NCBI GenBank assembly: GCA_945872815.1
Contig: CAMCAY010000001.1
Location: forward strand, 124,001-188,000
Direction of reading: 5' to 3'
Source: Chitinophaga pinensis
GTDB taxonomy: Bacteria; Bacteroidota; Bacteroidia; Chitinophagales; Chitinophagaceae
DNA length: 64,000 nucleotides
Shown: piece by piece, positions 1 to 64,000 of the stretch
Numbering within the stretch: the stretch's first letter is position 1
Layout of the letters: each line of letters starts with the position of its first letter
Notes under the pieces: model-generated
Seen by the model: the letters and a program-made list of their open reading frames with translations, nothing else
What the model was told of the DNA's origin: nothing
Databases searched by the model: none
Made by a program: the position numbers and the translations under genes

Positions 1-63
1 CCAATACCCGGTCAACGGAAGGAGCATTGCTATAATTAGCGCTATGGCAGATCTTTTATTCAA
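1..63 (-). CDS. SCO1/SenC-like copper chaperone, N-terminal fragment (partial)
   Basis: Only the first 21 codons are inside the window. They encode a short basic stretch (NKRS) followed by a hydrophobic segment (AIALIIAMLLPLTGYW), which is a membrane anchor or signal. There is no ATG; a TTG at 63 or an in-frame TTG at 81 would be the start, after an in-frame TAA. The position directly after a cytochrome oxidase operon and the shape of the N-terminus match SCO-family proteins, which deliver copper to the CuA site of subunit II. The family call is inferred from context because no CxxxC motif is in view. Confidence 0.4.
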   Translation of the reverse strand, partial: MNKRSAIALIIAMLLPLTGYW

Positions 64-124
64 CTTTATTTTTTTAAACAATTAATTGAACACTATTGTT
101 TAACGAAGTGTGTATTTATATAAA

Positions 125-154
125 AGCCATCGTTTGTTAATAGAAACGATGGCT
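125..154 (-). terminator. Hairpin after the cytochrome oxidase operon
   Basis: Perfect 11-base stem (AGCCATCGTTT at 125-135, AAACGATGGCT at 144-154) with an 8-base loop. On the minus strand it is followed by TTTTATATAAAT, so it is a plausible but weak rho-independent terminator between the oxidase operon and the SCO-like gene. Confidence 0.6.
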
Positions 155-178
155 GATTTTATTTTTTATTGTTTATTG

Positions 179-601
179 TTATTTATTTTCAGTTCCTTCG
201 GTATGTACTTGTTCTATTTGATTTGACGTACTTCCTGCATTTGTGTTTCTAAGATTTTTCCAACTGTTTCCATCCGCAAGAAATGCAATGATAAACCAAA
301 CAAACAATACCAATGGCACAACTATTGTCATAATAAAATTTCTGATTTCGTCACCAAGGTGCATAAACACAGAAACGATGTAATAAGCCTTTGCTAATGT
401 AAGAATTGCTATAGCACATTTTGTTGATAGAACAGCAACATAACCCAACTCTCCGTTTTTTGCATATAAAAAATATCCTAAAGCCAATTCAATTATTGTT
501 AAAAAAGACAATACCCAAAATATTTTCCAGATTTTTCCTGTTCCTCCAGAATGATCGGGATGAAATGTAACTTCCGGATTATCGATGTGTGGTGATGACA
601 T
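179..601 (-). CDS. Cytochrome c oxidase subunit IV family protein
   Basis: Small three-helix membrane protein (140 residues from the ATG at 601, beginning MSSPHID). Helices lie roughly at residues 24-45, 54-80 and 90-112. This is the shape of the prokaryotic COX4 family, an accessory subunit that packs against subunit III of haem-copper oxidases. It is the last gene of the act-cox operon, 42 bases after coxC. The reading frame runs open to 643, but the added 14 residues are Lys-rich and come from an AT-rich intergenic repeat, so the ATG at 601 is preferred. Length and position support the call; the sequence family itself is weakly conserved. Confidence 0.8.
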   Translation of the reverse strand: MSSPHIDNPEVTFHPDHSGGTGKIWKIFWVLSFLTIIELALGYFLYAKNGELGYVAVLSTKCAIAILTLAKAYYIVSVFMHLGDEIRNFIMTIVVPLVLFVWFIIAFLADGNSWKNLRNTNAGSTSNQIEQVHTEGTENK

Positions 602-606
602 AATTA

Positions 607-641
607 TTTTACTTTTTAATTTTTTAACTTTTAAATTTTTC
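607..641. repeat. AT-rich ACTTTTAAATTTTT-type intergenic repeat, copy 1
   Basis: Low-complexity run built from ACTTTTTAAT and ACTTTTAAATTTTT units. Similar runs occur at 8751-8800 and 28391-28422, always between genes. It extends the downstream reading frame artificially with Lys and Leu codons. Confidence 0.5.
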
Positions 642-643
642 AA

Positions 644-1525
644 TTAAACCAAATAAAAACAAAGGAACACAAATACCCATACCAAATCTACAAAGTGCCA
701 ATATAAACCAGCCTTTTCAATCATTTCATAGTGACCTCTTTGATCAAAGTGCCCCAATTTAGTTTTAATGTACATTACTATGTTTATTATTACTCCGCTG
801 AATACATGGAATCCATGAAAGCCGGTAATTCCAAAAAAGTACCCGCCGAAGGCAATGGGGCCGCTATGTGTAGCATGTAATCCAGATGCGGAAATTTGAC
901 TGATCAACTCTTGATTAGTCAACTCACTCAAATTATGATGAGCTGATTCTGCTCCATGATGTAAAGTAGAAGCAATGGCAACAAGTCCTTCGTGAGATGT
1001 TTTTTGTAAAGCAGCCATCATTGTGCCATGTTCTAATTCGGCTCCCCATGGATTCATTTTTACTGTTGTAGGAATTACTCCAAGCGTTCCATCAGTCAAT
1101 AAAGCAACATGTTCTCCAGTTAGCAAGTGAGTCCATTCCCAGGCCTGACAGCCTAAAAATGCCAGCCCGCCAATGATGGTCATAATCATAAACTTCTCTA
1201 CTCCTTTTCTGTTCATTTGGTGACCTTCATGAACAGCCAACACCATTGTAACTGAGCTGAAGATTAGTATAAATGTCATCAAACTAACAAATGCCAAAGG
1301 CAAGTTCGCATGCCCGGCAAATGGAAAAGAATTAAAAACATGATTGGGGTCTGCCCAATGGTTAACGCTGAATCTGATGGTGCCATAGCTAATCAGAAAT
1401 GCTCCAAAAGTAAAAGCATCGCTCATTAAAAAGTACCACATCATTACTTTGCCATAGTTGACATTGAATGGACTTTTACCTCCACTCCACCATTTTGTTC
1501 CCGAAGGAATAGCTGCTGAACTCAT
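644..1525 (-). CDS. Cytochrome c oxidase subunit III (CoxC-like), long form
   Basis: Multi-helix membrane subunit III of an aa3-type cytochrome c oxidase, 293 residues. Visible family features are FLISYGTIRF near the N-terminus and the C-terminal YWHFVDLVWVFVFLCFYL, which is the typical last-helix signature. Between the third and fourth helices there is a soluble insertion of about 70 residues (roughly 130-215) that is absent from the shorter paralogue next door. The gene follows the second subunit III gene after a 96-base gap that holds a palindrome. Subunit III stabilises the catalytic subunit and helps to keep its proton uptake active; it carries no redox centre. Confidence 0.93.
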   Translation of the reverse strand: MSSAAIPSGTKWWSGGKSPFNVNYGKVMMWYFLMSDAFTFGAFLISYGTIRFSVNHWADPNHVFNSFPFAGHANLPLAFVSLMTFILIFSSVTMVLAVHEGHQMNRKGVEKFMIMTIIGGLAFLGCQAWEWTHLLTGEHVALLTDGTLGVIPTTVKMNPWGAELEHGTMMAALQKTSHEGLVAIASTLHHGAESAHHNLSELTNQELISQISASGLHATHSGPIAFGGYFFGITGFHGFHVFSGVIINIVMYIKTKLGHFDQRGHYEMIEKAGLYWHFVDLVWVFVFLCFYLV

Positions 1526-1590
1526 ATTTATTAAGAATTAACTTATTTATTTAAATTCAAAAATTAAAATATTCCGCTTTCAAAACCTTT

Positions 1591-1610
1591 CCCATGGTTA
1601 AAACCATGGG
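1591..1610. repeat. Short REP-like palindrome between the two subunit III genes
   Basis: CCCATGGTT at 1591-1599 and AACCATGGG at 1602-1610 form a perfect 9-base stem with a 2-base loop, followed by CTACATTT. There is no T-run, so it is not a standard terminator. It looks like a repetitive extragenic palindrome, but only this one copy was seen here. Confidence 0.5.
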
Positions 1611-1621
1611 CTACATTTACG

Positions 1622-2188
1622 TTACTTAATCATCACCAAAAAGATCAACAAATAAATCCACAACACATCAACAAAGTGCCAATAAGTACTGATAAGTTCT
1701 ACGGGGACAGCACTATATATTTTCTTCTTAGTTCCGAATGCTTTCAGTGACATAACCATTAATGTTACAACTCCGCCCAATACGTGAACAGCATGTAAAC
1801 CAACAATCACGTAAAGGAACGAGTAGGAAACACTGGCTTGTAATGTCATGCCAGCATTCCAAAATTCTCTGAAACCAAAATACTGCATAGTTATAAAAAG
1901 AACTCCCAGCAACATGGTAATAAACATTCCCTTTCTGTACTTTTCCATCAATCTATGTTTGAAAGACTTCTGTGAAAAATGCAATGTAAAACTGCTTAGC
2001 AAAATGATTCCCGTGCTGTACCAAAATAAAACAGGTATTTCAAATGTCTGCCAATTGGCCTGATTGCGCTTTACAATATAGGCACTTGTTAATCCGGCAA
2101 ACATCATTACAATACTTCCTATGGCCACCCATAAAGTAAATTTATGAGGGTGAATTTTATTTTTAGTTTGTATCAACTCTGTTTCCAT
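1622..2188 (-). CDS. Cytochrome c oxidase subunit III family protein, short form
   Basis: 188-residue, five-helix relative of subunit III. The last helix has the same STYWHFVDVLWIYLLIFL signature as the neighbouring coxC, and GLHAVHVLGGVV matches the conserved His-containing segment of the family. Two adjacent subunit III genes, one short and one long, are common in Bacteroidota oxidase operons. It lies 26 bases after ctaB in the same operon. It probably forms part of the oxidase membrane bundle; whether both copies occur in one complex cannot be told from sequence. Confidence 0.92.
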   Translation of the reverse strand: METELIQTKNKIHPHKFTLWVAIGSIVMMFAGLTSAYIVKRNQANWQTFEIPVLFWYSTGIILLSSFTLHFSQKSFKHRLMEKYRKGMFITMLLGVLFITMQYFGFREFWNAGMTLQASVSYSFLYVIVGLHAVHVLGGVVTLMVMSLKAFGTKKKIYSAVPVELISTYWHFVDVLWIYLLIFLVMIK

Positions 2189-2214
2189 AATAAAACACTA
2201 TTCATTTTAAGAGC

Positions 2215-3123
2215 CTATGCTTTGTTGGCGTATAAACTCAAAAAAACAATCATTAAATAAAAATAAGAACTAAACATTACTCTTCTTGCCGATGGCACAT
2301 CCATTTTTATAAACAACACAACACTTGTATAAACCATAAACAAATTACAGGCCAACAAAATCCACATACTGACCATGCCGCTTATTTGATAAATATAAGG
2401 CAACAAGCCTACGGGTATCATCAATGTACTATATACAATTGTCTGAATTGCTGTAAACTTTGTCGGGCCTTTATCGCTTGGCAATAACTTAAATCCTGCT
2501 GTGCTATAATCTTTGTGAGCCACCCAAGCAATTGCCCAGAAGTGTGGAAACTGCCAAAGGAATTGGATTAAAAATAACACCCAACCTCCTGTCCAGTTTT
2601 TATCAACGTTATCTCCAAAACTTGCAACCCAACCAATCAAACAAGGTAACGCTCCAGGAATAGCACCCACTAATACTGCTACTGAATTTACTTTTTTCAG
2701 TGGCGTATAAATGAATCCATACAATACTAAACTAAGTAGGCTTAAACAAGCCGCTTCAATACTAAACAAATACATGATGTATAACCCCAACATTCCTGAA
2801 ACAGCTGCAAATACCCAGGCTTCCTTCGCCGACATTCTGCCGCTGGCAACTGGTCTTACTGCTGTTCTTTTCATCATGGCATCAGTATCTTTTTCAAGAA
2901 TCTGATTGATAGTATTTGCAGAACCTGTCACTAACATGCCTCCGGCGAAAAGTAAAAGAACTGATATCAGATCAAATCTGATGTTTGGTGCAAGAAGGTA
3001 ACTGATTACCGTACTAAACACTACCATAAAACTCAACGTGAACTTGATTAATAAAAAATAATCTTTCACTTTACTTGCCAACACAAACGATGTTGAGTTG
3101 TTGATGGTGTTTTTTTCCTGCAC
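2215..3123 (-). CDS. ctaB: Protohaem IX farnesyltransferase (haem O synthase)
   Basis: Membrane prenyltransferase that adds a farnesyl group to haem B, giving haem O, the precursor of the haem A used by the adjacent oxidase. The protein has 302 residues and about eight helices. The diphosphate-binding motif of the UbiA family is plain at about residues 74-90 (NQILEKDTDAMMKRTAVRP), and the second conserved loop HKDYSTAGFKLLP is near residue 204. The gene starts 6 bases after coxA ends, so the two are co-translated or nearly so. The length is normal for the family. Confidence 0.96.
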   Translation of the reverse strand: MQEKNTINNSTSFVLASKVKDYFLLIKFTLSFMVVFSTVISYLLAPNIRFDLISVLLLFAGGMLVTGSANTINQILEKDTDAMMKRTAVRPVASGRMSAKEAWVFAAVSGMLGLYIMYLFSIEAACLSLLSLVLYGFIYTPLKKVNSVAVLVGAIPGALPCLIGWVASFGDNVDKNWTGGWVLFLIQFLWQFPHFWAIAWVAHKDYSTAGFKLLPSDKGPTKFTAIQTIVYSTLMIPVGLLPYIYQISGMVSMWILLACNLFMVYTSVVLFIKMDVPSARRVMFSSYFYLMIVFLSLYANKA

Positions 3124-3129
3124 TCTGTA

Positions 3130-4932
3130 TTAATGTTTACTTTCATCCGCACCTACTGGTACATCCTGCGGAATAAAATCTTTTCCATCTTTTGAATAAT
3201 CATACGGCCAACGGTGAACTTCCGGAATATTTCCAGGCCAGTTTCCATGTCCCGGACGTATTGGAGTAGTCCACTCCAATGTATTTGCGTTCCAAGGATT
3301 TTGATCCTTCACTTTTCTCCCTTTCCAAATGCTGTAAAAGAAATTAATTACAAATAGTATTTGTACAGCGAAAACAATCAAAGCTACAACGCTGATAAAT
3401 TCATTTAATCCGCCGAACATTTTAAATGATTCCCAGTTGGAGAAATCATAATAACGGCGAGGCATACCCGCTAATCCTTCGTAGTGCATTGGCCAAAATA
3501 TCAAATAAGCACCGATAATTGTCACCCAAAAGTGGATATATGCTAAGGTGTTGTTTAAATAACGTCCAAACATCTTAGGATACCAATGGTAAACTCCTGC
3601 AAACATTCCGAAGAACGAAGCAACACCCATTACTATATGAAAGTGCGCAATTACAAAATAAGTATCATGCAAGTGAATATCCAATGCTGAGTTTCCTAAA
3701 AATATTCCTGTAAGACCTCCGCTGATGAACAAACTTACAAATCCTATTGCAAACAACATGGCAGGGGTAAATCTTATGTTTGCTTTCCACAATGTAGTAA
3801 GCCAGTTGAATACTTTAATGGCAGAAGGAACGGCAATCAATAATGTTAACAATACAAATACAGATCCAAGAAAAGGATTCAATCCTGTAACAAACATGTG
3901 ATGTGCCCACACTAAAAATGCCAATATCGTAATTGCGAACAAGGATGCCACCATTGCCATGTAACCGAAAATCGGCTTGCGGCTGTTAACAGAAAGTATT
4001 TCTGAAGACATTCCCATTGCAGGCAATAAAATGATGTATACTTCTGGGTGACCTAAGAACCAAAACAAATGCTGAAATAAAATAGCGCTTCCGCCTTCAT
4101 TTGGCAAAATTTTTCCTGCTACAACTATATCACTCAAGTAGAAACTGGTTCCCAAATTTCTATCAAACAATAACAATATTGCTCCTGATAATAAAACCGG
4201 GAATGACAATACCCCTAATACGGCTGTAAAAAACAATGCCCAAATGGTTAATGGCATTCTGGTCATGCTCATACCTTTTGTACGCATGTTTAATATTGTG
4301 GTAATGTAATTCAATCCACCCAATAATGACGACACAATAAACATAGCCATGCTTATCAACCACAAATCCATTCCGATTTTACTTCCCATAGATGCATCAC
4401 CCAACGCACTTAACGGAGGGTAGATTGTCCAACCGCCACTTGCGGGTCCTGTTTGTACAAACAAAGATGCCATCATTATAACTGATGCTAAAAAGAAAAA
4501 CCAATAGCTTAGCATGTTTAACATGGGGGAAGCCATGTCTCTTGCTCCAATTTGAAGAGGTATTAAAAAGTTAGCGAAGGTTCCACTCAATCCGGCCGTT
4601 AGTACGAAGAATACCAATATTGTTCCATGCATGGTAACCAATGCGTAATAAAACTCTGGTTGCAGCTTTCCTCCTTTTGCCCAATGACCCAATAAATCTT
4701 CCAACCAAGGATAGGTTGATTCAGGATTACCTAATTGCAAACGGAATATTACAGAAAACAAACCACCAATGATTGCCCATATAATGCCCGTTACCAAAAA
4801 TTGTTTCGCAATCGTTTTGTGGTCCTGGCTAAACACATATTTTGTAATGAATGTCTCATGATGTTGATGCTCATGATGTGCATCTCCATGTCCTTGATGG
4901 TGTGTTGCTGATTCTAACGTTACTGTACTCAT
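3130..4932 (-). CDS. coxA: Cytochrome c oxidase subunit I
   Basis: Catalytic subunit of the aa3-type terminal oxidase, 600 residues and about 12 helices. The haem-copper signatures are intact: GHPEVYIILLPAMG contains the CuB His and the cross-linked Tyr, and HLHDTYFVIAHFHIV contains the haem a3 and haem a ligands. The N-terminus is rich in histidine (eight His between residues 11 and 25) before the first helix. The enzyme reduces oxygen to water with electrons from cytochrome c and pumps protons. It lies 23 bases after coxB. Start ATG at 4932, clear. Confidence 0.98.
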   Translation of the reverse strand: MSTVTLESATHHQGHGDAHHEHQHHETFITKYVFSQDHKTIAKQFLVTGIIWAIIGGLFSVIFRLQLGNPESTYPWLEDLLGHWAKGGKLQPEFYYALVTMHGTILVFFVLTAGLSGTFANFLIPLQIGARDMASPMLNMLSYWFFFLASVIMMASLFVQTGPASGGWTIYPPLSALGDASMGSKIGMDLWLISMAMFIVSSLLGGLNYITTILNMRTKGMSMTRMPLTIWALFFTAVLGVLSFPVLLSGAILLLFDRNLGTSFYLSDIVVAGKILPNEGGSAILFQHLFWFLGHPEVYIILLPAMGMSSEILSVNSRKPIFGYMAMVASLFAITILAFLVWAHHMFVTGLNPFLGSVFVLLTLLIAVPSAIKVFNWLTTLWKANIRFTPAMLFAIGFVSLFISGGLTGIFLGNSALDIHLHDTYFVIAHFHIVMGVASFFGMFAGVYHWYPKMFGRYLNNTLAYIHFWVTIIGAYLIFWPMHYEGLAGMPRRYYDFSNWESFKMFGGLNEFISVVALIVFAVQILFVINFFYSIWKGRKVKDQNPWNANTLEWTTPIRPGHGNWPGNIPEVHRWPYDYSKDGKDFIPQDVPVGADESKH

Positions 4933-4955
4933 TGTGTTGATGGATTAATGCTTTA

Positions 4956-6011
4956 TTAATTTATTGCAGCAGCTTGTGCTAATGGCTTTGCAGTTGACGA
5001 ATCTGTTGTTTGTTCTTTTATTGGATTTTTATCCGGAAACAAAGTGAAATATTCAGGCTTTTGTGAAGCAAGCCATTTGTTGTAATCTTCTTCGGACTCT
5101 ACTATAATGACACCACGCATTGAAAAGTGTCCTTTGCCACACATTTGATCACAGCTAATTTCATAAACAAAATTCGGATTGCCTGTCCTCTTCTTCATCT
5201 CTTCAGTAGTGTATTTTGGTGTAAACCATAGTGTAGTAGGAATTCCGGGTACAGCGTCCATTTTCATTCTAAAGTGAGACAACCCCACGTCATGAATTAC
5301 ATCCATAGCATTGATAACTAATTTTACCGGTTTACCTACTGGTAAATGCATATCTGTTGTATGCAAATCATCCCAACTTTCTGGATCTTCGAAATCTACT
5401 GCCAATGTATTTCCTGATGGCTGATTGTATAATTTATAACTTTTCTTCCCAAGTTTTCCATCCTTTCCGGGATATCTCATATCCCATGCAAACTGATGGC
5501 CTGTTATTTCTACCAACACTGCGTCTTTAGGCGCATCACTGGTTACTTTAAACCAAAACTTCAAACCAAAAACTATTAGTATAGTCAGAAATATAGCAGG
5601 AACAGTAGTCCACAATAATTCTAATTTGTTATTGTGCGGAAAATAAAATGCTTTTTTACCTTCTTGCTCTTGGTATTTAAATGTAAACCAAAATAGTAAA
5701 ACCTGTGTTATCACAAAAACGACACCCGTAACGGCAATTGTGATATACAACATCAAATCGATTTTTTCTCCTTCAACAGATGCAGATCCTTGTGGAAACA
5801 ATGTTTTACCATAATACAACTCATTACAATACCAGGCACCTATCAATCCCAGTATCAAAAAAGATATCAATAAAAATCCATTGATTTTATTGTTTTGCTT
5901 TCTTGATTTGGCTTCCCCTTTTAATATGCTTACATACTCGCTAGCTCTGGCGATCTGAAAAATCACTATAAAAATTATTACTACAATTGCAATAAAATAA
6001 AAGTCCTTCAT
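4956..6011 (-). CDS. coxB: Cytochrome c oxidase subunit II
   Basis: Electron entry subunit of the oxidase, 351 residues. It has three hydrophobic segments (about residues 3-20, 46-63 and 90-112, then a further one near 130-150) followed by a cupredoxin domain. The CuA ligands are visible: HDVGLSHFRMKMDAVPG and CDQMCGKGHFSMRG, giving Cys-x3-Cys-x3-His. There is no C-terminal cytochrome c domain, so electrons must come from a separate donor, here probably the adjacent alternative complex III. The Ala/Thr-rich tail after residue 325 is variable. Confidence 0.97.
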   Translation of the reverse strand: MKDFYFIAIVVIIFIVIFQIARASEYVSILKGEAKSRKQNNKINGFLLISFLILGLIGAWYCNELYYGKTLFPQGSASVEGEKIDLMLYITIAVTGVVFVITQVLLFWFTFKYQEQEGKKAFYFPHNNKLELLWTTVPAIFLTILIVFGLKFWFKVTSDAPKDAVLVEITGHQFAWDMRYPGKDGKLGKKSYKLYNQPSGNTLAVDFEDPESWDDLHTTDMHLPVGKPVKLVINAMDVIHDVGLSHFRMKMDAVPGIPTTLWFTPKYTTEEMKKRTGNPNFVYEISCDQMCGKGHFSMRGVIIVESEEDYNKWLASQKPEYFTLFPDKNPIKEQTTDSSTAKPLAQAAAIN

Positions 6012-6091
6012 TGGTATATTTTTTTTCTTCTGAAATCCCTGTAATCGGATTTATAAAAGTTGTTTTTCTATTGGTTCTTAAAATAATTCTC

Positions 6092-7351
6092 TTATGTATG
6101 GTGAATCATACTCTCTTTCAAGAAAGGGTGATTCTTTGCTGTCAGTGGATGTTTGGTAAAATATCTTCCAACTCCCAACATTATTAATCCTATAAACAAT
6201 GCCGCAATTCCAAATTCAAATGGCATCATTTCTGCGTGATCTTTCATTGTGCCGGGCATTACCATTTGATAAAAATCAATCCAGTGGCCGAAAATGATAA
6301 CAACAGCCATTACCGTTATCAATGTCCAATTTCTCTTAGCGCCTTTTTTCATCAATATCAACAATGGACATAAAAAGTTGAGAACGAGATTAAGAAAGAA
6401 TAAAAAATGATAGGGGCCAGACTTATCTGCTGTACCAATTCTTTCGATAAAATATTTTGTCTCTTCCGGTTGATTACTATACCAAATCAACATGTATTGA
6501 GAGAACCACAAATAGGTCCAAAATACAGAGAAGGCAAACATGAACTTACCTACGTCATGCAAATGTTCTTCAGTTACATATTCCAATTGTCCCCTGTTTT
6601 TAAGAAAAATAATAAAAAGAGCAACCAGCGACATTCCAGAAACAAATGTGCTTGCAAATGTGTACCAGCTAAACATGGTGCTGTACCAATGCGCATCAAT
6701 ACTCATGATCCATAACCAAGGAATGGTTGACGCTACGGACAAACCAAAGAAAACAGCATATAAAGATGCCCATACGGTATTTTTCCAAATCCATTTTTTT
6801 CCTGTTTCATAATCCATAGTGCCGTGCTTATCAGACTCAAGACTCATGCTGCGCATTTTGCGACCCAACAACCACCACATTACAATTGCAATAGCAGACC
6901 AGATTGTAAAGAATTTGGGATTTAAAAATCCACTCTTGCCGTTTAATATAGGATCTTTTGCTACTGCGGCTTTATCTAACCAATGATAAATATCTGTACG
7001 ACCACCCCAAACAATACCCATCAATACAAGGAATGTAATAATTCCCAACATGGGTACTACACTTGAAATTGCTTCAGGAACTCTTCTTAAGGCAACCTGC
7101 CAGCCTCCCATGGCCATAGTAGTAACGCATATAAAAAACATAGAGGCATTTACTACTAGTAACCAATACGCGCTGTTTTGTAACAACACCGCCCAGAAGC
7201 GAGTGCTATTAACATGGTCGCCCCCCTCATGAGATACAGGTGCAAAAGGATGAAACATGATAAACCCATAGAGCAAAGCCACTACTCCGGCTATGATTAA
7301 TCCCCATGTCCATTTTTTATAACTGCCCGGTAATTCAAATTGGTTATTCAT
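6092..7351 (-). CDS. actF: Alternative complex III subunit ActF (quinol:cytochrome c oxidoreductase, NrfD-like)
   Basis: Ten-helix membrane protein of 419 residues, last act gene before the cox genes. It belongs to the NrfD/PsrC-like fold and is a paralogue of ActC. In alternative complex III the two NrfD-like subunits embed the complex and handle menaquinol. Typical segments are WLWIMSIDAHWYSTMFSWY near the middle and FWTYLWFSQYMLIWYSNQPEET, both conserved in ActF proteins. It is 59 bases after actE and 80 bases before coxB. The first ATG, at 7351, is followed by NNQFELPG as in relatives. Confidence 0.93.
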   Translation of the reverse strand: MNNQFELPGSYKKWTWGLIIAGVVALLYGFIMFHPFAPVSHEGGDHVNSTRFWAVLLQNSAYWLLVVNASMFFICVTTMAMGGWQVALRRVPEAISSVVPMLGIITFLVLMGIVWGGRTDIYHWLDKAAVAKDPILNGKSGFLNPKFFTIWSAIAIVMWWLLGRKMRSMSLESDKHGTMDYETGKKWIWKNTVWASLYAVFFGLSVASTIPWLWIMSIDAHWYSTMFSWYTFASTFVSGMSLVALFIIFLKNRGQLEYVTEEHLHDVGKFMFAFSVFWTYLWFSQYMLIWYSNQPEETKYFIERIGTADKSGPYHFLFFLNLVLNFLCPLLILMKKGAKRNWTLITVMAVVIIFGHWIDFYQMVMPGTMKDHAEMMPFEFGIAALFIGLIMLGVGRYFTKHPLTAKNHPFLKESMIHHT

Positions 7352-7410
7352 TTAAATATTCTTTATGTTTTATTATACGTAGAGTTCTGAGAACCTTGTT
7401 TGTTTATTAT

Positions 7411-8034
7411 TTACTTCGTTTTAGTACTGTCTGTTGCGCTTGCAGGTTTTGGTTGCAATGTGCGAATGTATTTTACCATCATCCAGCGTTGGTTTCTATC
7501 TAATTGTGAAGCATAGCTTCCCATGTTATTTTTTCCGTAGGTAATGGAATGAAACATGGTTCCATCCGCCATCTTAATATAATTATCCAGTGTCAAATTT
7601 GCAATACCTCCAATTTTTCCTGAAGTGGAAATAGGACCATTTCCTGCTCCTTTTTCTCCGTGACAAATCGCGCAATTGATATTAAATAATCGTCCGGCTT
7701 CTTTTAAATCTGCTGCTGAAATACTGTCCAATGGATTTTTTACCATTGCGCTCATTTTATACCCATTGCTGTCATTAGGCAATGTATATGGGAACAATTC
7801 TCCTCTTTTGATTGTACCTGTTACTGGTTTATTATCATAATATATTTTACTGCTGCCTCTCATTGATTGATCGCCGGTAAACAACGATGAGTCTATTTCT
7901 GCATAGGTTTCATAAGCGCGGCTATATGTCATGTCCGGCATATAAATTTTACCTGGCTCACGCTTACTGTCGCAACTAACAAATGCTAAAGACATTGTTA
8001 ATACCACTACCGATAATGTTGCAATTTTTTTCAT
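7411..8034 (-). CDS. actE: Alternative complex III subunit ActE, monohaem cytochrome c lipoprotein
   Basis: 207-residue exported cytochrome. The signal peptide ends in a lipobox (LAFVSC, Cys at residue 21), so it should be lipid anchored. One CAICH motif binds haem c near residue 120, and a Met ligand is likely in the following DGTMFHSITYGKNNMGSY stretch. In alternative complex III this subunit passes electrons from the multihaem ActA towards the oxidase. It is 53 bases after actD. The C-terminal tail (KPASATDSTKTK) is low in complexity. Confidence 0.93.
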   Translation of the reverse strand: MKKIATLSVVVLTMSLAFVSCDSKREPGKIYMPDMTYSRAYETYAEIDSSLFTGDQSMRGSSKIYYDNKPVTGTIKRGELFPYTLPNDSNGYKMSAMVKNPLDSISAADLKEAGRLFNINCAICHGEKGAGNGPISTSGKIGGIANLTLDNYIKMADGTMFHSITYGKNNMGSYASQLDRNQRWMMVKYIRTLQPKPASATDSTKTK

Positions 8035-8087
8035 ACTTTACTATTATATCATCCCTAAGGGACTATTTTCTATTAACTGTTAAACTC

Positions 8088-8684
8088 TTACTGATTGATA
8101 TCCTTTACTTCTTTATAAAGCTTTTGTTCTCTGTCATATCTCCCAATCCACCAGCCAGTTTCTGCATGCTGAACATTGATTTCTTTAGCTCCGGCTTTTT
8201 CTAAAAAACTTTGTACTTCCGCATCATTTGTTTTATCTGTACATTCTATAGCCATTACAAAAAGATCATCCGTTGCTCTTGGGTGAAAATGATGCTTCTT
8301 TACAAATGGCGACAACTGACATAAATAGCAAAATGTCAACACCATTCCTACAGCAGAAAACAACACCGTTAATTCAAAAGTGATTGGAATCCATGCCGGC
8401 AATGCGAAATGCGGCTTACCACCAATATTCAAAGGCCAGTCTTTTGTAAACACCCAACTCATAAAGCTAAGTGCGGTAGTTGTTCCGGTGATTGCATAAA
8501 TAAACCCCGCAGAGTGAAGACTTGTTTCTCTTAATCCCATGGCATGATCCAAACCATGAACAGGAAACGGCGTGTACACATCATGGATTTTATATCCTTG
8601 CTTACGAACACTTTTTACCGCGGGAAACAAAACCGCTTCGTCATCAAAAGAACCAACTACAAATTTTTTTATTCCTCCAGCCAT
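8088..8684 (-). CDS. actD: Alternative complex III subunit ActD (DUF3341)
   Basis: 198 residues, DUF3341 family, with two transmembrane helices at about residues 59-80 and 100-125. The N-terminal soluble domain contains the family pattern around DVYTPFPVHGLDHAMGL. ActD helps to hold the membrane part of alternative complex III together and has no cofactor. It is encoded between actC and actE as in other Bacteroidota operons. Confidence 0.93.
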   Translation of the reverse strand: MAGGIKKFVVGSFDDEAVLFPAVKSVRKQGYKIHDVYTPFPVHGLDHAMGLRETSLHSAGFIYAITGTTTALSFMSWVFTKDWPLNIGGKPHFALPAWIPITFELTVLFSAVGMVLTFCYLCQLSPFVKKHHFHPRATDDLFVMAIECTDKTNDAEVQSFLEKAGAKEINVQHAETGWWIGRYDREQKLYKEVKDINQ

Positions 8685-8750
8685 AAATTTTATTTTTAGA
8701 TAAAACCAAAAGTGAAAAATATAAATTCAAAAAATTAGCTTTATTATTTT

Positions 8751-8800
8751 TTTACTTTTAAATTTTTACTTTTAAATTATTTAAATTTCTACTTTTTATT
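8751..8800. repeat. AT-rich ACTTTTAAATTTTT-type intergenic repeat, copy 2
   Basis: Tandem-like run of TTTACTTTTAAATTTTTACTT units in the 116-base gap between actC and actD. It resembles the runs at 607-641 and 28391-28422. Confidence 0.5.
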
Positions 8801-10252
8801 TTAATGAGCATGCTCCACCTCTTCTACATAGAACTTTTCTGCATCTGCTTTTTCTATGTCGGTCATTTTTACTTTATAATTCTCTCCGGATGTTTTCAAG
8901 ATTGATTTAATTTCTGCCACAGCAATTACTGGGAAGTATTTTGCAAAAAGGAAAAAGCAAGTAAAGAATAATCCAAATGTTCCAAGATAAAATCCAATTT
9001 CCCAGATACTAGGGCTATAATAAGTACTCCAGCTTGATGGTAAGAAGTCGCGGTAAATAGAAGTGACAATGATTACAAAACGCTCATACCACATTCCGAT
9101 GTTTACAACAATACTCATAAAGAAAGTAACTGTTATGTTTCTTCTCAACTTACGACTCCAGAACAACTGAGGTGATACAACGTTACAGAACATCATCAAC
9201 CAATATGACCAACCATAAGGGCTGAAAATATTTGCTCTGTTTTGTGAAAACGCATACCACTCGTAAGGATTCTGTCCATACCAAGCGATAAACAATTCAG
9301 TTAAATATGCACAACCCACAATACTTCCTGTCAATACAATTACTTTGTTCATTGCCTCTATGTGTCCAAGTGTAATGTAGTCTTGTAACCCCATTACTTT
9401 TCTAACCACAATCAACAAAGTTTGCACCATGGCAAATCCGCTGAAGATTGCTCCTGCTACGAAATAGGGGGGGAAGATAGTAGTGTGCCAACCTGGTACT
9501 ACTGAAGTAGCGAAGTCAAATGATACGATGGTATGCACCGAAAGTACCAACGGTGTACTTAAACCAGCCAATACCAACGAAAGTGATTCGTGACGTTGCC
9601 AGTGCTTTGTACTTCCTGTCCAACCGAATGAAGCAACACCATAAAGCATTTTACGCAATTTTGTTTTTGCTCTGTCTCTTACTGTGGCTAAATCCGGCAA
9701 TAAGCCCGAATACCAGAAAAGCAACGATACCGTAAAATAAGTTGATATCGCAAACACATCCCATAAAAGCGGGGAGTTAAAGTTTACCCATAATGGTCCG
9801 CGTGAATTTGGATAAGGTAATACAAAGAAAGCCATCCAAACACGACCCATATGCCATATTGGAAATTGACCCGCACACATTACCGCAAATATTGTCATCG
9901 CTTCTGCCGCTCTGTTTACGCCTGTTCTCCATCCCTGGCGGAACAATAACAAGATAGCAGATATCAATGTTCCTGCGTGACCAATACCTACCCACCAAAC
10001 GAAGTTGGTGATATCCCAACCCCAGCCAATTGTTTTATTTAAATTCCATTGACCGATACCATAAGTAACTTCTCTGTAAACACTGTATGCACCAAATAAC
10101 AACAAGCCAACACTGATATAAAAACCAATATACCAAAGCCTTGATGGCTTCATTTCAATGGGACTAATGATATCTTCCGTTACCTGATGATAGTTTTTGT
10201 TACCATCTACCAGCGGTTCCCTTTGTTGTGATTCGTATTTGAGTAGTGACAT
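8801..10252 (-). CDS. actC: Alternative complex III subunit ActC (NrfD/polysulfide reductase-like)
   Basis: Integral membrane subunit, 483 residues, about ten helices. It carries conserved NrfD-type segments such as WWVGIGHAGTLISAILLLFRQGWR and the later VSFDFATSVVPGWHTTIFPPYF, a hallmark of ActC. It is expected to provide the menaquinol site that feeds the iron-sulfur subunit ActB. The C-terminal about 50 residues are charged and cytoplasmic (residues 433-483, ending EEVEHAH). Gaps are 54 bases from actB and 116 bases to actD. Confidence 0.95.
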   Translation of the reverse strand: MSLLKYESQQREPLVDGNKNYHQVTEDIISPIEMKPSRLWYIGFYISVGLLLFGAYSVYREVTYGIGQWNLNKTIGWGWDITNFVWWVGIGHAGTLISAILLLFRQGWRTGVNRAAEAMTIFAVMCAGQFPIWHMGRVWMAFFVLPYPNSRGPLWVNFNSPLLWDVFAISTYFTVSLLFWYSGLLPDLATVRDRAKTKLRKMLYGVASFGWTGSTKHWQRHESLSLVLAGLSTPLVLSVHTIVSFDFATSVVPGWHTTIFPPYFVAGAIFSGFAMVQTLLIVVRKVMGLQDYITLGHIEAMNKVIVLTGSIVGCAYLTELFIAWYGQNPYEWYAFSQNRANIFSPYGWSYWLMMFCNVVSPQLFWSRKLRRNITVTFFMSIVVNIGMWYERFVIIVTSIYRDFLPSSWSTYYSPSIWEIGFYLGTFGLFFTCFFLFAKYFPVIAVAEIKSILKTSGENYKVKMTDIEKADAEKFYVEEVEHAH

Positions 10253-10306
10253 ATTCTTTATCGCTTTTAGCTATTAGCTGTTAGTCTTAATATTATTTTC
10301 AATTTC

Positions 10307-13300
10307 TTATACGTGAGCCTCGTTTTCCATTTCCGCAGACTCTTCAGATCCGATTGGTCTGTCGGTATTTCTCACTTTTGCCAAATAACTTACATTAGGC
10401 AATACGTGGAGTTGCTCCAATACATAGAAATTTCTGTTTTGATCTGCTCTTGCTTTAGATACTTCACTTTCCTTATCATTCACATTTCCAAAGCTGATGG
10501 CATTGGTAGGACAAGCTTGCATACAAGCAGTCTTAACATTACGCACCAATGATGGATCTTGGTTTTTCTTCGCATCCAATTTACTTTCCTGTAAACGTTG
10601 TACACAGAAAGAACATTTTTCAATTACACCTCTAGAACGAACGGTTACATCTGGATTCAATACCATTCTAGTTAAATCATCGTTCATTTGGAACACCACT
10701 TCATTTAAATCTTTATTTCGAAGAGGTTCCTGATTATTTGCGAAGCTGTCTGCTCCTGTAAAATCAAGCCAGTTGAAACGACGAACTTTATAAGGGCAGT
10801 TGTTGGCGCAATATCTTGTACCAATACAACGATTATAAGTCATTTGGTTTAATCCCTCGCTACTATGATTGGTTGCAGCAACAGGACAAACGTTTTCACA
10901 AGGCGCATTATCACAATGCTGGCAAAGCATCGGCTGGAATACTACATCAGGATTTTTAACATCTCCTGTGAAATACCTGTCAATTCTTAACCAATGCATT
11001 TCATGTGCTCTTTGTACTTGAATTTTACCAACAACACTAACATTGTTTTCGGCAGTACAAGCCACTACGCAAGCGCTGCAACCTGTACAAGTATTCAAGT
11101 CAATACTCATGCCCCATTTAATACCGGGCTTTTCGTAATTAGGATATATAGTTCCTTCTGTTACAAAATCCTTTTTTCCATCAGCCAACAAATTCAACCT
11201 TTCGCTTCTTGGCTCTTCCAATAATGCTTCTGGATTTTTTGTAAAGCTTGATAAATTGGTTTCATAAATCACAGGTCTGCCTTCAGATGAGCCGTGTACC
11301 TGCGTTTGAGCAAGCGGATACGTATCATTGGTTTTTTGAACATCCGCAACAACATTATATGTAAACGATGTGCCGTCAAATCCTGTTAAAACATAAGCAT
11401 TTTTTCCGGCACCTGTAGCAGACTTTCCTATTCTATCCAATGAATTTTTTTCATCAGCACTATTTCTTCCATAACCCAATGCAACAGCGACTGTAGCGTT
11501 GTTTAATCCAGGCAATATCAATACTGGCAACTCAATAATTTTGCCGCTTGCTGTAATTTTTACAACAGGCTTTTCTGGTGTTACCTCATAAGCATCCGCT
11601 TGACGCTGGTTGTTTACTATATCAATACCTATCAATGTTTTAGCCAACTCAGGACTTACCATTGCATAGTTGTCCCAAGTTACTTTAGATATTGGATCAG
11701 GTAATTCTTGCAACCAAGGGTTATTTGCTTGATTACCATTACCTATTGAAACTTTTTGATATAGTATAACTTCTGTTGTGCCGCTTTTTACTGCCGCTAA
11801 TTTAGCAGAAGCTGTAGATAATACAGATGCATTAAATGCAGCAGTGGCAACAGGTGCAACAGATTCAACAACACCGTCTTGTAATGCTTTGTTATAAGCT
11901 TCTTCGCCACCTAATATTGCAGTCCAATAAGACTTAAAATAACTTTCATAATCGTTTCCTGCAGATGAAATGGATGGATTGGAAACGGATTTTCCTGTGC
12001 TGTCAAGCGAAGGGATAACAGGTGATGAAACCGCAACGTCGCTCCATTTTAATAATGAAGTTTGAAAAGACCTTGTTTTGAACAATGGATTAATCAGGGG
12101 TTGAATAAAACTGATATAACCAGTCTTTGGTTCTGCATCACCCCAACTCTCTAACCAGTGATGTGATGGGATAATATATTTACATTGCTCCGTTGTTTCA
12201 TCCATCGTTCCGTTGAATGAAATCGTAACAGGAACCTTAGCCATTGCATCTGCCAATTTTTTACCATCAGCATAAGAGTAAACAGGGTTGCAATCATATA
12301 CCAGCAAAGCTCCAATAGAACCTATCTCTGCAACTAGCTTGTTCATATCTGCATCATTACCCTTACGGATATTCGCAGTTGCACCCCAATTAATCGTTGT
12401 TCCATTTGCACCAACCAATTCATTGATAGCATTTACGACCACTTGTACATTTACGTCGTTGCTTCCGCATACAACCAATGAAGCACCTTTGGTTTTCAAA
12501 AGCTCCGCTGCCGCTTTGTCAATTCCTGCTTTAAGGTTTGCGTCAGCAATAGATGGCGCAGAAACACTTCCGCCCAGCTTAGCCAAAAGAGCCAATGCTA
12601 CTGATCCTGTCTCAGAAGGTTTGTGTGTAAAACGGTCGTCAGCATTACTTCCAGTTAAACTCAACATACTTTCAAAATGAAAGTGTCTGCTTAGCGTTGG
12701 ATGCTCTCCCGTTACTTTTCTATTAGTTGCATATTGCTTACTGAATTCTACAGGACTTAACCAAGTTCCTAAGAAATCGGCACCAAGACTAACAATGGTC
12801 TTAGCGCTTTCGAAATGATAAGATGGAATTGCTCTTTTTCCGTAGCAAGCCTCGTTTGCAGAAAGCATACCATGGTAACTCACTGCATCATATTGTACAT
12901 GACGACTACCAGGATATTTTGCTAAAAATTTATTAATAACTTGAAGTGTAGAAGGAGAGTGAATCGTAGAGGTTAATAATACTAAGGGCTTACTTCCTAT
13001 ACCGGCCATAGCATCCGAAACCATTTTATCAAAAGCTTCGAAAGAACTTACTTCCTTGAAATCATTTCCATCTTTTTGCAAAGGATGACGCAATCTGGTT
13101 GTATCATATAAATCCAAAACAGATGCCTGAGCTTGTGCGCTAGTTCCTCCTTTTGTTAGAGAAGAAAGTTCATTTCCTTCTATTTTAATTGGCCTGCCAT
13201 CTCTTTGTTTAACTACAACACTGATGGCATCTCCACCATTTACATAAGTAGATGCATAATAATTAGGCACACCAGGAATTACGTTGTCTGGTCTTTGAAG

Positions 13301-13537
13301 ATATGGAACGGACTTTCTTACAGGCATTTCACAACTTGCAGCAATAGCAGCTGCGGCAGTGCTAAATCCTAAATATTTAAGAAAATCTCTTCGGGGTGTT
13401 TTGCCATCAAGAATACCTTCATTGGAAAGCTCTTCAATAGGCAATAAATCTTCGTTGAATTCATTTTCGGCTGACTGCTTAAATGCATCAGTTTGATTCA
13501 ACTCTCCGAAACTCTGCCAATACTTCTTATTACTCAT
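10307..13537 (-). CDS. actB: Alternative complex III subunit ActB (molybdopterin-oxidoreductase-like domain fused to iron-sulfur domain)
   Basis: 1076 residues. Residues about 47-65 hold a Tat-type signal (RRDFLKYLGF) followed by a hydrophobic run and a possible lipobox Cys (AAAIAASC). The middle, about 80-750, is a molybdopterin-oxidoreductase-like fold that in this complex carries no cofactor. The C-terminal part has four cysteine clusters: CTGCSACVVAC, CQHCDNAPCENVC, CIGTRYCANNC and CSFCVQR with CMQACP, enough for three 4Fe-4S and one 3Fe-4S centres. It transfers electrons from ActC to the haems of ActA. The fusion of both domains is the usual arrangement. Confidence 0.96.
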   Translation of the reverse strand: MSNKKYWQSFGELNQTDAFKQSAENEFNEDLLPIEELSNEGILDGKTPRRDFLKYLGFSTAAAAIAASCEMPVRKSVPYLQRPDNVIPGVPNYYASTYVNGGDAISVVVKQRDGRPIKIEGNELSSLTKGGTSAQAQASVLDLYDTTRLRHPLQKDGNDFKEVSSFEAFDKMVSDAMAGIGSKPLVLLTSTIHSPSTLQVINKFLAKYPGSRHVQYDAVSYHGMLSANEACYGKRAIPSYHFESAKTIVSLGADFLGTWLSPVEFSKQYATNRKVTGEHPTLSRHFHFESMLSLTGSNADDRFTHKPSETGSVALALLAKLGGSVSAPSIADANLKAGIDKAAAELLKTKGASLVVCGSNDVNVQVVVNAINELVGANGTTINWGATANIRKGNDADMNKLVAEIGSIGALLVYDCNPVYSYADGKKLADAMAKVPVTISFNGTMDETTEQCKYIIPSHHWLESWGDAEPKTGYISFIQPLINPLFKTRSFQTSLLKWSDVAVSSPVIPSLDSTGKSVSNPSISSAGNDYESYFKSYWTAILGGEEAYNKALQDGVVESVAPVATAAFNASVLSTASAKLAAVKSGTTEVILYQKVSIGNGNQANNPWLQELPDPISKVTWDNYAMVSPELAKTLIGIDIVNNQRQADAYEVTPEKPVVKITASGKIIELPVLILPGLNNATVAVALGYGRNSADEKNSLDRIGKSATGAGKNAYVLTGFDGTSFTYNVVADVQKTNDTYPLAQTQVHGSSEGRPVIYETNLSSFTKNPEALLEEPRSERLNLLADGKKDFVTEGTIYPNYEKPGIKWGMSIDLNTCTGCSACVVACTAENNVSVVGKIQVQRAHEMHWLRIDRYFTGDVKNPDVVFQPMLCQHCDNAPCENVCPVAATNHSSEGLNQMTYNRCIGTRYCANNCPYKVRRFNWLDFTGADSFANNQEPLRNKDLNEVVFQMNDDLTRMVLNPDVTVRSRGVIEKCSFCVQRLQESKLDAKKNQDPSLVRNVKTACMQACPTNAISFGNVNDKESEVSKARADQNRNFYVLEQLHVLPNVSYLAKVRNTDRPIGSEESAEMENEAHV

Positions 13538-13592
13538 AGTTTGATAATTCTATTATTCAGTAATTGCTCGTTTTCTAAAAACTGTATGTTAA

Positions 13593-14873
13593 TTAATAGT
13601 GACACTTTTGGCACTCTGTACCACCTATTTTTTCTACAGTTATGCTGTCCACTTTATGGTCTTTTAAATCTTTGTGGAACTTCTCATAAATACTGTAAAA
13701 TTTATTTCCTTCTCCTGATTCTTTGTTGTAGAAATCAACTTTGCTTTCGCGGTGACAATTAATGCACCAGCCCATGCTTAATGTTGAAAACTGATACACT
13801 TCAGGCATTTCCTGAATGTTTCCATGACAGGTTTGACACTGTTGCTTTCCTACTTTTACGTGCTGACTGTGGTTGAAATACACATGATCTGGAAGATTGT
13901 GAATTTTAACCCAAGAGATTGGTTGAGCTCCGTCTGGGGTTCCATCTCCGTTATTATCTGGATTATAAGATTTTGTGTCCGGGTTCCATCCTGCGTATTT
14001 ATATAACTTTTGAATTTCCTCTGTACCATTTACGTTGGTTCCATCTTCCCTTACAATCGGGTCTCCTTTGTATTCCTTAATAGCCATGTGGCAATTCATA
14101 CAAACATTTACTGACGGTATTCCAGCGTGTTTGCTGTCTTGTGCACTTCCATGGCAATACAAACAGCTGATTTGATTAGTGCCTGCGTGAACTTTGTGAG
14201 AATAATAAATAGGTTGAACAGGTTGGTAGTTTTTCATTCTTCCCAATCCAATAGCTCCGCTAATAGTATAATATCCACCGACAGCGAACAAAATCAAAAT
14301 CATGGTCATGATATATGTTTTGTTTCTGTAAAATGGAATAGGCTCAGTACGATAAATCCCCTCTTTCTCATCTGTTAATTTGCGAAGATTGCTGTTTACC
14401 TGAAGTAATATAAAAGCTACGACAGCCATTACTAAAGTTAAAATTCCAAAGAGCAAAGAGTTATCAGATTCGCCAGAGGAAGCTCCATTGGCACCGGCTT
14501 GAGCAGCAACTGGAGGTGTATAATCATCTACATATTTAAGAATAGCATCAACTTCGTCTTTTTTAAGATTGCCGAATGCGGTCATTACCGTAGGTTTCCA
14601 CTTTTCAAACAATGCTTTTGCATAAGCATCAGATGCAATCATTTGAGCAGGATTCGCAACCCATTTGTATATCCATTCGGGATTCGGAACTCTTTTGCTC
14701 CAACCTTTTAATGCGGGTCCAGTATAGTCTGCATCAGGTTTGTGACAGTTTGCGCAATTTGCTTTAAACAGCGCTTCCCCATCGGCAGCAAAAACTTGGT
14801 TAGAGGCAGAAAAAATGAATACAAGGAGAAAACTAATTAAGGCTTTGTTAAGGGATATTCTAAATCGGCTCAT
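13593..14873 (-). CDS. actA: Alternative complex III subunit ActA, multihaem cytochrome c with extra N-terminal monohaem domain
   Basis: 426 residues from the ATG at 14873 (MSRFRIS). A signal peptide ends near VFAADGE. Six haem c motifs are visible: CANCH at about residue 40, then CLYCH, CMNCH, CQTCH, CINCH and CQKCH in the C-terminal half. A transmembrane helix near 130 and another near 185 divide the first from the other five. It is the first gene of the act operon. The upstream in-frame Met at 14951 would place an unlikely 26-residue extension and would overlap the promoter, so it is rejected. The subunit collects electrons from ActB. Confidence 0.93.
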   Translation of the reverse strand: MSRFRISLNKALISFLLVFIFSASNQVFAADGEALFKANCANCHKPDADYTGPALKGWSKRVPNPEWIYKWVANPAQMIASDAYAKALFEKWKPTVMTAFGNLKKDEVDAILKYVDDYTPPVAAQAGANGASSGESDNSLLFGILTLVMAVVAFILLQVNSNLRKLTDEKEGIYRTEPIPFYRNKTYIMTMILILFAVGGYYTISGAIGLGRMKNYQPVQPIYYSHKVHAGTNQISCLYCHGSAQDSKHAGIPSVNVCMNCHMAIKEYKGDPIVREDGTNVNGTEEIQKLYKYAGWNPDTKSYNPDNNGDGTPDGAQPISWVKIHNLPDHVYFNHSQHVKVGKQQCQTCHGNIQEMPEVYQFSTLSMGWCINCHRESKVDFYNKESGEGNKFYSIYEKFHKDLKDHKVDSITVEKIGGTECQKCHY

Positions 14874-14915
14874 ACAGTTAACGGTGTAAGGTGGAAAATT
14901 TCCTTTTTTCGGAAG

Positions 14916-14948
14916 CAAAAGTAAGGTAGGATATTGACATAATATCAA
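14916..14948 (-). promoter_or_regulatory. Promoter of the act-cox operon (Bacteroidota type)
   Basis: On the minus strand TTG (complement at 14946-14948) is followed after 22 bases by TACTTTTG (complement at 14916-14923), matching the TTG/TAnnTTTG pattern of the main sigma factor in this phylum. The actA ATG is 42 bases further. No other good match precedes the 14-kb operon. Confidence 0.6.
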
Positions 14949-15100
14949 CATTTTTAAAAAAAATTTTGTTTTCTTTCGTGTATTTCAATCAATTACAACT
15001 TGTGTTACTTTTAATGTCATCAAAATGTAATTTTTTAAACATTTTAAATTACTGTTGAGATTTTGCTTTGTAGTAAAAAATAATTCTGCACTTTTGCTAA

Positions 15101-15382
15101 ATGTTGAAAAAGATTCAAAAAAAATGGAACGTTAATAAATGGCAACTATTATTAATAATAACCACATTTGCTATTGGGGGAAGCGTATGTGCCAAAATCG
15201 GGAAATTAATATTAAGTCATTTTGGTTTATCCCAGGGCATAGAGGGATTTTTATTATATATGCTGCTGCTATTATTATTATGGCCCATTTGTGTTATTTC
15301 AATTAGTATTCCCTTAGGTCAATTTTCTTTTTTCAAAAATTATTTGGGTCGGGTGTTTAGAAAATTAACCGGTAAAAAGTAA
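15101..15382 (+). CDS. Small membrane protein of the DUF6787 type
   Basis: 93 residues, with an N-terminal basic stretch (MLKKIQKKWNVNKWQ), two long hydrophobic helices (about 17-38 and 47-72) and a basic C-terminus. The pattern KKWNVNKWQLLLIITTFAIGGS is typical of a short conserved Bacteroidota family named DUF6787. No function is known. It is divergent from actA and not obviously co-transcribed with the next gene, 73 bases away. Confidence 0.7.
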   Translation: MLKKIQKKWNVNKWQLLLIITTFAIGGSVCAKIGKLILSHFGLSQGIEGFLLYMLLLLLLWPICVISISIPLGQFSFFKNYLGRVFRKLTGKK

Positions 15383-15455
15383 AATCGACGTTAAATATCA
15401 GCATCAGGTCTATTTAATGTTTTAATTTGTTATAATATTACCGATAAATTTTGTT

Positions 15456-16556
15456 GTGAAATATTTGCTCTTATTATTTGTGGGATTCTCATTTCAGTTG
15501 CAGGCTCAAATTTTTGTCAGCGGGACTGTTTATGATATTTCAAAAATAAACTATGTTGAAAATGTACGAGTGGTAAGTACTTCGGGCGTATTTTCTATTT
15601 CAGATAGTTTAGGAAAATACAAAATACCTGTAACGGAAAAAGATTCACTTGTTTTTTATTACAACAATAAGCCTACCCAACAATTCGCTGTCTCTCAAAT
15701 TTCCGATCCATTTCATTTTGATATTTGCTTGCATGTTTCTGTCAAAGGAAAATACAGTGCTTTAAAAGAAGTGACTGTTTTTTCAAAAACGTATCGGGAG
15801 GACTCTTTAATCAATAGAAGAAACTATTCGGACATTTTTGATTATAAAAAACCAGGGGTTTCTCCTTCTGTCTCTGCAGATGGTACTGTTGGTATTGACC
15901 TGGATGAGTTGATTAATATTTTTCGCTTCAGGCGAAATAATAGAATGGAGACTTTTCAGAAAAGATTGGAAGCAGAAGAGCGGGAAAGATATATTGACTA
16001 TAAGTTCAACAAGATTTTTGTAAAAAGAATTTCTGGCATGAATAGCCCTTTGATTGATACTTTTTTAAAATGGTACAGGCCTTCTTATGACTTTGTCAAA
16101 AACAGTAATGAGCTCGTATTTAATGAGTATATTTTAAATGCACAAAAGCATTTTAAAAAAATAATTCCTCTCTTTAAAAAAACAACTATGGAATACAACC
16201 AATTAACCCCTGAAGAAGAATATGTAATCGTTCATAAAGGAACCGAACGACCCTATACCGGAGAATATACAAACAATAAAGCGGAGGGTATTTATTTATG
16301 TAAAAGATGCAATACTCCACTATATACTTCGAAGGATAAGTTTAATTCGCATTGTGGTTGGCCAAGTTTTGATGATGAAATCCAAGGAGCAGTCAAAAGA
16401 GTTCCTGATGCCGATGGGCAAAGAACAGAAATCGTTTGTGCTAAATGCGGCGGACATTTGGGCCATGTTTTTTTCGGCGAACATTTCACCCAAAAAAACA
16501 CGAGGCATTGTGTAAATTCTATCTCGTTACAGTTTGTACCAATAAACGAAAAATAG
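15456..16556 (+). CDS. msrB: Peptide methionine-(R)-S-oxide reductase (MsrB) with long N-terminal exported domain
   Basis: 366 residues from a GTG start. Residues 1-17 are a signal peptide and about 20-110 look like a carboxypeptidase-regulatory-like beta domain ([10 protein letters not shown]...). Residues about 247-366 are a complete MsrB: two zinc pairs (CKRC, CAKC), HCGWPSF, and the catalytic Cys in RHCVNS near the end. MsrB reduces methionine-R-sulfoxide in proteins. The join falls just after a seven-base A-run at 16178-16186, directly before an internal Met ([12 protein letters not shown]) at which a normal MsrB would start. The fusion is therefore either real, which would place MsrB in the periplasm, or the result of a one-base error. 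Confidence 0.75.
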
Positions 16557-16571
16557 GTGCAGGATGGTTAT

Positions 16572-18581
16572 TTAAAAAGACAGCAGTTTTTCAACAACTT
16601 CTCCGAGTCTAGTATTTGCCATAAAGTTTTTTTCCAATTGAATGTTAAACGGAATGGGTGTGTCTAAACTTGCGCACCTCATTACAGGGGCATCAAGATA
16701 TTGAAAACAATTTTCAGAAATCCATGCAGCAATTTCACCTCCTATTCCGCCTATAAGCGTATCTTCATGGAATAATATTACCTTACCCGTACGCATAACC
16801 GAAGATTGAACAGCATCATAATCCAATGGCAGTAGTGTTCTCAAATCGATTATGTCTATGGAATACGATGGGTTCTTTTGTTGAAATTCCAATGCCCAGT
16901 GAACGCCTGCTCCATAAGTAATAATAGAAAAGTCTTCTCCGGCTTTTACGTGCTTTGCTTTGCCAATTTCTATTTCATAATATTCATCGGGCACTAATTC
17001 GCTCACGCTTCTATATAATGCCTTGTGCTCAAAGAAAATAACAGGATTGGGATCGTTGATTGCAGCAATTAATAATCCTTTTGCATCAGTAGGTGTAGAA
17101 GGAAAAACAACTTTCAATCCGGGAGTATGCGCAAACCAAGCTTCATTGCTTTGGCTGTGGAATGGCCCTGCGCCGACACCTCCGCCCGTTGGCATTCTCA
17201 CCACAACATCAGCATTTTGACCCCAACGATAATGAATCTTTGCTAGGTTATTGATGATTTGATTAAACCCAACAGTAGCAAAATCTGCAAATTGCATTTC
17301 CATCATAGATTTATAACCCTTCAAACTCAATCCCAGCGAAGCTCCTACGATAGCGCTCTCACATAAAGGTGTATTTCTGATTCTTTCCTTACCAAACTTT
17401 TGCACAAAGCCTTCTGTTACTTTAAAAGCTCCACCATACTCAGCGATATCTTGCCCCATTAAAATAAAATTATCGTGGCGTTGCAAAGATTGTTCTAACG
17501 CATCGCTGATGGCATTGATGTATTTTTTTTCAGAAGCCTTCTCACTTACATTTTTATAATCATTGGAAGAATTATCTATAACCAATGCTTCTAACTCGTT
17601 TTTAGTTGCATACACATCGCTTATTTCTTCTGCGGTATTTGGTCGAATGACCTCACCTTCAAAACCTATTTTCAATTCCTCTTCAATGTGATTTTTTGTA
17701 ACCGTTTTTATTGCATTTACTTCTTCTTCCGTTAGTATTTTTTCACTCAGCAGCCATTGTTCAAAGTTTTTAATAGGGTCTTTCTTTTCCCATTCCTCAA
17801 ACAATTCTTTGGGTACATACTTCACTCCACTTGCCTCTTCATGTCCTCTCATCCTGAATGTCATGCATTCTATCAAACAGGGCTTTTGATTGCTGATACA
17901 ATATTCTCTAGCTTCCTTAATTGTTTCAAAAACCTCTATAATATTATTCCCGTCAATTTGTATACCTTTTATTCCATAGCCGGTTGCCTTATCCACCAAA
18001 CTATTGCAACGATATTGTTCATTTGTAGGGGTGCTCAATCCATATCCATTGTTTTCTATGATAAATATCACCGGCAAATCCCATACTGCAGCGGTATTCA
18101 GCGCTTCATGAAAATCCCCTTCGCTAGTACCCCCATCTCCTGTAAAAGCAAGGGAAACCTTTTTTTCTTTTTTTAATTTATGCGCCAATGCCACGCCATC
18201 TGCAATGGCCAATTGTGGACCTAAATGCGAAATCATTCCGCATACATGGTGTTCTTTACTGCCAAAATGAAAACTTCTTTCTCTGCCTTTACTATAGCCG
18301 TCTTTGTTTCCTTGCCATTGTTTGAATAACTTATTCAATGGCATATTTCTAGTTGTAAACACGCCCAGATTTCGATGTAAGGGCATAATCCACTCGTCCG
18401 CATCCAACGCTTTGGTAGCCCCAACAGCTATTGCTTCCTGGCCAATGCCGCTGAACCATTTGGAAATTTTTCCCTGTCGCAACAATACCAACATTTTCTC
18501 TTCAATCATTCTTGGAAAAAGAAGAGATTTATAGAGATCAATCAGCTGTTCATTTGAAATGGCTTTTTTTGAAAATTGCAT
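16572..18581 (-). CDS. 2-oxoisovalerate dehydrogenase E1, alpha and beta subunits fused
   Basis: 669 residues from the ATG at 18581 (MQFSKKAIS); an upstream TTG at 18596 is less likely. The first half is the E1 alpha part with the thiamine diphosphate motif GDGGTSEGDFHEALN and NNGYGLSTP (about residues 150-195). The second half is the E1 beta part with GQDIAEYGGAFKVTEG (about 385) and EDTLIGGIGGE near 600. It decarboxylates branched-chain 2-oxo acids for branched fatty acid precursors and energy. Alpha-beta fusion is frequent in this phylum. It converges on msrB with 15 bases between the stop codons. Pyruvate as substrate cannot be ruled out. Confidence 0.9.
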   Translation of the reverse strand: MQFSKKAISNEQLIDLYKSLLFPRMIEEKMLVLLRQGKISKWFSGIGQEAIAVGATKALDADEWIMPLHRNLGVFTTRNMPLNKLFKQWQGNKDGYSKGRERSFHFGSKEHHVCGMISHLGPQLAIADGVALAHKLKKEKKVSLAFTGDGGTSEGDFHEALNTAAVWDLPVIFIIENNGYGLSTPTNEQYRCNSLVDKATGYGIKGIQIDGNNIIEVFETIKEAREYCISNQKPCLIECMTFRMRGHEEASGVKYVPKELFEEWEKKDPIKNFEQWLLSEKILTEEEVNAIKTVTKNHIEEELKIGFEGEVIRPNTAEEISDVYATKNELEALVIDNSSNDYKNVSEKASEKKYINAISDALEQSLQRHDNFILMGQDIAEYGGAFKVTEGFVQKFGKERIRNTPLCESAIVGASLGLSLKGYKSMMEMQFADFATVGFNQIINNLAKIHYRWGQNADVVVRMPTGGGVGAGPFHSQSNEAWFAHTPGLKVVFPSTPTDAKGLLIAAINDPNPVIFFEHKALYRSVSELVPDEYYEIEIGKAKHVKAGEDFSIITYGAGVHWALEFQQKNPSYSIDIIDLRTLLPLDYDAVQSSVMRTGKVILFHEDTLIGGIGGEIAAWISENCFQYLDAPVMRCASLDTPIPFNIQLEKNFMANTRLGEVVEKLLSF

Positions 18582-18596
18582 GGGCGAATTTCCCAA

Positions 18597-19058
18597 TTAT
18601 TGCCGAAACAACAAAAGGAATATCATTATTTTAATTAAGGAGAAACATTCAATATCCATTTTCGTCAGGAAAATTGATTAAAAGTTCAATAGTTACATCA
18701 ATAGAAAATTTGAGAATTTACTATAGATTAAAGGACTTCGTCATTTACCTGCGTAATAGTGCTCAAATGTTTTCGTTCAAAGAATTGTGTGTATTAACTG
18801 GTTTTGATTTTTTACTGTTGATTTTTTAATTAAATAATGAAATATGCGAAATGTTTTCTAGTTAACGTACTTGATTTTATAAAAATTATGTTTAAGAGGT
18901 AAAATGAAAATAAACTTAAATTCGTGGTTAAAAATGAACCCAATAACAATATCAACAACTATTAACGCTACTATCAATTGTTTAGCGGTAATGTAAGTTT
19001 ACCCAACTTAATTAAACCAATTTTTGTATTTGATGTCTATTGATAAAATTAGCGCTTC
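18597..19058. other. Intergenic region, nothing recognised
   Basis: 462 AT-rich bases between divergent genes. No reading frame, RNA gene or clear repeat was found; no convincing TAnnTTTG promoter was seen for the esterase that follows. It marks the transition from core genes to the accessory zone. Confidence 0.5.
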
Positions 19059-19895
19059 ATGAAATTGTTTTATATACCTAGTCTATTACTTATTCTTTTC
19101 TCTTGTAAAAAGAATAATCAAGTTGAATCTCCAACCGCATATAGAATAACAAAGAATATTTCATACAATAATATTAGTGTTGATGTTATAATAGATAAGC
19201 CTGCTATAAATAACCTTGATGTACTTTTGGTATTTCACGGTACCGTTCAATCTGACAGTGAAATAATAACTGCTGCAAACACAACACTTGATGAATTCAA
19301 AGGCATTCTAGATAGAAAGAATATGATGATAGTAAGTGTTGCGCACCCTCAGGAAAATATACTTTTCGGGGACAATATAATCCAAGCAGAAGCAGCATTG
19401 TTGTGGGTAAAAAATAAAGCAAATCAAGAATTAGGAATTACAGTAGGAAAAATTTTTTTAGCCGGTCACTCTCAAGGAGGTTATTTAGTTACTCGTTTAA
19501 ATACTATGCACACAACAAATGGTGTAATTGCTAATTCACCAGGGCCACTCAATCTTGTTTATAGGTGTGGGCTTGAGGAAAATGGTCAAGTGCAATCCAC
19601 CACTACCTGTATAAAGTTAAAAAATGTTTATGGGTTAACCACCGCCAATTCAAGTGCTTATTTTGAACGGTCATTACTAAATTTTACAAATGGATTCAAG
19701 TCAGATATTTTGTTTTTTCAAGGACTAGATGACTCTCCTATTCAATTGTATTCGTGGCCAAGTTTTAAACAAGAAATTTTAAACTGTACAACTTGTCAGA
19801 ATAGCCAATTTGTCGAAATCCCTGGCGGACATACTGCACTATTTACAAATACATTAGCAAAAACCGAATTTAATAACTTCATTAATGGCAGATGA
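19059..19895 (+). CDS. Alpha/beta-hydrolase lipoprotein
   Basis: 278 residues. A signal peptide ends in a lipobox (LILFSC, Cys 16) followed by KKNN, which is the usual form for outer-membrane lipoproteins of this phylum. The nucleophile elbow AGHSQGGY (Ser at about residue 143) and a late PGGHTALF His give a catalytic triad of the alpha/beta-hydrolase fold. It is a third, distantly related member of a local group of exported esterases (others at 21678 and 22705). Substrate is unknown; polyester or feruloyl ester is possible by analogy with its neighbours. It stands alone on the plus strand. Confidence 0.75.
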   Translation: MKLFYIPSLLLILFSCKKNNQVESPTAYRITKNISYNNISVDVIIDKPAINNLDVLLVFHGTVQSDSEIITAANTTLDEFKGILDRKNMMIVSVAHPQENILFGDNIIQAEAALLWVKNKANQELGITVGKIFLAGHSQGGYLVTRLNTMHTTNGVIANSPGPLNLVYRCGLEENGQVQSTTTCIKLKNVYGLTTANSSAYFERSLLNFTNGFKSDILFFQGLDDSPIQLYSWPSFKQEILNCTTCQNSQFVEIPGGHTALFTNTLAKTEFNNFINGR

Positions 19896-20049
19896 ACCGA
19901 ATAGATCAAAAGCCCTATTCTAAAGAACAGAAGGATTAACTCAAGGAAAGACTCCCTACAAAAGATTTATTAATAAAGAAATCCCATTTTGAAAAACATC
20001 CTGTCATTATACAGGAAGTACGATGAAAAGACTAAAAGGAAGATTCTTT

Positions 20050-20184
20050 GTTGCATCTTTTCAGAAAAAGAGTCAACTAAAAATATAAAAGATGCAACTA
20101 TTCTAACTCAATGATAGACAAAGAAAAAGCCATCATTTCTGATGGCTTGTCCATTATGGCTCCCCTTACAGACGAAAGTTGCAG
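20050..20184. repeat. tRNA-Asn-flank repeat, copy A
   Basis: The core (20091-20184) matches the stretch downstream of tRNA-Asn (copy E): GATGCAACTA, then GACAAAGAAAAAGCCATCAT, a hairpin, CTTGTCC and GGCTCCCCTT, which equals the last bases of the tRNA gene read on the plus strand. It ends in AGTTGCAG. Upstream, GTTGCATCTTTT (20050-20061) and AAAAGATGCAAC (20087-20098) form a perfect 12-base inverted repeat. Confidence 0.8.
20127..20148 (-). terminator. Terminator copy within repeat A
   Basis: Stem AAGCCATCA/TGATGGCTT with a 4-base loop; the minus strand continues into TTTTTCTTTGTC. It lies downstream of the minus-strand XRE gene and probably ends its transcript. It is almost the same as the tRNA-Asn terminator. 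Confidence 0.7.
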
Positions 20185-20219
20185 CTATAAGAAAATAAAC
20201 AGCATAATAAGTAGTAGTG

Positions 20220-20600
20220 TTATTTGCCATTCCAGCCATCCATAATTCCTGCTTTGATGTCTGTGTAACTGTTAACAAGCCAAATGGCAAGTATAATTAT
20301 TGCCAATATTTTCCAGTGATTTTTAACAAGGGTTTTAAGGTCGTTGATGAATTGATTCATATCTGTTATTTTGAAGTTGAAATTAAATTCGTATGGCTTT
20401 TCCTTTGATTTATAATTGAATTCAGAAAAATCTGTTTCTAAGACGCGACTTAACTCCTTCAAGGAATGAAAACTTGGTTTGACCTCATTGTTTTCAATTC
20501 TTTGAATTGTTCTAAGTGTGATAGAGGTTTCATCAGCAAGATCGCTCTGCGTTAACCCTTTCTTAAGTCTAACATCCTTAATTTTTAAACCTAAACTCAT
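20220..20600 (-). CDS. XRE-family helix-turn-helix regulator with C-terminal membrane anchor
   Basis: 126 residues from the ATG at 20600 (MSLGLKIK). Residues 2-60 form a Cro/C1-type helix-turn-helix (LKKGLTQSDLADETSITLRTIQRIENNEVKPS). After a linker, residues about 95-115 are a transmembrane helix (HWKILAIIILAIWLVNSY), and the tail GIMDGWNGK is short. A membrane-tethered DNA-binding protein suggests that it senses a membrane state or is released on signal. Target unknown. It is divergent from the SDR gene, 143 bases away, and bounded downstream by repeat A. Confidence 0.8.
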   Translation of the reverse strand: MSLGLKIKDVRLKKGLTQSDLADETSITLRTIQRIENNEVKPSFHSLKELSRVLETDFSEFNYKSKEKPYEFNFNFKITDMNQFINDLKTLVKNHWKILAIIILAIWLVNSYTDIKAGIMDGWNGK

Positions 20601-20743
20601 AAGCAAATTTAATGTTTGAATTCAATTATTGTAGCGTCATTTCAACGACATCTAGACGACATCACTGTGCTTATTCAGCTGAAAATGATACACCGGTCGT
20701 TTGTATAGAATATTTTTAGGAAAATATAATTTATTTTTACTTC

Positions 20744-21460
20744 ATGAAAAAAGCAATAGTTATTGGTGCCACCAGTGGTATTGGGAAATCGATATCTGAA
20801 ATATTAATACTAAATGGTTATGCTGTTGGGGTTACAGGAAGAAGATTGGAAATATTGAAATCATTAAAAGAAAAAAATACCAATAAGACATTTTATTGTC
20901 AAATGGATGTACAAGAGTTATCTTCTATTGAAACGATTTGCGATAACCTCGTTAATCAATTAGGTGGCTTAGATTTAATAATTATATCTGCTGGAATTGG
21001 CGATGAAAATAAATCACTTGATTTCACCATTGAAAACAATGTAATTAAAACCAATATCCAAGGGTTTACTTGTGTGGCTGACTGGGCAATAAATCATTTC
21101 AAAAAACAAGGTCAAGGACATTTGGTGAATATTAGTTCGATTGCAGGCCTGACGGGAAATGGAGAAGCGCCCTCTTATAACGCAACCAAAGCTTTTCAAA
21201 TTAACTATCTCGAAGGATTAAGATTAAATGCAGGCAAATCAGGGACTAATATTAATGTAACCGATGTGCGGCCGGGTTTTGTTGATACGGCGATGGCTAA
21301 GGGCGATGGATTATTTTGGGTTGCGCCTGTTGATAAAGCAGCCCAACAAATTTTTACTTCTATTAAGAGAAAGAAAAAAGTTGTGTACATCACAAAGCGT
21401 TGGCGCATTATAGGATTTCTACTTAAAATAATGCCTTATTCAATTCTACGGAAACTATGA
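20744..21460 (+). CDS. Short-chain dehydrogenase/reductase
   Basis: 238 residues, a classical SDR. The NAD(P) motif GATSGIGKS is at residues 8-16, the NISSIAG serine is at about 132-137 and the YNATKAF Tyr/Lys pair at about 146-152. The arginine pair in GRR (residues 31-33) favours NADPH. The C-terminus is basic and hydrophobic (WRIIGFLLKIMPYSILRKL), which may bind the membrane. Substrate unknown. It stands alone between repeats A and B, divergent from the XRE regulator, so a local regulatory link is possible but not shown. Confidence 0.85.
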   Translation: MKKAIVIGATSGIGKSISEILILNGYAVGVTGRRLEILKSLKEKNTNKTFYCQMDVQELSSIETICDNLVNQLGGLDLIIISAGIGDENKSLDFTIENNVIKTNIQGFTCVADWAINHFKKQGQGHLVNISSIAGLTGNGEAPSYNATKAFQINYLEGLRLNAGKSGTNINVTDVRPGFVDTAMAKGDGLFWVAPVDKAAQQIFTSIKRKKKVVYITKRWRIIGFLLKIMPYSILRKL

Positions 21461-21507
21461 TAATACAATAGCTATATCAATTAATTTTTGGCATCCTAAA
21501 AAGAGGA

Positions 21508-21598
21508 GTTGCAACTATTCTAACTCAATGAAAGACAAAGAAAAAGCCGACCAAATGATGGCTTGTCTAGTTGCTCCCCTTAATGATGAGAGTTGCAG
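21508..21598. repeat. tRNA-Asn-flank repeat, copy B
   Basis: Begins GTTGCAACTATTCTAACTCA, almost as in copy A, continues GACAAAGAAAAAGCC, then has a damaged hairpin (GACCAAATGATGG), GCTCCCCTTAATGATGAGAG and ends AGTTGCAG. The broken stem means that it is not a good terminator any more. Confidence 0.75.
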
Positions 21599-21677
21599 CT
21601 TCAATAAATTGATTGAGAACATAACTTTCGGAAAACTGAATAATTAAACTCTTGAAGGAAGAATTAAATAAGAAATA

Positions 21678-22622
21678 TTATCTGCTAAATCTTTTAAAGA
21701 AAGTCCAAATGACTTCACAAGCATTTATGTCTTGACTTGTTTTTCCAATAATGGCCTCATTCAGATATTGATAACCTTGTGGCCAAGTGTGCCCACCGTT
21801 TAAGACCACATAACTTACTACTTCACTCCCATTCGTTCCTCCAGAATAAACTCTTTGTTTAATTGTTGTTCCATCATTTGCAATGTCTGGTAAATCCGTA
21901 ATAGTTGGTGTAGAATTGCAACCATTAATGGTTACCCATTTGTCTATGGCTTGAAAATGAGATAAAACTGTTCCTCCTGCTGTTCCACCTGCTGTCATTT
22001 GTCCACCTGTGAATGGAACAAGTGGGTCAGTTGTTCCGTGTATATAAGTTGCTGGAACGGGTCTACCTGGATTACAACTTGCTGCTATTGTTGTTGCTTC
22101 AATTGTTGCTGCATCCACTGCAATAGCTGCAATTCGATTACTTAATTCACAGCCCAAACGTGAAGACATAAAACCACCGTTAGAAATTCCTGTTGCATAA
22201 ATTTTTGTTCCGTCAACCGAATTATTGGCAATCATATAATCACACATTTGGTTGAAAAAACTAACATCGTTAATTCCTAATTGATTTGGTGTTGTGGGTC
22301 GTCCATCATTCCAATTTTTTTGAATTCCTGCTGGATACACCAAAACAACTTTATCTCTGTCGGCAATAGTTTTGAAATTAGCAATGTTTATCATTCCTTC
22401 TGGTGTTCCACTTCCTCCGTGAATGGCAAAAATCATAGGCATTTTACCTGCGTTGTTGTAACCTGTCGGAAGATATACAATAAAACTTCTTGCATTTCCG
22501 TCAACTGTTAGGTTCACTGTTTTTTGCTCACTTGGCTTGTCTGCATAGGTATTGGGGTTGTTGTCTTTTTTGCAAGAAATTAGTAAAAAAATAATAGTTA
22601 TTAATATGAAAATATGTCGCAT
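21678..22622 (-). CDS. PHB depolymerase/LpqC-type esterase lipoprotein
   Basis: 314 residues with a lipoprotein signal (LLISC, Cys 17, then KKDNN). The fold is that of polyhydroxybutyrate depolymerase-like and feruloyl esterases: AIHGGSG oxyanion segment near residue 70, nucleophile GISNGG near residue 147, GTTDPLVPF near 195 and a C-terminal NGGHTWP His. It should hydrolyse extracellular or periplasmic esters. It shares this architecture with the next gene upstream, from which it is 82 bases away, so the pair may be an operon from gene duplication. Substrate unproven. Confidence 0.85.
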   Translation of the reverse strand: MRHIFILITIIFLLISCKKDNNPNTYADKPSEQKTVNLTVDGNARSFIVYLPTGYNNAGKMPMIFAIHGGSGTPEGMINIANFKTIADRDKVVLVYPAGIQKNWNDGRPTTPNQLGINDVSFFNQMCDYMIANNSVDGTKIYATGISNGGFMSSRLGCELSNRIAAIAVDAATIEATTIAASCNPGRPVPATYIHGTTDPLVPFTGGQMTAGGTAGGTVLSHFQAIDKWVTINGCNSTPTITDLPDIANDGTTIKQRVYSGGTNGSEVVSYVVLNGGHTWPQGYQYLNEAIIGKTSQDINACEVIWTFFKRFSR

Positions 22623-22704
22623 AAGAAATTAAATTAGTTTTCTAAATTTATTTAAGCATAAAGATTGATTTACCTCATCAAACTTAATTACTTAAACTGA
22701 TTTT

Positions 22705-23685
22705 TTATTGAAGTCCTTTGAAAAAACACCAAACTTCTTCTGCATATTCTATATCTCGATTTTGAACGCCACTTGCAGGAGAGGAATTACTGTACACTGT
22801 TTTACTTGGAACAGAATGCCCTGCATTGTTTAATACGAAATATACTAATGGGTTTACTCCACTATAAACTCTTTTTTCTACATCTCCTGCGTCCGATGTG
22901 TTTACATTAAAAGTCGATATTGTAGGAGTAACATTTTGTAGTCCATTTCTTTGAAGCCAGTAATTTATAGTTTCAGTTTGTGAAATCACTTTTCCACGAT
23001 TACAATTGCCACCAATATCTGCAACACAACCACCATTTGCTGGCATTGCAGGGTCGCTTGTTCCATGTGTTAACAAAATTGGTAATGGAAGCGTTGAACC
23101 ATTTGTGCAAGCTCCACTTTCAGGAAACATAGGTAAATTGCCGCTTGAAACTGCTATAGCTTTAATTGTTTCGGTATATTGAAATGCATAAGAATAAGTC
23201 ATTAACGCTCCATTACTTGTTCCCGTCAAATACATTTTTGGTGAGTTGATATTCAATTCAGACATCAGTTTAGCATTCAATTGTTTCAAAAAAGTGATAT
23301 CATCCCCCTGGCTTCCTGAAATGTCATCACTTCTGCAATCGTTCCAACCTGGATTTCCTTGAGTATCAAGCGAACCCTCTGGATATACAACCAAGAATTT
23401 AGCGGCATCAGCAATAGTTCTAAAAACAGACAGAGGATGTGTCCCAAGCTCGGAAACCCCCGTACCATTTCCACCTCCACCGTGCAATACTGTTACAACC
23501 GCATTGATTGTAGAGATACCTGTTGGTCTATAAACCAAATACTTTCTTGTAACATTGTTTACTGTAATGTAGTTTGTAGTCAACCCCTCTGCATATGGTA
23601 TAACTTGCGGAATTGCGGGCAATTCGTCTTTTTTACATGAAAATAAAAGAATAGAAATCGATAAAAGATTAACAAGAAATCGCAT
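22705..23685 (-). CDS. PHB depolymerase/LpqC-type esterase lipoprotein, paralogue
   Basis: 326 residues, lipobox LLFSC (Cys 17) followed by KKDE. Visible features are VLHGGGGNGTG near residue 70, GTSNGALMTY (nucleophile Ser near 157), THGTSDPAMP near 208 and NNAGHSVPS near the end, all matching the neighbouring esterase. Several Cys pairs (NDCRSDD, SGACTNG, GGCVADIGGNCNRG) suggest disulfides in an exported protein. First gene of the probable pair, bounded upstream by repeat C. Confidence 0.85.
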   Translation of the reverse strand: MRFLVNLLSISILLFSCKKDELPAIPQVIPYAEGLTTNYITVNNVTRKYLVYRPTGISTINAVVTVLHGGGGNGTGVSELGTHPLSVFRTIADAAKFLVVYPEGSLDTQGNPGWNDCRSDDISGSQGDDITFLKQLNAKLMSELNINSPKMYLTGTSNGALMTYSYAFQYTETIKAIAVSSGNLPMFPESGACTNGSTLPLPILLTHGTSDPAMPANGGCVADIGGNCNRGKVISQTETINYWLQRNGLQNVTPTISTFNVNTSDAGDVEKRVYSGVNPLVYFVLNNAGHSVPSKTVYSNSSPASGVQNRDIEYAEEVWCFFKGLQ

Positions 23686-23783
23686 GTTGTTTATTATTAT
23701 TGATGTTAAAGGAGTTGTATAGACATTATTGTTCTATTAAAGTTTAATAATAATTAAATCCTGAGATTGAATTTACATAATTC

Positions 23784-23919
23784 AGTTGCATCAACACTGA
23801 GAAAATGGTGAAAGAAAAATAAAAAGATGCAACTACCCGAACCCACTGATAGTGAAAGAAAAAGCCATCATTGCTGATGGCTTGTCCATTATGGCTCTCA
23901 TTAATGATGAGAGTTGCAG
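23784..23919. repeat. tRNA-Asn-flank repeat, copy C
   Basis: Core at 23826-23919: GATGCAACTA, GAAAGAAAAAGCCATCATTG, intact hairpin, CTTGTCCATTATGGCTC, TTAATGATGAG, AGTTGCAG. An outer arm AGTTGCATC at 23784-23792 is the exact inverse of GATGCAACT at 23826-23834. Same plan as copy A. Confidence 0.8.
23862..23883 (-). terminator. Terminator copy within repeat C
   Basis: AAGCCATCA and TGATGGCTT around the loop TTGC, identical to the tRNA-Asn terminator, followed on the minus strand by TTTTTCTTTCAC. It lies directly downstream of the YoeB gene on the same strand. Confidence 0.7.
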
Positions 23920-23931
23920 TAAATTCTCTTT

Positions 23932-24189
23932 TTAATCATAATGAAATCTGCATTTTGCAATCTGAATCTCATCATCAACTACCCTGTAAATTAATCTATG
24001 TTCCTCGTCAATTCGTCTTGACCAGAAGCCGGCATAGTTAAATTTTAATAGTTCGGGCTTTCCAATTCCTTCGTATGGATTTCGAGATATGTCCTTCAAC
24101 AAATCATTGATGCGTTTCAGTTTTTGTTTGTCATTTTTCTGCCAGAAAAGATAGTCTTCCCACGATAATTCAGTGAATACAAATTTCAT
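23932..24189 (-). CDS. yoeB: Toxin of the Txe/YoeB family
   Basis: 85 residues, RelE-like ribosome-dependent mRNA interferase. The family marks are WEDYLFWQKNDKQKLKRIN at the start, RNPYEGIGKPELLKF in the middle and the C-terminal CRFHYD, close to the CRYHY end of YoeB that holds the catalytic His and Tyr. It overlaps the stop of its antitoxin by one base (TAATG), the normal arrangement. Full length. Confidence 0.93.
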   Translation of the reverse strand: MKFVFTELSWEDYLFWQKNDKQKLKRINDLLKDISRNPYEGIGKPELLKFNYAGFWSRRIDEEHRLIYRVVDDEIQIAKCRFHYD

Positions 24190-24440
24190 TAGTCAATCAG
24201 CTTTTTAATCAATTTTTTACCTGATTTCAGTGCTTTGATGGATTCATCTAAACGTTGTTGATTTATGCGAGAAGACAATTCATGCTGAGTACTTTTTAGA
24301 GAGTTATACTCCTCTAAAGAAATGACAACTACTCCAGTGTCTTTTCCTCTATTGATGATAAGTGTTTCAAAGCTTTGAGTAACCTTATCCAGATAGTTTT
24401 TGATGTCTTTTCTGAAGTCTGAAAGGGTGGTAGTAAGCAT
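24189..24440 (-). CDS. yefM: Antitoxin of the Phd/YefM family
   Basis: 83 residues. The N-terminal DNA-binding part (TTTLSDFRKDIKNYLDKV) and the GVVVISLEEYNSL segment are typical of Phd/YefM antitoxins; the C-terminal third wraps the toxin. It should neutralise YoeB and repress the shared promoter. The pair sits between repeat copies C and D, so it forms a small module of its own. Confidence 0.93.
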   Translation of the reverse strand: MLTTTLSDFRKDIKNYLDKVTQSFETLIINRGKDTGVVVISLEEYNSLKSTQHELSSRINQQRLDESIKALKSGKKLIKKLID

Positions 24441-24494
24441 ATTTGTACTTTTTATTGTACAAATATATGTACATATAATGTGAGCTCCAAATAA

Positions 24495-24527
24495 AAAAGG
24501 GTCATACTATCAAAGTATAACCCTTTT
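24495..24527 (-). terminator. Terminator downstream of the LytTR operon
   Basis: 14-base stem with one mismatch (AAAAGGGTCATACT, loop ATCAA, AGTATAACCCTTTT). The minus strand reads on into TTTTTTATTT, so it should end the lytTR transcript. Confidence 0.75.
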
Positions 24528-24529
24528 AC

Positions 24530-24572
24530 TTTTATACCTGCTCCACTTAATAATAAAAGTTGCAACTATAAT
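24530..24572. repeat. tRNA-Asn-flank repeat, partial copy D
   Basis: Only the right part is present: CTGCTCCACTTAATAATAAA followed by AGTTGCAACTATA, which aligns with GCTCCCCTTAATGATGAG-AGTTGCAG of copies B and C and also with the left end GTTGCAACTAT of copy B. The hairpin half is replaced by an unrelated terminator. Confidence 0.55.
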
Positions 24573-24627
24573 GCGATGATTGAGTATGTGACTATTAGGA
24601 AATTAAAGTGTTGAACTTCGTACAAGT

Positions 24628-25353
24628 TTACAGGAGGTGATTACTTTGTACCACATCTTCTAAATCTTTCTTGAATGTATTAGATATTGGAATCTCTTTA
24701 TCTCTGATTAAAAGCATATTACCTTCTATCTTTATTATATGTGAAATATTAATTATAAATGACTTGTGCGCTCTTAAAAACTGCTTTTTTGGTAATTTTT
24801 CAAAAAAATTCGTTAGTTTATCTAAAACCATTAGAGGCTTATCCTTCTGTGTATGGACTTTAATGTAATTGCCGCTTCCCTCAATAAAAAGTATATCATT
24901 CAAGTAATATTTGTAGATTTTTTTGTCTGCCTTAAAGAAAATAAACGTTGGTAGAGTAATAGCATTTTCTCTAAACTGTTCATTAGTTAATCCTAAATCT
25001 TGGGGTAGCAGAATTTTATTAACTGTTTTCAAAAAACGTTCAAAAGAAATAGGTTTTAGTAAGTAATCAACTACATCATATTCATAGCTTTCTACAGCAA
25101 ATTCTGAAAATGCCGTTGTCAAAATTACTTTGGGCTGATTTTGTATCGTTTTAAGCATTTCTAGCCCTGATAATGTTGGCATTTTAATGTCTAAAAATAA
25201 GATGTCGACTCTTTCCTGATGTAAAATATTCATTGCTTCAAAAGCATTACTACATTTCGTCACTAAATGAAGTGCTTCAATTTGATTGATATATTTCTCC
25301 AATATTTGTTGGGCAACAGGCTCATCATCCACTATTAAGCATTGGTATTTCAT
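24628..25353 (-). CDS. LytTR-family response regulator
   Basis: 241 residues. Residues 1-120 are a receiver domain: acidic pair DDE at 9-11, phosphoacceptor Asp in LFLDIKMP near 56, and the KPISF Lys near 103. Residues about 140-240 are a LytTR DNA-binding domain (FIEGSGNYIKVHTQ, RAHKSFIINI). It is the partner of the sensor kinase encoded immediately upstream; the two overlap by 4 bases. Targets are unknown; the CPBP gene in the same operon is one candidate. Confidence 0.93.
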   Translation of the reverse strand: MKYQCLIVDDEPVAQQILEKYINQIEALHLVTKCSNAFEAMNILHQERVDILFLDIKMPTLSGLEMLKTIQNQPKVILTTAFSEFAVESYEYDVVDYLLKPISFERFLKTVNKILLPQDLGLTNEQFRENAITLPTFIFFKADKKIYKYYLNDILFIEGSGNYIKVHTQKDKPLMVLDKLTNFFEKLPKKQFLRAHKSFIINISHIIKIEGNMLLIRDKEIPISNTFKKDLEDVVQSNHLL

Positions 25354-26320
25354 AATTGTACGTATAGAATAGCTTTAAAATGAGTTTCTGTTTTATTTAT
25401 TTCTAATTGGTGTTTGTGAGGGTAGATTAGTTGCAATCTTTTACGTAAATTAATTAAGCCAGTCCCACTTATAATTTGTTTATTTATACTTCTTCCAATT
25501 GAATTGTGAACTTCAAAAAACACTTCATTTCCTTGTTTTGATAAAAAAAGGTGTGCGAAATTTTCCTCTGCAATATTTTGCATCCCATGCTTGAAAATAT
25601 TTTCTACCAGTGGAATAAACAACAAAGGGGCGATTAAACTATCTTTCTCTAGCCCTGAAAATTCAAACTTAATTTGAACATTATTTGCTAAACGTATTTT
25701 TTCTATGGCTAAATAATCTTCAATAAATTTAATTTCGTCTCTCAAACTTACATGTACTTCTTTACTGCTTTTCAACATATAACGCATTAGATCAGAAAGT
25801 TTTAATGTAATTTCTGATGCTTCTGTGTTCTGATTTTGTATTATTAATCCATACAAATTATTCAATGTATTGAATAAAAAATGGGGATTCACTTGTGACT
25901 TAAATAAAGAAAGTTCCGTTTTGAGTTGTTCGTTTTCAGACAAAATTAACAACTCTTGTTTTCTTCTATATTCTCTAAAAAACTTAAAAGAACTTGTGAT
26001 AACAACAAAGAAAAATAGGTTTATAAAATTCAGAAGAAAAGGCACTGCAAATGTGGAATTTCCTGCAGGTAAAATTACCCTAAGAATAAAAGCTCCTAAT
26101 GTGAGAATTAATGAAAGTACTAATGAATAAATAAAGTACTTTTTTTAAATAAATACTTTGGGAAAAGTATAAATAGGTTCACATAAACTACCGCTGCTGA
26201 GATTCCAAGAACTGAAAGCCAATTAAAATATTCAAGCAAATCTGCTTCAGGGTTCTGCTGATAAAAAAGCATAGTTAAAAAGACCCAAAATGCTAAGTGA
26301 TATAATACTCTTACCCTCAT
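25350..26320 (-). pseudogene. LytS-type sensor histidine kinase, split by a one-base frameshift
   Basis: Two frames together encode one kinase of about 323 residues. The first, 26120-26320 (66 codons), has two helices and ends shortly after FPKYLFKK. The second continues the protein through two more helices from about 26145 and contains the His-kinase box NPHFLFNTLNNLYG, the N-box PLVENIFKHGM and GTGLINLRKRL. If the seven-base A-run (T-run at 26140-26146 on the plus strand) had one more base, the join would read KKKYFIYSLVL without a break. The kinase core is intact, so an assembly error or a recent mutation is likely. It overlaps the CPBP stop by 4 bases. Confidence 0.85.
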
Positions 26321-27147
26321 TTCTCTTTTTTTAAAAACTTAAAGGCTATCCCAACAAGCAGCAATAAAGCTATAATGTGTAAGCCAAATTCAGTCCAATT
26401 AATTGCCCAGCTAAATTCTTCTTTACTTGCATCAGATAAATCCAAAAAAACAAGTGCGAGTAATAAGTTATTGGCATTATGTGCTCCCGATACAAATTCT
26501 ATTCTTTTTTGCAAAATTACAATTATGGCAAAAGCAATTCCAAAAAACCAGGAAGAAAGAAAACTTCCAATACCATATCCTATATGTAAAATACTAAAAA
26601 TTAGCGCATTAAATAGGATGAGAATTATAAAATTCTTGATACGCAATTGCAGACCTTGCAATAAATAACCACGAATGACTATTTCCTCGAAAAAGGACTG
26701 AACACCAATGGAAAAGAAGCCCACTAAAAGTAGAACCCAAAAATGCATTGGGTTGAAATTGTATACAAAGGATTTGAAGGTTTCAAAATCTGTAATCAAA
26801 TTACCAATAAATAGAAGTATAGCCCACGAAATAAAACCTAAAAAGTAGTATTTGAAACTGAATTTTTTATCCTCGCAGATAAAAGACATTATTGGTCTTT
26901 TATGAAATTTACTTGCGGCAACTATAAACGCTAAAAGAGCAATACCAAATACTAATAAAACAAGACTATACGTGCCCAAATCTTTACCAAAATCATTTTT
27001 AGGAAATAGTTCTTTTACTGATGGGAGTATTTGACGAATCAATAAATTAGTTAATAATATGGTAAAGGCAGTGGCCAAAATAGTCAACACAAAACGCCAC
27101 CATTCATTTTTTCCTAAATTGGCCGAGTTGATAAAATTGATTTTCAT
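26317..27147 (-). CDS. CPBP-family intramembrane metalloprotease
   Basis: 276 residues, about eight helices. The CPBP (Abi/CAAX) motifs are visible: FFEEIVIRGYLLQGL (Glu-Glu-x3-Arg), then ILHIGYG with the second His, and a later GAHNANNL segment. These proteins cut or bind prenylated or other membrane proteins and are often linked to bacteriocin immunity or stress responses. Encoded just before and overlapping the LytS-type kinase, so it is probably under the same control or part of its signal input. Confidence 0.88.
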   Translation of the reverse strand: MKINFINSANLGKNEWWRFVLTILATAFTILLTNLLIRQILPSVKELFPKNDFGKDLGTYSLVLLVFGIALLAFIVAASKFHKRPIMSFICEDKKFSFKYYFLGFISWAILLFIGNLITDFETFKSFVYNFNPMHFWVLLLVGFFSIGVQSFFEEIVIRGYLLQGLQLRIKNFIILILFNALIFSILHIGYGIGSFLSSWFFGIAFAIIVILQKRIEFVSGAHNANNLLLALVFLDLSDASKEEFSWAINWTEFGLHIIALLLLVGIAFKFLKKEK

Positions 27148-27167
27148 TACGTTCTGATTTTAATACA

Positions 27168-27446
27168 TTATTTACTTTTCTTTTCTGACCATTGAATTGC
27201 GCCCCAAAGAATACTTTTTTGATCATATAATGTGCTATCTAAACCATTTTTGACAATGATTTTTGGAATTATCTTACTCGATTCAAAATCACTCAATTTA
27301 TTTTTTGGATAGTCTTTTGATTTGAAAAGACCCCAAGCAAATGAATAATACATTTGATTTTTTTTCGTATTGTCCTTTTTTATGCCCTGTGCATTTGCAG
27401 AATGAGTAATTGCGAGGACAGTAATAATTAAGATTATTTTTTTCAT
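27168..27446 (-). CDS. Small exported protein of unknown function
   Basis: 92 residues from the ATG at 27446 (MKKIILI). A clear signal peptide ends at about residue 20 (THSANAQG). The mature part is short, basic and has no known motif (YYSFAWGLFKSKDYPKNK). It is 20 bases upstream of the CPBP gene and probably the first gene of the CPBP-kinase-regulator operon. It could be a signal or a secreted partner of that system, but nothing in its sequence proves this. Confidence 0.65.
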   Translation of the reverse strand: MKKIILIITVLAITHSANAQGIKKDNTKKNQMYYSFAWGLFKSKDYPKNKLSDFESSKIIPKIIVKNGLDSTLYDQKSILWGAIQWSEKKSK

Positions 27447-27620
27447 CTTTAAAAGTTTATGTGTGAATGAATACCACAAACTTCTAAAAAAAGTAAATGT
27501 GTCAATAATTATTTTGATGAACTGAGTTGGAAATCGTGTGAAATGAGATTTACTAAGTCTGAAATGTTTTTACAATATAATTGTCTCGGCAATTGAATAT
27601 TAAAAATATATTAGGTATTG

Positions 27621-27738
27621 AGTTGCCTCTATTTAAAAAGGGACATTTGAAATAACAAAAAGATGCAACTAGCCTAATGCACTAATAGACAAAGAAAAAG
27701 CCATCATTGCTGATGGCTTGTCCAGTTGGGCTCCCCCT
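27621..27738. repeat. tRNA-Asn-flank repeat, copy E (the one attached to the tRNA gene)
   Basis: Contains the outer arm AGTTGC (27621-27626), GATGCAACTA at 27662, GACAAAGAAAAAGCCATCAT, the hairpin, CTTGTCC and then runs into the 3' end of tRNA-Asn (GGCTCCCCCTT). The other four copies match it up to this tRNA end and then diverge, which marks this copy as the likely source or original site. Confidence 0.8.
27698..27719 (-). terminator. Terminator of tRNA-Asn
   Basis: Stem AAGCCATCA/TGATGGCTT, loop TTGC, 12 bases after the tRNA 3' end on the minus strand and followed by TTTTTCTTTGTC. A standard rho-independent terminator. Confidence 0.85.
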
Positions 27739-27804
27739 TCAGGACTTGAACCTGAGACCCTCTGATTAACAGTCAGATGCTCTAACCAACTGAGCTAAGG
27801 AGGA
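27731..27804 (-). tRNA. tRNA-Asn (anticodon GTT)
   Basis: 74 bases. Acceptor stem TCCTCCT pairs with AGGGGGA (one wobble), D-arm AGCTCAGTTGGTTAGAGC, anticodon arm TCTGA-CTGTTAA-TCAGA with anticodon GTT, T-arm with GGTTCAAGTCC, discriminator G. No CCA is encoded. It is the only tRNA gene found in the window and lies at the right end of the repeat-divided accessory zone. Confidence 0.95.
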
Positions 27805-27925
27805 ATTTGATGTCCGGTCAGTATTTTTTGCTTGCACAACAAATAAACCGGATTGCAAAAATAATGTTTTTCAATGTTTCAGCAAATTGATTTCAAAAAA
27901 ATCTTACAGAAACTGCTATTTTTCT

Positions 27926-28243
27926 CTAAATACCCACAAAAATACCTTCTTCTCGTTCTTCAATAGGATATGTTTTTAAAAAATAACCCTCTCCACTGGT
28001 ATTTCGGCCCTTTTGTATATCGAATTTATATCGATGCAATGGACAAACAATATTTCCCAATGCGTCTATATATCCATCAACCATTTTACCACCCGCATGC
28101 GGGCATCTAGCATTACAGCCAAACAAACCCTCGTGATTGTTTACCAAACAAACTTTTTTTCCCGCTACTTCTATCTCCACTAAATTATTACTTGTGTCGG
28201 AAAATAATTCTATTCTGCTTTCTGCTATTTTATGCCAGATCAT
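27926..28243 (-). CDS. Rieske-type [2Fe-2S] ferredoxin
   Basis: 105 residues, one Rieske domain. The cluster ligands are CPH in CNARCPHAGG (about residues 45-48) and CPLH in IVCPLHRYKFD (about 67-70). Without a transmembrane helix it is a soluble ferredoxin like NirD or those of dioxygenase systems. Its partner reductase is not nearby. It is separated from tRNA-Asn by 121 bases and from hflX by 185 bases. Confidence 0.9.
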   Translation of the reverse strand: MIWHKIAESRIELFSDTSNNLVEIEVAGKKVCLVNNHEGLFGCNARCPHAGGKMVDGYIDALGNIVCPLHRYKFDIQKGRNTSGEGYFLKTYPIEEREEGIFVGI

Positions 28244-28390
28244 GATAATTCAAAATGAAAAAGTTAAAAGTTAAAATCAACTTGTGCTGTTTCTAAAGTT
28301 TTAATTAATAATAGTACTAATTTTTTTATTATTAAAGAGCTTACGGCTTACCAATTAAAATTAAAAACAATTAAAAATCTATTAGTGATC

Positions 28391-28422
28391 TTTTTTACTT
28401 TTTACTTTTAAATTTTTACTTT
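28391..28422. repeat. AT-rich ACTTTTAAATTTTT-type intergenic repeat, copy 3
   Basis: TTTTTTACTTTTTACTTTTA followed by AATTTTTACTTTA just after hflX. The gap also has a reversed piece (AAAAAGTTAAAAGTTAAAA at about 28259). Matches the runs at 607-641 and 8751-8800. Confidence 0.5.
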
Positions 28423-28428
28423 ACGATT

Positions 28429-29622
28429 TTAATAAAAAAACTCCGCCCTATAAGGATACCTAATTTGATACATGTCTCGCACCTTATTTAATATTGTCTG
28501 CCTTAATCCATCCAGGTTTTTTCTTTCAATTGCAGAAACAAAAACGCAATTGCCTTTTGTTTCCTGCTGCCACCTTTCTTTCAACTCTCTCAAAATATCT
28601 TGCTTCACATCTTCTTCCAGCCACTGATCAAAAGTCTCTGCTTCATATTTATCCATCTTATTAAAAACAGTAATCGTCGGTTTTTCAGCAGATCCAAGCT
28701 CTGCAAGCGTTTTGTTTACTACAGCAAGTTGTTCCTCGTATTGATTGTGTGAAATATCCACCACATGCAACAAGATATCTGCTTCTCTTACTTCATCCAA
28801 TGTGCTTTTAAAACTTTCCACTAAATGATGTGGTAATTTTCTTATGAATCCTACTGTATCGCTCAATAAAAATGGCGTTTGTTCAAATACGACTTTTCTG
28901 GTAGTAGTATCTAATGTGGCAAACAATTTGTTTTCTGCAAATACTTCACTTTTGCTTAGGATGTTCATCAATGTTGATTTGCCAACATTTGTATAGCCCA
29001 CCAATGCCACGCGAATAAACTCTCCTCTCTCTTTTCTTTGTGTAAAGGCTTGTTTATCTATTTCGGAAAGGCGTTTCCGTAATAAAGCAATTTTATCTTT
29101 CACAATCCTTCTATCCGTTTCTATTTCTGTTTCTCCGGGACCTCTTGTTCCCACTCCTCCTCCTTGTCTTTCCAAGTGTTTCCACATTCCTTTCAACCGT
29201 GGTAAAATATATTGATATTGGGCAAGTTCTACCTGTGTTTTTGCCTGAGCGGTCTTAGCACGACTCGCGAAAATATCCAAAATGAGATCGCTTCGGTCTA
29301 TGGTTTTCATTCCAAGCGCCTTTTCTATATTGATGATTTGTGCACCGGAAAGCTCGTCATCAAAAATCACAATACTGATATTTCCCTTTAATAGTATGTA
29401 CTGTTTAATTTCTTCCAGCTTTCCTTTTCCAAGAAATGTTTTGCTGTCTGGGTGAGACATTTTTTGAGTGAATCGTTTAACCGTTTGTGCGCCGGCAGTT
29501 TCCGCAAGAAAAGAAAGTTCATCAAGGTATTCATTTACCTGTTGTTCTGTCTGATCTTTTTGAATAAGTCCAACAAGTATTGCGTTTTCTTCATTGCCAA
29601 TCGCTTTCTTTTTTTCTATCAA
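28429..29622 (-). CDS. hflX: GTPase HflX
   Basis: 397 residues, ribosome-associated GTPase that rescues stalled or heat-damaged ribosomes. The N-terminal HflX domain holds QYQYILPRLKGMW and the Gly-rich QGGGVGTRGPGETEIETD (about residues 154-171). The G-domain has GYTNVGKST (P-loop), DTVGFIRKLPHHL and NKMD. There is no ATG at the start; TTG at 29622 fits best. TAACTTTG (minus strand, 29646-29653) would be the -7 element. Separated from dnaN by a terminator. Confidence 0.95.
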   Translation of the reverse strand: MIEKKKAIGNEENAILVGLIQKDQTEQQVNEYLDELSFLAETAGAQTVKRFTQKMSHPDSKTFLGKGKLEEIKQYILLKGNISIVIFDDELSGAQIINIEKALGMKTIDRSDLILDIFASRAKTAQAKTQVELAQYQYILPRLKGMWKHLERQGGGVGTRGPGETEIETDRRIVKDKIALLRKRLSEIDKQAFTQRKERGEFIRVALVGYTNVGKSTLMNILSKSEVFAENKLFATLDTTTRKVVFEQTPFLLSDTVGFIRKLPHHLVESFKSTLDEVREADILLHVVDISHNQYEEQLAVVNKTLAELGSAEKPTITVFNKMDKYEAETFDQWLEEDVKQDILRELKERWQQETKGNCVFVSAIERKNLDGLRQTILNKVRDMYQIRYPYRAEFFY

Positions 29623-29738
29623 AATGTATGCTGTTATTTAGAGAACAAAGTTAGTCTATAATTATTTTAATCATAGCACTTGAGGTATTTCCTTATATGA
29701 ATATCATCACTTTTACATAAAAACTTTTGTGTACAAAA

Positions 29739-29757
29739 AAGCCCCTAAACGGGGCTT
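29739..29757 (-). terminator. Terminator of dnaN
   Basis: AAGCCCC/GGGGCTT stem with a 5-base loop, followed by TTTTGTAC on the minus strand. Lies 30 bases after the dnaN stop. Confidence 0.85.
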
Positions 29758-29786
29758 CCTGATATTTTAACTGCTATTCGAACATA

Positions 29787-30902
29787 TTAATTATTCAACA
29801 TCAAAGGCATTACCAGCATCAATAATTCTTCTCCTTCAGGTTGTTCGCCAGGTTTTAAAATGCCCGCCTTAGTAGATGTACTTAATTCCATTACTACTTC
29901 TTCCGTTTCTGCCCCATTCAACATTTCAATTAAAAACTTTGCATTAAATGCAATCTGTAACTCTTCTCCATCATACTGACAAGACATTCTTTCGTTACCC
30001 TCATTACTGAAATCAACATCCTGTGCTGTAATTTGCAATTGATTTCCGCTGATATGCAATGCGATTTGATTTGTACTCTTGTTACTAAATACACTTACTC
30101 TGCGCAAAGCATTCTGAAAATCATTTTTATTCACCATCATTTGATATGGATTGTCGGTTGGTATTACCACTTTATAATCCGGAAACCTTGCGTCAATTAA
30201 TCTACATACCAGCTCAGTGCTGCCATGTGTTACAAAAAGGTGATTCTTATTGTAAGATACCATTAGCTCATCCTCATTATCTGGAAGTGCTCCCTTTAAT
30301 AATGACAGCGGTTTTTTAGGAACGATGAAAGAATCTTTTTGTGGACACTTGATGTCTTTTCTAGTATAACGAACCAGTCTATGTGCATCCGTTGCAACGA
30401 ATGTCATGCCTTTTTTATCCAATTCAAAATATACTCCTGTCATGGCAGGGCGAAGATCATCGGTGCTAACAGCAAATATTGACTTATTGATTGCAGTTAC
30501 CAATGTTCCCGAGGTCATTGTGAAAGAATTCGCATCGTCTGCTTTTGGCTCACGCGGAAAGTTATCCGGATTTTCACCCATGAGCTTATACTTACCATTG
30601 TCGCTCGTAATTTCAATACCATAGTTTTTATCTATGTTGAACGTTAATGGTTGCTCTGCAGTGTTTTTCAAAGAATCAATCAATATTTTGGCAGGTATAC
30701 ATACTTTACCACTGTCTTTTGCTTCTATTTCCATGTGAATTTTCATAACAGTCTCCAAATCGGTAGCAACTACTGTTAATTTGTTTTTATCAATCTCAAA
30801 CAGAAAATCCTCCAAAATAGGCAGAACCGTATTTGTGTTAATTACTCCACTAATTTGCTGGAGTTGTTTAAGAAGTGCGGATGATGATACGATAAACTTC
30901 AT
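29787..30902 (-). CDS. dnaN: DNA polymerase III sliding clamp (beta subunit)
   Basis: 371 residues, the normal length, made of three clamp folds. Typical segments are VVATDLETVMKI in the first domain, ATDAHRLVRY near residue 170 and the C-terminal hydrophobic cleft end LLMLVMPLMLNN. It holds DNA polymerase on the template. Single gene with its own promoter and terminator, not next to dnaA. Confidence 0.97.
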   Translation of the reverse strand: MKFIVSSSALLKQLQQISGVINTNTVLPILEDFLFEIDKNKLTVVATDLETVMKIHMEIEAKDSGKVCIPAKILIDSLKNTAEQPLTFNIDKNYGIEITSDNGKYKLMGENPDNFPREPKADDANSFTMTSGTLVTAINKSIFAVSTDDLRPAMTGVYFELDKKGMTFVATDAHRLVRYTRKDIKCPQKDSFIVPKKPLSLLKGALPDNEDELMVSYNKNHLFVTHGSTELVCRLIDARFPDYKVVIPTDNPYQMMVNKNDFQNALRRVSVFSNKSTNQIALHISGNQLQITAQDVDFSNEGNERMSCQYDGEELQIAFNAKFLIEMLNGAETEEVVMELSTSTKAGILKPGEQPEGEELLMLVMPLMLNN

Positions 30903-30922
30903 ATTGATATTTTAATTCGGGT

Positions 30923-30954
30923 CAAAGATAAAATATTGCACTTAATGAAAGCAA
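30923..30954 (-). promoter_or_regulatory. Promoter of dnaN
   Basis: On the minus strand TTG (complement at 30952-30954), 21 bases, TATCTTTG (complement at 30923-30930), then 20 bases to the dnaN ATG. Matches the phylum's TTG/TAnnTTTG consensus. Confidence 0.6.
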
Positions 30955-31004
30955 GTTATTATTCATAATTTCATACTTTATTATACGTTTTTTATCAACA
31001 TATC

Positions 31005-31472
31005 ATGCAACCGTTGAATATTGGCAAAGAAAAAGCTTTAGATAAGATAGTAAACTATTGCTCCTACCAGGAGCGAAGCCATACCGAAGTAAGGGATAAG
31101 CTTTTTAGTTTTGGATTGTATAAAGAGCAAGTAGAAGAATTGATTACTTATTTAATTGGTGAAAACTATTTAAATGAGGAGCGTTACGCCATAGCTTTTG
31201 CCGGTGGAAAGTTCAGAATGAAAGGCTGGGGGCGCATAAAAATAAAATATGCCTTGAAGCAACATAAAATAAGCGAATTTTGCATAAAAAAAGCCATCGC
31301 TAATATTGACGAAGACGAATACCTTGAAAAATTAAAAAAACTTTTCTCTGAAAAAATAAGCCAACTTTCAAAAGAAAAAAATCTTTTCGTCAGAAATAAA
31401 AAATTAATGGGTTATTTACTACAAAAAGGATATGAAGCCTCTTTAATAAATGATTTGCTGAAAGAGATTTAA
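31005..31472 (+). CDS. recX: Regulatory protein RecX
   Basis: 155 residues. Three RecX repeats of helices can be followed: YCSYQERSHTEVRDKLFSFG, YLIGENYLNEERYAIAFAGGKF with KGWGRIKIKYALKQHKI, and a last one around NKKLMGYLLQKGYEASLI. RecX binds RecA filaments and limits strand exchange. recA is not in view. The gene is divergent from dnaN and followed after 13 bases by the fRMsr gene. Confidence 0.9.
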   Translation: MQPLNIGKEKALDKIVNYCSYQERSHTEVRDKLFSFGLYKEQVEELITYLIGENYLNEERYAIAFAGGKFRMKGWGRIKIKYALKQHKISEFCIKKAIANIDEDEYLEKLKKLFSEKISQLSKEKNLFVRNKKLMGYLLQKGYEASLINDLLKEI

Positions 31473-31485
31473 AATAATATTGTTT

Positions 31486-31962
31486 ATGTCTATCGAATTA
31501 TTAAAAATTGAAGGAACTAAAGAGGAGCAATATTTACAGATCTTACCGCAAATAAATGGATTGATTGAACACGAAAAGGATTTGATTGCCAACCTTGCCA
31601 ATATTACAGCTGCGTTGAAGCAACAATTCAATTGGTGGTGGATTGGTTTCTATTTAATTAAAAACAACGAGTTGGTGTTGGGGCCGTTTCAGGGTCCAGT
31701 GGCTTGCACAAGAATTCAATACGGGCGCGGAGTTTGTGGTACTGCCTGGAAAGAAAAGAAAACCATCATTGTGGATGATGTTTCAACATTTCCCGGTCAT
31801 ATTGCCTGTAGTAGTTTTTCTAAATCGGAAATAGTGGTGCCCGTTTTTAGCAACAATCAAATCATAGGTGTGTTAGATGTTGACAGTGAACACTTACAAC
31901 ACTTTGATGATGTTGATAAAACACACCTTGAGGAGATTGTAAAGCTTATTCGAATATTCTAA
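31486..31962 (+). CDS. msrC: Free methionine-(R)-sulfoxide reductase (GAF domain)
   Basis: 158 residues from the ATG at 31486. One GAF domain. All three Cys of the family are present: VACTRI, RGVCGTAW and HIACSS, which form the catalytic and resolving disulfides. It reduces free, not protein-bound, methionine-R-sulfoxide. Tail TFLEEIVKL-like segment is normal. Converges on cysS with a 10-base gap. Confidence 0.92.
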   Translation: MSIELLKIEGTKEEQYLQILPQINGLIEHEKDLIANLANITAALKQQFNWWWIGFYLIKNNELVLGPFQGPVACTRIQYGRGVCGTAWKEKKTIIVDDVSTFPGHIACSSFSKSEIVVPVFSNNQIIGVLDVDSEHLQHFDDVDKTHLEEIVKLIRIF

Positions 31963-31972
31963 CAAAATTGTT

Positions 31973-33481
31973 TTAACCCAAGCCCCAGCTACTGTTACCG
32001 TCTTTGTCGTCTTTTATTACAATACCCATTGCCGTTAGTTGGTTGCGAATTTTATCGGATGTTGCAAAGTCCTTTTTGGTTTTTGCTTCTTTACGAATTT
32101 CCAACAAAAGCTCCATCACCGGTTTTAATATTTCGGTATTTTCAGTATTCATACTCGTTAAACCAAAAATGTCTTCTAAATAAATCTTGAATTGATTTTT
32201 CATCAATTCAATTGTTTGGTGACTTAATGCTTTTTTATGAATGATGCCATCCTTTAAGGAATTAATAATCGGCGCCATTTCAAACATATTGGCAATGACA
32301 CGCGGACTACCAAAATCATCGTCCATAAAAACTTCCAACTCCTGAAGCCAAGTATTTATTTTATTATCCAACTCCGTATCTGCTGGTTCTGTGTTGTTCT
32401 CTCCATCTATTTTTTTCAATACTTCATAAGCATCCCACAACCTTTTAAAAGCCTTTTCACTTCCTATCAATGCTTCATTACCGAAATCAAGTGTACTTCT
32501 ATAGTGACTTTGTAAAATAAAAAAACGAATCGTCATTGGATTAAAAGACTGACTTAATAATGGATGATTGCCGGAAAAGAGTTCTGTAAGTTTAATTACA
32601 TTGTTATAGCTCTTTCCCATCTTTCTACCATTAATCGTAATCATATTGTTGTGCATCCAGTATTTTACCGGAGAAACATGATTACAAATAGTGCTTTGTG
32701 CAATTTCACTTTCATGATGCGGGAACAACAAATCCATTCCGCCCCCGTGAATATCAAATCGACTTCCCAAATATTTAGTTGCCATCGCAGAACACTCGAT
32801 GTGCCATCCAGGAAAACCTTCGCCCCATGGGCTTTTCCAGCGCATAATATGTTCAGGTGGTGCCGCTTTCCACAAAGCAAAATCTGCCGCATCTCTTTTT
32901 TCATGTTGTCCTTCCAAATCACGCGTTACTTCTTCTCTATTGCTTGCGTCCAACAATTCATCGATAATTCTTCCACTTAATTTTCCGTAATCGTGGCTGG
33001 CTGCATATTTTTTAACATCAAAATATACAGAGCCATTAACTTCGTAAGCATATCCTTTAGCGATGATGTCCTCTATCATCCCAATCTGTTCTACAATATG
33101 TCCAGTTGCGGTAGGCTCAATGCTGGGTTCTATACAGTTGAATTGCTTCATGGCCCAATGAAAAAGATTCGTATATTTTTGCACCATTTCCATTGGCTCT
33201 AACTTTTCAAGCTGTGCTTTTTTACTCACTTTGTCTTCTGCTTCTCTTCCTTCTTCTTCAAAATGTCCGGCATCGGTAATATTGCGCACATATCGAACTT
33301 TGAATTTTTTATGAAGCAGGTATCTGTAAACAACGTCAAATGTGATATAGGGTCTTGCATGTCCTAAATGGCTTTCGCCACTTACTGTTGGTCCGCAAAC
33401 ATACATTCCAACATGCCCGGGTGTAACCGGTTCAAAAACTTCTTTTGCTCGGGAATATGAATTGTAAATAAATAAGGGCAT
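31973..33481 (-). CDS. cysS: Cysteine--tRNA ligase
   Basis: 502 residues from the ATG at 33481. Class I synthetase: HLGH form of the HIGH motif (ESHLGHARPY near residue 37), zinc ligands CGPTV, CSAMATKY and HHESE, and GRKMGKS as the KMSKS loop. The last 100 residues form the DALR/anticodon part. TATCTTTG on the minus strand at 33514-33521 is the probable -7 element. Full length. Confidence 0.97.
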   Translation of the reverse strand: MPLFIYNSYSRAKEVFEPVTPGHVGMYVCGPTVSGESHLGHARPYITFDVVYRYLLHKKFKVRYVRNITDAGHFEEEGREAEDKVSKKAQLEKLEPMEMVQKYTNLFHWAMKQFNCIEPSIEPTATGHIVEQIGMIEDIIAKGYAYEVNGSVYFDVKKYAASHDYGKLSGRIIDELLDASNREEVTRDLEGQHEKRDAADFALWKAAPPEHIMRWKSPWGEGFPGWHIECSAMATKYLGSRFDIHGGGMDLLFPHHESEIAQSTICNHVSPVKYWMHNNMITINGRKMGKSYNNVIKLTELFSGNHPLLSQSFNPMTIRFFILQSHYRSTLDFGNEALIGSEKAFKRLWDAYEVLKKIDGENNTEPADTELDNKINTWLQELEVFMDDDFGSPRVIANMFEMAPIINSLKDGIIHKKALSHQTIELMKNQFKIYLEDIFGLTSMNTENTEILKPVMELLLEIRKEAKTKKDFATSDKIRNQLTAMGIVIKDDKDGNSSWGLG

Positions 33482-33570
33482 GTTCAATTAATGTTGTTGA
33501 TGAAAAATATTCTCAAAGATATTAAAGAACTGCTGATAAGGATTTTAATACGGAAGATTTGTACAATAAT

Positions 33571-34731
33571 TTATTTCCAAACAGAATCCAACCCGTTGTA
33601 CCCATTGATAAAAAAACTATAGCTGGTGTTGCTTGATTTTTTATAGTTCCCCGTTTTGGTATAAATAGCAATTGTCCCCCCATCGCTGTTGCTGGTGGAA
33701 ATTTGTGTTCCGGGTTGATAAACTCTTATCATTGCTATATCGGCGGGGTTTATATCGAGCAACAAATCCTCGTCTGATTTTATTTCATTAATAAATATTT
33801 CTGTTCGACGGTTTCTCCATTTTAATTGCGGAAGGCCATTTTCTCCCCATTGCTGTGATAGCCCGGCAATTTTTCCTGTTAAATATGAAAACAAATCTTG
33901 TGCATTGGCTATTTCACTGGATTCCAATCCATCTATTACTGTTGCGTCTACTCCTGCGAAAAAACCGGTGACATTTTCTTTTTCAAAATCATCTATTTGT
34001 TTTTTCGCCTTTGCTTTTACTACCACTTCGGGCAATATAGTTTTATACAATTGACCATCTTCATTAAATGAATAGGTTGATTGTAGTACCAGTCTTTTAC
34101 TGCTATCATTTACATTTCCTATAGAAACAAACCTTGTAATAGTGCTAGAGGGAATGAACGCCGAGTCGAGCGGTGTTGAAATATTGATAACAAGGTCGTT
34201 CCTGTTGTGTTTGGGTTTCGAAAAAACAATAAAAGCAGAGTCCTGAAACAAAAGCCGACCAAGTTTAAAAGACTTGTCTTGGTTTAAACCAACCGCATCT
34301 GCAATGGTTTGCATGTTTTTTGTAATCAACACATAATTTAAACTATTGTCCTTTTGGGAAGCATTTTTAACAGCGCCCAACAGATTAAAAAAAGATTTTT
34401 GCAATTGAAAGTTAAATGCATAAATACCATCCTTAATCGTATTGTTGATTATCAAACTTGAATTCAGCTCTCCGTTTAATAGTGGGTATCTGTAATGCCA
34501 TTTTTTTTCTGTTTTAATTTCTTCAATCCATAAATGAAGGGTTGATGCATTGGAAGCTGCGGTATAATTGAACAGTTTGGCCTCTATGTCGATGGTATCT
34601 CCTAGAAAATATTGATGATAATCCATTTTAACCGATAAAGAATCTATGCGTTGTGCGAAAGAAGAAAAGCTTCCCAAGAAAATTGACAACAATAAAAATA
34701 ATTTTTTAAATAGGGAGTTGATAGCACTCAT
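33571..34731 (-). CDS. Exported protein ending in a TonB-receptor plug-like domain
   Basis: 386 residues with a signal peptide ending near FSSFAQR. Residues about 30-130 look like an Ig-like/macroglobulin-type beta domain; residues about 240-365 resemble a plug domain (EVVVKAKAK, TGKIAGLSQQWGENGLPQLKWRNRRTEIFINE, GGTIAIYTKTG). No beta-barrel follows, so it cannot be a complete receptor. Such proteins occur beside outer-membrane receptors in this phylum and may assist them. It lies 31 bases after the receptor gene at 34763 on the same strand. Function unknown. Confidence 0.7.
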   Translation of the reverse strand: MSAINSLFKKLFLLLSIFLGSFSSFAQRIDSLSVKMDYHQYFLGDTIDIEAKLFNYTAASNASTLHLWIEEIKTEKKWHYRYPLLNGELNSSLIINNTIKDGIYAFNFQLQKSFFNLLGAVKNASQKDNSLNYVLITKNMQTIADAVGLNQDKSFKLGRLLFQDSAFIVFSKPKHNRNDLVINISTPLDSAFIPSSTITRFVSIGNVNDSSKRLVLQSTYSFNEDGQLYKTILPEVVVKAKAKKQIDDFEKENVTGFFAGVDATVIDGLESSEIANAQDLFSYLTGKIAGLSQQWGENGLPQLKWRNRRTEIFINEIKSDEDLLLDINPADIAMIRVYQPGTQISTSNSDGGTIAIYTKTGNYKKSSNTSYSFFINGYNGLDSVWK

Positions 34732-34762
34732 CTTTATAGTGTTAATAACGCATTAGAAAAAC

Positions 34763-37204
34763 TTATGGCATCATTGCGCCTGATTCGTTTTCCATGTTGG
34801 TCTTTTTGAAATCCATTTTTCCAAATTTCCAAACAAAGTTTATGCCGATAGACCTGAAAATAATTTTTCTTTGACTTTCTACATTGAACCCATTTCCGGA
34901 AACGCTTGTATTCATATTCAAATACTTGCCGAACAAACTGTTGGAAGTAAGGGCTATGCTACCTTTTTTATTCCAAATTTGTTTTCTTAGTCCAATGTTA
35001 TAGGTTGAAAAAGATGGATAGCGCCCCTGTGCTTCATTTCTGGGTGAATTGATATTGCAAAAAACTTCCCCTGTCAGCGTATTGCTGAATTGATATGAGG
35101 CGTTTACATTAAACCTGTAGTTTAAACTGTTCGTATTGATTGCCGAATCTAATGTGTTTCTATAAAAAAGAGAAACATTACTTCTGAAATTCATTTTAGA
35201 GGAGAACCTTAGGTCTTCAAACAGATCCAATCCAATATTTCTTTCTTCGCCAATGTTAACTTTACCTGTAAGGGCAACATTTGAATAAGCAGAATCTCCA
35301 ATTATATAGGAAGGATAATAAGTAACGAAAGGTTGAATGTCATCATAATTGATGCGATAGAAAGAGGTAATCATAAGAGATCCTGTTTTACCCAAGTCTC
35401 TATTATAACTAAATTCAAATCTATGTGCCATTTCTGGTTTTAAATATGGATTTCCTGTTGTAAAGTTTTTGGGGTCAATCGTAAAAATATATGGATTCAA
35501 TGCCTCGTAATCCGGGCGTTGTAGTCTTTTGGTATAACTTAATTTAACCGTAATTTTTTCTTTTATTTTTTTTGAAAAATAAACAGATGGCACAATCGTG
35601 TTGTATGAAGGAATCTTAACAACTTCGCCAGTATATACGCTATTTATTTCAGTACGCTCAAAACGACCGCCCATTTTTGTTTCAAATAAACGAGCAACCG
35701 GAAAACTGATTTCCCCGTATCCGGCAAAAACTTTTTGTTTATAATGAATGCTGGTTGATAAATCTTCGTTTGGCTCGTAGGTATTAATATTCGGAGAATA
35801 GCTTTGTGTTGTAGAATTGCTGTTGATTTCAAAAATACTCAGCTTAGATCCCAGACCAATCCTTACATCTTTTCTAACAGGATTTGAATAGTCTACAGCA
35901 AGTTCAGTTAATTTGATAATAGCCGGATTATTGTTTTTTGTTCCAAAATTGATATTGTTATCCGGAATTGCTTGCTGTTGTGTGGTGCCATTTGTCTTGT
36001 TGTCACTTCTGCTGGTATTTGCTTTGATATCAAGGGTCTTTTCTTCTTTTTTAAACTTTACTTTATACAGTATCGCACATTCTATTGTATTTACTGCTAC
36101 TTTGTTTTCGGTGTTTAATAAAGACAAAATGTTTGTGGTGCCCGATGGTTCATTGTTTTGCAGCGATTGATTCATTTCGCTTGTATAGCTGTTCCCGAAA
36201 TTGTTGAAGTTTAGATTTGCAGAAATGCTGTTGTATTTATTTGGATTATATTCCAACCCAATACCCGACTGAAAACCGTGTCTTTCATAATCATTTGCTG
36301 AATGTTGGATAAGTTTGTTGGAAGTGGTGTCGGTAAAAGTAACGCGATTGCTGTTTATTAAATTTGTTGCACGAAGTTTTTTATTACCGCTAAAAAACAC
36401 ATTGAAACTGATTTTCTTTTTTCTAATTCCAAAATTTAATGCAGTATTTTCCATTCTGGTACCGGCTGTTGCCGATATACTTCCGCTATATCCTTTGGTG
36501 GTGCTAGATTTCATAATAATGTTAATGATTCCACCCATGCCCTCAGCATCATACTTAGCACCCGGATTGGTAATCACTTCAATGCTTTTAATTTGGCTTG
36601 CCGGAATAGACTGGAGAACATCAGCCATGTTGCTTCCAAAAGCCGAGGATGGTTTTCCATTGATTAAAAATCGAATTCCGTTATTTCCAGCCAATTGCAC
36701 ATTACCATCAACATCTACAGAAACTTGTGGGATTTTTTTCAGAAGATCTGTTGCGTCCCCCGATTGAGAAGTGAGGTCTTTTTCCGCATTGAAAACCAAT
36801 TTGTCAATTTTATTATCAATAAGCTTTGAACGGGAAACAACAGTTACACCCGACATTTCTGTGTTTAATACTGATAGAGAAATGGTTTTCAGGTTAACAG
36901 TACCCGTAGATTCGTTTACCGAAACGCCTTTTACGCTAAAGGGTTTGTATCCGATATTCTCAATTAAAATTGTATAAACACCAGTAGGAATTTCTTTTAA
37001 TAAAAAATTGCCTGATTTGTCACTGGTACACCCTGTAAATGGCTTTTTTTCATCGGGAAGGAAAATAGAAATCGTTGAATATTCTAATGGAGAATTGGTT
37101 TCCGCGCTAACAACCTTACCGGTTATTTTGTGCACACTATTTATTTGAGAGAAAGAAACTATTGAAAGCACAAGAGATAAAACAAAAAGAAGGTTTTTTT
37201 TCAT
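34763..37204 (-). CDS. TonB-dependent receptor-like outer-membrane beta-barrel protein
   Basis: 813 residues from the ATG at 37204. Signal peptide (MKKNLLFVLSLVLSIVSFSQ), then a carboxypeptidase-regulatory-like domain (about 24-110), a plug domain (about 120-220: IDKLVFNAEKDLTSQSGDATDLLKKIPQV, GNNGIRFLINGKPSS, EVITNPGAKYDAEGMGGIINI) and a beta-barrel to the end. It belongs to the branch of outer-membrane receptors named outer membrane beta-barrel family; substrate unknown. No TonB box was clearly seen. Confidence 0.88.
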   Translation of the reverse strand: MKKNLLFVLSLVLSIVSFSQINSVHKITGKVVSAETNSPLEYSTISIFLPDEKKPFTGCTSDKSGNFLLKEIPTGVYTILIENIGYKPFSVKGVSVNESTGTVNLKTISLSVLNTEMSGVTVVSRSKLIDNKIDKLVFNAEKDLTSQSGDATDLLKKIPQVSVDVDGNVQLAGNNGIRFLINGKPSSAFGSNMADVLQSIPASQIKSIEVITNPGAKYDAEGMGGIINIIMKSSTTKGYSGSISATAGTRMENTALNFGIRKKKISFNVFFSGNKKLRATNLINSNRVTFTDTTSNKLIQHSANDYERHGFQSGIGLEYNPNKYNSISANLNFNNFGNSYTSEMNQSLQNNEPSGTTNILSLLNTENKVAVNTIECAILYKVKFKKEEKTLDIKANTSRSDNKTNGTTQQQAIPDNNINFGTKNNNPAIIKLTELAVDYSNPVRKDVRIGLGSKLSIFEINSNSTTQSYSPNINTYEPNEDLSTSIHYKQKVFAGYGEISFPVARLFETKMGGRFERTEINSVYTGEVVKIPSYNTIVPSVYFSKKIKEKITVKLSYTKRLQRPDYEALNPYIFTIDPKNFTTGNPYLKPEMAHRFEFSYNRDLGKTGSLMITSFYRINYDDIQPFVTYYPSYIIGDSAYSNVALTGKVNIGEERNIGLDLFEDLRFSSKMNFRSNVSLFYRNTLDSAINTNSLNYRFNVNASYQFSNTLTGEVFCNINSPRNEAQGRYPSFSTYNIGLRKQIWNKKGSIALTSNSLFGKYLNMNTSVSGNGFNVESQRKIIFRSIGINFVWKFGKMDFKKTNMENESGAMMP

Positions 37205-37469
37205 CCTGTGACGTTGATTAATGATGCACAAAATTAGTTTATTTATATCAGGGTTTTATTTTTTTATAAAGAGTATGTTATTAGCAACCTATCGCATCTA
37301 TTTCATCATTATAACCAACTAAGTTTACCTTTAATGCAATGAACCCCGAAATTTTAATTAACTTAGGCGTCTTGTTATTGTGGTGCACTATTTAAAAACA
37401 GCTGGTTTTTTATTTGATAGTCAATGTGCCTCGTCCAAAAAAAAGCCTGTGAAAATTTACTAAGAAAAA

Positions 37470-38554
37470 ATGAATATGGCAAAAACATACTTCCCAAATC
37501 TTCATGGTTTAAGATTCATCGCCGCCATGATGGTATTTTTCCCCCATATTGAACAGTTAAAACAGATCAAAAAAATACCAAATTATTTTTTTCAGTTTCC
37601 ATATGAAGGGGGCAAGTTAGGGGTAGTGGTTTTTTTGTCTTAAGTGGTTTTTTGATTACTTTTTTATTAATCAAAGAGGAGTATAAAAACCAAAATATTA
37701 ATATAAAGTCTTTTTATTTTAGAAGAGCGCTTAGAATCTGGCCGGTTTATTTTTTATTGTTTGTAGTTGCGCTTTTCATACTTCCCAATATACCCGTATT
37801 CACCCTTCCACAATATGGCAAAAGTTTTGTTTATTCAGATTTATTATCCAAGACGCTTCTATACGGATCGCTTCTACCCAATTTAGCAAGTTGTTTTTAT
37901 TTTGTACCCTATCTATCTCACTCTTGGTCCATAGGTAGCGAGGAGCAGTTTTATTTGCTTTGGCCATTATTTCTGCGAAAATTTCAAAAACATAGGGTTT
38001 TAAAAATGTTAATTATAATAATGCTTTATAATTTAATAAACTATTTATTGTCGCAGGAGTCTTTTGACATTATACCCAATCGAATGGCGGTTTACCAGTT
38101 TTGGAATAGCTTTAAAATTGACAGCATGTCTATCGGAGGAATATTTGCCGTAATCCTATTTAACAAAAATAAATTGTTTAGGATAGTTTGCAATACTGCT
38201 TTTTTTTACCTTTCCTTAATAGCGGTTTTAATTTTTTATTTTGCAAACATCAAATTTCCTTATTTTCACTTTACCATCTACTCTGTTTTTTTTGGTATTA
38301 TTATCATCAATTTTGCAGCCAATTCAAATTTAAAACTTTCATTAGAAAACAGAATATTAATCTATTTGGGCAAGACGTCATATGGATTCTATATGTACCA
38401 TCCTATTGCTATTGTAATGACTTTGTATATCTGCAAAGAAATCGGATATTTAAATAATTGGTTAATTTATCCTTTCAGTTTTATTATTTCTTTATTGTTC
38501 GCATCAATTTCTTATAAATATATTGAGTCTTTTTTTCTGAAATTTAAAACATAA
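37470..38554 (+). pseudogene. Acyltransferase 3 family membrane protein, frameshifted
   Basis: The gene begins at ATG 37470 (MNMAKTYFPNLHGLRFIAAM) and stops at 37641 after a T-run. The continuing frame from about 37637 gives VLSGFLITFLLIKEEY, the conserved second motif of the family, and then about 300 residues with ten helices, WSIGSEEQFYLLWP and the C-terminal YGFYMYHPIAIV. Adding one T to the seven T bases at 37630-37636 restores a normal protein of about 361 residues. Acyltransferase 3 proteins acylate sugars of surface polysaccharides. The His in the FFPHIEQ motif is kept. Either inactive or misassembled. Confidence 0.85.
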
Positions 38555-38623
38555 AGAATAAGATAAAAATCGTTTCGTTTTTTATTGTTGATTCAATCCG
38601 TTTTAATATTGCGCCTTATTTTG

Positions 38624-39019
38624 CTATTCTTCCTCCTTCAAATCCTTTAGGTGCAACTTCAGTGCGTTTACGGAAATGCTGATTTCCCAAAAAGAGATTC
38701 CCAGAGAAATGAGCAACGCAACAATACTAGTCGCAAACAAAAAAATTCCCATTTCGTGTTTTTCTACAAATAACATCAACATCGCCAAAACAGAAAGAAA
38801 AAGACACAATACGCCCATCAATTGCATGTAACGGATAAGTGTTAATCGAAGATTTAGATTTTTTATCTCTAACAGTATATTATTGTTTTCTTCCTTTTTG
38901 TATGTTTTCTTTAATGATCGGATTAATTGGGCGATGGTAAGGAACCTGTTCGTGTAAGCTAATAGAATCAAAGTTGTTGCGGAAAACAATAAAGCGGGCG
39001 TTTCTATATTTAAGGTCAT
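38624..39019 (-). CDS. DUF2721 membrane protein
   Basis: 131 residues, three hydrophobic segments (about 8-24, 64-84 and 91-111), separated by a charged stretch KKTYKKEENNNILLEIKNLNLRL. This is the plan of the DUF2721 family, whose role is not known. Alone on the minus strand, converging on the acyltransferase. Confidence 0.82.
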   Translation of the reverse strand: MTLNIETPALLFSATTLILLAYTNRFLTIAQLIRSLKKTYKKEENNNILLEIKNLNLRLTLIRYMQLMGVLCLFLSVLAMLMLFVEKHEMGIFLFATSIVALLISLGISFWEISISVNALKLHLKDLKEEE

Positions 39020-39408
39020 TGGTGTTGGTTTTTAAAATTTACACAAAGTGGCATTCACTAAGTTACAAAGGTTAAAGCTATTAAAAACTACTTATCAACT
39101 TATTTGCAAGTCCTTTTTATTTATTGGATTTTATATTCCTATATGGAATATAAAATCGTGTTGCTTTTTCATGGAGAAGCTGTGCCGTTTAAATAAAAAG
39201 TATTGAAGGGTGCCTATATATCAAGAAACAATGACTTTTAGATGTTTTATTGACTTTTGCTTACAATTGAAATGCGGGTAAAAGGATTTAAGGCTCAATT
39301 TTCTAAATAAATCAATTATTTTTATCTATGCTTTTCAAAAATGAAAACGTCCTTCTTTTTAAGTGTGGTGTTGATTTTAAAAACATAATGCATTTTTAAT
39401 ACTCAAAG
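39020..39408. other. Intergenic region between divergent genes
   Basis: 389 AT-rich bases with a 13-base perfect inverted repeat at 39127-39157 (described separately). No gene or RNA recognised in the rest. Confidence 0.5.
39127..39157. repeat. Perfect 13-base inverted repeat
   Basis: GATTTTATATTCC (39127-39139), loop TATAT, GGAATATAAAATC (39145-39157). No strong T-run follows the stem (GTGTTGCTTTTTC on the plus strand), so it is a weak terminator or an operator-like site before the glycosyltransferase-like gene. Confidence 0.5.
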
Positions 39409-41313
39409 ATGATTTATCTTTTTATTTTATTACTTGGCTTAATGTCTTGCTTAACTAAAAATGACCATAGGTTAATACGAGCCAATTATTTTGTGCTGGG
39501 ATTCTCTTTGACAACTTATATATTATCAGAAGCGCTGAGTATCGGAGACTTTTTCTCTATGTCTGTTTTAAGGTGTATTTCTTGGGTCGCCTTACTCTTT
39601 TATTTGTATCAAGTTTTTTCAAAAAGAGAACACCTCAATTCGTTTATAAAAATAATTGTGAAAAAACCAACAGCTACTCAATTTTTTGTTCTTCTTATGC
39701 TTTTGGGTATTTTAGTTTCTGCTTTAATGTTTCCACCAAATAATTGGGACTCCAATACTTATCATTTACCTAGAATGATAATATGGCTTCAAAACCACAA
39801 TATCTATCATTACCCAACTCATGTTTTCAGACAAATTTATCAGCCCATTCTTTCAGAAGTGCAGTTGACTTGGGTGTATGCTACTTTCGGGCCCGTTAAT
39901 ATATTAAACCTTCAACAGTTTTTTTATTTGATATTTTCCATGGTGGTTGCATACATTATTTTAAAGAAACTTTTGGGAAAAAAGGAAGTGGAATTTACGG
40001 ATGTCGCTATTGCATTGCTCTCGGTGAGCTCTGCTGTATTGGAGGCAAGCAATACCAAAAACGATATTCTTGTTACGTATTTTATACTGAATTACATTTA
40101 TTGCTGGGTAATTTTGATTAAAGAGAAAAGGTTAAATGTTTTTATTTTTGTTACGAGTATTGCTTTATCGGTTCTGACAAAGGGCACTTCTTATGTTTTT
40201 TTATCTTCCATTACGGTAGGCTTTTTGCTGATTTTGTTGTTGAATAGAGGGGCGTTTAGACCGCTAATAAATATAGAAAACTTTAAAAGATTCTTTATCG
40301 GCGTTGCTCTTGTTTTGTTTTTATTGTTTCCTTTTTATTATAGAAATATTTCCTTGTCTGGCAATATATATTGTCAGGATCAAAAAGAAAAGGTGTTTTA
40401 TCAAAATGAAATAATCACAGCCAAGTCCGTTGTTTCAAATTCAATAAAAAATATCTCTGTTCAACTTTGTCCGCCGTTAAATATTTTTCCTATTTATCAA
40501 ATAGTTCAAAAAATCCACCTCAAGTTCAATCTTCCCTCTATAAATGAGCCTGCATTAAATTTTGCAGGATTTAAATTTTCAATTCCAGAAATGAAAATCA
40601 AAAACTATTTTGAGGAGGACAGTGTTCCGAATTTCTTTCTTTTTTTTATTTCTTGCCTTGTAATGGTTTCGGCGATTCTAAATTTTAAAAAAAGTGGATT
40701 TAGATTATGGTTGTGCGGAATATTCCTTTTTTTATTGAGCTTTGTGATTTTTTCTGCTATGCTCAAATGGCAAATATGGCATACGAGATTATTAATCCCT
40801 GCATTTGTAATTCTTTCACTATCTAATTTAATTGTTTTAAAAAACACTTCATATTATCGAATGTGGCTTATATTTTCAATTTTTACAAGTAGTTTATGTA
40901 TTGTTTTCAACAATCAAAGACCGGTAATACAGTATGGGAAAGTCACCCGAACTTTTAAAGAAAGCGTGTTCAATAGGTCTTATTATGATGTTCTGCCAAC
41001 CAATAAAAATAAAATCTATAAATACCGCGAATTTAACAATCGGTTTGAGGCCGGTGGGTTAAAAATTGGATTTATCTGTAGGAACGATGCCGGGCTTTTT
41101 CCTTATATGTGGAACAACCGAATTTGGAATAATAATTATTATTCTGTTGGTAAAATAAACAATCTATCCAACAAGTTCACTCAACAAATTCCCGCTCTAG
41201 ATTACATTGTTTTAGACGGAAAGCGACTCAATGATTCTTTAAACAAACCCCTACTAAAAAACTACCAATTAGTTGACGTTTCCTCATTTGGAATGATGCT
41301 GTTTAAACGATAA
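39409..41313 (+). CDS. GT-C-type (GT39/ArnT-like) integral membrane glycosyltransferase
   Basis: 634 residues with about 11-12 helices in the first 500 residues and a soluble C-terminal domain. The loop after the third or fourth helix, PPNNWDSNTYHLPRMIIWL (about residues 105-123), carries the Asp of GT-C enzymes that use lipid-linked sugars. The rest is poorly conserved. It probably adds a sugar to a lipid or protein at the periplasmic face. Acceptor unknown. Single gene, low GC, with the acyltransferase 3 gene nearby on the same strand, which fits surface polysaccharide decoration. Confidence 0.7.
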   Translation: MIYLFILLLGLMSCLTKNDHRLIRANYFVLGFSLTTYILSEALSIGDFFSMSVLRCISWVALLFYLYQVFSKREHLNSFIKIIVKKPTATQFFVLLMLLGILVSALMFPPNNWDSNTYHLPRMIIWLQNHNIYHYPTHVFRQIYQPILSEVQLTWVYATFGPVNILNLQQFFYLIFSMVVAYIILKKLLGKKEVEFTDVAIALLSVSSAVLEASNTKNDILVTYFILNYIYCWVILIKEKRLNVFIFVTSIALSVLTKGTSYVFLSSITVGFLLILLLNRGAFRPLINIENFKRFFIGVALVLFLLFPFYYRNISLSGNIYCQDQKEKVFYQNEIITAKSVVSNSIKNISVQLCPPLNIFPIYQIVQKIHLKFNLPSINEPALNFAGFKFSIPEMKIKNYFEEDSVPNFFLFFISCLVMVSAILNFKKSGFRLWLCGIFLFLLSFVIFSAMLKWQIWHTRLLIPAFVILSLSNLIVLKNTSYYRMWLIFSIFTSSLCIVFNNQRPVIQYGKVTRTFKESVFNRSYYDVLPTNKNKIYKYREFNNRFEAGGLKIGFICRNDAGLFPYMWNNRIWNNNYYSVGKINNLSNKFTQQIPALDYIVLDGKRLNDSLNKPLLKNYQLVDVSSFGMMLFKR

Positions 41314-41397
41314 ACATTTTTTAACAGCTTTTACTATTAAATAATTTGCCAATCGAAAGCAGCTTATAATAATTTGTTCGCTATAGAAAAAAGCATC

Positions 41398-42195
41398 CTA
41401 TTCGCTCTTTTTTAACTCTTGCTGCATTTTGAACCAGCCTTCTGCAGTAACTACTTGGCGGTATTGCTTGCTTTTTGTTTTACAATAAGAAAGAATATAA
41501 TTTCCTCTTTCTTTAGAATCGGGGTGAGTACTAATCCAAGTAAATTGTTTAATAGTTTCTTTATCAGACATTTTATAAAGAAAATCTGCAAAAGGCTTTG
41601 GATTTATGTTTGCTTCAACCATCAGGTCTACCGCTTTGATGTCCGCTTCTTTTTCTAATTTTCTGTCATATGCAGAAGAGGAAAGTAACTTGGTCGCCTC
41701 TTTTATTATTGTGGCCCCTTCACTTCCGCTTGTTATAGATCCAACTACTGTAAATCCTATTTCCTGAATTAATTTTTTCATCACATGATTTAATTCGATG
41801 TGTGCTAATTCATGACATATAACACCCGCCAACTCTTCTTGATTAGCTGATTGAGAAATAAGTCCGGTGAAAACAATTAAATGACCATTAGGTAATGCAA
41901 AAGCATTGATATCATCCTTCTCTAAAACATGTATTTTTATTTTAGCTATGTTAATGCCGTTTGTCTCACATATATGATTCACAATACTATCTATAGTATT
42001 TTTTACGTTCTTATTGGTATTTTCTTTTCCCGTTTTTTTAAATACATCCCAAAAAATCTCTCCGAGTTTTTGTTCTGTATTTTCTGTTTTTTTTTGAATA
42101 TTAAAAATAGTTACCCATTTTATTTGTGCCAACAAATACCATGTTCCAAAAAACAATGTCACTATTAAAATTCCTTGAAAAACTGCTTTCTTCAT
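41398..42195 (-). CDS. M48-family zinc metallopeptidase
   Basis: 265 residues from the ATG at 42195 (MKKAVFQG). N-terminal membrane anchor (about 6-24) and then a periplasmic or cytoplasmic peptidase domain. The zinc motif HELAH is in VICHELAHIELNHVMKK (about residues 128-144), and EKEADIKAVDLMVEA holds the third ligand Glu. Similar to HtpX/BepA-type proteases for protein quality control. Last gene in an operon with three small membrane proteins. Confidence 0.92.
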   Translation of the reverse strand: MKKAVFQGILIVTLFFGTWYLLAQIKWVTIFNIQKKTENTEQKLGEIFWDVFKKTGKENTNKNVKNTIDSIVNHICETNGINIAKIKIHVLEKDDINAFALPNGHLIVFTGLISQSANQEELAGVICHELAHIELNHVMKKLIQEIGFTVVGSITSGSEGATIIKEATKLLSSSAYDRKLEKEADIKAVDLMVEANINPKPFADFLYKMSDKETIKQFTWISTHPDSKERGNYILSYCKTKSKQYRQVVTAEGWFKMQQELKKSE

Positions 42196-42263
42196 TTCTG
42201 CTTTTTTTATTAAAGTCGAAGATATTATCCGCTGCATTTTCTAACACTTAGAAACAACTCATG

Positions 42264-42701
42264 TTATCTAGATTCTTTACATAGAATATTTGTAAGGCCT
42301 CCATAAAACCACCATTCAATATGTTTACCTTTTCTTGTTTGAACAGCCGTATAAAGTGTTGCTATGAATTCAACGATATTAAACGCTATAGCAGAAATCA
42401 TATAGGCAATGTACTCGTTCGATATTGTTTCAGCTGTAAACACAATTGAAACAGTCCACCAAAAACCAAAACTATTGATAATTAACATGGACAATTGTGA
42501 AAGCAATGCCTGTGTGCAATGCCAACGTACGAAATAGGTAGATTTTCGATTGCTCAAATAAAAAATAATCGTTGCGAGAAGATTCAATATTGGCAGAGGC
42601 GCCCCTACTATAATTGCAATTAAAGACATTAGATAGCTGCTAGAAGCCGTTTCTGCTTCATGTTCACCCGGACTATATCTGAAGTTGTTTGATTGTATCA
42701 T
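42264..42701 (-). CDS. DUF4870-like membrane protein
   Basis: 145 residues from the ATG at 42701. Four hydrophobic segments (about 20-45, 58-78, 85-105 and 115-135). The pattern is similar to the DUF4870/Tic20-like group: short polar start, then YFVRWHCTQALLSQ. Its start overlaps the stop of the DUF2752 gene (ATGA). Function unknown. Confidence 0.7.
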   Translation of the reverse strand: MIQSNNFRYSPGEHEAETASSSYLMSLIAIIVGAPLPILNLLATIIFYLSNRKSTYFVRWHCTQALLSQLSMLIINSFGFWWTVSIVFTAETISNEYIAYMISAIAFNIVEFIATLYTAVQTRKGKHIEWWFYGGLTNILCKESR

Positions 42702-43114
42702 ATTCCCTTTTTGATATTCCAAATCCAATTAATTAATATAAATACTATCAGAGTAATTGCAACGCCGGGTTTTTTAATACCACTTTCTAGTTTAATATAA
42801 AACATTAAAAAGGATTTTTCTTTAAACACTATGTCGTACAAAACCCATATTGGCGCAATGAAAATGATAGTTGCAATAATGAAACCAATTGGATTTAAGT
42901 ACAAAGCTTCAGCAACTTGACCATTAATTAATAACAATAGAGATCTTGTAGAACCACAAGACGGACAAGGAATATTGAAAATATTTTTTAGCAAACAAAC
43001 ATTTAATCCCTTGTATGCTGGCATGCTGTTTGAGGATTGTAACCATGCCCATACAGCTCCCGCAAAACATGCGGTCAAAATTATTCCATATAGCTTATTC
43101 CTGCTAATTGACAT
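42698..43114 (-). CDS. DUF2752 membrane protein
   Basis: 138 residues from the internal ATG at 43114 (MSISRNKLYG). The DUF2752 signature is present: NIPCPSCGSTRSLLLLINGQVAEALYLNP (about residues 45-73), between helices. The longer frame to 43213 would lie inside the TM2 gene and is not used. Its ATG overlaps the TM2 stop by one base (TAATG), which indicates translational coupling. Function unknown. Confidence 0.85.
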   Translation of the reverse strand: MSISRNKLYGIILTACFAGAVWAWLQSSNSMPAYKGLNVCLLKNIFNIPCPSCGSTRSLLLLINGQVAEALYLNPIGFIIATIIFIAPIWVLYDIVFKEKSFLMFYIKLESGIKKPGVAITLIVFILINWIWNIKKGI

Positions 43115-43452
43115 TAAAACAAAAACTGTTGAATTTTTTCTAAATTCTTCTCTCTTGTAGCTTTTTGTATTTGAAACCAATCTACAATTGTCCAAATACC
43201 AAAACCTCCGCAAGTAAGCAACTTTCCTACCCCTAGGCCACTGTCCCCTATAAGGAATCTATCAATTCCTAAACTTCCTGCAAGTATTGACACAATCAGC
43301 GAAGTAGTAGGGTCTTTGAACTGAATGGTTGATATTATCACCCATTTCGAATCATCAATAGCCAACAATCTTTCTCTAATCATATTAACTTGATGGCTTT
43401 CAAAAAATTTTCCATTTGACAGTATAAACATGTCGACTCTTTGGTTATCCAT
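43114..43452 (-). CDS. TM2-domain protein
   Basis: 112 residues. After about 50 polar residues, two helices follow with the TM2 pattern: TSLIVSILAGSLGIDRFLIGDSGLGVGKLLTCGGFGIWTIVDWF (written here as one helix, DRF turn, second helix, DWF end). First gene of the TM2-DUF2752-DUF4870-M48 run. TM2 proteins have no settled function in bacteria. Confidence 0.85.
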   Translation of the reverse strand: MDNQRVDMFILSNGKFFESHQVNMIRERLLAIDDSKWVIISTIQFKDPTTSLIVSILAGSLGIDRFLIGDSGLGVGKLLTCGGFGIWTIVDWFQIQKATREKNLEKIQQFLF

Positions 43453-43638
43453 TTATTCTTTTTTTGAGTTAATAAACTATATTAAAGATATTGAAATAAA
43501 GAATATGGTAGAAAAATATACTTTCTGCAGACATACAAAGTATGGAGAATTAGGCCAGAAACAACATTAAATTGGGCTATTAATAAAATGGCCAGATATA
43601 ATCATCAGTAAAATTAATTACTGAAACCAACAGCGTAA

Positions 43639-43959
43639 TTAATTTAGGCTGGATAAAGCCAAGAATATATTCGGATCTATTGATTTTTCAAATTCCATCA
43701 TGGAAGGATTGTCCGACATTTCAAGCATTAAAAAATGGGGTTTGTTTCTGATTTGCCAAGTATTCAAATTAGATGTTTCAGTAAAATCTCTAAACAACTC
43801 CGGTAAAATATCCGGTAATCGGTTGTTCCAACACTCCTCCTTGAATGAGGGTGATTGTGTATTGCCTTTGTTGAACGCTGTCAGATTCTGATTTCTGCGC
43901 CTTACAAAGCTCGTTTTAAAATTAACTATAACCTCCTGTGAACAATGTATTTTATTCAT
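43639..43959 (-). CDS. Hypothetical protein, doubtful
   Basis: An open frame of 106 residues from the Met at 43959 (or 125 from 44016). No signal, helix or known motif; the residues are mixed and soluble-like (LPDILPELFRDFTE, PSMMEFEKSID). No promoter match was seen. It may be a real lineage-specific gene or an open frame by chance. Confidence 0.3.
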   Translation of the reverse strand: MNKIHCSQEVIVNFKTSFVRRRNQNLTAFNKGNTQSPSFKEECWNNRLPDILPELFRDFTETSNLNTWQIRNKPHFLMLEMSDNPSMMEFEKSIDPNIFLALSSLN

Positions 43960-44074
43960 TACGTGCGTTTTTCTTTCTATAAAACGCATTTTTGGACATT
44001 TTATTGCAATGAACAATCCCTAATTAGTCCTTTTTTATTTCATATACAAATGGGGGATTATGTACTAGCTTTTT

Positions 44075-45028
44075 TTAAAGCAAATCTTTAACCACATTGG
44101 CTATAACTTGTGGCCTGCCTAACGTATAATAATGCAAAACAGGAACACCCGACTCCTTCAGTTCTTTTGATTGATGCAACAACCACTCTTGACCTATTTT
44201 TTCAACATCTGTGTCTGATTTACACGAAGCTACGGCTTCTGATAATGGAGTAGGAAGGTCTATATGAAAGGTTTTGGGTAAAATTGTTAGTTGTTTTTTT
44301 GAATAAATCGGCTTTAATCCGGGAATAATAGGCACCATAATTCCAATTTCTCTGCAAGCTTTTACAAAGCTGAAATATTTTGCATTATCAAAAAACATTT
44401 GAGTTATAATATAATCCGCCCCGGCATCTACTTTTGCCTTCAAATGCCTTAAGTCGCTTTCCATATTGGGTGCTTCAAAATGCTTTTCTGGATATCCTGC
44501 TACTCCAATACAAAACTTAGTCTTGGAGGTGTTTTTTAAATTTTCTTCGAGGTAAACTCCTTCATTCAAATTCACCACTTGTTTTAATAAATCAATGGCA
44601 TACTGGTGACCCCCTGGTTCGGGTTCAAATGTAGATTCATTTTTTGCTGCATCGCCTCTAAGTACAAGTACATTATCAATACCTAAATAATTCAAATTTA
44701 TCAAAGCGTCTTCTGTTTCATTTACGCCAAATCCTCCACATATCAGATGTGGTACAGTATCTACATTATACTTGTTCATGATGGCAGCACAAATTGATTC
44801 TGTTCCCGGTCTTTTTCTCACTACCACTTTTTCAAAGGAACCGTCTAACCTTTTTTTAAATATATGCTCGCTTCTGTGATACGTTACATTTATAAATGCG
44901 GGTTTATATTCCATTAATGGATTTAAATGGTCATATAAAGATTGTATTCCCCTGCCTTTTAATGGCGGGAGAATTTCAAATGATATCAGTGGTTTCTCTG
45001 ATTGGTTGATGTGGTCGATTACTTTCAT
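44075..45028 (-). CDS. metF: Methylenetetrahydrofolate reductase
   Basis: 317 residues, FAD enzyme that makes 5-methyltetrahydrofolate for methionine synthesis. The TIM-barrel shows SFEILPP (residues 16-22, catalytic Glu), FINVTYHRSE, LRGDA and YIITQMFFD. Length normal. Divergent from lptB. No SAM riboswitch was recognised in the 200-base upstream region. Confidence 0.95.
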   Translation of the reverse strand: MKVIDHINQSEKPLISFEILPPLKGRGIQSLYDHLNPLMEYKPAFINVTYHRSEHIFKKRLDGSFEKVVVRKRPGTESICAAIMNKYNVDTVPHLICGGFGVNETEDALINLNYLGIDNVLVLRGDAAKNESTFEPEPGGHQYAIDLLKQVVNLNEGVYLEENLKNTSKTKFCIGVAGYPEKHFEAPNMESDLRHLKAKVDAGADYIITQMFFDNAKYFSFVKACREIGIMVPIIPGLKPIYSKKQLTILPKTFHIDLPTPLSEAVASCKSDTDVEKIGQEWLLHQSKELKESGVPVLHYYTLGRPQVIANVVKDLL

Positions 45029-45210
45029 TGAGCGTTAATTTTTATGCAGCGTAATGGAATAATATTAAATCTGCCTTTAACCGTTTTGGTTTATCTGCAT
45101 ATCAGGAATAAAGATACTTCCAAATAGTTTTTTTTCAAAGTTTGTTTACTATTGTGGGCTTTTATCTTAAAAGATTTGAACTTATTTTATACAGGGTAGT
45201 AAACTTAAGT

Positions 45211-45218
45211 TATTTTTG
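45211..45218 (+). promoter_or_regulatory. -7 element before lptB
   Basis: TATTTTTG matches TAnnTTTG and lies 11 bases before the lptB ATG. No TTG at the right distance upstream, so confidence is moderate. Confidence 0.4.
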
Positions 45219-45229
45219 TAAAAAATCTA

Positions 45230-45997
45230 ATGGCCTCACTCGCAATTCATACGAAAAATCTGATTAAGCGATACGGAAATCGTACCGTTGTGAATGATGT
45301 TTCTTTTGATGTTAGTCAAGGTGAGATTGTTGGCCTGCTTGGGCCAAATGGTGCAGGTAAAACAACTTCATTTTATCAGGTGGTTGGATTAGTAAAACCA
45401 GATAGCGGACAGGTTTTTTTAAATGAGCGAGATATAACGCAAACACCCATGTACAAAAGAGCTCAAATGGGAATCGGATATCTTCCACAAGAAGCAAGCG
45501 TTTTCAGAAAACTAAGTGTGGAAGACAACATAAGAGCAGTGCTGGAAATGACAAAGCTGGATAAAGCGGCTCAACAAAATAAACTTGAATCATTAATTAA
45601 TGAGTTTCGGCTACAGCATGTAAGAAAAAACAACGGAGATACGCTAAGCGGAGGGGAAAGAAGAAGAACAGAAATTGCAAGAGCTTTGGCAGTAGATCCT
45701 AATTTTATTTTACTCGACGAGCCCTTTGCCGGGGTTGATCCGATTGCCGTAGAAGATATTCAAGAAATCATTGCAAAGCTTAAATTTAAAAACATAGGAA
45801 TCTTAATTACCGATCACAATGTAAATGAAACCCTTTCCATTTGCGATCGTGCATATCTGCTAATTGACGGAAAGATTTTCAAACATGGTTCTGCTGACGA
45901 ACTGGCCGGAGATGAACAAGTACGGCGTTTGTATCTTGGTAAAAACTTTGAACTTAAAAGAAAAGATTATTTACACGAACAGGCAGCCAGACAATAA
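45230..45997 (+). CDS. lptB: LPS export ABC transporter ATP-binding protein
   Basis: 255 residues. ABC ATPase with Walker [10 protein letters not shown] (about residues 38-46), Q-loop YLPQEAS, signature [15 protein letters not shown], Walker [14 protein letters not shown] and switch His in ITDHNV. The signature form and [15 protein letters not shown] are specific for LptB, which powers lipopolysaccharide transport to the outer membrane with LptFG. The partners are not in the window. Confidence 0.96.
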
Positions 45998-46042
45998 TCA
46001 TTGTCTCCTCTTTTTATAAATTATTTATTTATCTTTCCATAA

Positions 46043-47554
46043 ATGAAGCTGCTTTCCTCCACCATATCAAGATTGGCGAGAATGCGTTTATGGCGCATAA
46101 AAAACTGGACGAATCACCCGGTGGAAGCTCAAAGAGATGTTTTACAAAACCTTGTATCCTCTGCGCAATACACTGCATTTGGAAAAAAATATCAGTTTTC
46201 CAACCTTTTTTCAATCAAAGAATTTAAGCGCCGTGTCCCTGTTCATGAATATGAACAGCTATTGCCGTATATTGAAAGAATGCTCGAAGGAGAAGAAAAT
46301 GTTTTATGGAACACACCTGTTAAATGGTTTGCAAAAAGCAGCGGAACCACCAGCAATAAAAGTAAGTTTATTCCAATTAGCGAAGACAGTTTGAAAGAAA
46401 ATCATTTTAAGGCCAGTAAAGATGTATTGTCTAATTACTATAAGAACTTTCCTTCCAGCGATTTACTTACAGGAAAGGGGTTGGTAATCGGAGGCTCTCA
46501 TCAAATCAATACAATCAATGGTGAAATTCAATATGGAGATTTGAGTGCCGTATTAATGCAAAACACTCCTTTCTGGGGGCAATGGCTTCGCACTCCCGAA
46601 CTTAGCGTTGCGCTAATGGATGATTGGGAAGATAAAATTGAAAAACTAGCGCAATCTACCGCAAACGAAAATGTGACATCAATTGCAGGCGTGCCCACAT
46701 GGACGCTTATTCTTTTAAAAAGAATTCTGGAAATTACCAACAAGAATACGATTAAGGAAGTGTGGCCTAATTTAGAGTTATATATAAACGGCGGCGTTTC
46801 GTTTATTCCTTACCGTGAGCATTTTAAAAAAATTATCGGCAAGCCCATTAACTATCTGGAAATATACAATGCAAGCGAAGGTTTTTTTGCCGGACAAGAA
46901 AGCCCTGAAGATAATGGAATGACGCTGTTTACAGAGCACGGAGTTTTTTATGAATTCATGCCGGTGGAAGAATATGGAAAAGCTTTTCCAAAAACTGTTG
47001 GATTGGATAATGTGGTGGTGAACAAAAATTATGCTTTGATAATCAGCACAACAGGAGGCTTGTGGAGATATTTGGTGGGAGATACCATTTTGTTTACTCA
47101 TTTAAATCCATACAGAATTAAAGTGACCGGCAGACTTAAACACTATATGAATGCTTTTGGCGAAGAGGTTATTGTAGATAATGCAGATAAAGCTATTGCC
47201 TTAGCCGCTCAAAAAACAAAAGCAATCGTTACTGATTATACTGCTGCGCCTGTTTATTTTTCCGAACAAAAAAATGGTGCGCATGAATGGTTGATTGAAT
47301 TTGACCAACCCCCAACTTCTATGGATGATTTTAAATACGAGCTGGATGTGGCTTTGAAAAACATTAACAGTGACTATGAGGCCAAAAGATTCAAAGACAT
47401 AGCCCTCAGCCTTCCGACAATTCACTCGTTGCCAAAAGGAACTTTTTCTAATTGGCTGCAAAAAAAACAACGGGTGGGCGGTCAGCACAAAATTCCACGA
47501 TTAAGTAATGAACGAAAGATAGTTGAGGAGATTCTTGCAGAAATTAATTGTTGA
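46043..47554 (+). CDS. GH3 family acyl-adenylate-type protein
   Basis: 503 residues, GH3 (auxin-responsive promoter) family, full length. Visible ATP-site pieces are FAKSSGTTSNKSKFIPIS (about residues 95-113) and GGLWRYLVGDTILF near residue 345. Plant members join amino acids to hormone acids; the bacterial substrate is unknown. It may form an acyl-amino acid bond in a lipid. It lies 45 bases after lptB on the same strand. Confidence 0.9.
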   Translation: MKLLSSTISRLARMRLWRIKNWTNHPVEAQRDVLQNLVSSAQYTAFGKKYQFSNLFSIKEFKRRVPVHEYEQLLPYIERMLEGEENVLWNTPVKWFAKSSGTTSNKSKFIPISEDSLKENHFKASKDVLSNYYKNFPSSDLLTGKGLVIGGSHQINTINGEIQYGDLSAVLMQNTPFWGQWLRTPELSVALMDDWEDKIEKLAQSTANENVTSIAGVPTWTLILLKRILEITNKNTIKEVWPNLELYINGGVSFIPYREHFKKIIGKPINYLEIYNASEGFFAGQESPEDNGMTLFTEHGVFYEFMPVEEYGKAFPKTVGLDNVVVNKNYALIISTTGGLWRYLVGDTILFTHLNPYRIKVTGRLKHYMNAFGEEVIVDNADKAIALAAQKTKAIVTDYTAAPVYFSEQKNGAHEWLIEFDQPPTSMDDFKYELDVALKNINSDYEAKRFKDIALSLPTIHSLPKGTFSNWLQKKQRVGGQHKIPRLSNERKIVEEILAEINC

Positions 47555-47562
47555 CGCTTTTA

Positions 47563-47593
47563 TTGTTTAATCTCCATCACCTGACTACTTTTG
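47563..47593 (+). promoter_or_regulatory. Promoter of fabG
   Basis: TTG at 47563-47565, 20-base spacer, TACTTTTG at 47586-47593; the fabG ATG is 51 bases on. Good match to the phylum consensus, and it may drive fabG, the carbonic anhydrase and the cupin gene. Confidence 0.6.
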
Positions 47594-47644
47594 TATTCAA
47601 ATTAATTATCTCTCAATTTTAATTTATATCATAAAAACAAAGAC

Positions 47645-48400
47645 ATGAACTTGTTACAAGGAAAAACAGCGATCGTTACCGGCGCAGCCAGGGGAATTGG
47701 AGAAGCCGTAGCTCTAAAATTTGCAGAACATGGTGCAAACGTAGCGTTTACTTATGTTAGCGATGGCAGTAAAGAAAAAGCAGAGGCACTCGTAAAAAAA
47801 ATTGAGGCAATGGGTGTAAAAGCGAAAGCCTATCAAAGCAATGCAGCGGATTATGTTGCCTGTGAAAATTTCGTCAATGATGTATTATCCGCTTTTGGTC
47901 AAATAGATATTTGTGTAAACAATGCCGGCATATCAAAAGACAATTTACTTTTACGAATGACCCCTGAACAATGGAATGAAGTCATTCAAGTTAATTTGAA
48001 TAGCGTTTTTAACATGACAAAGCATGTGATTAAGCCAATGATGAAAGCAAAACAAGGAAGCATTATCAACATGAGCAGTGTAATAGGAGAAATGGGCAAC
48101 GCAGGACAAAGCAGTTATGCTGCCAGTAAAGCAGGGGTGATTGGTTTTACAAAAAGTGTTGCCAAAGAACTGGGTAGTAGAAACATTCGCTGTAATGCTG
48201 TTGCACCAGGATTTGTTGAGACAGATATGACCAGCTACCTTAAGGAAGGGGATAGTGCCGATAAATACAAGTCTTTAATTCCTTTGGGGAGATTTGCCAG
48301 TGCGGAAGACATCGCAAATGTGTGTCTGTTTTTAGGTAGTGATTTAGGTAATTATATTACCGGACAAACTATCAGCGCCTGCGGCGGAATGAATATTTAA
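47645..48400 (+). CDS. fabG: 3-oxoacyl-[acyl-carrier-protein] reductase
   Basis: 251 residues, SDR fold. TGAARGIGEAVALKFAEHGA (about 11-30), NNAGISKDNLL (about 90-100), MSSVIGEMGNAGQSSYAASKAG with catalytic Ser, Tyr and Lys (about 140-162), and the C-terminal GQTISACGGMNI. Reduces 3-oxoacyl-ACP with NADPH in fatty acid elongation. Length and the GG(M)xI end favour FabG over a general SDR. Confidence 0.94.
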   Translation: MNLLQGKTAIVTGAARGIGEAVALKFAEHGANVAFTYVSDGSKEKAEALVKKIEAMGVKAKAYQSNAADYVACENFVNDVLSAFGQIDICVNNAGISKDNLLLRMTPEQWNEVIQVNLNSVFNMTKHVIKPMMKAKQGSIINMSSVIGEMGNAGQSSYAASKAGVIGFTKSVAKELGSRNIRCNAVAPGFVETDMTSYLKEGDSADKYKSLIPLGRFASAEDIANVCLFLGSDLGNYITGQTISACGGMNI

Positions 48401-48432
48401 TTAGGAATTTAAAGAGGTAATTCAACATTGTT

Positions 48433-49068
48433 ATGACAACTGCTTACGAAAAACTTTTAGAAAAAAATAAATCATGGGCAAACGAGCAGATAAAGTCTGA
48501 CCCGGATTTTTTTTCAAGACTCTCTCATATACAAACACCCGAATTCTTGTGGATTGGCTGCAGCGATAGTCGTGTGCCTGCCGATAAAATAACAGGAACC
48601 CAACCCGGTGAAATATTTGTTCACAGAAATATTGCCAATTTGGTGGTTCATACAGATATCAATCTTTTAAGTGTTCTTGAATATGCAGTAGAAGTGCTGA
48701 AAGTAAAACACATAATTGTTTGCGGACACTATGGTTGCGGAGGTATTAAAGCGGCAATGGAAAATCACTCTTTGGGTATCATTGATAAATGGCTGAGAAA
48801 TATCAAAGATGTTTATAGAATTCATCAGACCGAGATAGATAATAAAAACAACATCGAAGAAAAAGCAAACAGGCTTACCGAGTTAAATGTTCGGGAACAA
48901 ATTATGAATCTTGCCAAAACTTCCATTGTTCAAAAATCATGGAAACATGATCAAAGACCTCTTCTTCATGGTTGGGTATACGGCTTAAACGATGGTGTAA
49001 TTAAACCCGTGTGTGAAATGGGGCCGGGATTTGAAATTGACCCCATTTATAAATACGATAATTTATAA
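48433..49068 (+). CDS. can: Beta-class carbonic anhydrase
   Basis: 211 residues. Zinc and active-site motifs are CSDSRVP (about residues 37-43) and HYGCGG (about 97-102), giving the Cys-His-Cys zinc site and Asp/Arg pair. It turns carbon dioxide into bicarbonate, needed for fatty acid and purine synthesis; its place 32 bases after fabG fits. Full length. Confidence 0.95.
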   Translation: MTTAYEKLLEKNKSWANEQIKSDPDFFSRLSHIQTPEFLWIGCSDSRVPADKITGTQPGEIFVHRNIANLVVHTDINLLSVLEYAVEVLKVKHIIVCGHYGCGGIKAAMENHSLGIIDKWLRNIKDVYRIHQTEIDNKNNIEEKANRLTELNVREQIMNLAKTSIVQKSWKHDQRPLLHGWVYGLNDGVIKPVCEMGPGFEIDPIYKYDNL

Positions 49069-49074
49069 TCAATA

Positions 49075-49578
49075 ATGAATCCCGCCGAACTTATCAAGCA
49101 CTTTAATTTATTGCCCCATCCTGAAGGCGGTTGGTTTTGCGAAAATTATAAGAGTACTGAATATATTTCCAAAGACGCACTGCCCGATAGATTTACAGGA
49201 ATAAGAAGCTTTTCAACAGCCATTTATTTTTTATTGGAACAAGGTACTTTTTCTGCCTTTCACAGAATAAAAAGTGATGAGTGCTGGCATTTTTATTCGG
49301 GTGGCTGCTTGTTGATTTATATTATTTTTCCCAACGGGAACTTAGAAACTATCAAACTAGGATCTAATATAAAAAGCGGAGAGGTTTTTCAATATGTTGT
49401 TCCGGCCAATTGTTGGTTTGCAAGTTGTCCTGCACCAGAAAGTCCATATTCTTTTGTTGGCTGCACCGTTGCTCCCGGCTTTGATTTCAACGACTTTGAA
49501 ATGGCGGAAGCTAATTATCTAATGAAAGATTTTCCCCTGCACAAGGATATTATTAATTCGCTTTCTAAAAAACAATAA
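49075..49578 (+). CDS. DUF985-type cupin
   Basis: 167 residues, one double-stranded beta-helix domain of the DUF985 (cupin_5) group. The start LIKHFNLLPHPEGGWFCENYKS and GTFSAFHRIKSDECWHFYSG are typical. Metal ligands would be the His of FHRI and the Glu and His of DECWHFY. Substrate unknown, possibly a sugar. It lies 6 bases after the carbonic anhydrase gene and ends 56 bases before the SET gene. Confidence 0.85.
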   Translation: MNPAELIKHFNLLPHPEGGWFCENYKSTEYISKDALPDRFTGIRSFSTAIYFLLEQGTFSAFHRIKSDECWHFYSGGCLLIYIIFPNGNLETIKLGSNIKSGEVFQYVVPANCWFASCPAPESPYSFVGCTVAPGFDFNDFEMAEANYLMKDFPLHKDIINSLSKKQ

Positions 49579-49634
49579 ACCTGTTTTTTTTGGTGGTTAG
49601 TTGTATCTTTAAAAAGACATCCTAAATCTCTTTC

Positions 49635-50135
49635 ATGTCTAATTATTTCGAACCACAAGATTCATTTATTGAGATAAGCACACATCATTTTGCGAAGGTA
49701 TTATTCAACGATACGTTACAACAACATGGATTGTTTGCCCTTGAAACTTTTAATGCTGGTGACATAATTTGTAATTTTTCTGCAAAAGAAACCCACACCC
49801 AACCTAATTTTTTAACAATTCAGGTTTCTGCTCAGCAGCACATTTCTTTATTTCCTGAATTTTTAAAATATACCAATCATAGTTGTGAGCCCAACGTGTT
49901 TTTTAACACAGAAAACATGAATTTAATTGCAATAAAAGAAATAAATATTAATGACGAATTGTGTTTTTTTTATCCTTCAACAGAGCTAAGTATGTCACAA
50001 CCATTTGATTGCAACTGTGGGACAAGGGTTTGTTTAAAAATTATTAAAGGCGCAACGTTCCTTCCGAATTCTGTTTTACATAATTATCAATTGAATTCTT
50101 TCGTTAAGAATGAAATATCAAAACAACAAGATTAA
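49635..50135 (+). CDS. Stand-alone SET-domain protein
   Basis: 166 residues, soluble. The SET motifs are NHSCEPN (residues 81-87), the DELCFFYP segment with a candidate catalytic Tyr near residue 113, and a post-SET CNCGxxxC cluster (126-133) that would bind zinc. SET domains move methyl groups from S-adenosylmethionine to lysine side chains. No transmembrane segment or signal. Three bases separate its stop from the ATG of the ATP-grasp gene, so the two are almost certainly co-expressed. Target unknown; a peptide or protein made by the neighbouring ligases is a natural guess. Confidence 0.88.
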   Translation: MSNYFEPQDSFIEISTHHFAKVLFNDTLQQHGLFALETFNAGDIICNFSAKETHTQPNFLTIQVSAQQHISLFPEFLKYTNHSCEPNVFFNTENMNLIAIKEININDELCFFYPSTELSMSQPFDCNCGTRVCLKIIKGATFLPNSVLHNYQLNSFVKNEISKQQD

Positions 50136-50138
50136 TAC

Positions 50139-51278
50139 ATGGCGCTGCTGCAACAGTTTTTCTCATTAAACCAATTGCTTCCTGATAAGGAGAAGATGAA
50201 AGTTTGGGTACTTGCTCCATATATAGAATCAACAGACGAAAATATTGATTACTACTACGATTTTTCTCAAAGTATTGAAGAATATACTAGGATCTTTAAA
50301 AAACTGGATATTCAATGGATATGGCAGCCGGTTACAATGAAGAACCTTGAAGAAGTCATCAATGCTATTTCAACAGAAAAAAAAGAAGCTGTTTTTTTTC
50401 CGGTTGTTTTAAATCTTTGTGATGGAGATGAAAAGAATGGAACACCCGGAATAACAGTAATTAAAAAGCTAGAGGAGCAGCATCTTGTATTTACGGGTGC
50501 TGATGAATATTTTTACAACATTACCACATCAAAGATTCCAATGAAAAGAGCTTTTGATGAGTATGGTATTGCAAATGCTAAATGGATGGCCGTTGATAGC
50601 CCCGAAATTAATCCTGAAGAAATACTCGACAACATTGAAGCGCCTATTATTATCAAGCCCGCTGTTTCGGGAGGAAGTATGGGAGTTGGAGTTAAAAATG
50701 TTGTAGAATCAAAAGAAGCGCTAGTTGGTGTATTACACGATTTATTTAAAGGATACAGGGGATGGAATCTTACAACTGATGGATTAATTGCTGAGAAATT
50801 CGTTGAAGGAGAAGAATATACTGTGCTCATTAGCGGATCACATGATAGACCCCAAGATGCAAACATCTATTTACCCGTTGAAAGGATTTTTCATTCATCA
50901 CTACCCGATAAAGAAAAATTTTTATCCTTTGACCGACTGTGGGAAATATATGAAACAGAATCTTGTATGCCTCAACAAGAAAACTTTTACGAATACGGGT
51001 TGCCCGAAGCCGAATTAATACAACCGCTGAAAAAAATATCATGGGATGCGTTTGTTTCAAACAAAGGAGTGGGGTATGCAAGAGTTGATATCAGGCGAGA
51101 CCGAAAATCAAATACACTTTTTGTTCTGGAAGTTAACGCTCAGTGCGGCATCAGTGAAGATGAGAATTATACTTCAATTGGGGCAATTTTAAAATTTTCG
51201 AACAGGTCTTTTTCCTTGCTTGTTGAAGAAATAATTATAGATGCTATTAAACGCGCTCAATTAAAAAGTTTTATTTAA
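50139..51278 (+). CDS. ATP-grasp ligase, D-Ala-D-Ala-ligase-like
   Basis: 379 residues. ATP-grasp features: IIIKPAVSGGSMGVGV (lysine 174 and flexible Gly loop), AEKFVEGEEYTVLI (about 218-231), GYARVDIRRD (about 312-321) and VLEVNAQCG (329-337, metal ligands Glu and Asn). Such enzymes activate a carboxylate with ATP and join it to an amine, giving a peptide-like bond. It is not the housekeeping Ddl: the N-terminal region (VWVLAPYIESTDENIDYYYDF) is different and there is a second, related gene next to it. Partner of the SET proteins on either side. Confidence 0.88.
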   Translation: MALLQQFFSLNQLLPDKEKMKVWVLAPYIESTDENIDYYYDFSQSIEEYTRIFKKLDIQWIWQPVTMKNLEEVINAISTEKKEAVFFPVVLNLCDGDEKNGTPGITVIKKLEEQHLVFTGADEYFYNITTSKIPMKRAFDEYGIANAKWMAVDSPEINPEEILDNIEAPIIIKPAVSGGSMGVGVKNVVESKEALVGVLHDLFKGYRGWNLTTDGLIAEKFVEGEEYTVLISGSHDRPQDANIYLPVERIFHSSLPDKEKFLSFDRLWEIYETESCMPQQENFYEYGLPEAELIQPLKKISWDAFVSNKGVGYARVDIRRDRKSNTLFVLEVNAQCGISEDENYTSIGAILKFSNRSFSLLVEEIIIDAIKRAQLKSFI

Positions 51279-51301
51279 TTTCTTTTTAGAACATTTAGAC
51301 A

Positions 51302-52750
51302 ATGTTAAACAAAAGCGAACTAAAAATATGTGTTTTACAGCCGGATTATTCAACTACCTCCGTTGATTACCAGCATTATGACCCCCCGAGAAATCTTTCG
51401 GGGTTAATCAAAAACAGTACGGTTGATCATGTTTTTCTAAACAAACTCACCACATACAAGCAACTCAGTGCTTTGTCTAAAAAGAACTATGATATTTTTG
51501 TAAACCTTTGTGAAGGCTATCTCGATTGGGAAATACCATCCATTGATGTGATTTATTTTTTAGAAAATTTAAACCTTCCTTTCACGGGGCCTACCTCGAT
51601 ATTGTATGACCCTACGAAAGAATTGATGAAATACGTTGCATATACAGTTGGTGTTAATACCCCTGCTTTTGCAACGATAGAAACAATAGAAGAAATAGAC
51701 TCTTCGTGTAACCATTTGCGTTACCCTTTATTTGTAAAACCCTCCAAGGCAGGTGATAGTCTGGGTATTGATGCGTTTTCTCTCGTGAATGACAAGTATG
51801 AGCTTTTGAAAAAAGTAACATCCATTATTGATGAGTATCGTCCAATATTGGTAGAAGAATATATTGACGGAAGAGAGTTTACTGTAATGTTGGTTGCAGA
51901 TGCGAAAGACCATAAAACGCAAACGGTGTTTAATCCTATTGAATATATCTTTCCCGGCGGAAACGCTTTTAAAACCTATTCGTTAAAAACTTCTGAGTTG
52001 CACCCCAATGCAAATGTTCCTGTAGAAGACCCTTTTCTTTCTCAACAGCTACAAGAAGCTGCAGCAGCCATTTTTACAGGATTTGGAGGAGTGGGTTATG
52101 CGCGACTAGATTTTAGGATGAATGAAAAAGGCGAATTGTTTTTTCTCGAGATCAATTTTACTTGCTCCGTTTTTTATGAAAATGGATATGAAGGTTCGGC
52201 TGACTATATCTTAAAATACAGTGGCATCAGTAAATCTGAATTTTTACAAAAAATTATTGAGGAGGGAATGGAGAGGCATCAGCAAAAACAGAAAAAATAT
52301 ACAATGAAGGGTAATTCCATATCGGGATATGGAATTTGTGCTGTAAAAGATTTAGAAAAAGGCGAAGTTGTATTTAAGGGAGAAGAAAGACCACAGAAAA
52401 TTGCTACGCTTTCATATATAAGAGATCGCTGGTCTGTTAAAGAACTTGAAAATTTTCGGAAATACGCCTACCCAATCAGCAATGAAGTATTTTTGCTGTG
52501 GGATGATAATCCTGCCGAATGGGCTCCCCAAAATCATAGTTGTGAAGCGAATAGTTCTTATGTTGGTTTAGACGTGGTGGCAAATCGACCAATCAAAAAA
52601 AACGAAGAGATTACTCTTGATTATGCTCAGTTTTTAGATGAAACCATGGAGCCATTCGAATGTACATGTGGGGCTGTTTCTTGTAAAGGATTTATCAAGG
52701 GTACCAAAGAAAATTCTGTCAGCTTCCGTGAGCGAAACAGGAAAAGCTGA
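51302..52750 (+). CDS. ATP-grasp ligase fused to a C-terminal SET domain
   Basis: 482 residues. Residues 1 to about 325 are an ATP-grasp ligase (YPLFVKPSKAGDSLGI with Lys near 146, VEEYIDGREFTVML near 184-197, GYARLDFRMNEKGELFFLEIN near 265-285). Residues about 333-470 are a SET domain: GYGICAVKDLEKGEVVFKG, NHSCEAN at 411-417, EITLDY with Tyr 441, and a CTCGxxxC zinc cluster at 453-460. The joining of ligase and methyltransferase in one chain is strong evidence that both act on the same product. It follows the first ATP-grasp gene by 23 bases. Confidence 0.9.
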   Translation: MLNKSELKICVLQPDYSTTSVDYQHYDPPRNLSGLIKNSTVDHVFLNKLTTYKQLSALSKKNYDIFVNLCEGYLDWEIPSIDVIYFLENLNLPFTGPTSILYDPTKELMKYVAYTVGVNTPAFATIETIEEIDSSCNHLRYPLFVKPSKAGDSLGIDAFSLVNDKYELLKKVTSIIDEYRPILVEEYIDGREFTVMLVADAKDHKTQTVFNPIEYIFPGGNAFKTYSLKTSELHPNANVPVEDPFLSQQLQEAAAAIFTGFGGVGYARLDFRMNEKGELFFLEINFTCSVFYENGYEGSADYILKYSGISKSEFLQKIIEEGMERHQQKQKKYTMKGNSISGYGICAVKDLEKGEVVFKGEERPQKIATLSYIRDRWSVKELENFRKYAYPISNEVFLLWDDNPAEWAPQNHSCEANSSYVGLDVVANRPIKKNEEITLDYAQFLDETMEPFECTCGAVSCKGFIKGTKENSVSFRERNRKS

Positions 52751-52848
52751 TTAATAAGATTATCTTCCTTCAATCCACTTTACTATCCATTGAATCATCC
52801 ACCTCTCAAAGGGGATTAGATTTCGTTTATTTTTTATTAAAAAAAGTT

Positions 52849-53784
52849 ATGAAAACATTTGTTGTTATTGCAAAGTTGTTTAAGCGATATTATTTAAAAC
52901 TTTCTTTTACTTATTCGTTGTATTGTATAGAAATGATGGGGTCTTTGCTTCGGCCATTTTTTTTGGGTGTTGCGGTGAATGACATCATTAAGGGAAGCTA
53001 CCATGGTTTGGTGGTGTTGTCGCTTGTTCACCTTTTGTGGCTTCTGATTGGCACTGTTAGACACATGTATGATACAAGAACATATACCTCTATATACACT
53101 ACGCTTGTTACAAGGTTTTTGTCAGTTAACAATTCTAAAAAAGACATATCCAAACTCAGTGCTCACAGCACACTTTCAAGGGAGCTCGTTGATTTTCTTG
53201 AATCGGATCTGACCTATATTATAGAGGCGCTATTTAATATTTTTGGCTCTTTGATTTTACTCTTTTATTATAACAAAAACATAGTCGTACTATGTTTGTT
53301 GATGCTGATCCCTGTAATCATAATCAGCTTTTTTTATGGAAAACGAGTGAGTCGGCTCAATCGCTTAAAAAATGATGAGCTAGAAAAACAGGTTAGTGTA
53401 ATTGCTTTTGGAAATGAGGCTTCAGTAAAGCAACATTATTCTAATTTAAAAAAATGGCAAATAAAAATTTCAGATAAAGAAGCTATTAATTTTGGAATCA
53501 TGGAATTGTTTGTGTTAATAATCATAGCGAGTTCATTGCTTATTTCTTCCGGTGTTTTTGGTTCAACCCTTCTTGCCGGAAGCTTAATCGGAATCTATAA
53601 TTATGTACTAAAGTTTGTTTCCGGCCTTGATACAATTCCATACGCTATTCAAAAGATAAGCTCACTTAAAGATATTGTGCGAAGAATAACAATAGAGAAA
53701 GATGATATCGAATTGGTTGATATTAAAAATACGGTAGACAAAGAAATGAATTATATTCAGGGCAAACTTAAGCTTTCTGCTTGA
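52849..53784 (+). CDS. ABC-transporter six-helix membrane domain without ATPase
   Basis: 311 residues. Six hydrophobic segments (about 18-35, 55-70, 130-160, 200-220 and two around 215-250) with exporter-type intracellular helices, for example the FLESDLTYIIEALFNIFGS stretch. The protein stops after the transmembrane domain; there is no Walker A, signature or Walker B sequence here or downstream. It resembles the ABC_membrane_3 group, which contains only this domain. It is 98 bases after the ATP-grasp-SET gene on the same strand and could export the product, using an ATPase encoded elsewhere. Confidence 0.8.
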   Translation: MKTFVVIAKLFKRYYLKLSFTYSLYCIEMMGSLLRPFFLGVAVNDIIKGSYHGLVVLSLVHLLWLLIGTVRHMYDTRTYTSIYTTLVTRFLSVNNSKKDISKLSAHSTLSRELVDFLESDLTYIIEALFNIFGSLILLFYYNKNIVVLCLLMLIPVIIISFFYGKRVSRLNRLKNDELEKQVSVIAFGNEASVKQHYSNLKKWQIKISDKEAINFGIMELFVLIIIASSLLISSGVFGSTLLAGSLIGIYNYVLKFVSGLDTIPYAIQKISSLKDIVRRITIEKDDIELVDIKNTVDKEMNYIQGKLKLSA

Positions 53785-53785
53785 T

Positions 53786-54151
53786 TTAATTTCTTATAAA
53801 AACACACCATTCGTCTTCTATCATAAAATAAATAAAATCATAGCAGCCAAAAAGGTCTGTTCCTGTTTTGCCCTTATAATAGTGTGTATGATATTTGAAT
53901 CGAAAGCCGTGATAAAGCAGTTCTTCTTTTTTTATTTTAATTATTTTTTCAGTAGATGCAAGCTCATCCAATATCCGCCTGTTTTTTCCCAAGGCATGAT
54001 TTATATTTCTGATTAAATTATTCTCTGTTGCATGAAGTTGGTTGTTGTAAATATTTCTACAATAATCATTACAGAATTTTTTATCGGAGCGACCTCGGAT
54101 TTCCTTTTTGCAATAATGACATTGTTTAATTTGTAGGATTAATTTTTCCAT
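53786..54151 (-). CDS. Zinc-ribbon protein of unknown function
   Basis: 121 residues. The N-terminus has a four-cysteine ribbon: CHYCKKEIRGRSDKKFCNDYC (residues 11-31, given as Cys-x2-Cys and Cys-x3-Cys). Then a helical region (ENNLIRNINHALGKNRRILDELAS) and a C-terminal part rich in aromatic residues. It probably binds nucleic acid. Converges on the ABC membrane gene with one base between the stop codons. Confidence 0.75.
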   Translation of the reverse strand: MEKLILQIKQCHYCKKEIRGRSDKKFCNDYCRNIYNNQLHATENNLIRNINHALGKNRRILDELASTEKIIKIKKEELLYHGFRFKYHTHYYKGKTGTDLFGCYDFIYFMIEDEWCVFIRN

Positions 54152-54335
54152 TTTTGAATTAAAAATAATTATCCTCCTGTTTTTACGTGCGTGGTTTTAA
54201 ACGTTTATAATTGTTTTTTTTCAACAACAAACGATAAACAACGTCGCTGAAATGTTTTTCTTTTTCAACTTTGTTCAGTAAAAATGAAGGCGCCTCATTT
54301 TTAAAAAAATTAATCATTCATTTAAAAACATCCTT

Positions 54336-54683
54336 ATGTACTCATTAAGAAACAAGGTTCAATTAATTGGAAACCTTGGAAAACAACCTGAAATAAAAAC
54401 AACCGATTCCGGTAAAAAGCTTGTGAAGTTTTCTGTTGCCACCAACGAAATGTACACAAATTCTAAAGGAGAAAAAGTCAAAGAAACTCAATGGCACAAT
54501 TTGGTGGCCTGGGGTAAGCTGGCTGATGTAGCTGAAAAATACCTTAACAAAGGTGCTGAAGTTGCCATAGACGGAAAATTAATCACAAAGGACTATACCG
54601 ACAAAGATGGGAATAAGCGCTATATAACTGAGATACAGGTTAATGAACTGCTTCTATTGGGTGGGAAAAACAACGCTGCGTAA
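54336..54683 (+). CDS. ssb: Single-stranded DNA-binding protein
   Basis: 115 residues, one OB fold. VQLIGNLGKQPEIKTTDSGK and WHNLVAWGKLADVAEKYLNKG match bacterial SSB. The long flexible C-terminal tail and the acidic tip (DDDIPF-type) that recruits repair proteins are missing; the protein ends LLLGGKNNAA. It is therefore a short SSB of the type used in some Bacteroidota. No phage genes lie nearby. Followed by a terminator shared with the convergent gene. Confidence 0.93.
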   Translation: MYSLRNKVQLIGNLGKQPEIKTTDSGKKLVKFSVATNEMYTNSKGEKVKETQWHNLVAWGKLADVAEKYLNKGAEVAIDGKLITKDYTDKDGNKRYITEIQVNELLLLGGKNNAA

Positions 54684-54695
54684 GTGAGTGTGGTT

Positions 54696-54722
54696 AAGGG
54701 GTTGTATTTATTGCAACCCCTT
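54696..54722. terminator. Bidirectional terminator between ssb and the DUF3575 gene
   Basis: AAGGGGTTG (54696-54704) pairs with CAACCCCTT (54714-54722), 9-base loop. The plus strand continues TTACATTTATTTT; the minus strand has no strong T-run, so it serves ssb best. Confidence 0.7.
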
Positions 54723-54733
54723 TTACATTTATT

Positions 54734-55462
54734 TTAAAATCTATAGCCAATGGCTAAGCCTAGTGTTCTTAATCCTAACCAAGGGCCGGTTGATTTTAAT
54801 TGTGCAGACGTTGATGATGTTACCTTTCCTTCAAAAGAGAATGGACCAAGGTTTTTTAAATCGTTTAAACTATTTTGAAATGACACTTGATCTTCGGGCG
54901 ACAATTCGGGGCTGATGTTAGTGGCAGTTAATGTGCCATTGCTTTTTCCATAATGCCCTCCTAATATCCATAAATCAAATACCATTCTTTTTGAAAGATT
55001 AAATTGAACGCCCATCATCATTCCTACGCTGTAGGAAGTTATTTTTCCTTCCATTTGAATAGGTGGAATTCCTTTACTATTGGTTGAATCGGGATACTCG
55101 ATTGGAAATGTCAGATTAAAGTCGGCGTATCTTGCATAAGGTGCAAAATAAAAGCCTTTCATTCTGCGCTTTCCAAGATACAAACGAAATTCTGTTGTAG
55201 CGGCCGTATTTCCTAATTTGAAAATATTTAAATCAACTTCTTTTTGATCAAATTGTTTTTGTATTTCCTTTAAATACGGAAGATTTGCTTTTGGCATGTT
55301 TCTAAATCCAAAAGAAACAGAAAGCTTTTTACTTAATGACCTCTCGTAAATTAAATTATAATTATTAATAGCCAGCCCACAAAGATTTGTTTTGAATACA
55401 TTTTTTTTCTGAGCAGATAAAGCTGCTGGAATCAAAATAAAAATCAATAGTAATTTTTTCAT
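54734..55462 (-). CDS. DUF3575-type outer-membrane protein
   Basis: 242 residues. Signal peptide ends near ALSAQKK. The remaining sequence alternates polar and hydrophobic residues in short beta strands and ends in Phe (LAIGYRF), the normal end of an outer-membrane beta-barrel. The start VFKTNLCGLAINNYNLIYERSLSKKLSVSFGF is the DUF3575 pattern. Function unknown. Confidence 0.8.
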   Translation of the reverse strand: MKKLLLIFILIPAALSAQKKNVFKTNLCGLAINNYNLIYERSLSKKLSVSFGFRNMPKANLPYLKEIQKQFDQKEVDLNIFKLGNTAATTEFRLYLGKRRMKGFYFAPYARYADFNLTFPIEYPDSTNSKGIPPIQMEGKITSYSVGMMMGVQFNLSKRMVFDLWILGGHYGKSNGTLTATNISPELSPEDQVSFQNSLNDLKNLGPFSFEGKVTSSTSAQLKSTGPWLGLRTLGLAIGYRF

Positions 55463-55508
55463 GAAATAACATTAATAATTTAGAAATAACCTTTCTTATA
55501 TTTTTTTA

Positions 55509-56000
55509 TTAACGACCAAAATCGTCTTGAATTCTTACAATATCGTCTTCATTGCTTGGGTTGGCGGAATCGGTATGAACCCAAATCTCGGCAACCACTC
55601 CCCAATCGTTTAAACCCACCAATCTGTGTCTTTCCTCTCGCTCAAGCATTATTGTTTCATTTTGAATTAAATTTATTGGCTGCTCTTCATTATTTGTCTT
55701 GCTTCTTATGATTGCAGCTTCTCCTTCAATTAAATTCCAAATTTCTGAACGCCTGAAATGATACTGCCAACTTAATTTTTTGTTTGGTTCTACCAATAAT
55801 ATTTTGGGGCTAATTTTTCCTTGTAGTAAAAGATTTTTATCTAAATTAGAAAAGAAAGAATCAATAAATTTTTCGGTTGAATTATCATCAATCACAAAAA
55901 AACCTCCCCAGGGCTTGTTCTCTTCCTTTGATTGAATAAAAATATTTCGATCAGTTAAAAATTTTTCTACTTCGATAAAAACCTCTTGTTTGTTTTTCAT
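55509..56000 (-). CDS. Cupin, mannose-6-phosphate isomerase type II-like
   Basis: 163 residues from the ATG at 56000. One cupin domain: KPWGGFFVID, then LSWQYHFRRSEIWNLIEGEAAII (metal His/Glu), and ERHRLVGLNDWGVVAEIW. Similar to the cupin part of type II phosphomannose isomerases, but no guanylyltransferase part is present. Substrate unknown. It starts 11 bases after mnmG ends, and is co-transcribed with it. Confidence 0.8.
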   Translation of the reverse strand: MKNKQEVFIEVEKFLTDRNIFIQSKEENKPWGGFFVIDDNSTEKFIDSFFSNLDKNLLLQGKISPKILLVEPNKKLSWQYHFRRSEIWNLIEGEAAIIRSKTNNEEQPINLIQNETIMLEREERHRLVGLNDWGVVAEIWVHTDSANPSNEDDIVRIQDDFGR

Positions 56001-56011
56001 CAATACTTTTT

Positions 56012-57880
56012 TTATCTACCCATATAAACCATTAATATCTGTACATCGCTTGGGTTTACGCCAGATATCCTGGATGCTTGACCAAGTGTTCTTGGTTGTA
56101 TTTTAATAAATTTTTGTCTGGCTTCATTGCTTAATGAAACCAATTTACTATAATTAAAATTATCAGGAATCAATAAGTTTTCAAGTTGATTCATTTTTTC
56201 CACTAATTCTTTTTCCTTTTGGATATAAGTTTCATATTTTATTTGAATCTCTGCCTGCTCTAATATTTCATTTTCATATTCACCTATCGTATCCTGTAAA
56301 AAAGATGAACTTTGAATCATGCTTTTCAGGTCTATTCCGGGGCGCAATAAAACCTGAGCAATTTTTTGCTTTAAAACTAACGGTGACGAATAAACGCTTT
56401 TTAAATACTCGTTTATTTCATTCGGCTCTATATTATTTACGGAAACCCGTTCCTTCAGTATTTCTACTTTTTCTTTCTTCTTCTGCAGGTTATCCATTCG
56501 CTCTTGAGATGCCAACCCTAATTTATAACTTAATTCTGTTAATCTCATATCTGCATTATCCTGTCTCAATAAAGTTCTATACTCGGCTCTACTGGTAAAC
56601 ATTCTATATGGTTCATCTGTTCCTTTATTGATAAGGTCATCAATCAATACCCCAATATAAGCTTCGCTTCTTTTCAAAACGAAAGGCTCTAGATTTCTTG
56701 ATTTTTGATGTGCGTTGATTCCTGCCATTAGTCCCTGGCAAGCTGCTTCTTCGTATCCTGTGGTTCCATTTATTTGTCCTGCAAAAAATAATCCACTGAT
56801 TAATTTGGTTTCCAAACTAAATGTTAGTTGTGTAGGGGGAAAATAATCATACTCAATCGCATAACCCGGGCGGAACATTTTACAGTTTTCAAAGCCCGGA
56901 ACCTTTCTAAGTGCTTGATACTGAACACCTTCTGACAAGGAGGTAGAAAAGCCATTCACATATATTTCTACAGTATTCCAGCCTTCCGGTTCTACAAACA
57001 ATTGATGTCTGTCTCTTTCTGCAAACCGATTAATTTTGTCTTCTATGCTTGGGCAATATCTTGGTCCTGTTCCTTGTATTCTTCCCTGGAACATTGGGCT
57101 ACTTTCAAATCCTTGTTTTAAAATATCATGAACTTCATTGCTTGTATAGGTAATATAGCAACTTCTTTGGTTCTCGGGTCTTAGGGATGGTTTTTCTAAA
57201 TAACTAAAGCCTGTTATTTCGTCATCTCCCCTTTGTTCCTCCATTTTTGAGTAATCCAAGCTCCTTCCATCTATCCTTGGTGGTGTTCCTGTTTTTAAGC
57301 GATCGCTTTCAAACCCTAGAGAAACCAGTTGTTCTGTAATTCCGGTTGCTGCTTTTTCAGCAACTCTTCCACCTTGAAAGTTTTTTTCACCAATATGAAT
57401 GATTCCATTTAAAAATGTTCCATTGGTTAATACGACTGATTTTGCAAAAATATGATGACCCAACCCCGTTATTACTCCTTTTACAGAGCCCTCATTAATG
57501 ATTAGTTGCTGAACAGTATCCTGATAAAAATCCAAATTGGGTGTTTGTTCTAACATTTCTCTCCATATAGCAGCAAAAAGCATTCGGTCACTTTGTGCTC
57601 TGGGGCTCCACATTGCAGGACCTTTTGAGCGATTCAACATTCTAAATTGAATCATGCTTCTATTGGTTACAATACCGCTGTATCCTCCCAGTGCGTCAAT
57701 CTCTTTGACTATTTGTCCTTTTGCAATACCTCCCATTGCAGGATTACAGCTCATTTGGGCAATGGTTTGCATATTCATTGTAATAAGCAAAACCTTGCTA
57801 CCCATATTTGCAGCGGCAGCAGCAGCTTCACATCCGGCGTGACCTGCACCAACAACTATAACATCATACTCTTGAAACAT
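56012..57880 (-). CDS. mnmG: tRNA uridine 5-carboxymethylaminomethyl modification enzyme MnmG
   Basis: 622 residues from the ATG at 57880 (MFQEYDVIVVGAGHAGCEAA). FAD Rossmann motif GAGHAG (residues 10-15), conserved GGIAKGQIVKEIDALGG, and GYEEAACQGLMAGINAH near residue 370. With MnmE it modifies wobble U34 of several tRNAs. The ATG at 57889 would overlap the -7 element, so 57880 is preferred. In many bacteria mnmG is near the chromosome origin, in line with the parS site 69 bases upstream. Confidence 0.97.
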   Translation of the reverse strand: MFQEYDVIVVGAGHAGCEAAAAAANMGSKVLLITMNMQTIAQMSCNPAMGGIAKGQIVKEIDALGGYSGIVTNRSMIQFRMLNRSKGPAMWSPRAQSDRMLFAAIWREMLEQTPNLDFYQDTVQQLIINEGSVKGVITGLGHHIFAKSVVLTNGTFLNGIIHIGEKNFQGGRVAEKAATGITEQLVSLGFESDRLKTGTPPRIDGRSLDYSKMEEQRGDDEITGFSYLEKPSLRPENQRSCYITYTSNEVHDILKQGFESSPMFQGRIQGTGPRYCPSIEDKINRFAERDRHQLFVEPEGWNTVEIYVNGFSTSLSEGVQYQALRKVPGFENCKMFRPGYAIEYDYFPPTQLTFSLETKLISGLFFAGQINGTTGYEEAACQGLMAGINAHQKSRNLEPFVLKRSEAYIGVLIDDLINKGTDEPYRMFTSRAEYRTLLRQDNADMRLTELSYKLGLASQERMDNLQKKKEKVEILKERVSVNNIEPNEINEYLKSVYSSPLVLKQKIAQVLLRPGIDLKSMIQSSSFLQDTIGEYENEILEQAEIQIKYETYIQKEKELVEKMNQLENLLIPDNFNYSKLVSLSNEARQKFIKIQPRTLGQASRISGVNPSDVQILMVYMGR

Positions 57881-57886
57881 ACTGTG

Positions 57887-57894
57887 CAAAGATA
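57887..57894 (-). promoter_or_regulatory. -7 element of mnmG
   Basis: TATCTTTG on the minus strand, only 6 bases before the mnmG ATG at 57880. The transcript would start at or next to the start codon. No clear TTG upstream. Confidence 0.45.
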
Positions 57895-57948
57895 CTAAAC
57901 TAGTTATTTGTATTTCTAATAAATTCTTTCTTTAAAAGAATTTTATCT

Positions 57949-57964
57949 TGTTTCACGTGAAACA
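57949..57964. promoter_or_regulatory. parS: parS site (ParB-binding), exact consensus
   Basis: TGTTTCACGTGAAACA is a perfect 16-base palindrome and matches the known bacterial parS consensus. It lies between mnmG and ybeY. parA and parB are not in the window. Confidence 0.8.
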
Positions 57965-57967
57965 CAG

Positions 57968-58015
57968 AAATACTTCTATTAATTGTTTCACATGAAACAA
58001 TTAATAGAAGTATTT
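57968..58015. repeat. 48-base perfect palindrome with a near-parS core
   Basis: Arms of 23 bases (57968-57990 and 57993-58015) pair completely around CA. The centre, TGTTTCACATGAAACA (57984-57999), differs from parS by one base. The right arm includes the last codons and stop of ybeY. It can also form a hairpin that ends ybeY transcription. Confidence 0.85.
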
Positions 58016-58423
58016 GGAAAGGTACTCGTTCTCTTTTTTTGTCATACGGCTTTTTTCTTCCTTTTTTTTATCCTTATATCCGCACAAATGTAATAAACCG
58101 TGAAATATTACCCTATGACACTCTTCTTTTATTGAAGTATTAAAATCTTGGGCATTACTAATAATCCTATCAACGCTTATATATATCTCGCCTATTATTG
58201 CGGAGGTTTTTGGGGGAGTTAAATCAAATGTGATAATATCAGTAAAGTAATCGTGATTTAAAAAGCTCTTATTAATATTGAGTAAATAATCATCTGAACA
58301 AAAAATAATGTCAAGTCTGTCCAGCTGTGTTTTTTCTGAAGAAGCTAGTTCGGTTAAGAACAATTTTAGTTTCCTTCGCTGAAGCAAAGTAATAGGCTGT
58401 AAAAAATGGAAGTTAATGCTCAT
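58001..58423 (-). CDS. ybeY: Endoribonuclease YbeY
   Basis: 140 residues, 16S rRNA maturation and quality control enzyme. Zinc motif HGLLHLCGYKDKKKEEKS (about residues 109-126). The third metal position, usually His, is Lys or Asp here, as in other Bacteroidota. INKSFLNHDYFTDIITFDL is the conserved upstream segment. Its stop lies in the arm of the 48-base palindrome. Confidence 0.93.
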   Translation of the reverse strand: MSINFHFLQPITLLQRRKLKLFLTELASSEKTQLDRLDIIFCSDDYLLNINKSFLNHDYFTDIITFDLTPPKTSAIIGEIYISVDRIISNAQDFNTSIKEECHRVIFHGLLHLCGYKDKKKEEKSRMTKKENEYLSKYFY

Positions 58424-58492
58424 TTCGATGTTTCGTTTATCGGAAATAAATGTTTAAATAATTAATTACCTTTATCATCTAGTAAATTGATA

Positions 58493-58723
58493 ATGTATAA
58501 GAAGTTAACCGATATTAAAACTGGAACAAAAGTAATCATTCGTTCATTTGAAAACGTTGAACTATATATAAAATTAATGGAAATGGGCTTAATTCCTGGT
58601 GAAATTATTTCAGTTGATAAAATTGCACCGCTTAATGATCCTATTTCTATAATAGTATCAGGCTATAGATTAAGTTTGAGATTAAACGAAGCCGAAGGAA
58701 TTATAGTTGAAGAAATAGACTAG
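58493..58723 (+). CDS. FeoA-domain protein
   Basis: 76 residues from the ATG at 58493. FeoA-type SH3-like fold: LTDIKTGTKVIIRSF, LMEMGLIPGEIISV, PISIIVSGYRLSLRLNEAEGIIV. FeoA assists ferrous iron transport by FeoB, but no feoB is next to it, so it is an orphan copy. It is followed after 9 bases by nadD. Divergent from ybeY. Confidence 0.88.
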   Translation: MYKKLTDIKTGTKVIIRSFENVELYIKLMEMGLIPGEIISVDKIAPLNDPISIIVSGYRLSLRLNEAEGIIVEEID

Positions 58724-58732
58724 TTGTTATAT

Positions 58733-59347
58733 ATGAAAATAGGTTTATACTTTGGGTCCTTTAACCCCATTCATAATGGTCATTTGATTATTGCTAATCA
58801 CTTTATTAATGAAACAGATTTAGATCAGGTTTGGTTTGTTGTATCTCCGCAGAATCCATTCAAACAAAACCACGTTTTATTAAATGAACAACACAGATTA
58901 AGCCTTATAAAAGCAGCCATTGATGATGATGCAAAATTAAAAGCAAGTAATATTGAATTTGGTTTACCAAAGCCATCCTATACAGTAAATACGCTTGTAT
59001 ATCTTGCTGAGAAATTTCCACAACACCAATTTGTAATTATAATGGGGAGTGATGGATATCAAAATATTGGTAAATGGAAAAATGCGGATTTTATTTTAGC
59101 AAATTTTTATATTTACATATATCAAAGACCTGGTTTTGATATTAATCAAACACAGGATGAAAAAATTTTAATAACGAAAGCCCCGTTGATAAATATATCT
59201 TCTTCCTACATAAGAGATTTAATAAAACAAGATAAAAACATCCGCTTTTTGGTACCGGATTCTGTTGAGAATATAATAAACAAAGAATTGTATTATAAGT
59301 CAAATTTAGAAAACCCATCCAAAAAAGATACAGGCAAAAACAATTAA
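58733..59347 (+). CDS. nadD: Nicotinate-nucleotide adenylyltransferase
   Basis: 204 residues from the ATG at 58733. FGSFNPIHNGHL (HxGH motif, residues 6-17), FVVSPQNPFK, IMGSDGYQNIGKW and the ISSSYIRDLI motif near residue 165. Makes nicotinate adenine dinucleotide in NAD synthesis, and so links with nadA 2.3 kb away. Its last 42 bases overlap the end of the convergent chrA gene. The last 15 residues are lysine-rich and beyond the usual end. Confidence 0.95.
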   Translation: MKIGLYFGSFNPIHNGHLIIANHFINETDLDQVWFVVSPQNPFKQNHVLLNEQHRLSLIKAAIDDDAKLKASNIEFGLPKPSYTVNTLVYLAEKFPQHQFVIIMGSDGYQNIGKWKNADFILANFYIYIYQRPGFDINQTQDEKILITKAPLINISSSYIRDLIKQDKNIRFLVPDSVENIINKELYYKSNLENPSKKDTGKNN

Positions 59348-60559
59348 AGTTGGTGATATTTTGGTATTATTAAGGAGAATAAACGTTGTTAAAATAATAA
59401 AAACATTAATCAATGATATAGTATCTGTAAAGGTTAGAGAAATATATTTAAACAAATAAAAAGTAGTAGCAAACATAACCCCAACAACAACTGCGTTAAT
59501 ACCTTCAAGCGCCCTGAAAACGACAACATACTTTTTTAAATTTTGCCAGACAGGAAAGAAAAAGAAAACCAATAATGCACTGGGCAAGAAAATAGCAATT
59601 GTTCCGACGAGTGAACCCAACATTTGAATTTTATTTCCGTATTCTTTTACCGCTAATCCTCCAGTGTAGGAAGCTATTGAAAAAACTGGTCCCGGTAGAG
59701 CTTTAACCAATCCATAGCCTGTTAATAATTCTCCCTTATCAATTTTAATAATACCAGGGTTTTTTTGAATAATTTTTTCATTACCTGGTCGTTCTACATA
59801 TTGATCAAGCATCATAGGTAATAGAACATCACCACCTCCAAAAACAAAACTTCCAAAACGATAAAAATTTTCAAAGACATTGTAAAGCTTCCTATTATTC
59901 CAATCATTTTTTCTAGCAGATTCACTTAATAATCCAGCAAGTAAAAAAACAAACAGAAAAATAAAAATGTTGGTCCACTTCATTTCTCTCGGTTTAACAT
60001 CAGTTTGCTTGGGTATCCTTTTACTACTGAAATTAGTGGCAATACCTGCACAAATAATTAAAATAGGTAAAACCCAAGGTGTTTTTATAAAGAAAAACAT
60101 TACAAGCATTCCAGTAAACATAATTATGATTGTAATGGTATTTTTAACCGAAGAAGAAAATGATTTTAAAGAAGTAAACAATAAAAATCCAATAGCCATT
60201 GGCTGAATGAATTTAAATAAGGAAAAACTCAGGTTTTGATTAACGTGATTTGAAATTAATAAAGAAAGTAAACCCATCAAAATACACGCAGGTAAAATCC
60301 AAATTAATAATGTAAAAATAGCAAGTTTTAGACCTCCTCTTTTATACCCTATTAAACTTATTAATTGCGTACTGCTTGCACCTGGTAATAATTGACAAAA
60401 TGAATTATATTCAATAAACTCTTCTTGGGTCAAATCTTTTCTTTTATTGACAAATATTTTTAACAACATACCATAATGACCCTGCGGACCGCCAAAAGCA
60501 GTAAACGTATAAATTAAAACTTCTTTTAAAAATTGTTTATGTCTTTTTAAAAACGTCAT
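59306..60559 (-). CDS. chrA: Chromate transporter
   Basis: 417 residues, about 11-12 helices. Long-chain CHR family with two halves: GGPQGHYGMLLKIFV and LPGASSTQLISLIGYKRGG in the first, FGGGDVLLPMM and ALPGPVFSIASYTGG in the second, each with the conserved PGP/GG patterns. It exports chromate, perhaps with sulfate-like specificity; the substrate has not been shown for this gene. Ends inside nadD (42-base overlap). Confidence 0.92.
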   Translation of the reverse strand: MTFLKRHKQFLKEVLIYTFTAFGGPQGHYGMLLKIFVNKRKDLTQEEFIEYNSFCQLLPGASSTQLISLIGYKRGGLKLAIFTLLIWILPACILMGLLSLLISNHVNQNLSFSLFKFIQPMAIGFLLFTSLKSFSSSVKNTITIIIMFTGMLVMFFFIKTPWVLPILIICAGIATNFSSKRIPKQTDVKPREMKWTNIFIFLFVFLLAGLLSESARKNDWNNRKLYNVFENFYRFGSFVFGGGDVLLPMMLDQYVERPGNEKIIQKNPGIIKIDKGELLTGYGLVKALPGPVFSIASYTGGLAVKEYGNKIQMLGSLVGTIAIFLPSALLVFFFFPVWQNLKKYVVVFRALEGINAVVVGVMFATTFYLFKYISLTFTDTISLINVFIILTTFILLNNTKISPTLIVFACIFFGWVF

Positions 60560-60596
60560 AATTATTGATATTTTTTTTCATTCAATAATTGAAATG

Positions 60597-60604
60597 TAGA
60601 TTTG
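60597..60604 (+). promoter_or_regulatory. -7 element before the DUF3089 gene
   Basis: TAGATTTG matches TAnnTTTG; the ATG at 60608 follows after 3 bases, so the mRNA would have almost no leader. No TTG at the expected distance. Confidence 0.35.
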
Positions 60605-60607
60605 AGA

Positions 60608-61663
60608 ATGAAAAATTACAAAAGATATTGTATTTTGACCAATTGTTTTAAAATTTCTGTTTTATTGATCATTTATTTATTGATTATTGTAGATCATCTA
60701 ATTGCACAGCCAATATTATCAAGAAATGAAAAAAATTGTTCAATAAATTACAGCAGTATAGAAAATTGGGCAGCTCACCCTTGGAAAAAAGACAATTCAG
60801 ACAGTATATCATATCCGTTAAAAAAGGAGAGCAGAGATTCATCTGTAGATGTATTTTTCATTCATCCTACAACTTATACCGATAAGAAATTTACAGATTG
60901 GAATGCAAGTATTTTCAACGAAGAATTAAATAAAAAAACAGATCAAACAACTATTCTGTATCAAGCGAGTGTGTTTAATGGTTCTTGTAGAATTTTTGCA
61001 CCGAGATACAGACAAGCACACATAAATGCATTTTATATAAGTAACAATACATCAAAAAAATATTTTGATACGGCATACAATGATATTAAAAATGCATTTG
61101 AGTATTATTTAAAACATTTTAATAATGGTAGGCCAATCATAATAGCATCACATAGTCAAGGAACATTACATGCAGGAAGATTATTAAAAGATTACTTTGA
61201 AAATAATGAATTGCAAAAACAATTAGTTTGTGCATACATTATAGGAATGCCAATTCCAAATGATTATTTTAAAACACTGACACCTTGTAAAGATTCAACA
61301 CAAACAGGTTGTTTTGTAGGATGGAGAACATTTAAAAAAAATTATGAACCTGAATTTGTAAAAAAAGAAACCTTTCAATCGGTAGTTATAAATCCTTTGA
61401 CATGGGTTATGACAAACGAAAATGTTTCTTCTAAAAAAAATAAAGGGGGTATTTTATTGAAGTATAATAAAATTATTCCAGGAGTGGTGGATGCTACTGT
61501 GCATCAAAATATATTATGGACCAGTAAACCCAATATTGTCGGAAAAATATTTATTCGAAAAAAAAATTATCATATTGGTGATATAAACCTCTTTTATATG
61601 AATATCAGAGAAAATATTAAATGCAGAATAAATCATTATTATATAGAAAAGAGTAAAAATTAA
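60608..61663 (+). CDS. DUF3089 protein (alpha/beta-hydrolase-like)
   Basis: 351 residues from the ATG at 60608. N-terminal membrane signal (about 10-30, ending LIAQ). Family pattern: [52 protein letters not shown] (nucleophile Ser near residue 193) and [12 protein letters not shown]3089 proteins are likely lipase or esterase like and exported here. Convergent with nadA, overlapping it by 4 bases. Confidence 0.85.
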
Positions 61664-62661
61664 AGACCAAGAGCATGGCTTATTTCAAGCATTTTATCAA
61701 TTGGTTTTTTGGCAACTAATCTAATTTCTTCATTCATAGTAATTTCAGGAAGTTCATATTTCATTGAAATATATAATTTTTCCAGCGTGTTTAATTTCAT
61801 ATATGGACAATTATTACATGCACATGAATTATTTGGTGGTGCAGGAATGAATGTTTTATCAGGAGAGGCCTTTTGCATCTGATGTAAAATTCCGGTCTCT
61901 GTGGCCACAATAAATATTTTAGATGTACTCTGTTCAGAATATTTTAAAAGTCCCGTGGTGCTCCCTATATAGTCTGCAATCGCTAACACAGGTTCTTCAC
62001 ACTCAGGGTGTGCTATAAATTTTGCATCAGGATAACGTATTTTTAATTTAGTTATTTTTTCTAAACTAAAAATCTCATGAACCATACAAGCACCATTCCA
62101 TAACAACATATTTCTACCCGTAACTTTATTAATGTATGCTCCTAAGTTTTTATCTGGCGCAAAAATAATTGGTTGATCTTCAGGTAGACTTTCGACAATT
62201 TGTCTAGCATTGGAAGAAGTGCAAATTATATCACTAAGAGCTTTCATACCCGAACTACAATTGATGTATGTAATAACTGTATGATTAGGGTGTTTATTTT
62301 TAAAAACTTTAAATAAATCCGGTGGGGCTGAATCACTTAAAGAACAACCTGCTTTTAAATCGGGTAGTATTACTTTTTTTTTAGGATTTAAAATTTTAGC
62401 TGTTTCTGCCATGAAATGAACACCAGCAAATACAATCATATCAGCATTGGTTTTGGCAGCTTGTTGAGCTAACCCTAAACTATCGCCAATATAATCTGCT
62501 ATATCTTGTATATCAGGCTCCTGATAGTAATGTGCAAGAATTATAGCATTTTTTTGTTTTTTTAATTTTTCAATTTCAAAAAACAAATCTAAACTTGGAT
62601 CTATTGCAATATCAAAAAAACCTTTTTCTACAATTGAATTTTGAATGTTGATATCTTCCAT
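61660..62661 (-). CDS. nadA: Quinolinate synthase
   Basis: 333 residues. 4Fe-4S enzyme for quinolinate from iminoaspartate and dihydroxyacetone phosphate. Conserved segments: [33 protein letters not shown] (Cys ligand), HPECEEPV and the Cys-rich [16 protein letters not shown] near the end. Full length. With nadD it supplies NAD. Its start faces the AT-rich gap. Confidence 0.96.
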
Positions 62662-62689
62662 AATAACTATTAATACATTTTATTTAAAT

Positions 62690-63190
62690 AAAGCCCTATT
62701 ACTATTAGGGGTGTTAATAAGTGGAAAAAATAAAAAATGAATACTTGTAAAATTAAAAAACTTGTTTTATTGACACATATAAACAGCTAACTAACATTTA
62801 TTATTCTGATATATATATTGTTAACCCCAATATTAATCAACTAAAGTGCTTTTTTAAAATAAATAATAAACAATAGTGGAAAAAAATAGCTGTTGAAAAT
62901 AAAAAGTGACTTTTTTTAAATACACGTGTTAAATGCCATGGGATAAATTGTCTTAAAAACGATGAATATTAATTAATATTTAATATATTAATTTTTAATT
63001 CACAATTTATTCATTGCTATAAAGTAAAAAACTTGAGATATCCACGAAAAATAGCGTTATTAACATAGAAAATGTGGAATATAAAACCATCGTTTTTTTA
63101 TTAAATAATTAATTGATATTAATTATAATTTTTTAAGGTTTTCCACAGTTTGTTAATACCTTATTTTTATACTATTTTTGCCAACCCTAA
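62690..63190. other. AT-rich gap, candidate replication origin
   Basis: About 540 bases with no reading frame between divergent genes. There is one match to TTWTNCACA (TTTTCCACA at 63140-63148), and near matches such as AGTGGAAAAA (twice), AATGTGGAAT and GATATCCACG. The region contains long A/T-only runs. With parS and mnmG 5 kb away this is compatible with oriC, but weakly supported. Confidence 0.25.
63150..63180 (+). promoter_or_regulatory. Promoter of the ppiD-like gene
   Basis: TTG at 63150-63152, 20-base spacer, TATTTTTG at 63173-63180, then 25 bases to the ATG at 63206. Fits the TTG/TAnnTTTG consensus closely. Confidence 0.65.
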
Positions 63191-63205
63191 ATTTAATTAT
63201 TTATT

Positions 63206-64000
63206 ATGCAAATTATTCAAAGTATTCGTGAAAAAGGTGCTGCTATTGTAATAGTTGTTATTGCCTTAAGTTTGATTGGATTTATTCTGATGGATGCTAA
63301 ACAAGGAGGCAGCAGACTTTTTGGTTCATTTTCTACTCAAGTTGGAAATGTTAATGGACAGGAGATAGAATTATCGGAGTTTAATAAAAAAGTAAAAACT
63401 GCCGAGGATTTACAAGAGCAGAGAACAGGTCAGCGCCCAGGAGGAATGCAAACCTATCAGCTTAGAGAGCAAATGTGGAATCAAATAGTTGCAGAAAAAA
63501 TATTTTTTGCAGAGAGTAAAAAGTTAGGAATTGATTTTACAGCAAAAGAATTATCCTATATATTATTAAGCAATGATCCTTCTAATCCTTTTCTTCAGGA
63601 ACAATCATTGAAAGATTCAATAACAGGAAGATTGGATATAAAGAAGGCTCAGGATGCATTAAATAATATAAAGAAACTAAAAGGTGAACAAAGAGAGGCG
63701 GTTAATTCACAAATAGTTGATCCATTAAAACTAAATAAAACGGTTTCTAAATATTCTGCATTGTTAAATGGCGCTGCATATTATCCGTCTTGGATGAAGG
63801 AAAAAGATGCTGCAGATAATATTGTGTTTTCAAACATTTTTTTTGTAAGTGTCCCCTACTCAGAGATTTCTGACAGCGCAGTTAAAGTAACAGACGAGGA
63901 TGTGAATGATTATGTAAATAAAAACAAAGACCTTTTCAAACAGGAAGCCGGAAGAAATATTTCTTATGTGGCATTTAGTCAATTACCCAGTAAAGAAGAC
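63206..64000 (+). CDS. PpiD/SurA-type periplasmic chaperone (partial, runs off the window)
   Basis: 265 residues visible, no stop. N-terminal membrane anchor (MQIIQSIREKGAAIVIVVIALSLIGFILM), then a SurA_N-like domain with NVNGQEIELSEFNKKV, QLREQMWNQIVAEKIFFAESKKLG and SYILLSNDP. A parvulin-type prolyl isomerase domain is expected after the edge. It helps newly exported proteins to fold at the inner membrane. Confidence 0.88.
   Translation, partial: MQIIQSIREKGAAIVIVVIALSLIGFILMDAKQGGSRLFGSFSTQVGNVNGQEIELSEFNKKVKTAEDLQEQRTGQRPGGMQTYQLREQMWNQIVAEKIFFAESKKLGIDFTAKELSYILLSNDPSNPFLQEQSLKDSITGRLDIKKAQDALNNIKKLKGEQREAVNSQIVDPLKLNKTVSKYSALLNGAAYYPSWMKEKDAADNIVFSNIFFVSVPYSEISDSAVKVTDEDVNDYVNKNKDLFKQEAGRNISYVAFSQLPSKED

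Follow-up and report, generated by a model that had tools for sequence, protein, structure and literature searches.

Four adjacent genes of Chitinophaga pinensis raise the question of what a bacterium might make with SET domains and ATP-grasp ligases that are encoded side by side and, in one case, joined in a single polypeptide. They lie in a window of 64,000 nucleotides (positions 124,001 to 188,000 of contig CAMCAY010000001.1, assembly GCA_945872815.1), which is the whole stretch of DNA analysed here, and the genome (2.42 Mb, 96 contigs) is 99.85% complete. An initial annotation, made from the sequence alone, had described four genes on the plus strand, separated by 3, 23 and 98 bases, as the ORF coordinates confirm from P0001 to P0004:

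49635..50135, plus strand: P0001, stand-alone SET methyltransferase, BurB-like, 166 aa (Pfam SET, E 1.6e-9)
50139..51278, plus strand: P0002, stand-alone Ddl-like ATP-grasp ligase, 379 aa (Pfam Dala_Dala_lig_C, E 2.6e-11; profile matches to Ddl structures)
51302..52750, plus strand: P0003, ATP-grasp-SET fusion, 482 aa (both domains by Pfam; AlphaFold2 model)
51302..52291, plus strand: ATP-grasp part of P0003, residues 1-330 (Dala_Dala_lig_C, E 5.1e-21, residues 116-285)
52295..52711, plus strand: SET and post-SET part of P0003, residues ~332-470 (Pfam SET, E 8.8e-9, residues 342-441)
52849..53784, plus strand: P0004, ABC exporter-type transmembrane protein without an ATPase domain, accessory, 311 aa (ABC_membrane_3, E 2.2e-41)

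The domain assignments of that annotation hold as well. Pfam finds two Ddl-like ATP-grasp domains and two SET domains, with one protein carrying both; the NHSC motif, the tyrosine and the post-SET cysteines (CxCGxxxC) are intact in both SETs of the window, which score 38.5 and 36.2 bits against a cut-off of 22.4; and the last gene encodes an ABC membrane domain for which an ATPase match is absent up to E 1.

The full-length fusion is found in 17 of 395 genomes drawn from the phylum, 133 of which match P0003 at E 1e-10, the other phylum matches listed being to the ATP-grasp part. Within the family of the window it is present in 74 of 244 genomes (about 30%) and in 37 of 101 genera (E 1e-60), and its relatives include Ferruginibacter, Terrimonas, Ginsengibacter and metagenome-assembled genomes (MAGs) of the Chitinophagaceae. 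Across GTDB species genomes, 55 loci matched, and 53 of these encode all or part of the fusion. A probably mislabelled MAG titled Streptomyces griseus (L036) has the locus with largely the same arrangement of genes and a fusion about 70% identical. At a coverage of at least 80%, the fusion was found in none of 72,556 plasmid and 50,697 phage records, and carriage as plasmid or phage cargo was rejected; a scan of viral contigs gave four loci that match the ATP-grasp part alone. Two draws of 199 genomes each, made as the "phylum" of Acetatifactor and of Gastranaerophilales, although the group actually drawn is uncertain, gave two ATP-grasp-only matches at E 1e-40 and zero fusions, which is weak evidence that the fusion is restricted to Bacteroidota, since both draws printed the same genomes apart from the centre.

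An alignment of 65 rows, consisting of the window and 64 relatives with identities down to about 35-37%, shows how well both halves of the fusion are kept; five loci with a cut or frame-shifted fusion (L075, L076, L080, L083 and L084) were left out and near-identical genomes were retained. In all 65 rows, N411, H412, C414, Y441, C454, C456 and C461 of the SET and K146, E185, R268, D270, E283 and N285 of the ATP-grasp part are invariant, while Gly344 of the SAM loop is present in 64; the roles of the individual residues are assigned after the SET and Ddl literature. Both Pfam domains are matched by 41 of 41 members of alignment A2. The invariance of both sets of catalytic residues indicates that both chemistries appear to be under selection, and the decay of the active sites in relatives that the initial annotation had allowed for did not appear. 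The AlphaFold2 model of the fusion has a mean pLDDT of 86.3, and the VIA-align rows for the whole model cover residues 5-335. At L083 (2369-4124), the fusion gene is broken into two overlapping frames, by a frameshift or a sequencing error.

Both ATP-grasp proteins have the Ddl fold together with the ATP- and Mg-binding residues, and K173, R315, D317, E331 and N333 are invariant in 54 of 54 stand-alone ligases. They nevertheless miss the curated Ddl cut-offs, at best 65.3 of 243 bits for gene 2 and 83.3 of 245.65 bits (TIGR01205) for gene 3, and the RimK match of gene 2 is weak (Pfam, E 0.11). In the fusion, GDSLG stands in place of the Ddl loop GSS(V/I)G and KT in place of the KY of the lid, so the amino-acid pockets of the fusion and of Ddl probably differ. 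In other genomes of the phylum, tandem Ddl-like ATP-grasp genes occur beside genes for lysine 2,3-aminomutase-like proteins and, in many cases, GNAT proteins, as a different amino-acid ligase cluster (L105-L112 and L114). With the ATP-grasp part of the fusion these ligases mostly share 24-33% identity, and no SET was seen beside them; 15 loci had been hand-picked for tandem or strong ligase matches. In an unrooted tree, the two ligases of the window form two clades of their own, joined at 100/100 support and apart from these tandem pairs.

The stand-alone SET is nearer to BurB, a small single-domain SET protein of Burkholderia thailandensis (PDB 9l4t, 9l4v) of similar size to P0001, than to histone methyltransferases, and BurB is its best PDB match in both sequence and fold, although this rank may partly reflect sampling, since the PDB seems to contain few bacterial SETs besides BurB. 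All 49 aligned stand-alone SETs have N81, H82, C84, Y113, C126, C128 and C133, and Pfam SET is matched at E 1e-5 by all proteins of the two alignments searched (34/34 and, in A2, 41/41). The GxG of the SAM loop is mostly absent, with Gly32 present in 6 of 49, so the stand-alone SET might be inactive. Two further SET proteins of the window genome (L150, 1453-1875; L151, 253-657) are of another type, in which post-SET cysteines are absent by eye.

Do these genes belong together? The ligase gene lies at most 200 bases upstream of the fusion in 46 of the 56 loci with at least 2.6 kb of upstream sequence, and a SET gene lies on one side or the other of the fusion in 43 of 56, being missing beside it in 13. 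When neighbours are paired at gaps from -200 to 500 bases, the median gap is 11 bases between SET and ligase (38 loci, at most 100 bases in 38/38), 12 bases between ligase and fusion (52 loci, at most 100 bases in 50/52) and 89 bases between fusion and ABC gene (19 loci). The initial annotation had considered that homologues might never co-occur in other genomes; SET and ligase in fact adjoin the fusion in most loci. Among the 13 loci without an adjoining SET, three genomes have a SET elsewhere (G292, G212, G400) and ten have none, which disfavours a strict need for the SET, although most of these genomes are MAGs; one of the searches behind these counts covered 12 loci, nine of these 13 and three with a short upstream flank.

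Co-occurrence across genomes points the same way as linkage. The stand-alone SET profile is matched at E 1e-8 by 30 of the 395 phylum genomes, with strong matches in 15, where "strong" means 124.7 bits or more (the next scores 102.7), a threshold chosen after viewing the list, one match (G342) being truncated at the end of its contig. All 15 fall within the 17 fusion genomes, two of them with the SET unlinked (Fisher p 2.6e-25, a value that overstates independence because nine of the 17 belong to one genus, g59). By genus, the SET occurs in six of the eight genera with the fusion, and in g59 the same nine genomes have both, while five others with weak P0003 matches have zero SET matches. In G212, three contigs carry, respectively, the fusion gene, the SET and ligase genes as a pair, and the ABC gene; in G292, the SET is ~1.7 Mb from ligase and fusion, and an ABC orthologue was not found. 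Retention of SET and fusion without linkage argues for a joint function, and the conclusion that SET, ligase and fusion belong together is well supported.

The ABC membrane protein is a looser partner. It follows the fusion within 300 bases in 17 of the 55 loci with at least 1.3 kb downstream, and is therefore regarded as an accessory member; a full ABC exporter takes this place in seven more. Orthologues of P0004 (55-56% identity) occur in three other genomes of the 395, all with the fusion, and relatives at 23-31% identity in 17 other genomes, none with it. Whereas an ABC exporter unites transmembrane and ATPase regions in one protein, P0004 matches ABC_membrane_3 and ABC_membrane alone.

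The locus also occurs in other arrangements. Eight loci from family f18, a distant clade with fusions 37-39% identical to P0003, have the order fusion, complete ABC exporter (at L097, which was searched with Pfam, ABC_membrane and ABC_tran are both present) and a second small SET of ~120 aa; a BurB-like SET lies upstream if the contig extends far enough, and the separate ligase is absent beside the fusion. At L094 (G211; 4662-8490, minus strand), the genes that follow the fusion after 441 bases encode an N-formylglutamate amidohydrolase, a MATCAP protein, which from its Pfam name we take to belong to the tubulin-trimming carboxypeptidase family, and a glutathione-synthetase-like ATP-grasp protein. 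At L193 (4877-8125), a SET-less ATP-grasp protein that scores 160 bits against the fusion profile is encoded by the second gene after a pair resembling, by eye, SAM decarboxylase and spermidine synthase.

Nearby genes of the window were considered as members and set aside. The upstream cupin and carbonic anhydrase genes were rejected, the cupin being present in 7 of 53 fetched loci besides the window and thus reflecting local gene order. A minus-strand gene (53786-54151), ending one base past the P0004 gene, encodes a protein of 121 aa whose N-terminus may form a zinc finger; the gene adjoins the SSB gene in many relatives, also where the cassette lies elsewhere (L056, L059, L064, L065), and was likewise rejected. 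An anti-phage defence system was rejected too, as PADLOC-DB returned 0 defence families at E 0.001 for all four proteins. A search of 44,001-55,000 for a Bacteroidota-type promoter motif gave none upstream of the cassette and one exact plus-strand match, inside the fusion gene.

What, then, might the cassette do? The reading that we prefer, and to which we give about even chances, is a small-molecule biosynthetic pathway of ligation and S- or N-methylation followed by export. It is favoured over protein modification because the stand-alone SET is BurB-like, and we infer its substrates, order of steps, product class and export as follows. The stand-alone SET would methylate a free amino acid or a similar compound, either by S-methylation of methionine, as in BurB, or by N-methylation of an amine. 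The ATP-grasp enzymes would convert a carboxylate with ATP into an acyl phosphate and join it to an amine, and the product would resemble a dipeptide or an amide. On the same polypeptide, this intermediate or a building block of it may be methylated by the fused SET, and the ABC-type membrane protein may move the product across the membrane or help to do so.

Side support for a small-molecule role of SETs comes from L174 (4992-8318, minus strand), where a 617-aa protein fuses a SET to a SAM decarboxylase and a spermidine synthase. In the 483 aa encoded by the next gene there, an N-terminal SET is combined with C-terminal motifs that look ATP-grasp-like by eye and have no Pfam or ATP-grasp chain match; the C-terminal region at L174 is matched by four other genomes of 92, its SET by none of them. 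Against the small-molecule reading count the closeness of the fused SET to KMT2D, the two BurB SAM contacts that the stand-alone SET has not kept, its mostly absent GxG, the fusion genomes without it, and a P0004 that has no ATPase and is often missing; typical natural-product genes were not noticed among the labelled neighbours. More specifically, and tentatively, the bifunctional SET-ATP-grasp synthetase may make small peptides or amides that carry a permanent charge (sulfonium or methylammonium) and form a new class, which would be assembled from amino acids by Ddl-like ligases, methylated by SETs and exported by an ABC protein.

These results bear unevenly on the scheme of the initial annotation. 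Its joint function stands as far as the co-membership of SET, ligase and fusion and their intact active sites go, but the ABC protein is accessory and a precursor gene was not found near the fusions. Methylation of lysine or amine groups is one option only, given that BurB, the closest solved relative of the stand-alone SET, methylates a methionine sulfur. The role of the membrane protein, a loose partner that has no ATPase, in export is presumptive.

The strongest rival, which we consider unlikely, is a protein-modifying system in which ATP-grasp enzymes add amino acids to a protein and SETs methylate its lysines, as was once proposed for TTLL12 and as histone-type SETs do. The fused SET is indeed scored close to the histone methyltransferase KMT2D (by profile 56.4 bits for BurB vs 54.3 for KMT2D; by single sequence 34.6 bits for KMT2D vs 29.7 for BurB), and the MATCAP gene near one fusion would suit such a system, but it occurs in one locus only, and the compared loci have no target protein gene in common. 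Eukaryotic TTLL12 is the one protein found in the open literature that joins SET-like and ATP-grasp-type domains; its SET-like domain is N-terminal and its ligase of TTL type, whereas P0003 has a Ddl-type ATP-grasp followed by the SET, and histone methyltransferase activity was not found for TTLL12 in that study (PMC3520985). The BurB-like stand-alone SET and the Ddl-like rather than TTL-like ligases also speak against protein modification.

It is improbable that the cell retains the product as a solute for protection or storage, with P0004 not its exporter. The BurB pathway yields DMSP, an osmolyte (PMC12542666), and P0004 has no ATPase and is missing from many loci; however, its orthologues accompany the fusion also in G212, where the two genes are unlinked, and another clade has a full ABC exporter at the same place. 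Still less can be said for a RiPP or graspetide-like pathway, in which a short encoded precursor would be modified and exported by an ABC protein. ATP-grasp enzymes with a transporter are the typical graspetide layout, and the distant clade has a full exporter, but the ATP-grasp domains are of Ddl type with a weak RimK match, and the precursor gene proposed earlier was not found: comparison of 776 short ORFs (18-110 aa), none of them inside a larger gene and all at most 4 kb from one of 65 fusion genes, as far as the contigs reach, yielded no conserved candidate. The most frequent groups were a minus-strand family (6 loci), the truncated end of GH3 and, by eye, a FeoA-like protein (5 each). 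Chance neighbours without a joint function would suit the many contexts of the trio and the position of the four genes in a longer stretch of same-strand genes that includes those for FabG, carbonic anhydrase and a cupin, but can practically be dismissed in view of the short gaps and of the fusion in all 15 genomes with strong SET matches.

A bacterial system of SET and ATP-grasp proteins is absent from the matches listed in 5.39 million open-access papers, outside which most subscription papers lie; the initial annotation, too, could name no pathway with SET domains in such a setting. SET domains have been described almost exclusively as methyltransferases of protein lysines; the small-molecule exceptions found are BurB and a homologue, the MSMT of Streptomyces mobaraensis. 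BurB is a methionine S-methyltransferase that acts on the sulfur of free methionine (PMC12542666), and it serves the synthesis of DMSP and malleicyprol together with a decarboxylase, a transaminase and a dehydrogenase, and no ATP-grasp ligases (PMC12542666; PMC7496086). Its Y124 and H93 match Y113 and H82 of P0001; among its SAM contacts, H93 is kept, whereas R133 corresponds to Q122 and H138 to the variable position 127, and it has no counterpart of the NHSC asparagine that is invariant in the cassette SETs. Ddl and the L-amino-acid ligases share their fold and ATP/Mg residues with the cassette ligases. With intact sites in about 30% of family genomes, the SET-ligase fusion would widen the metabolic role of bacterial SETs, pointing to methylated, peptide-like molecules of a class not yet known and offering a defined enzyme, and, if the charged-peptide reading is true, SETs would be a recurrent class of natural-product methyltransferases, of which BurB is not a single oddity.
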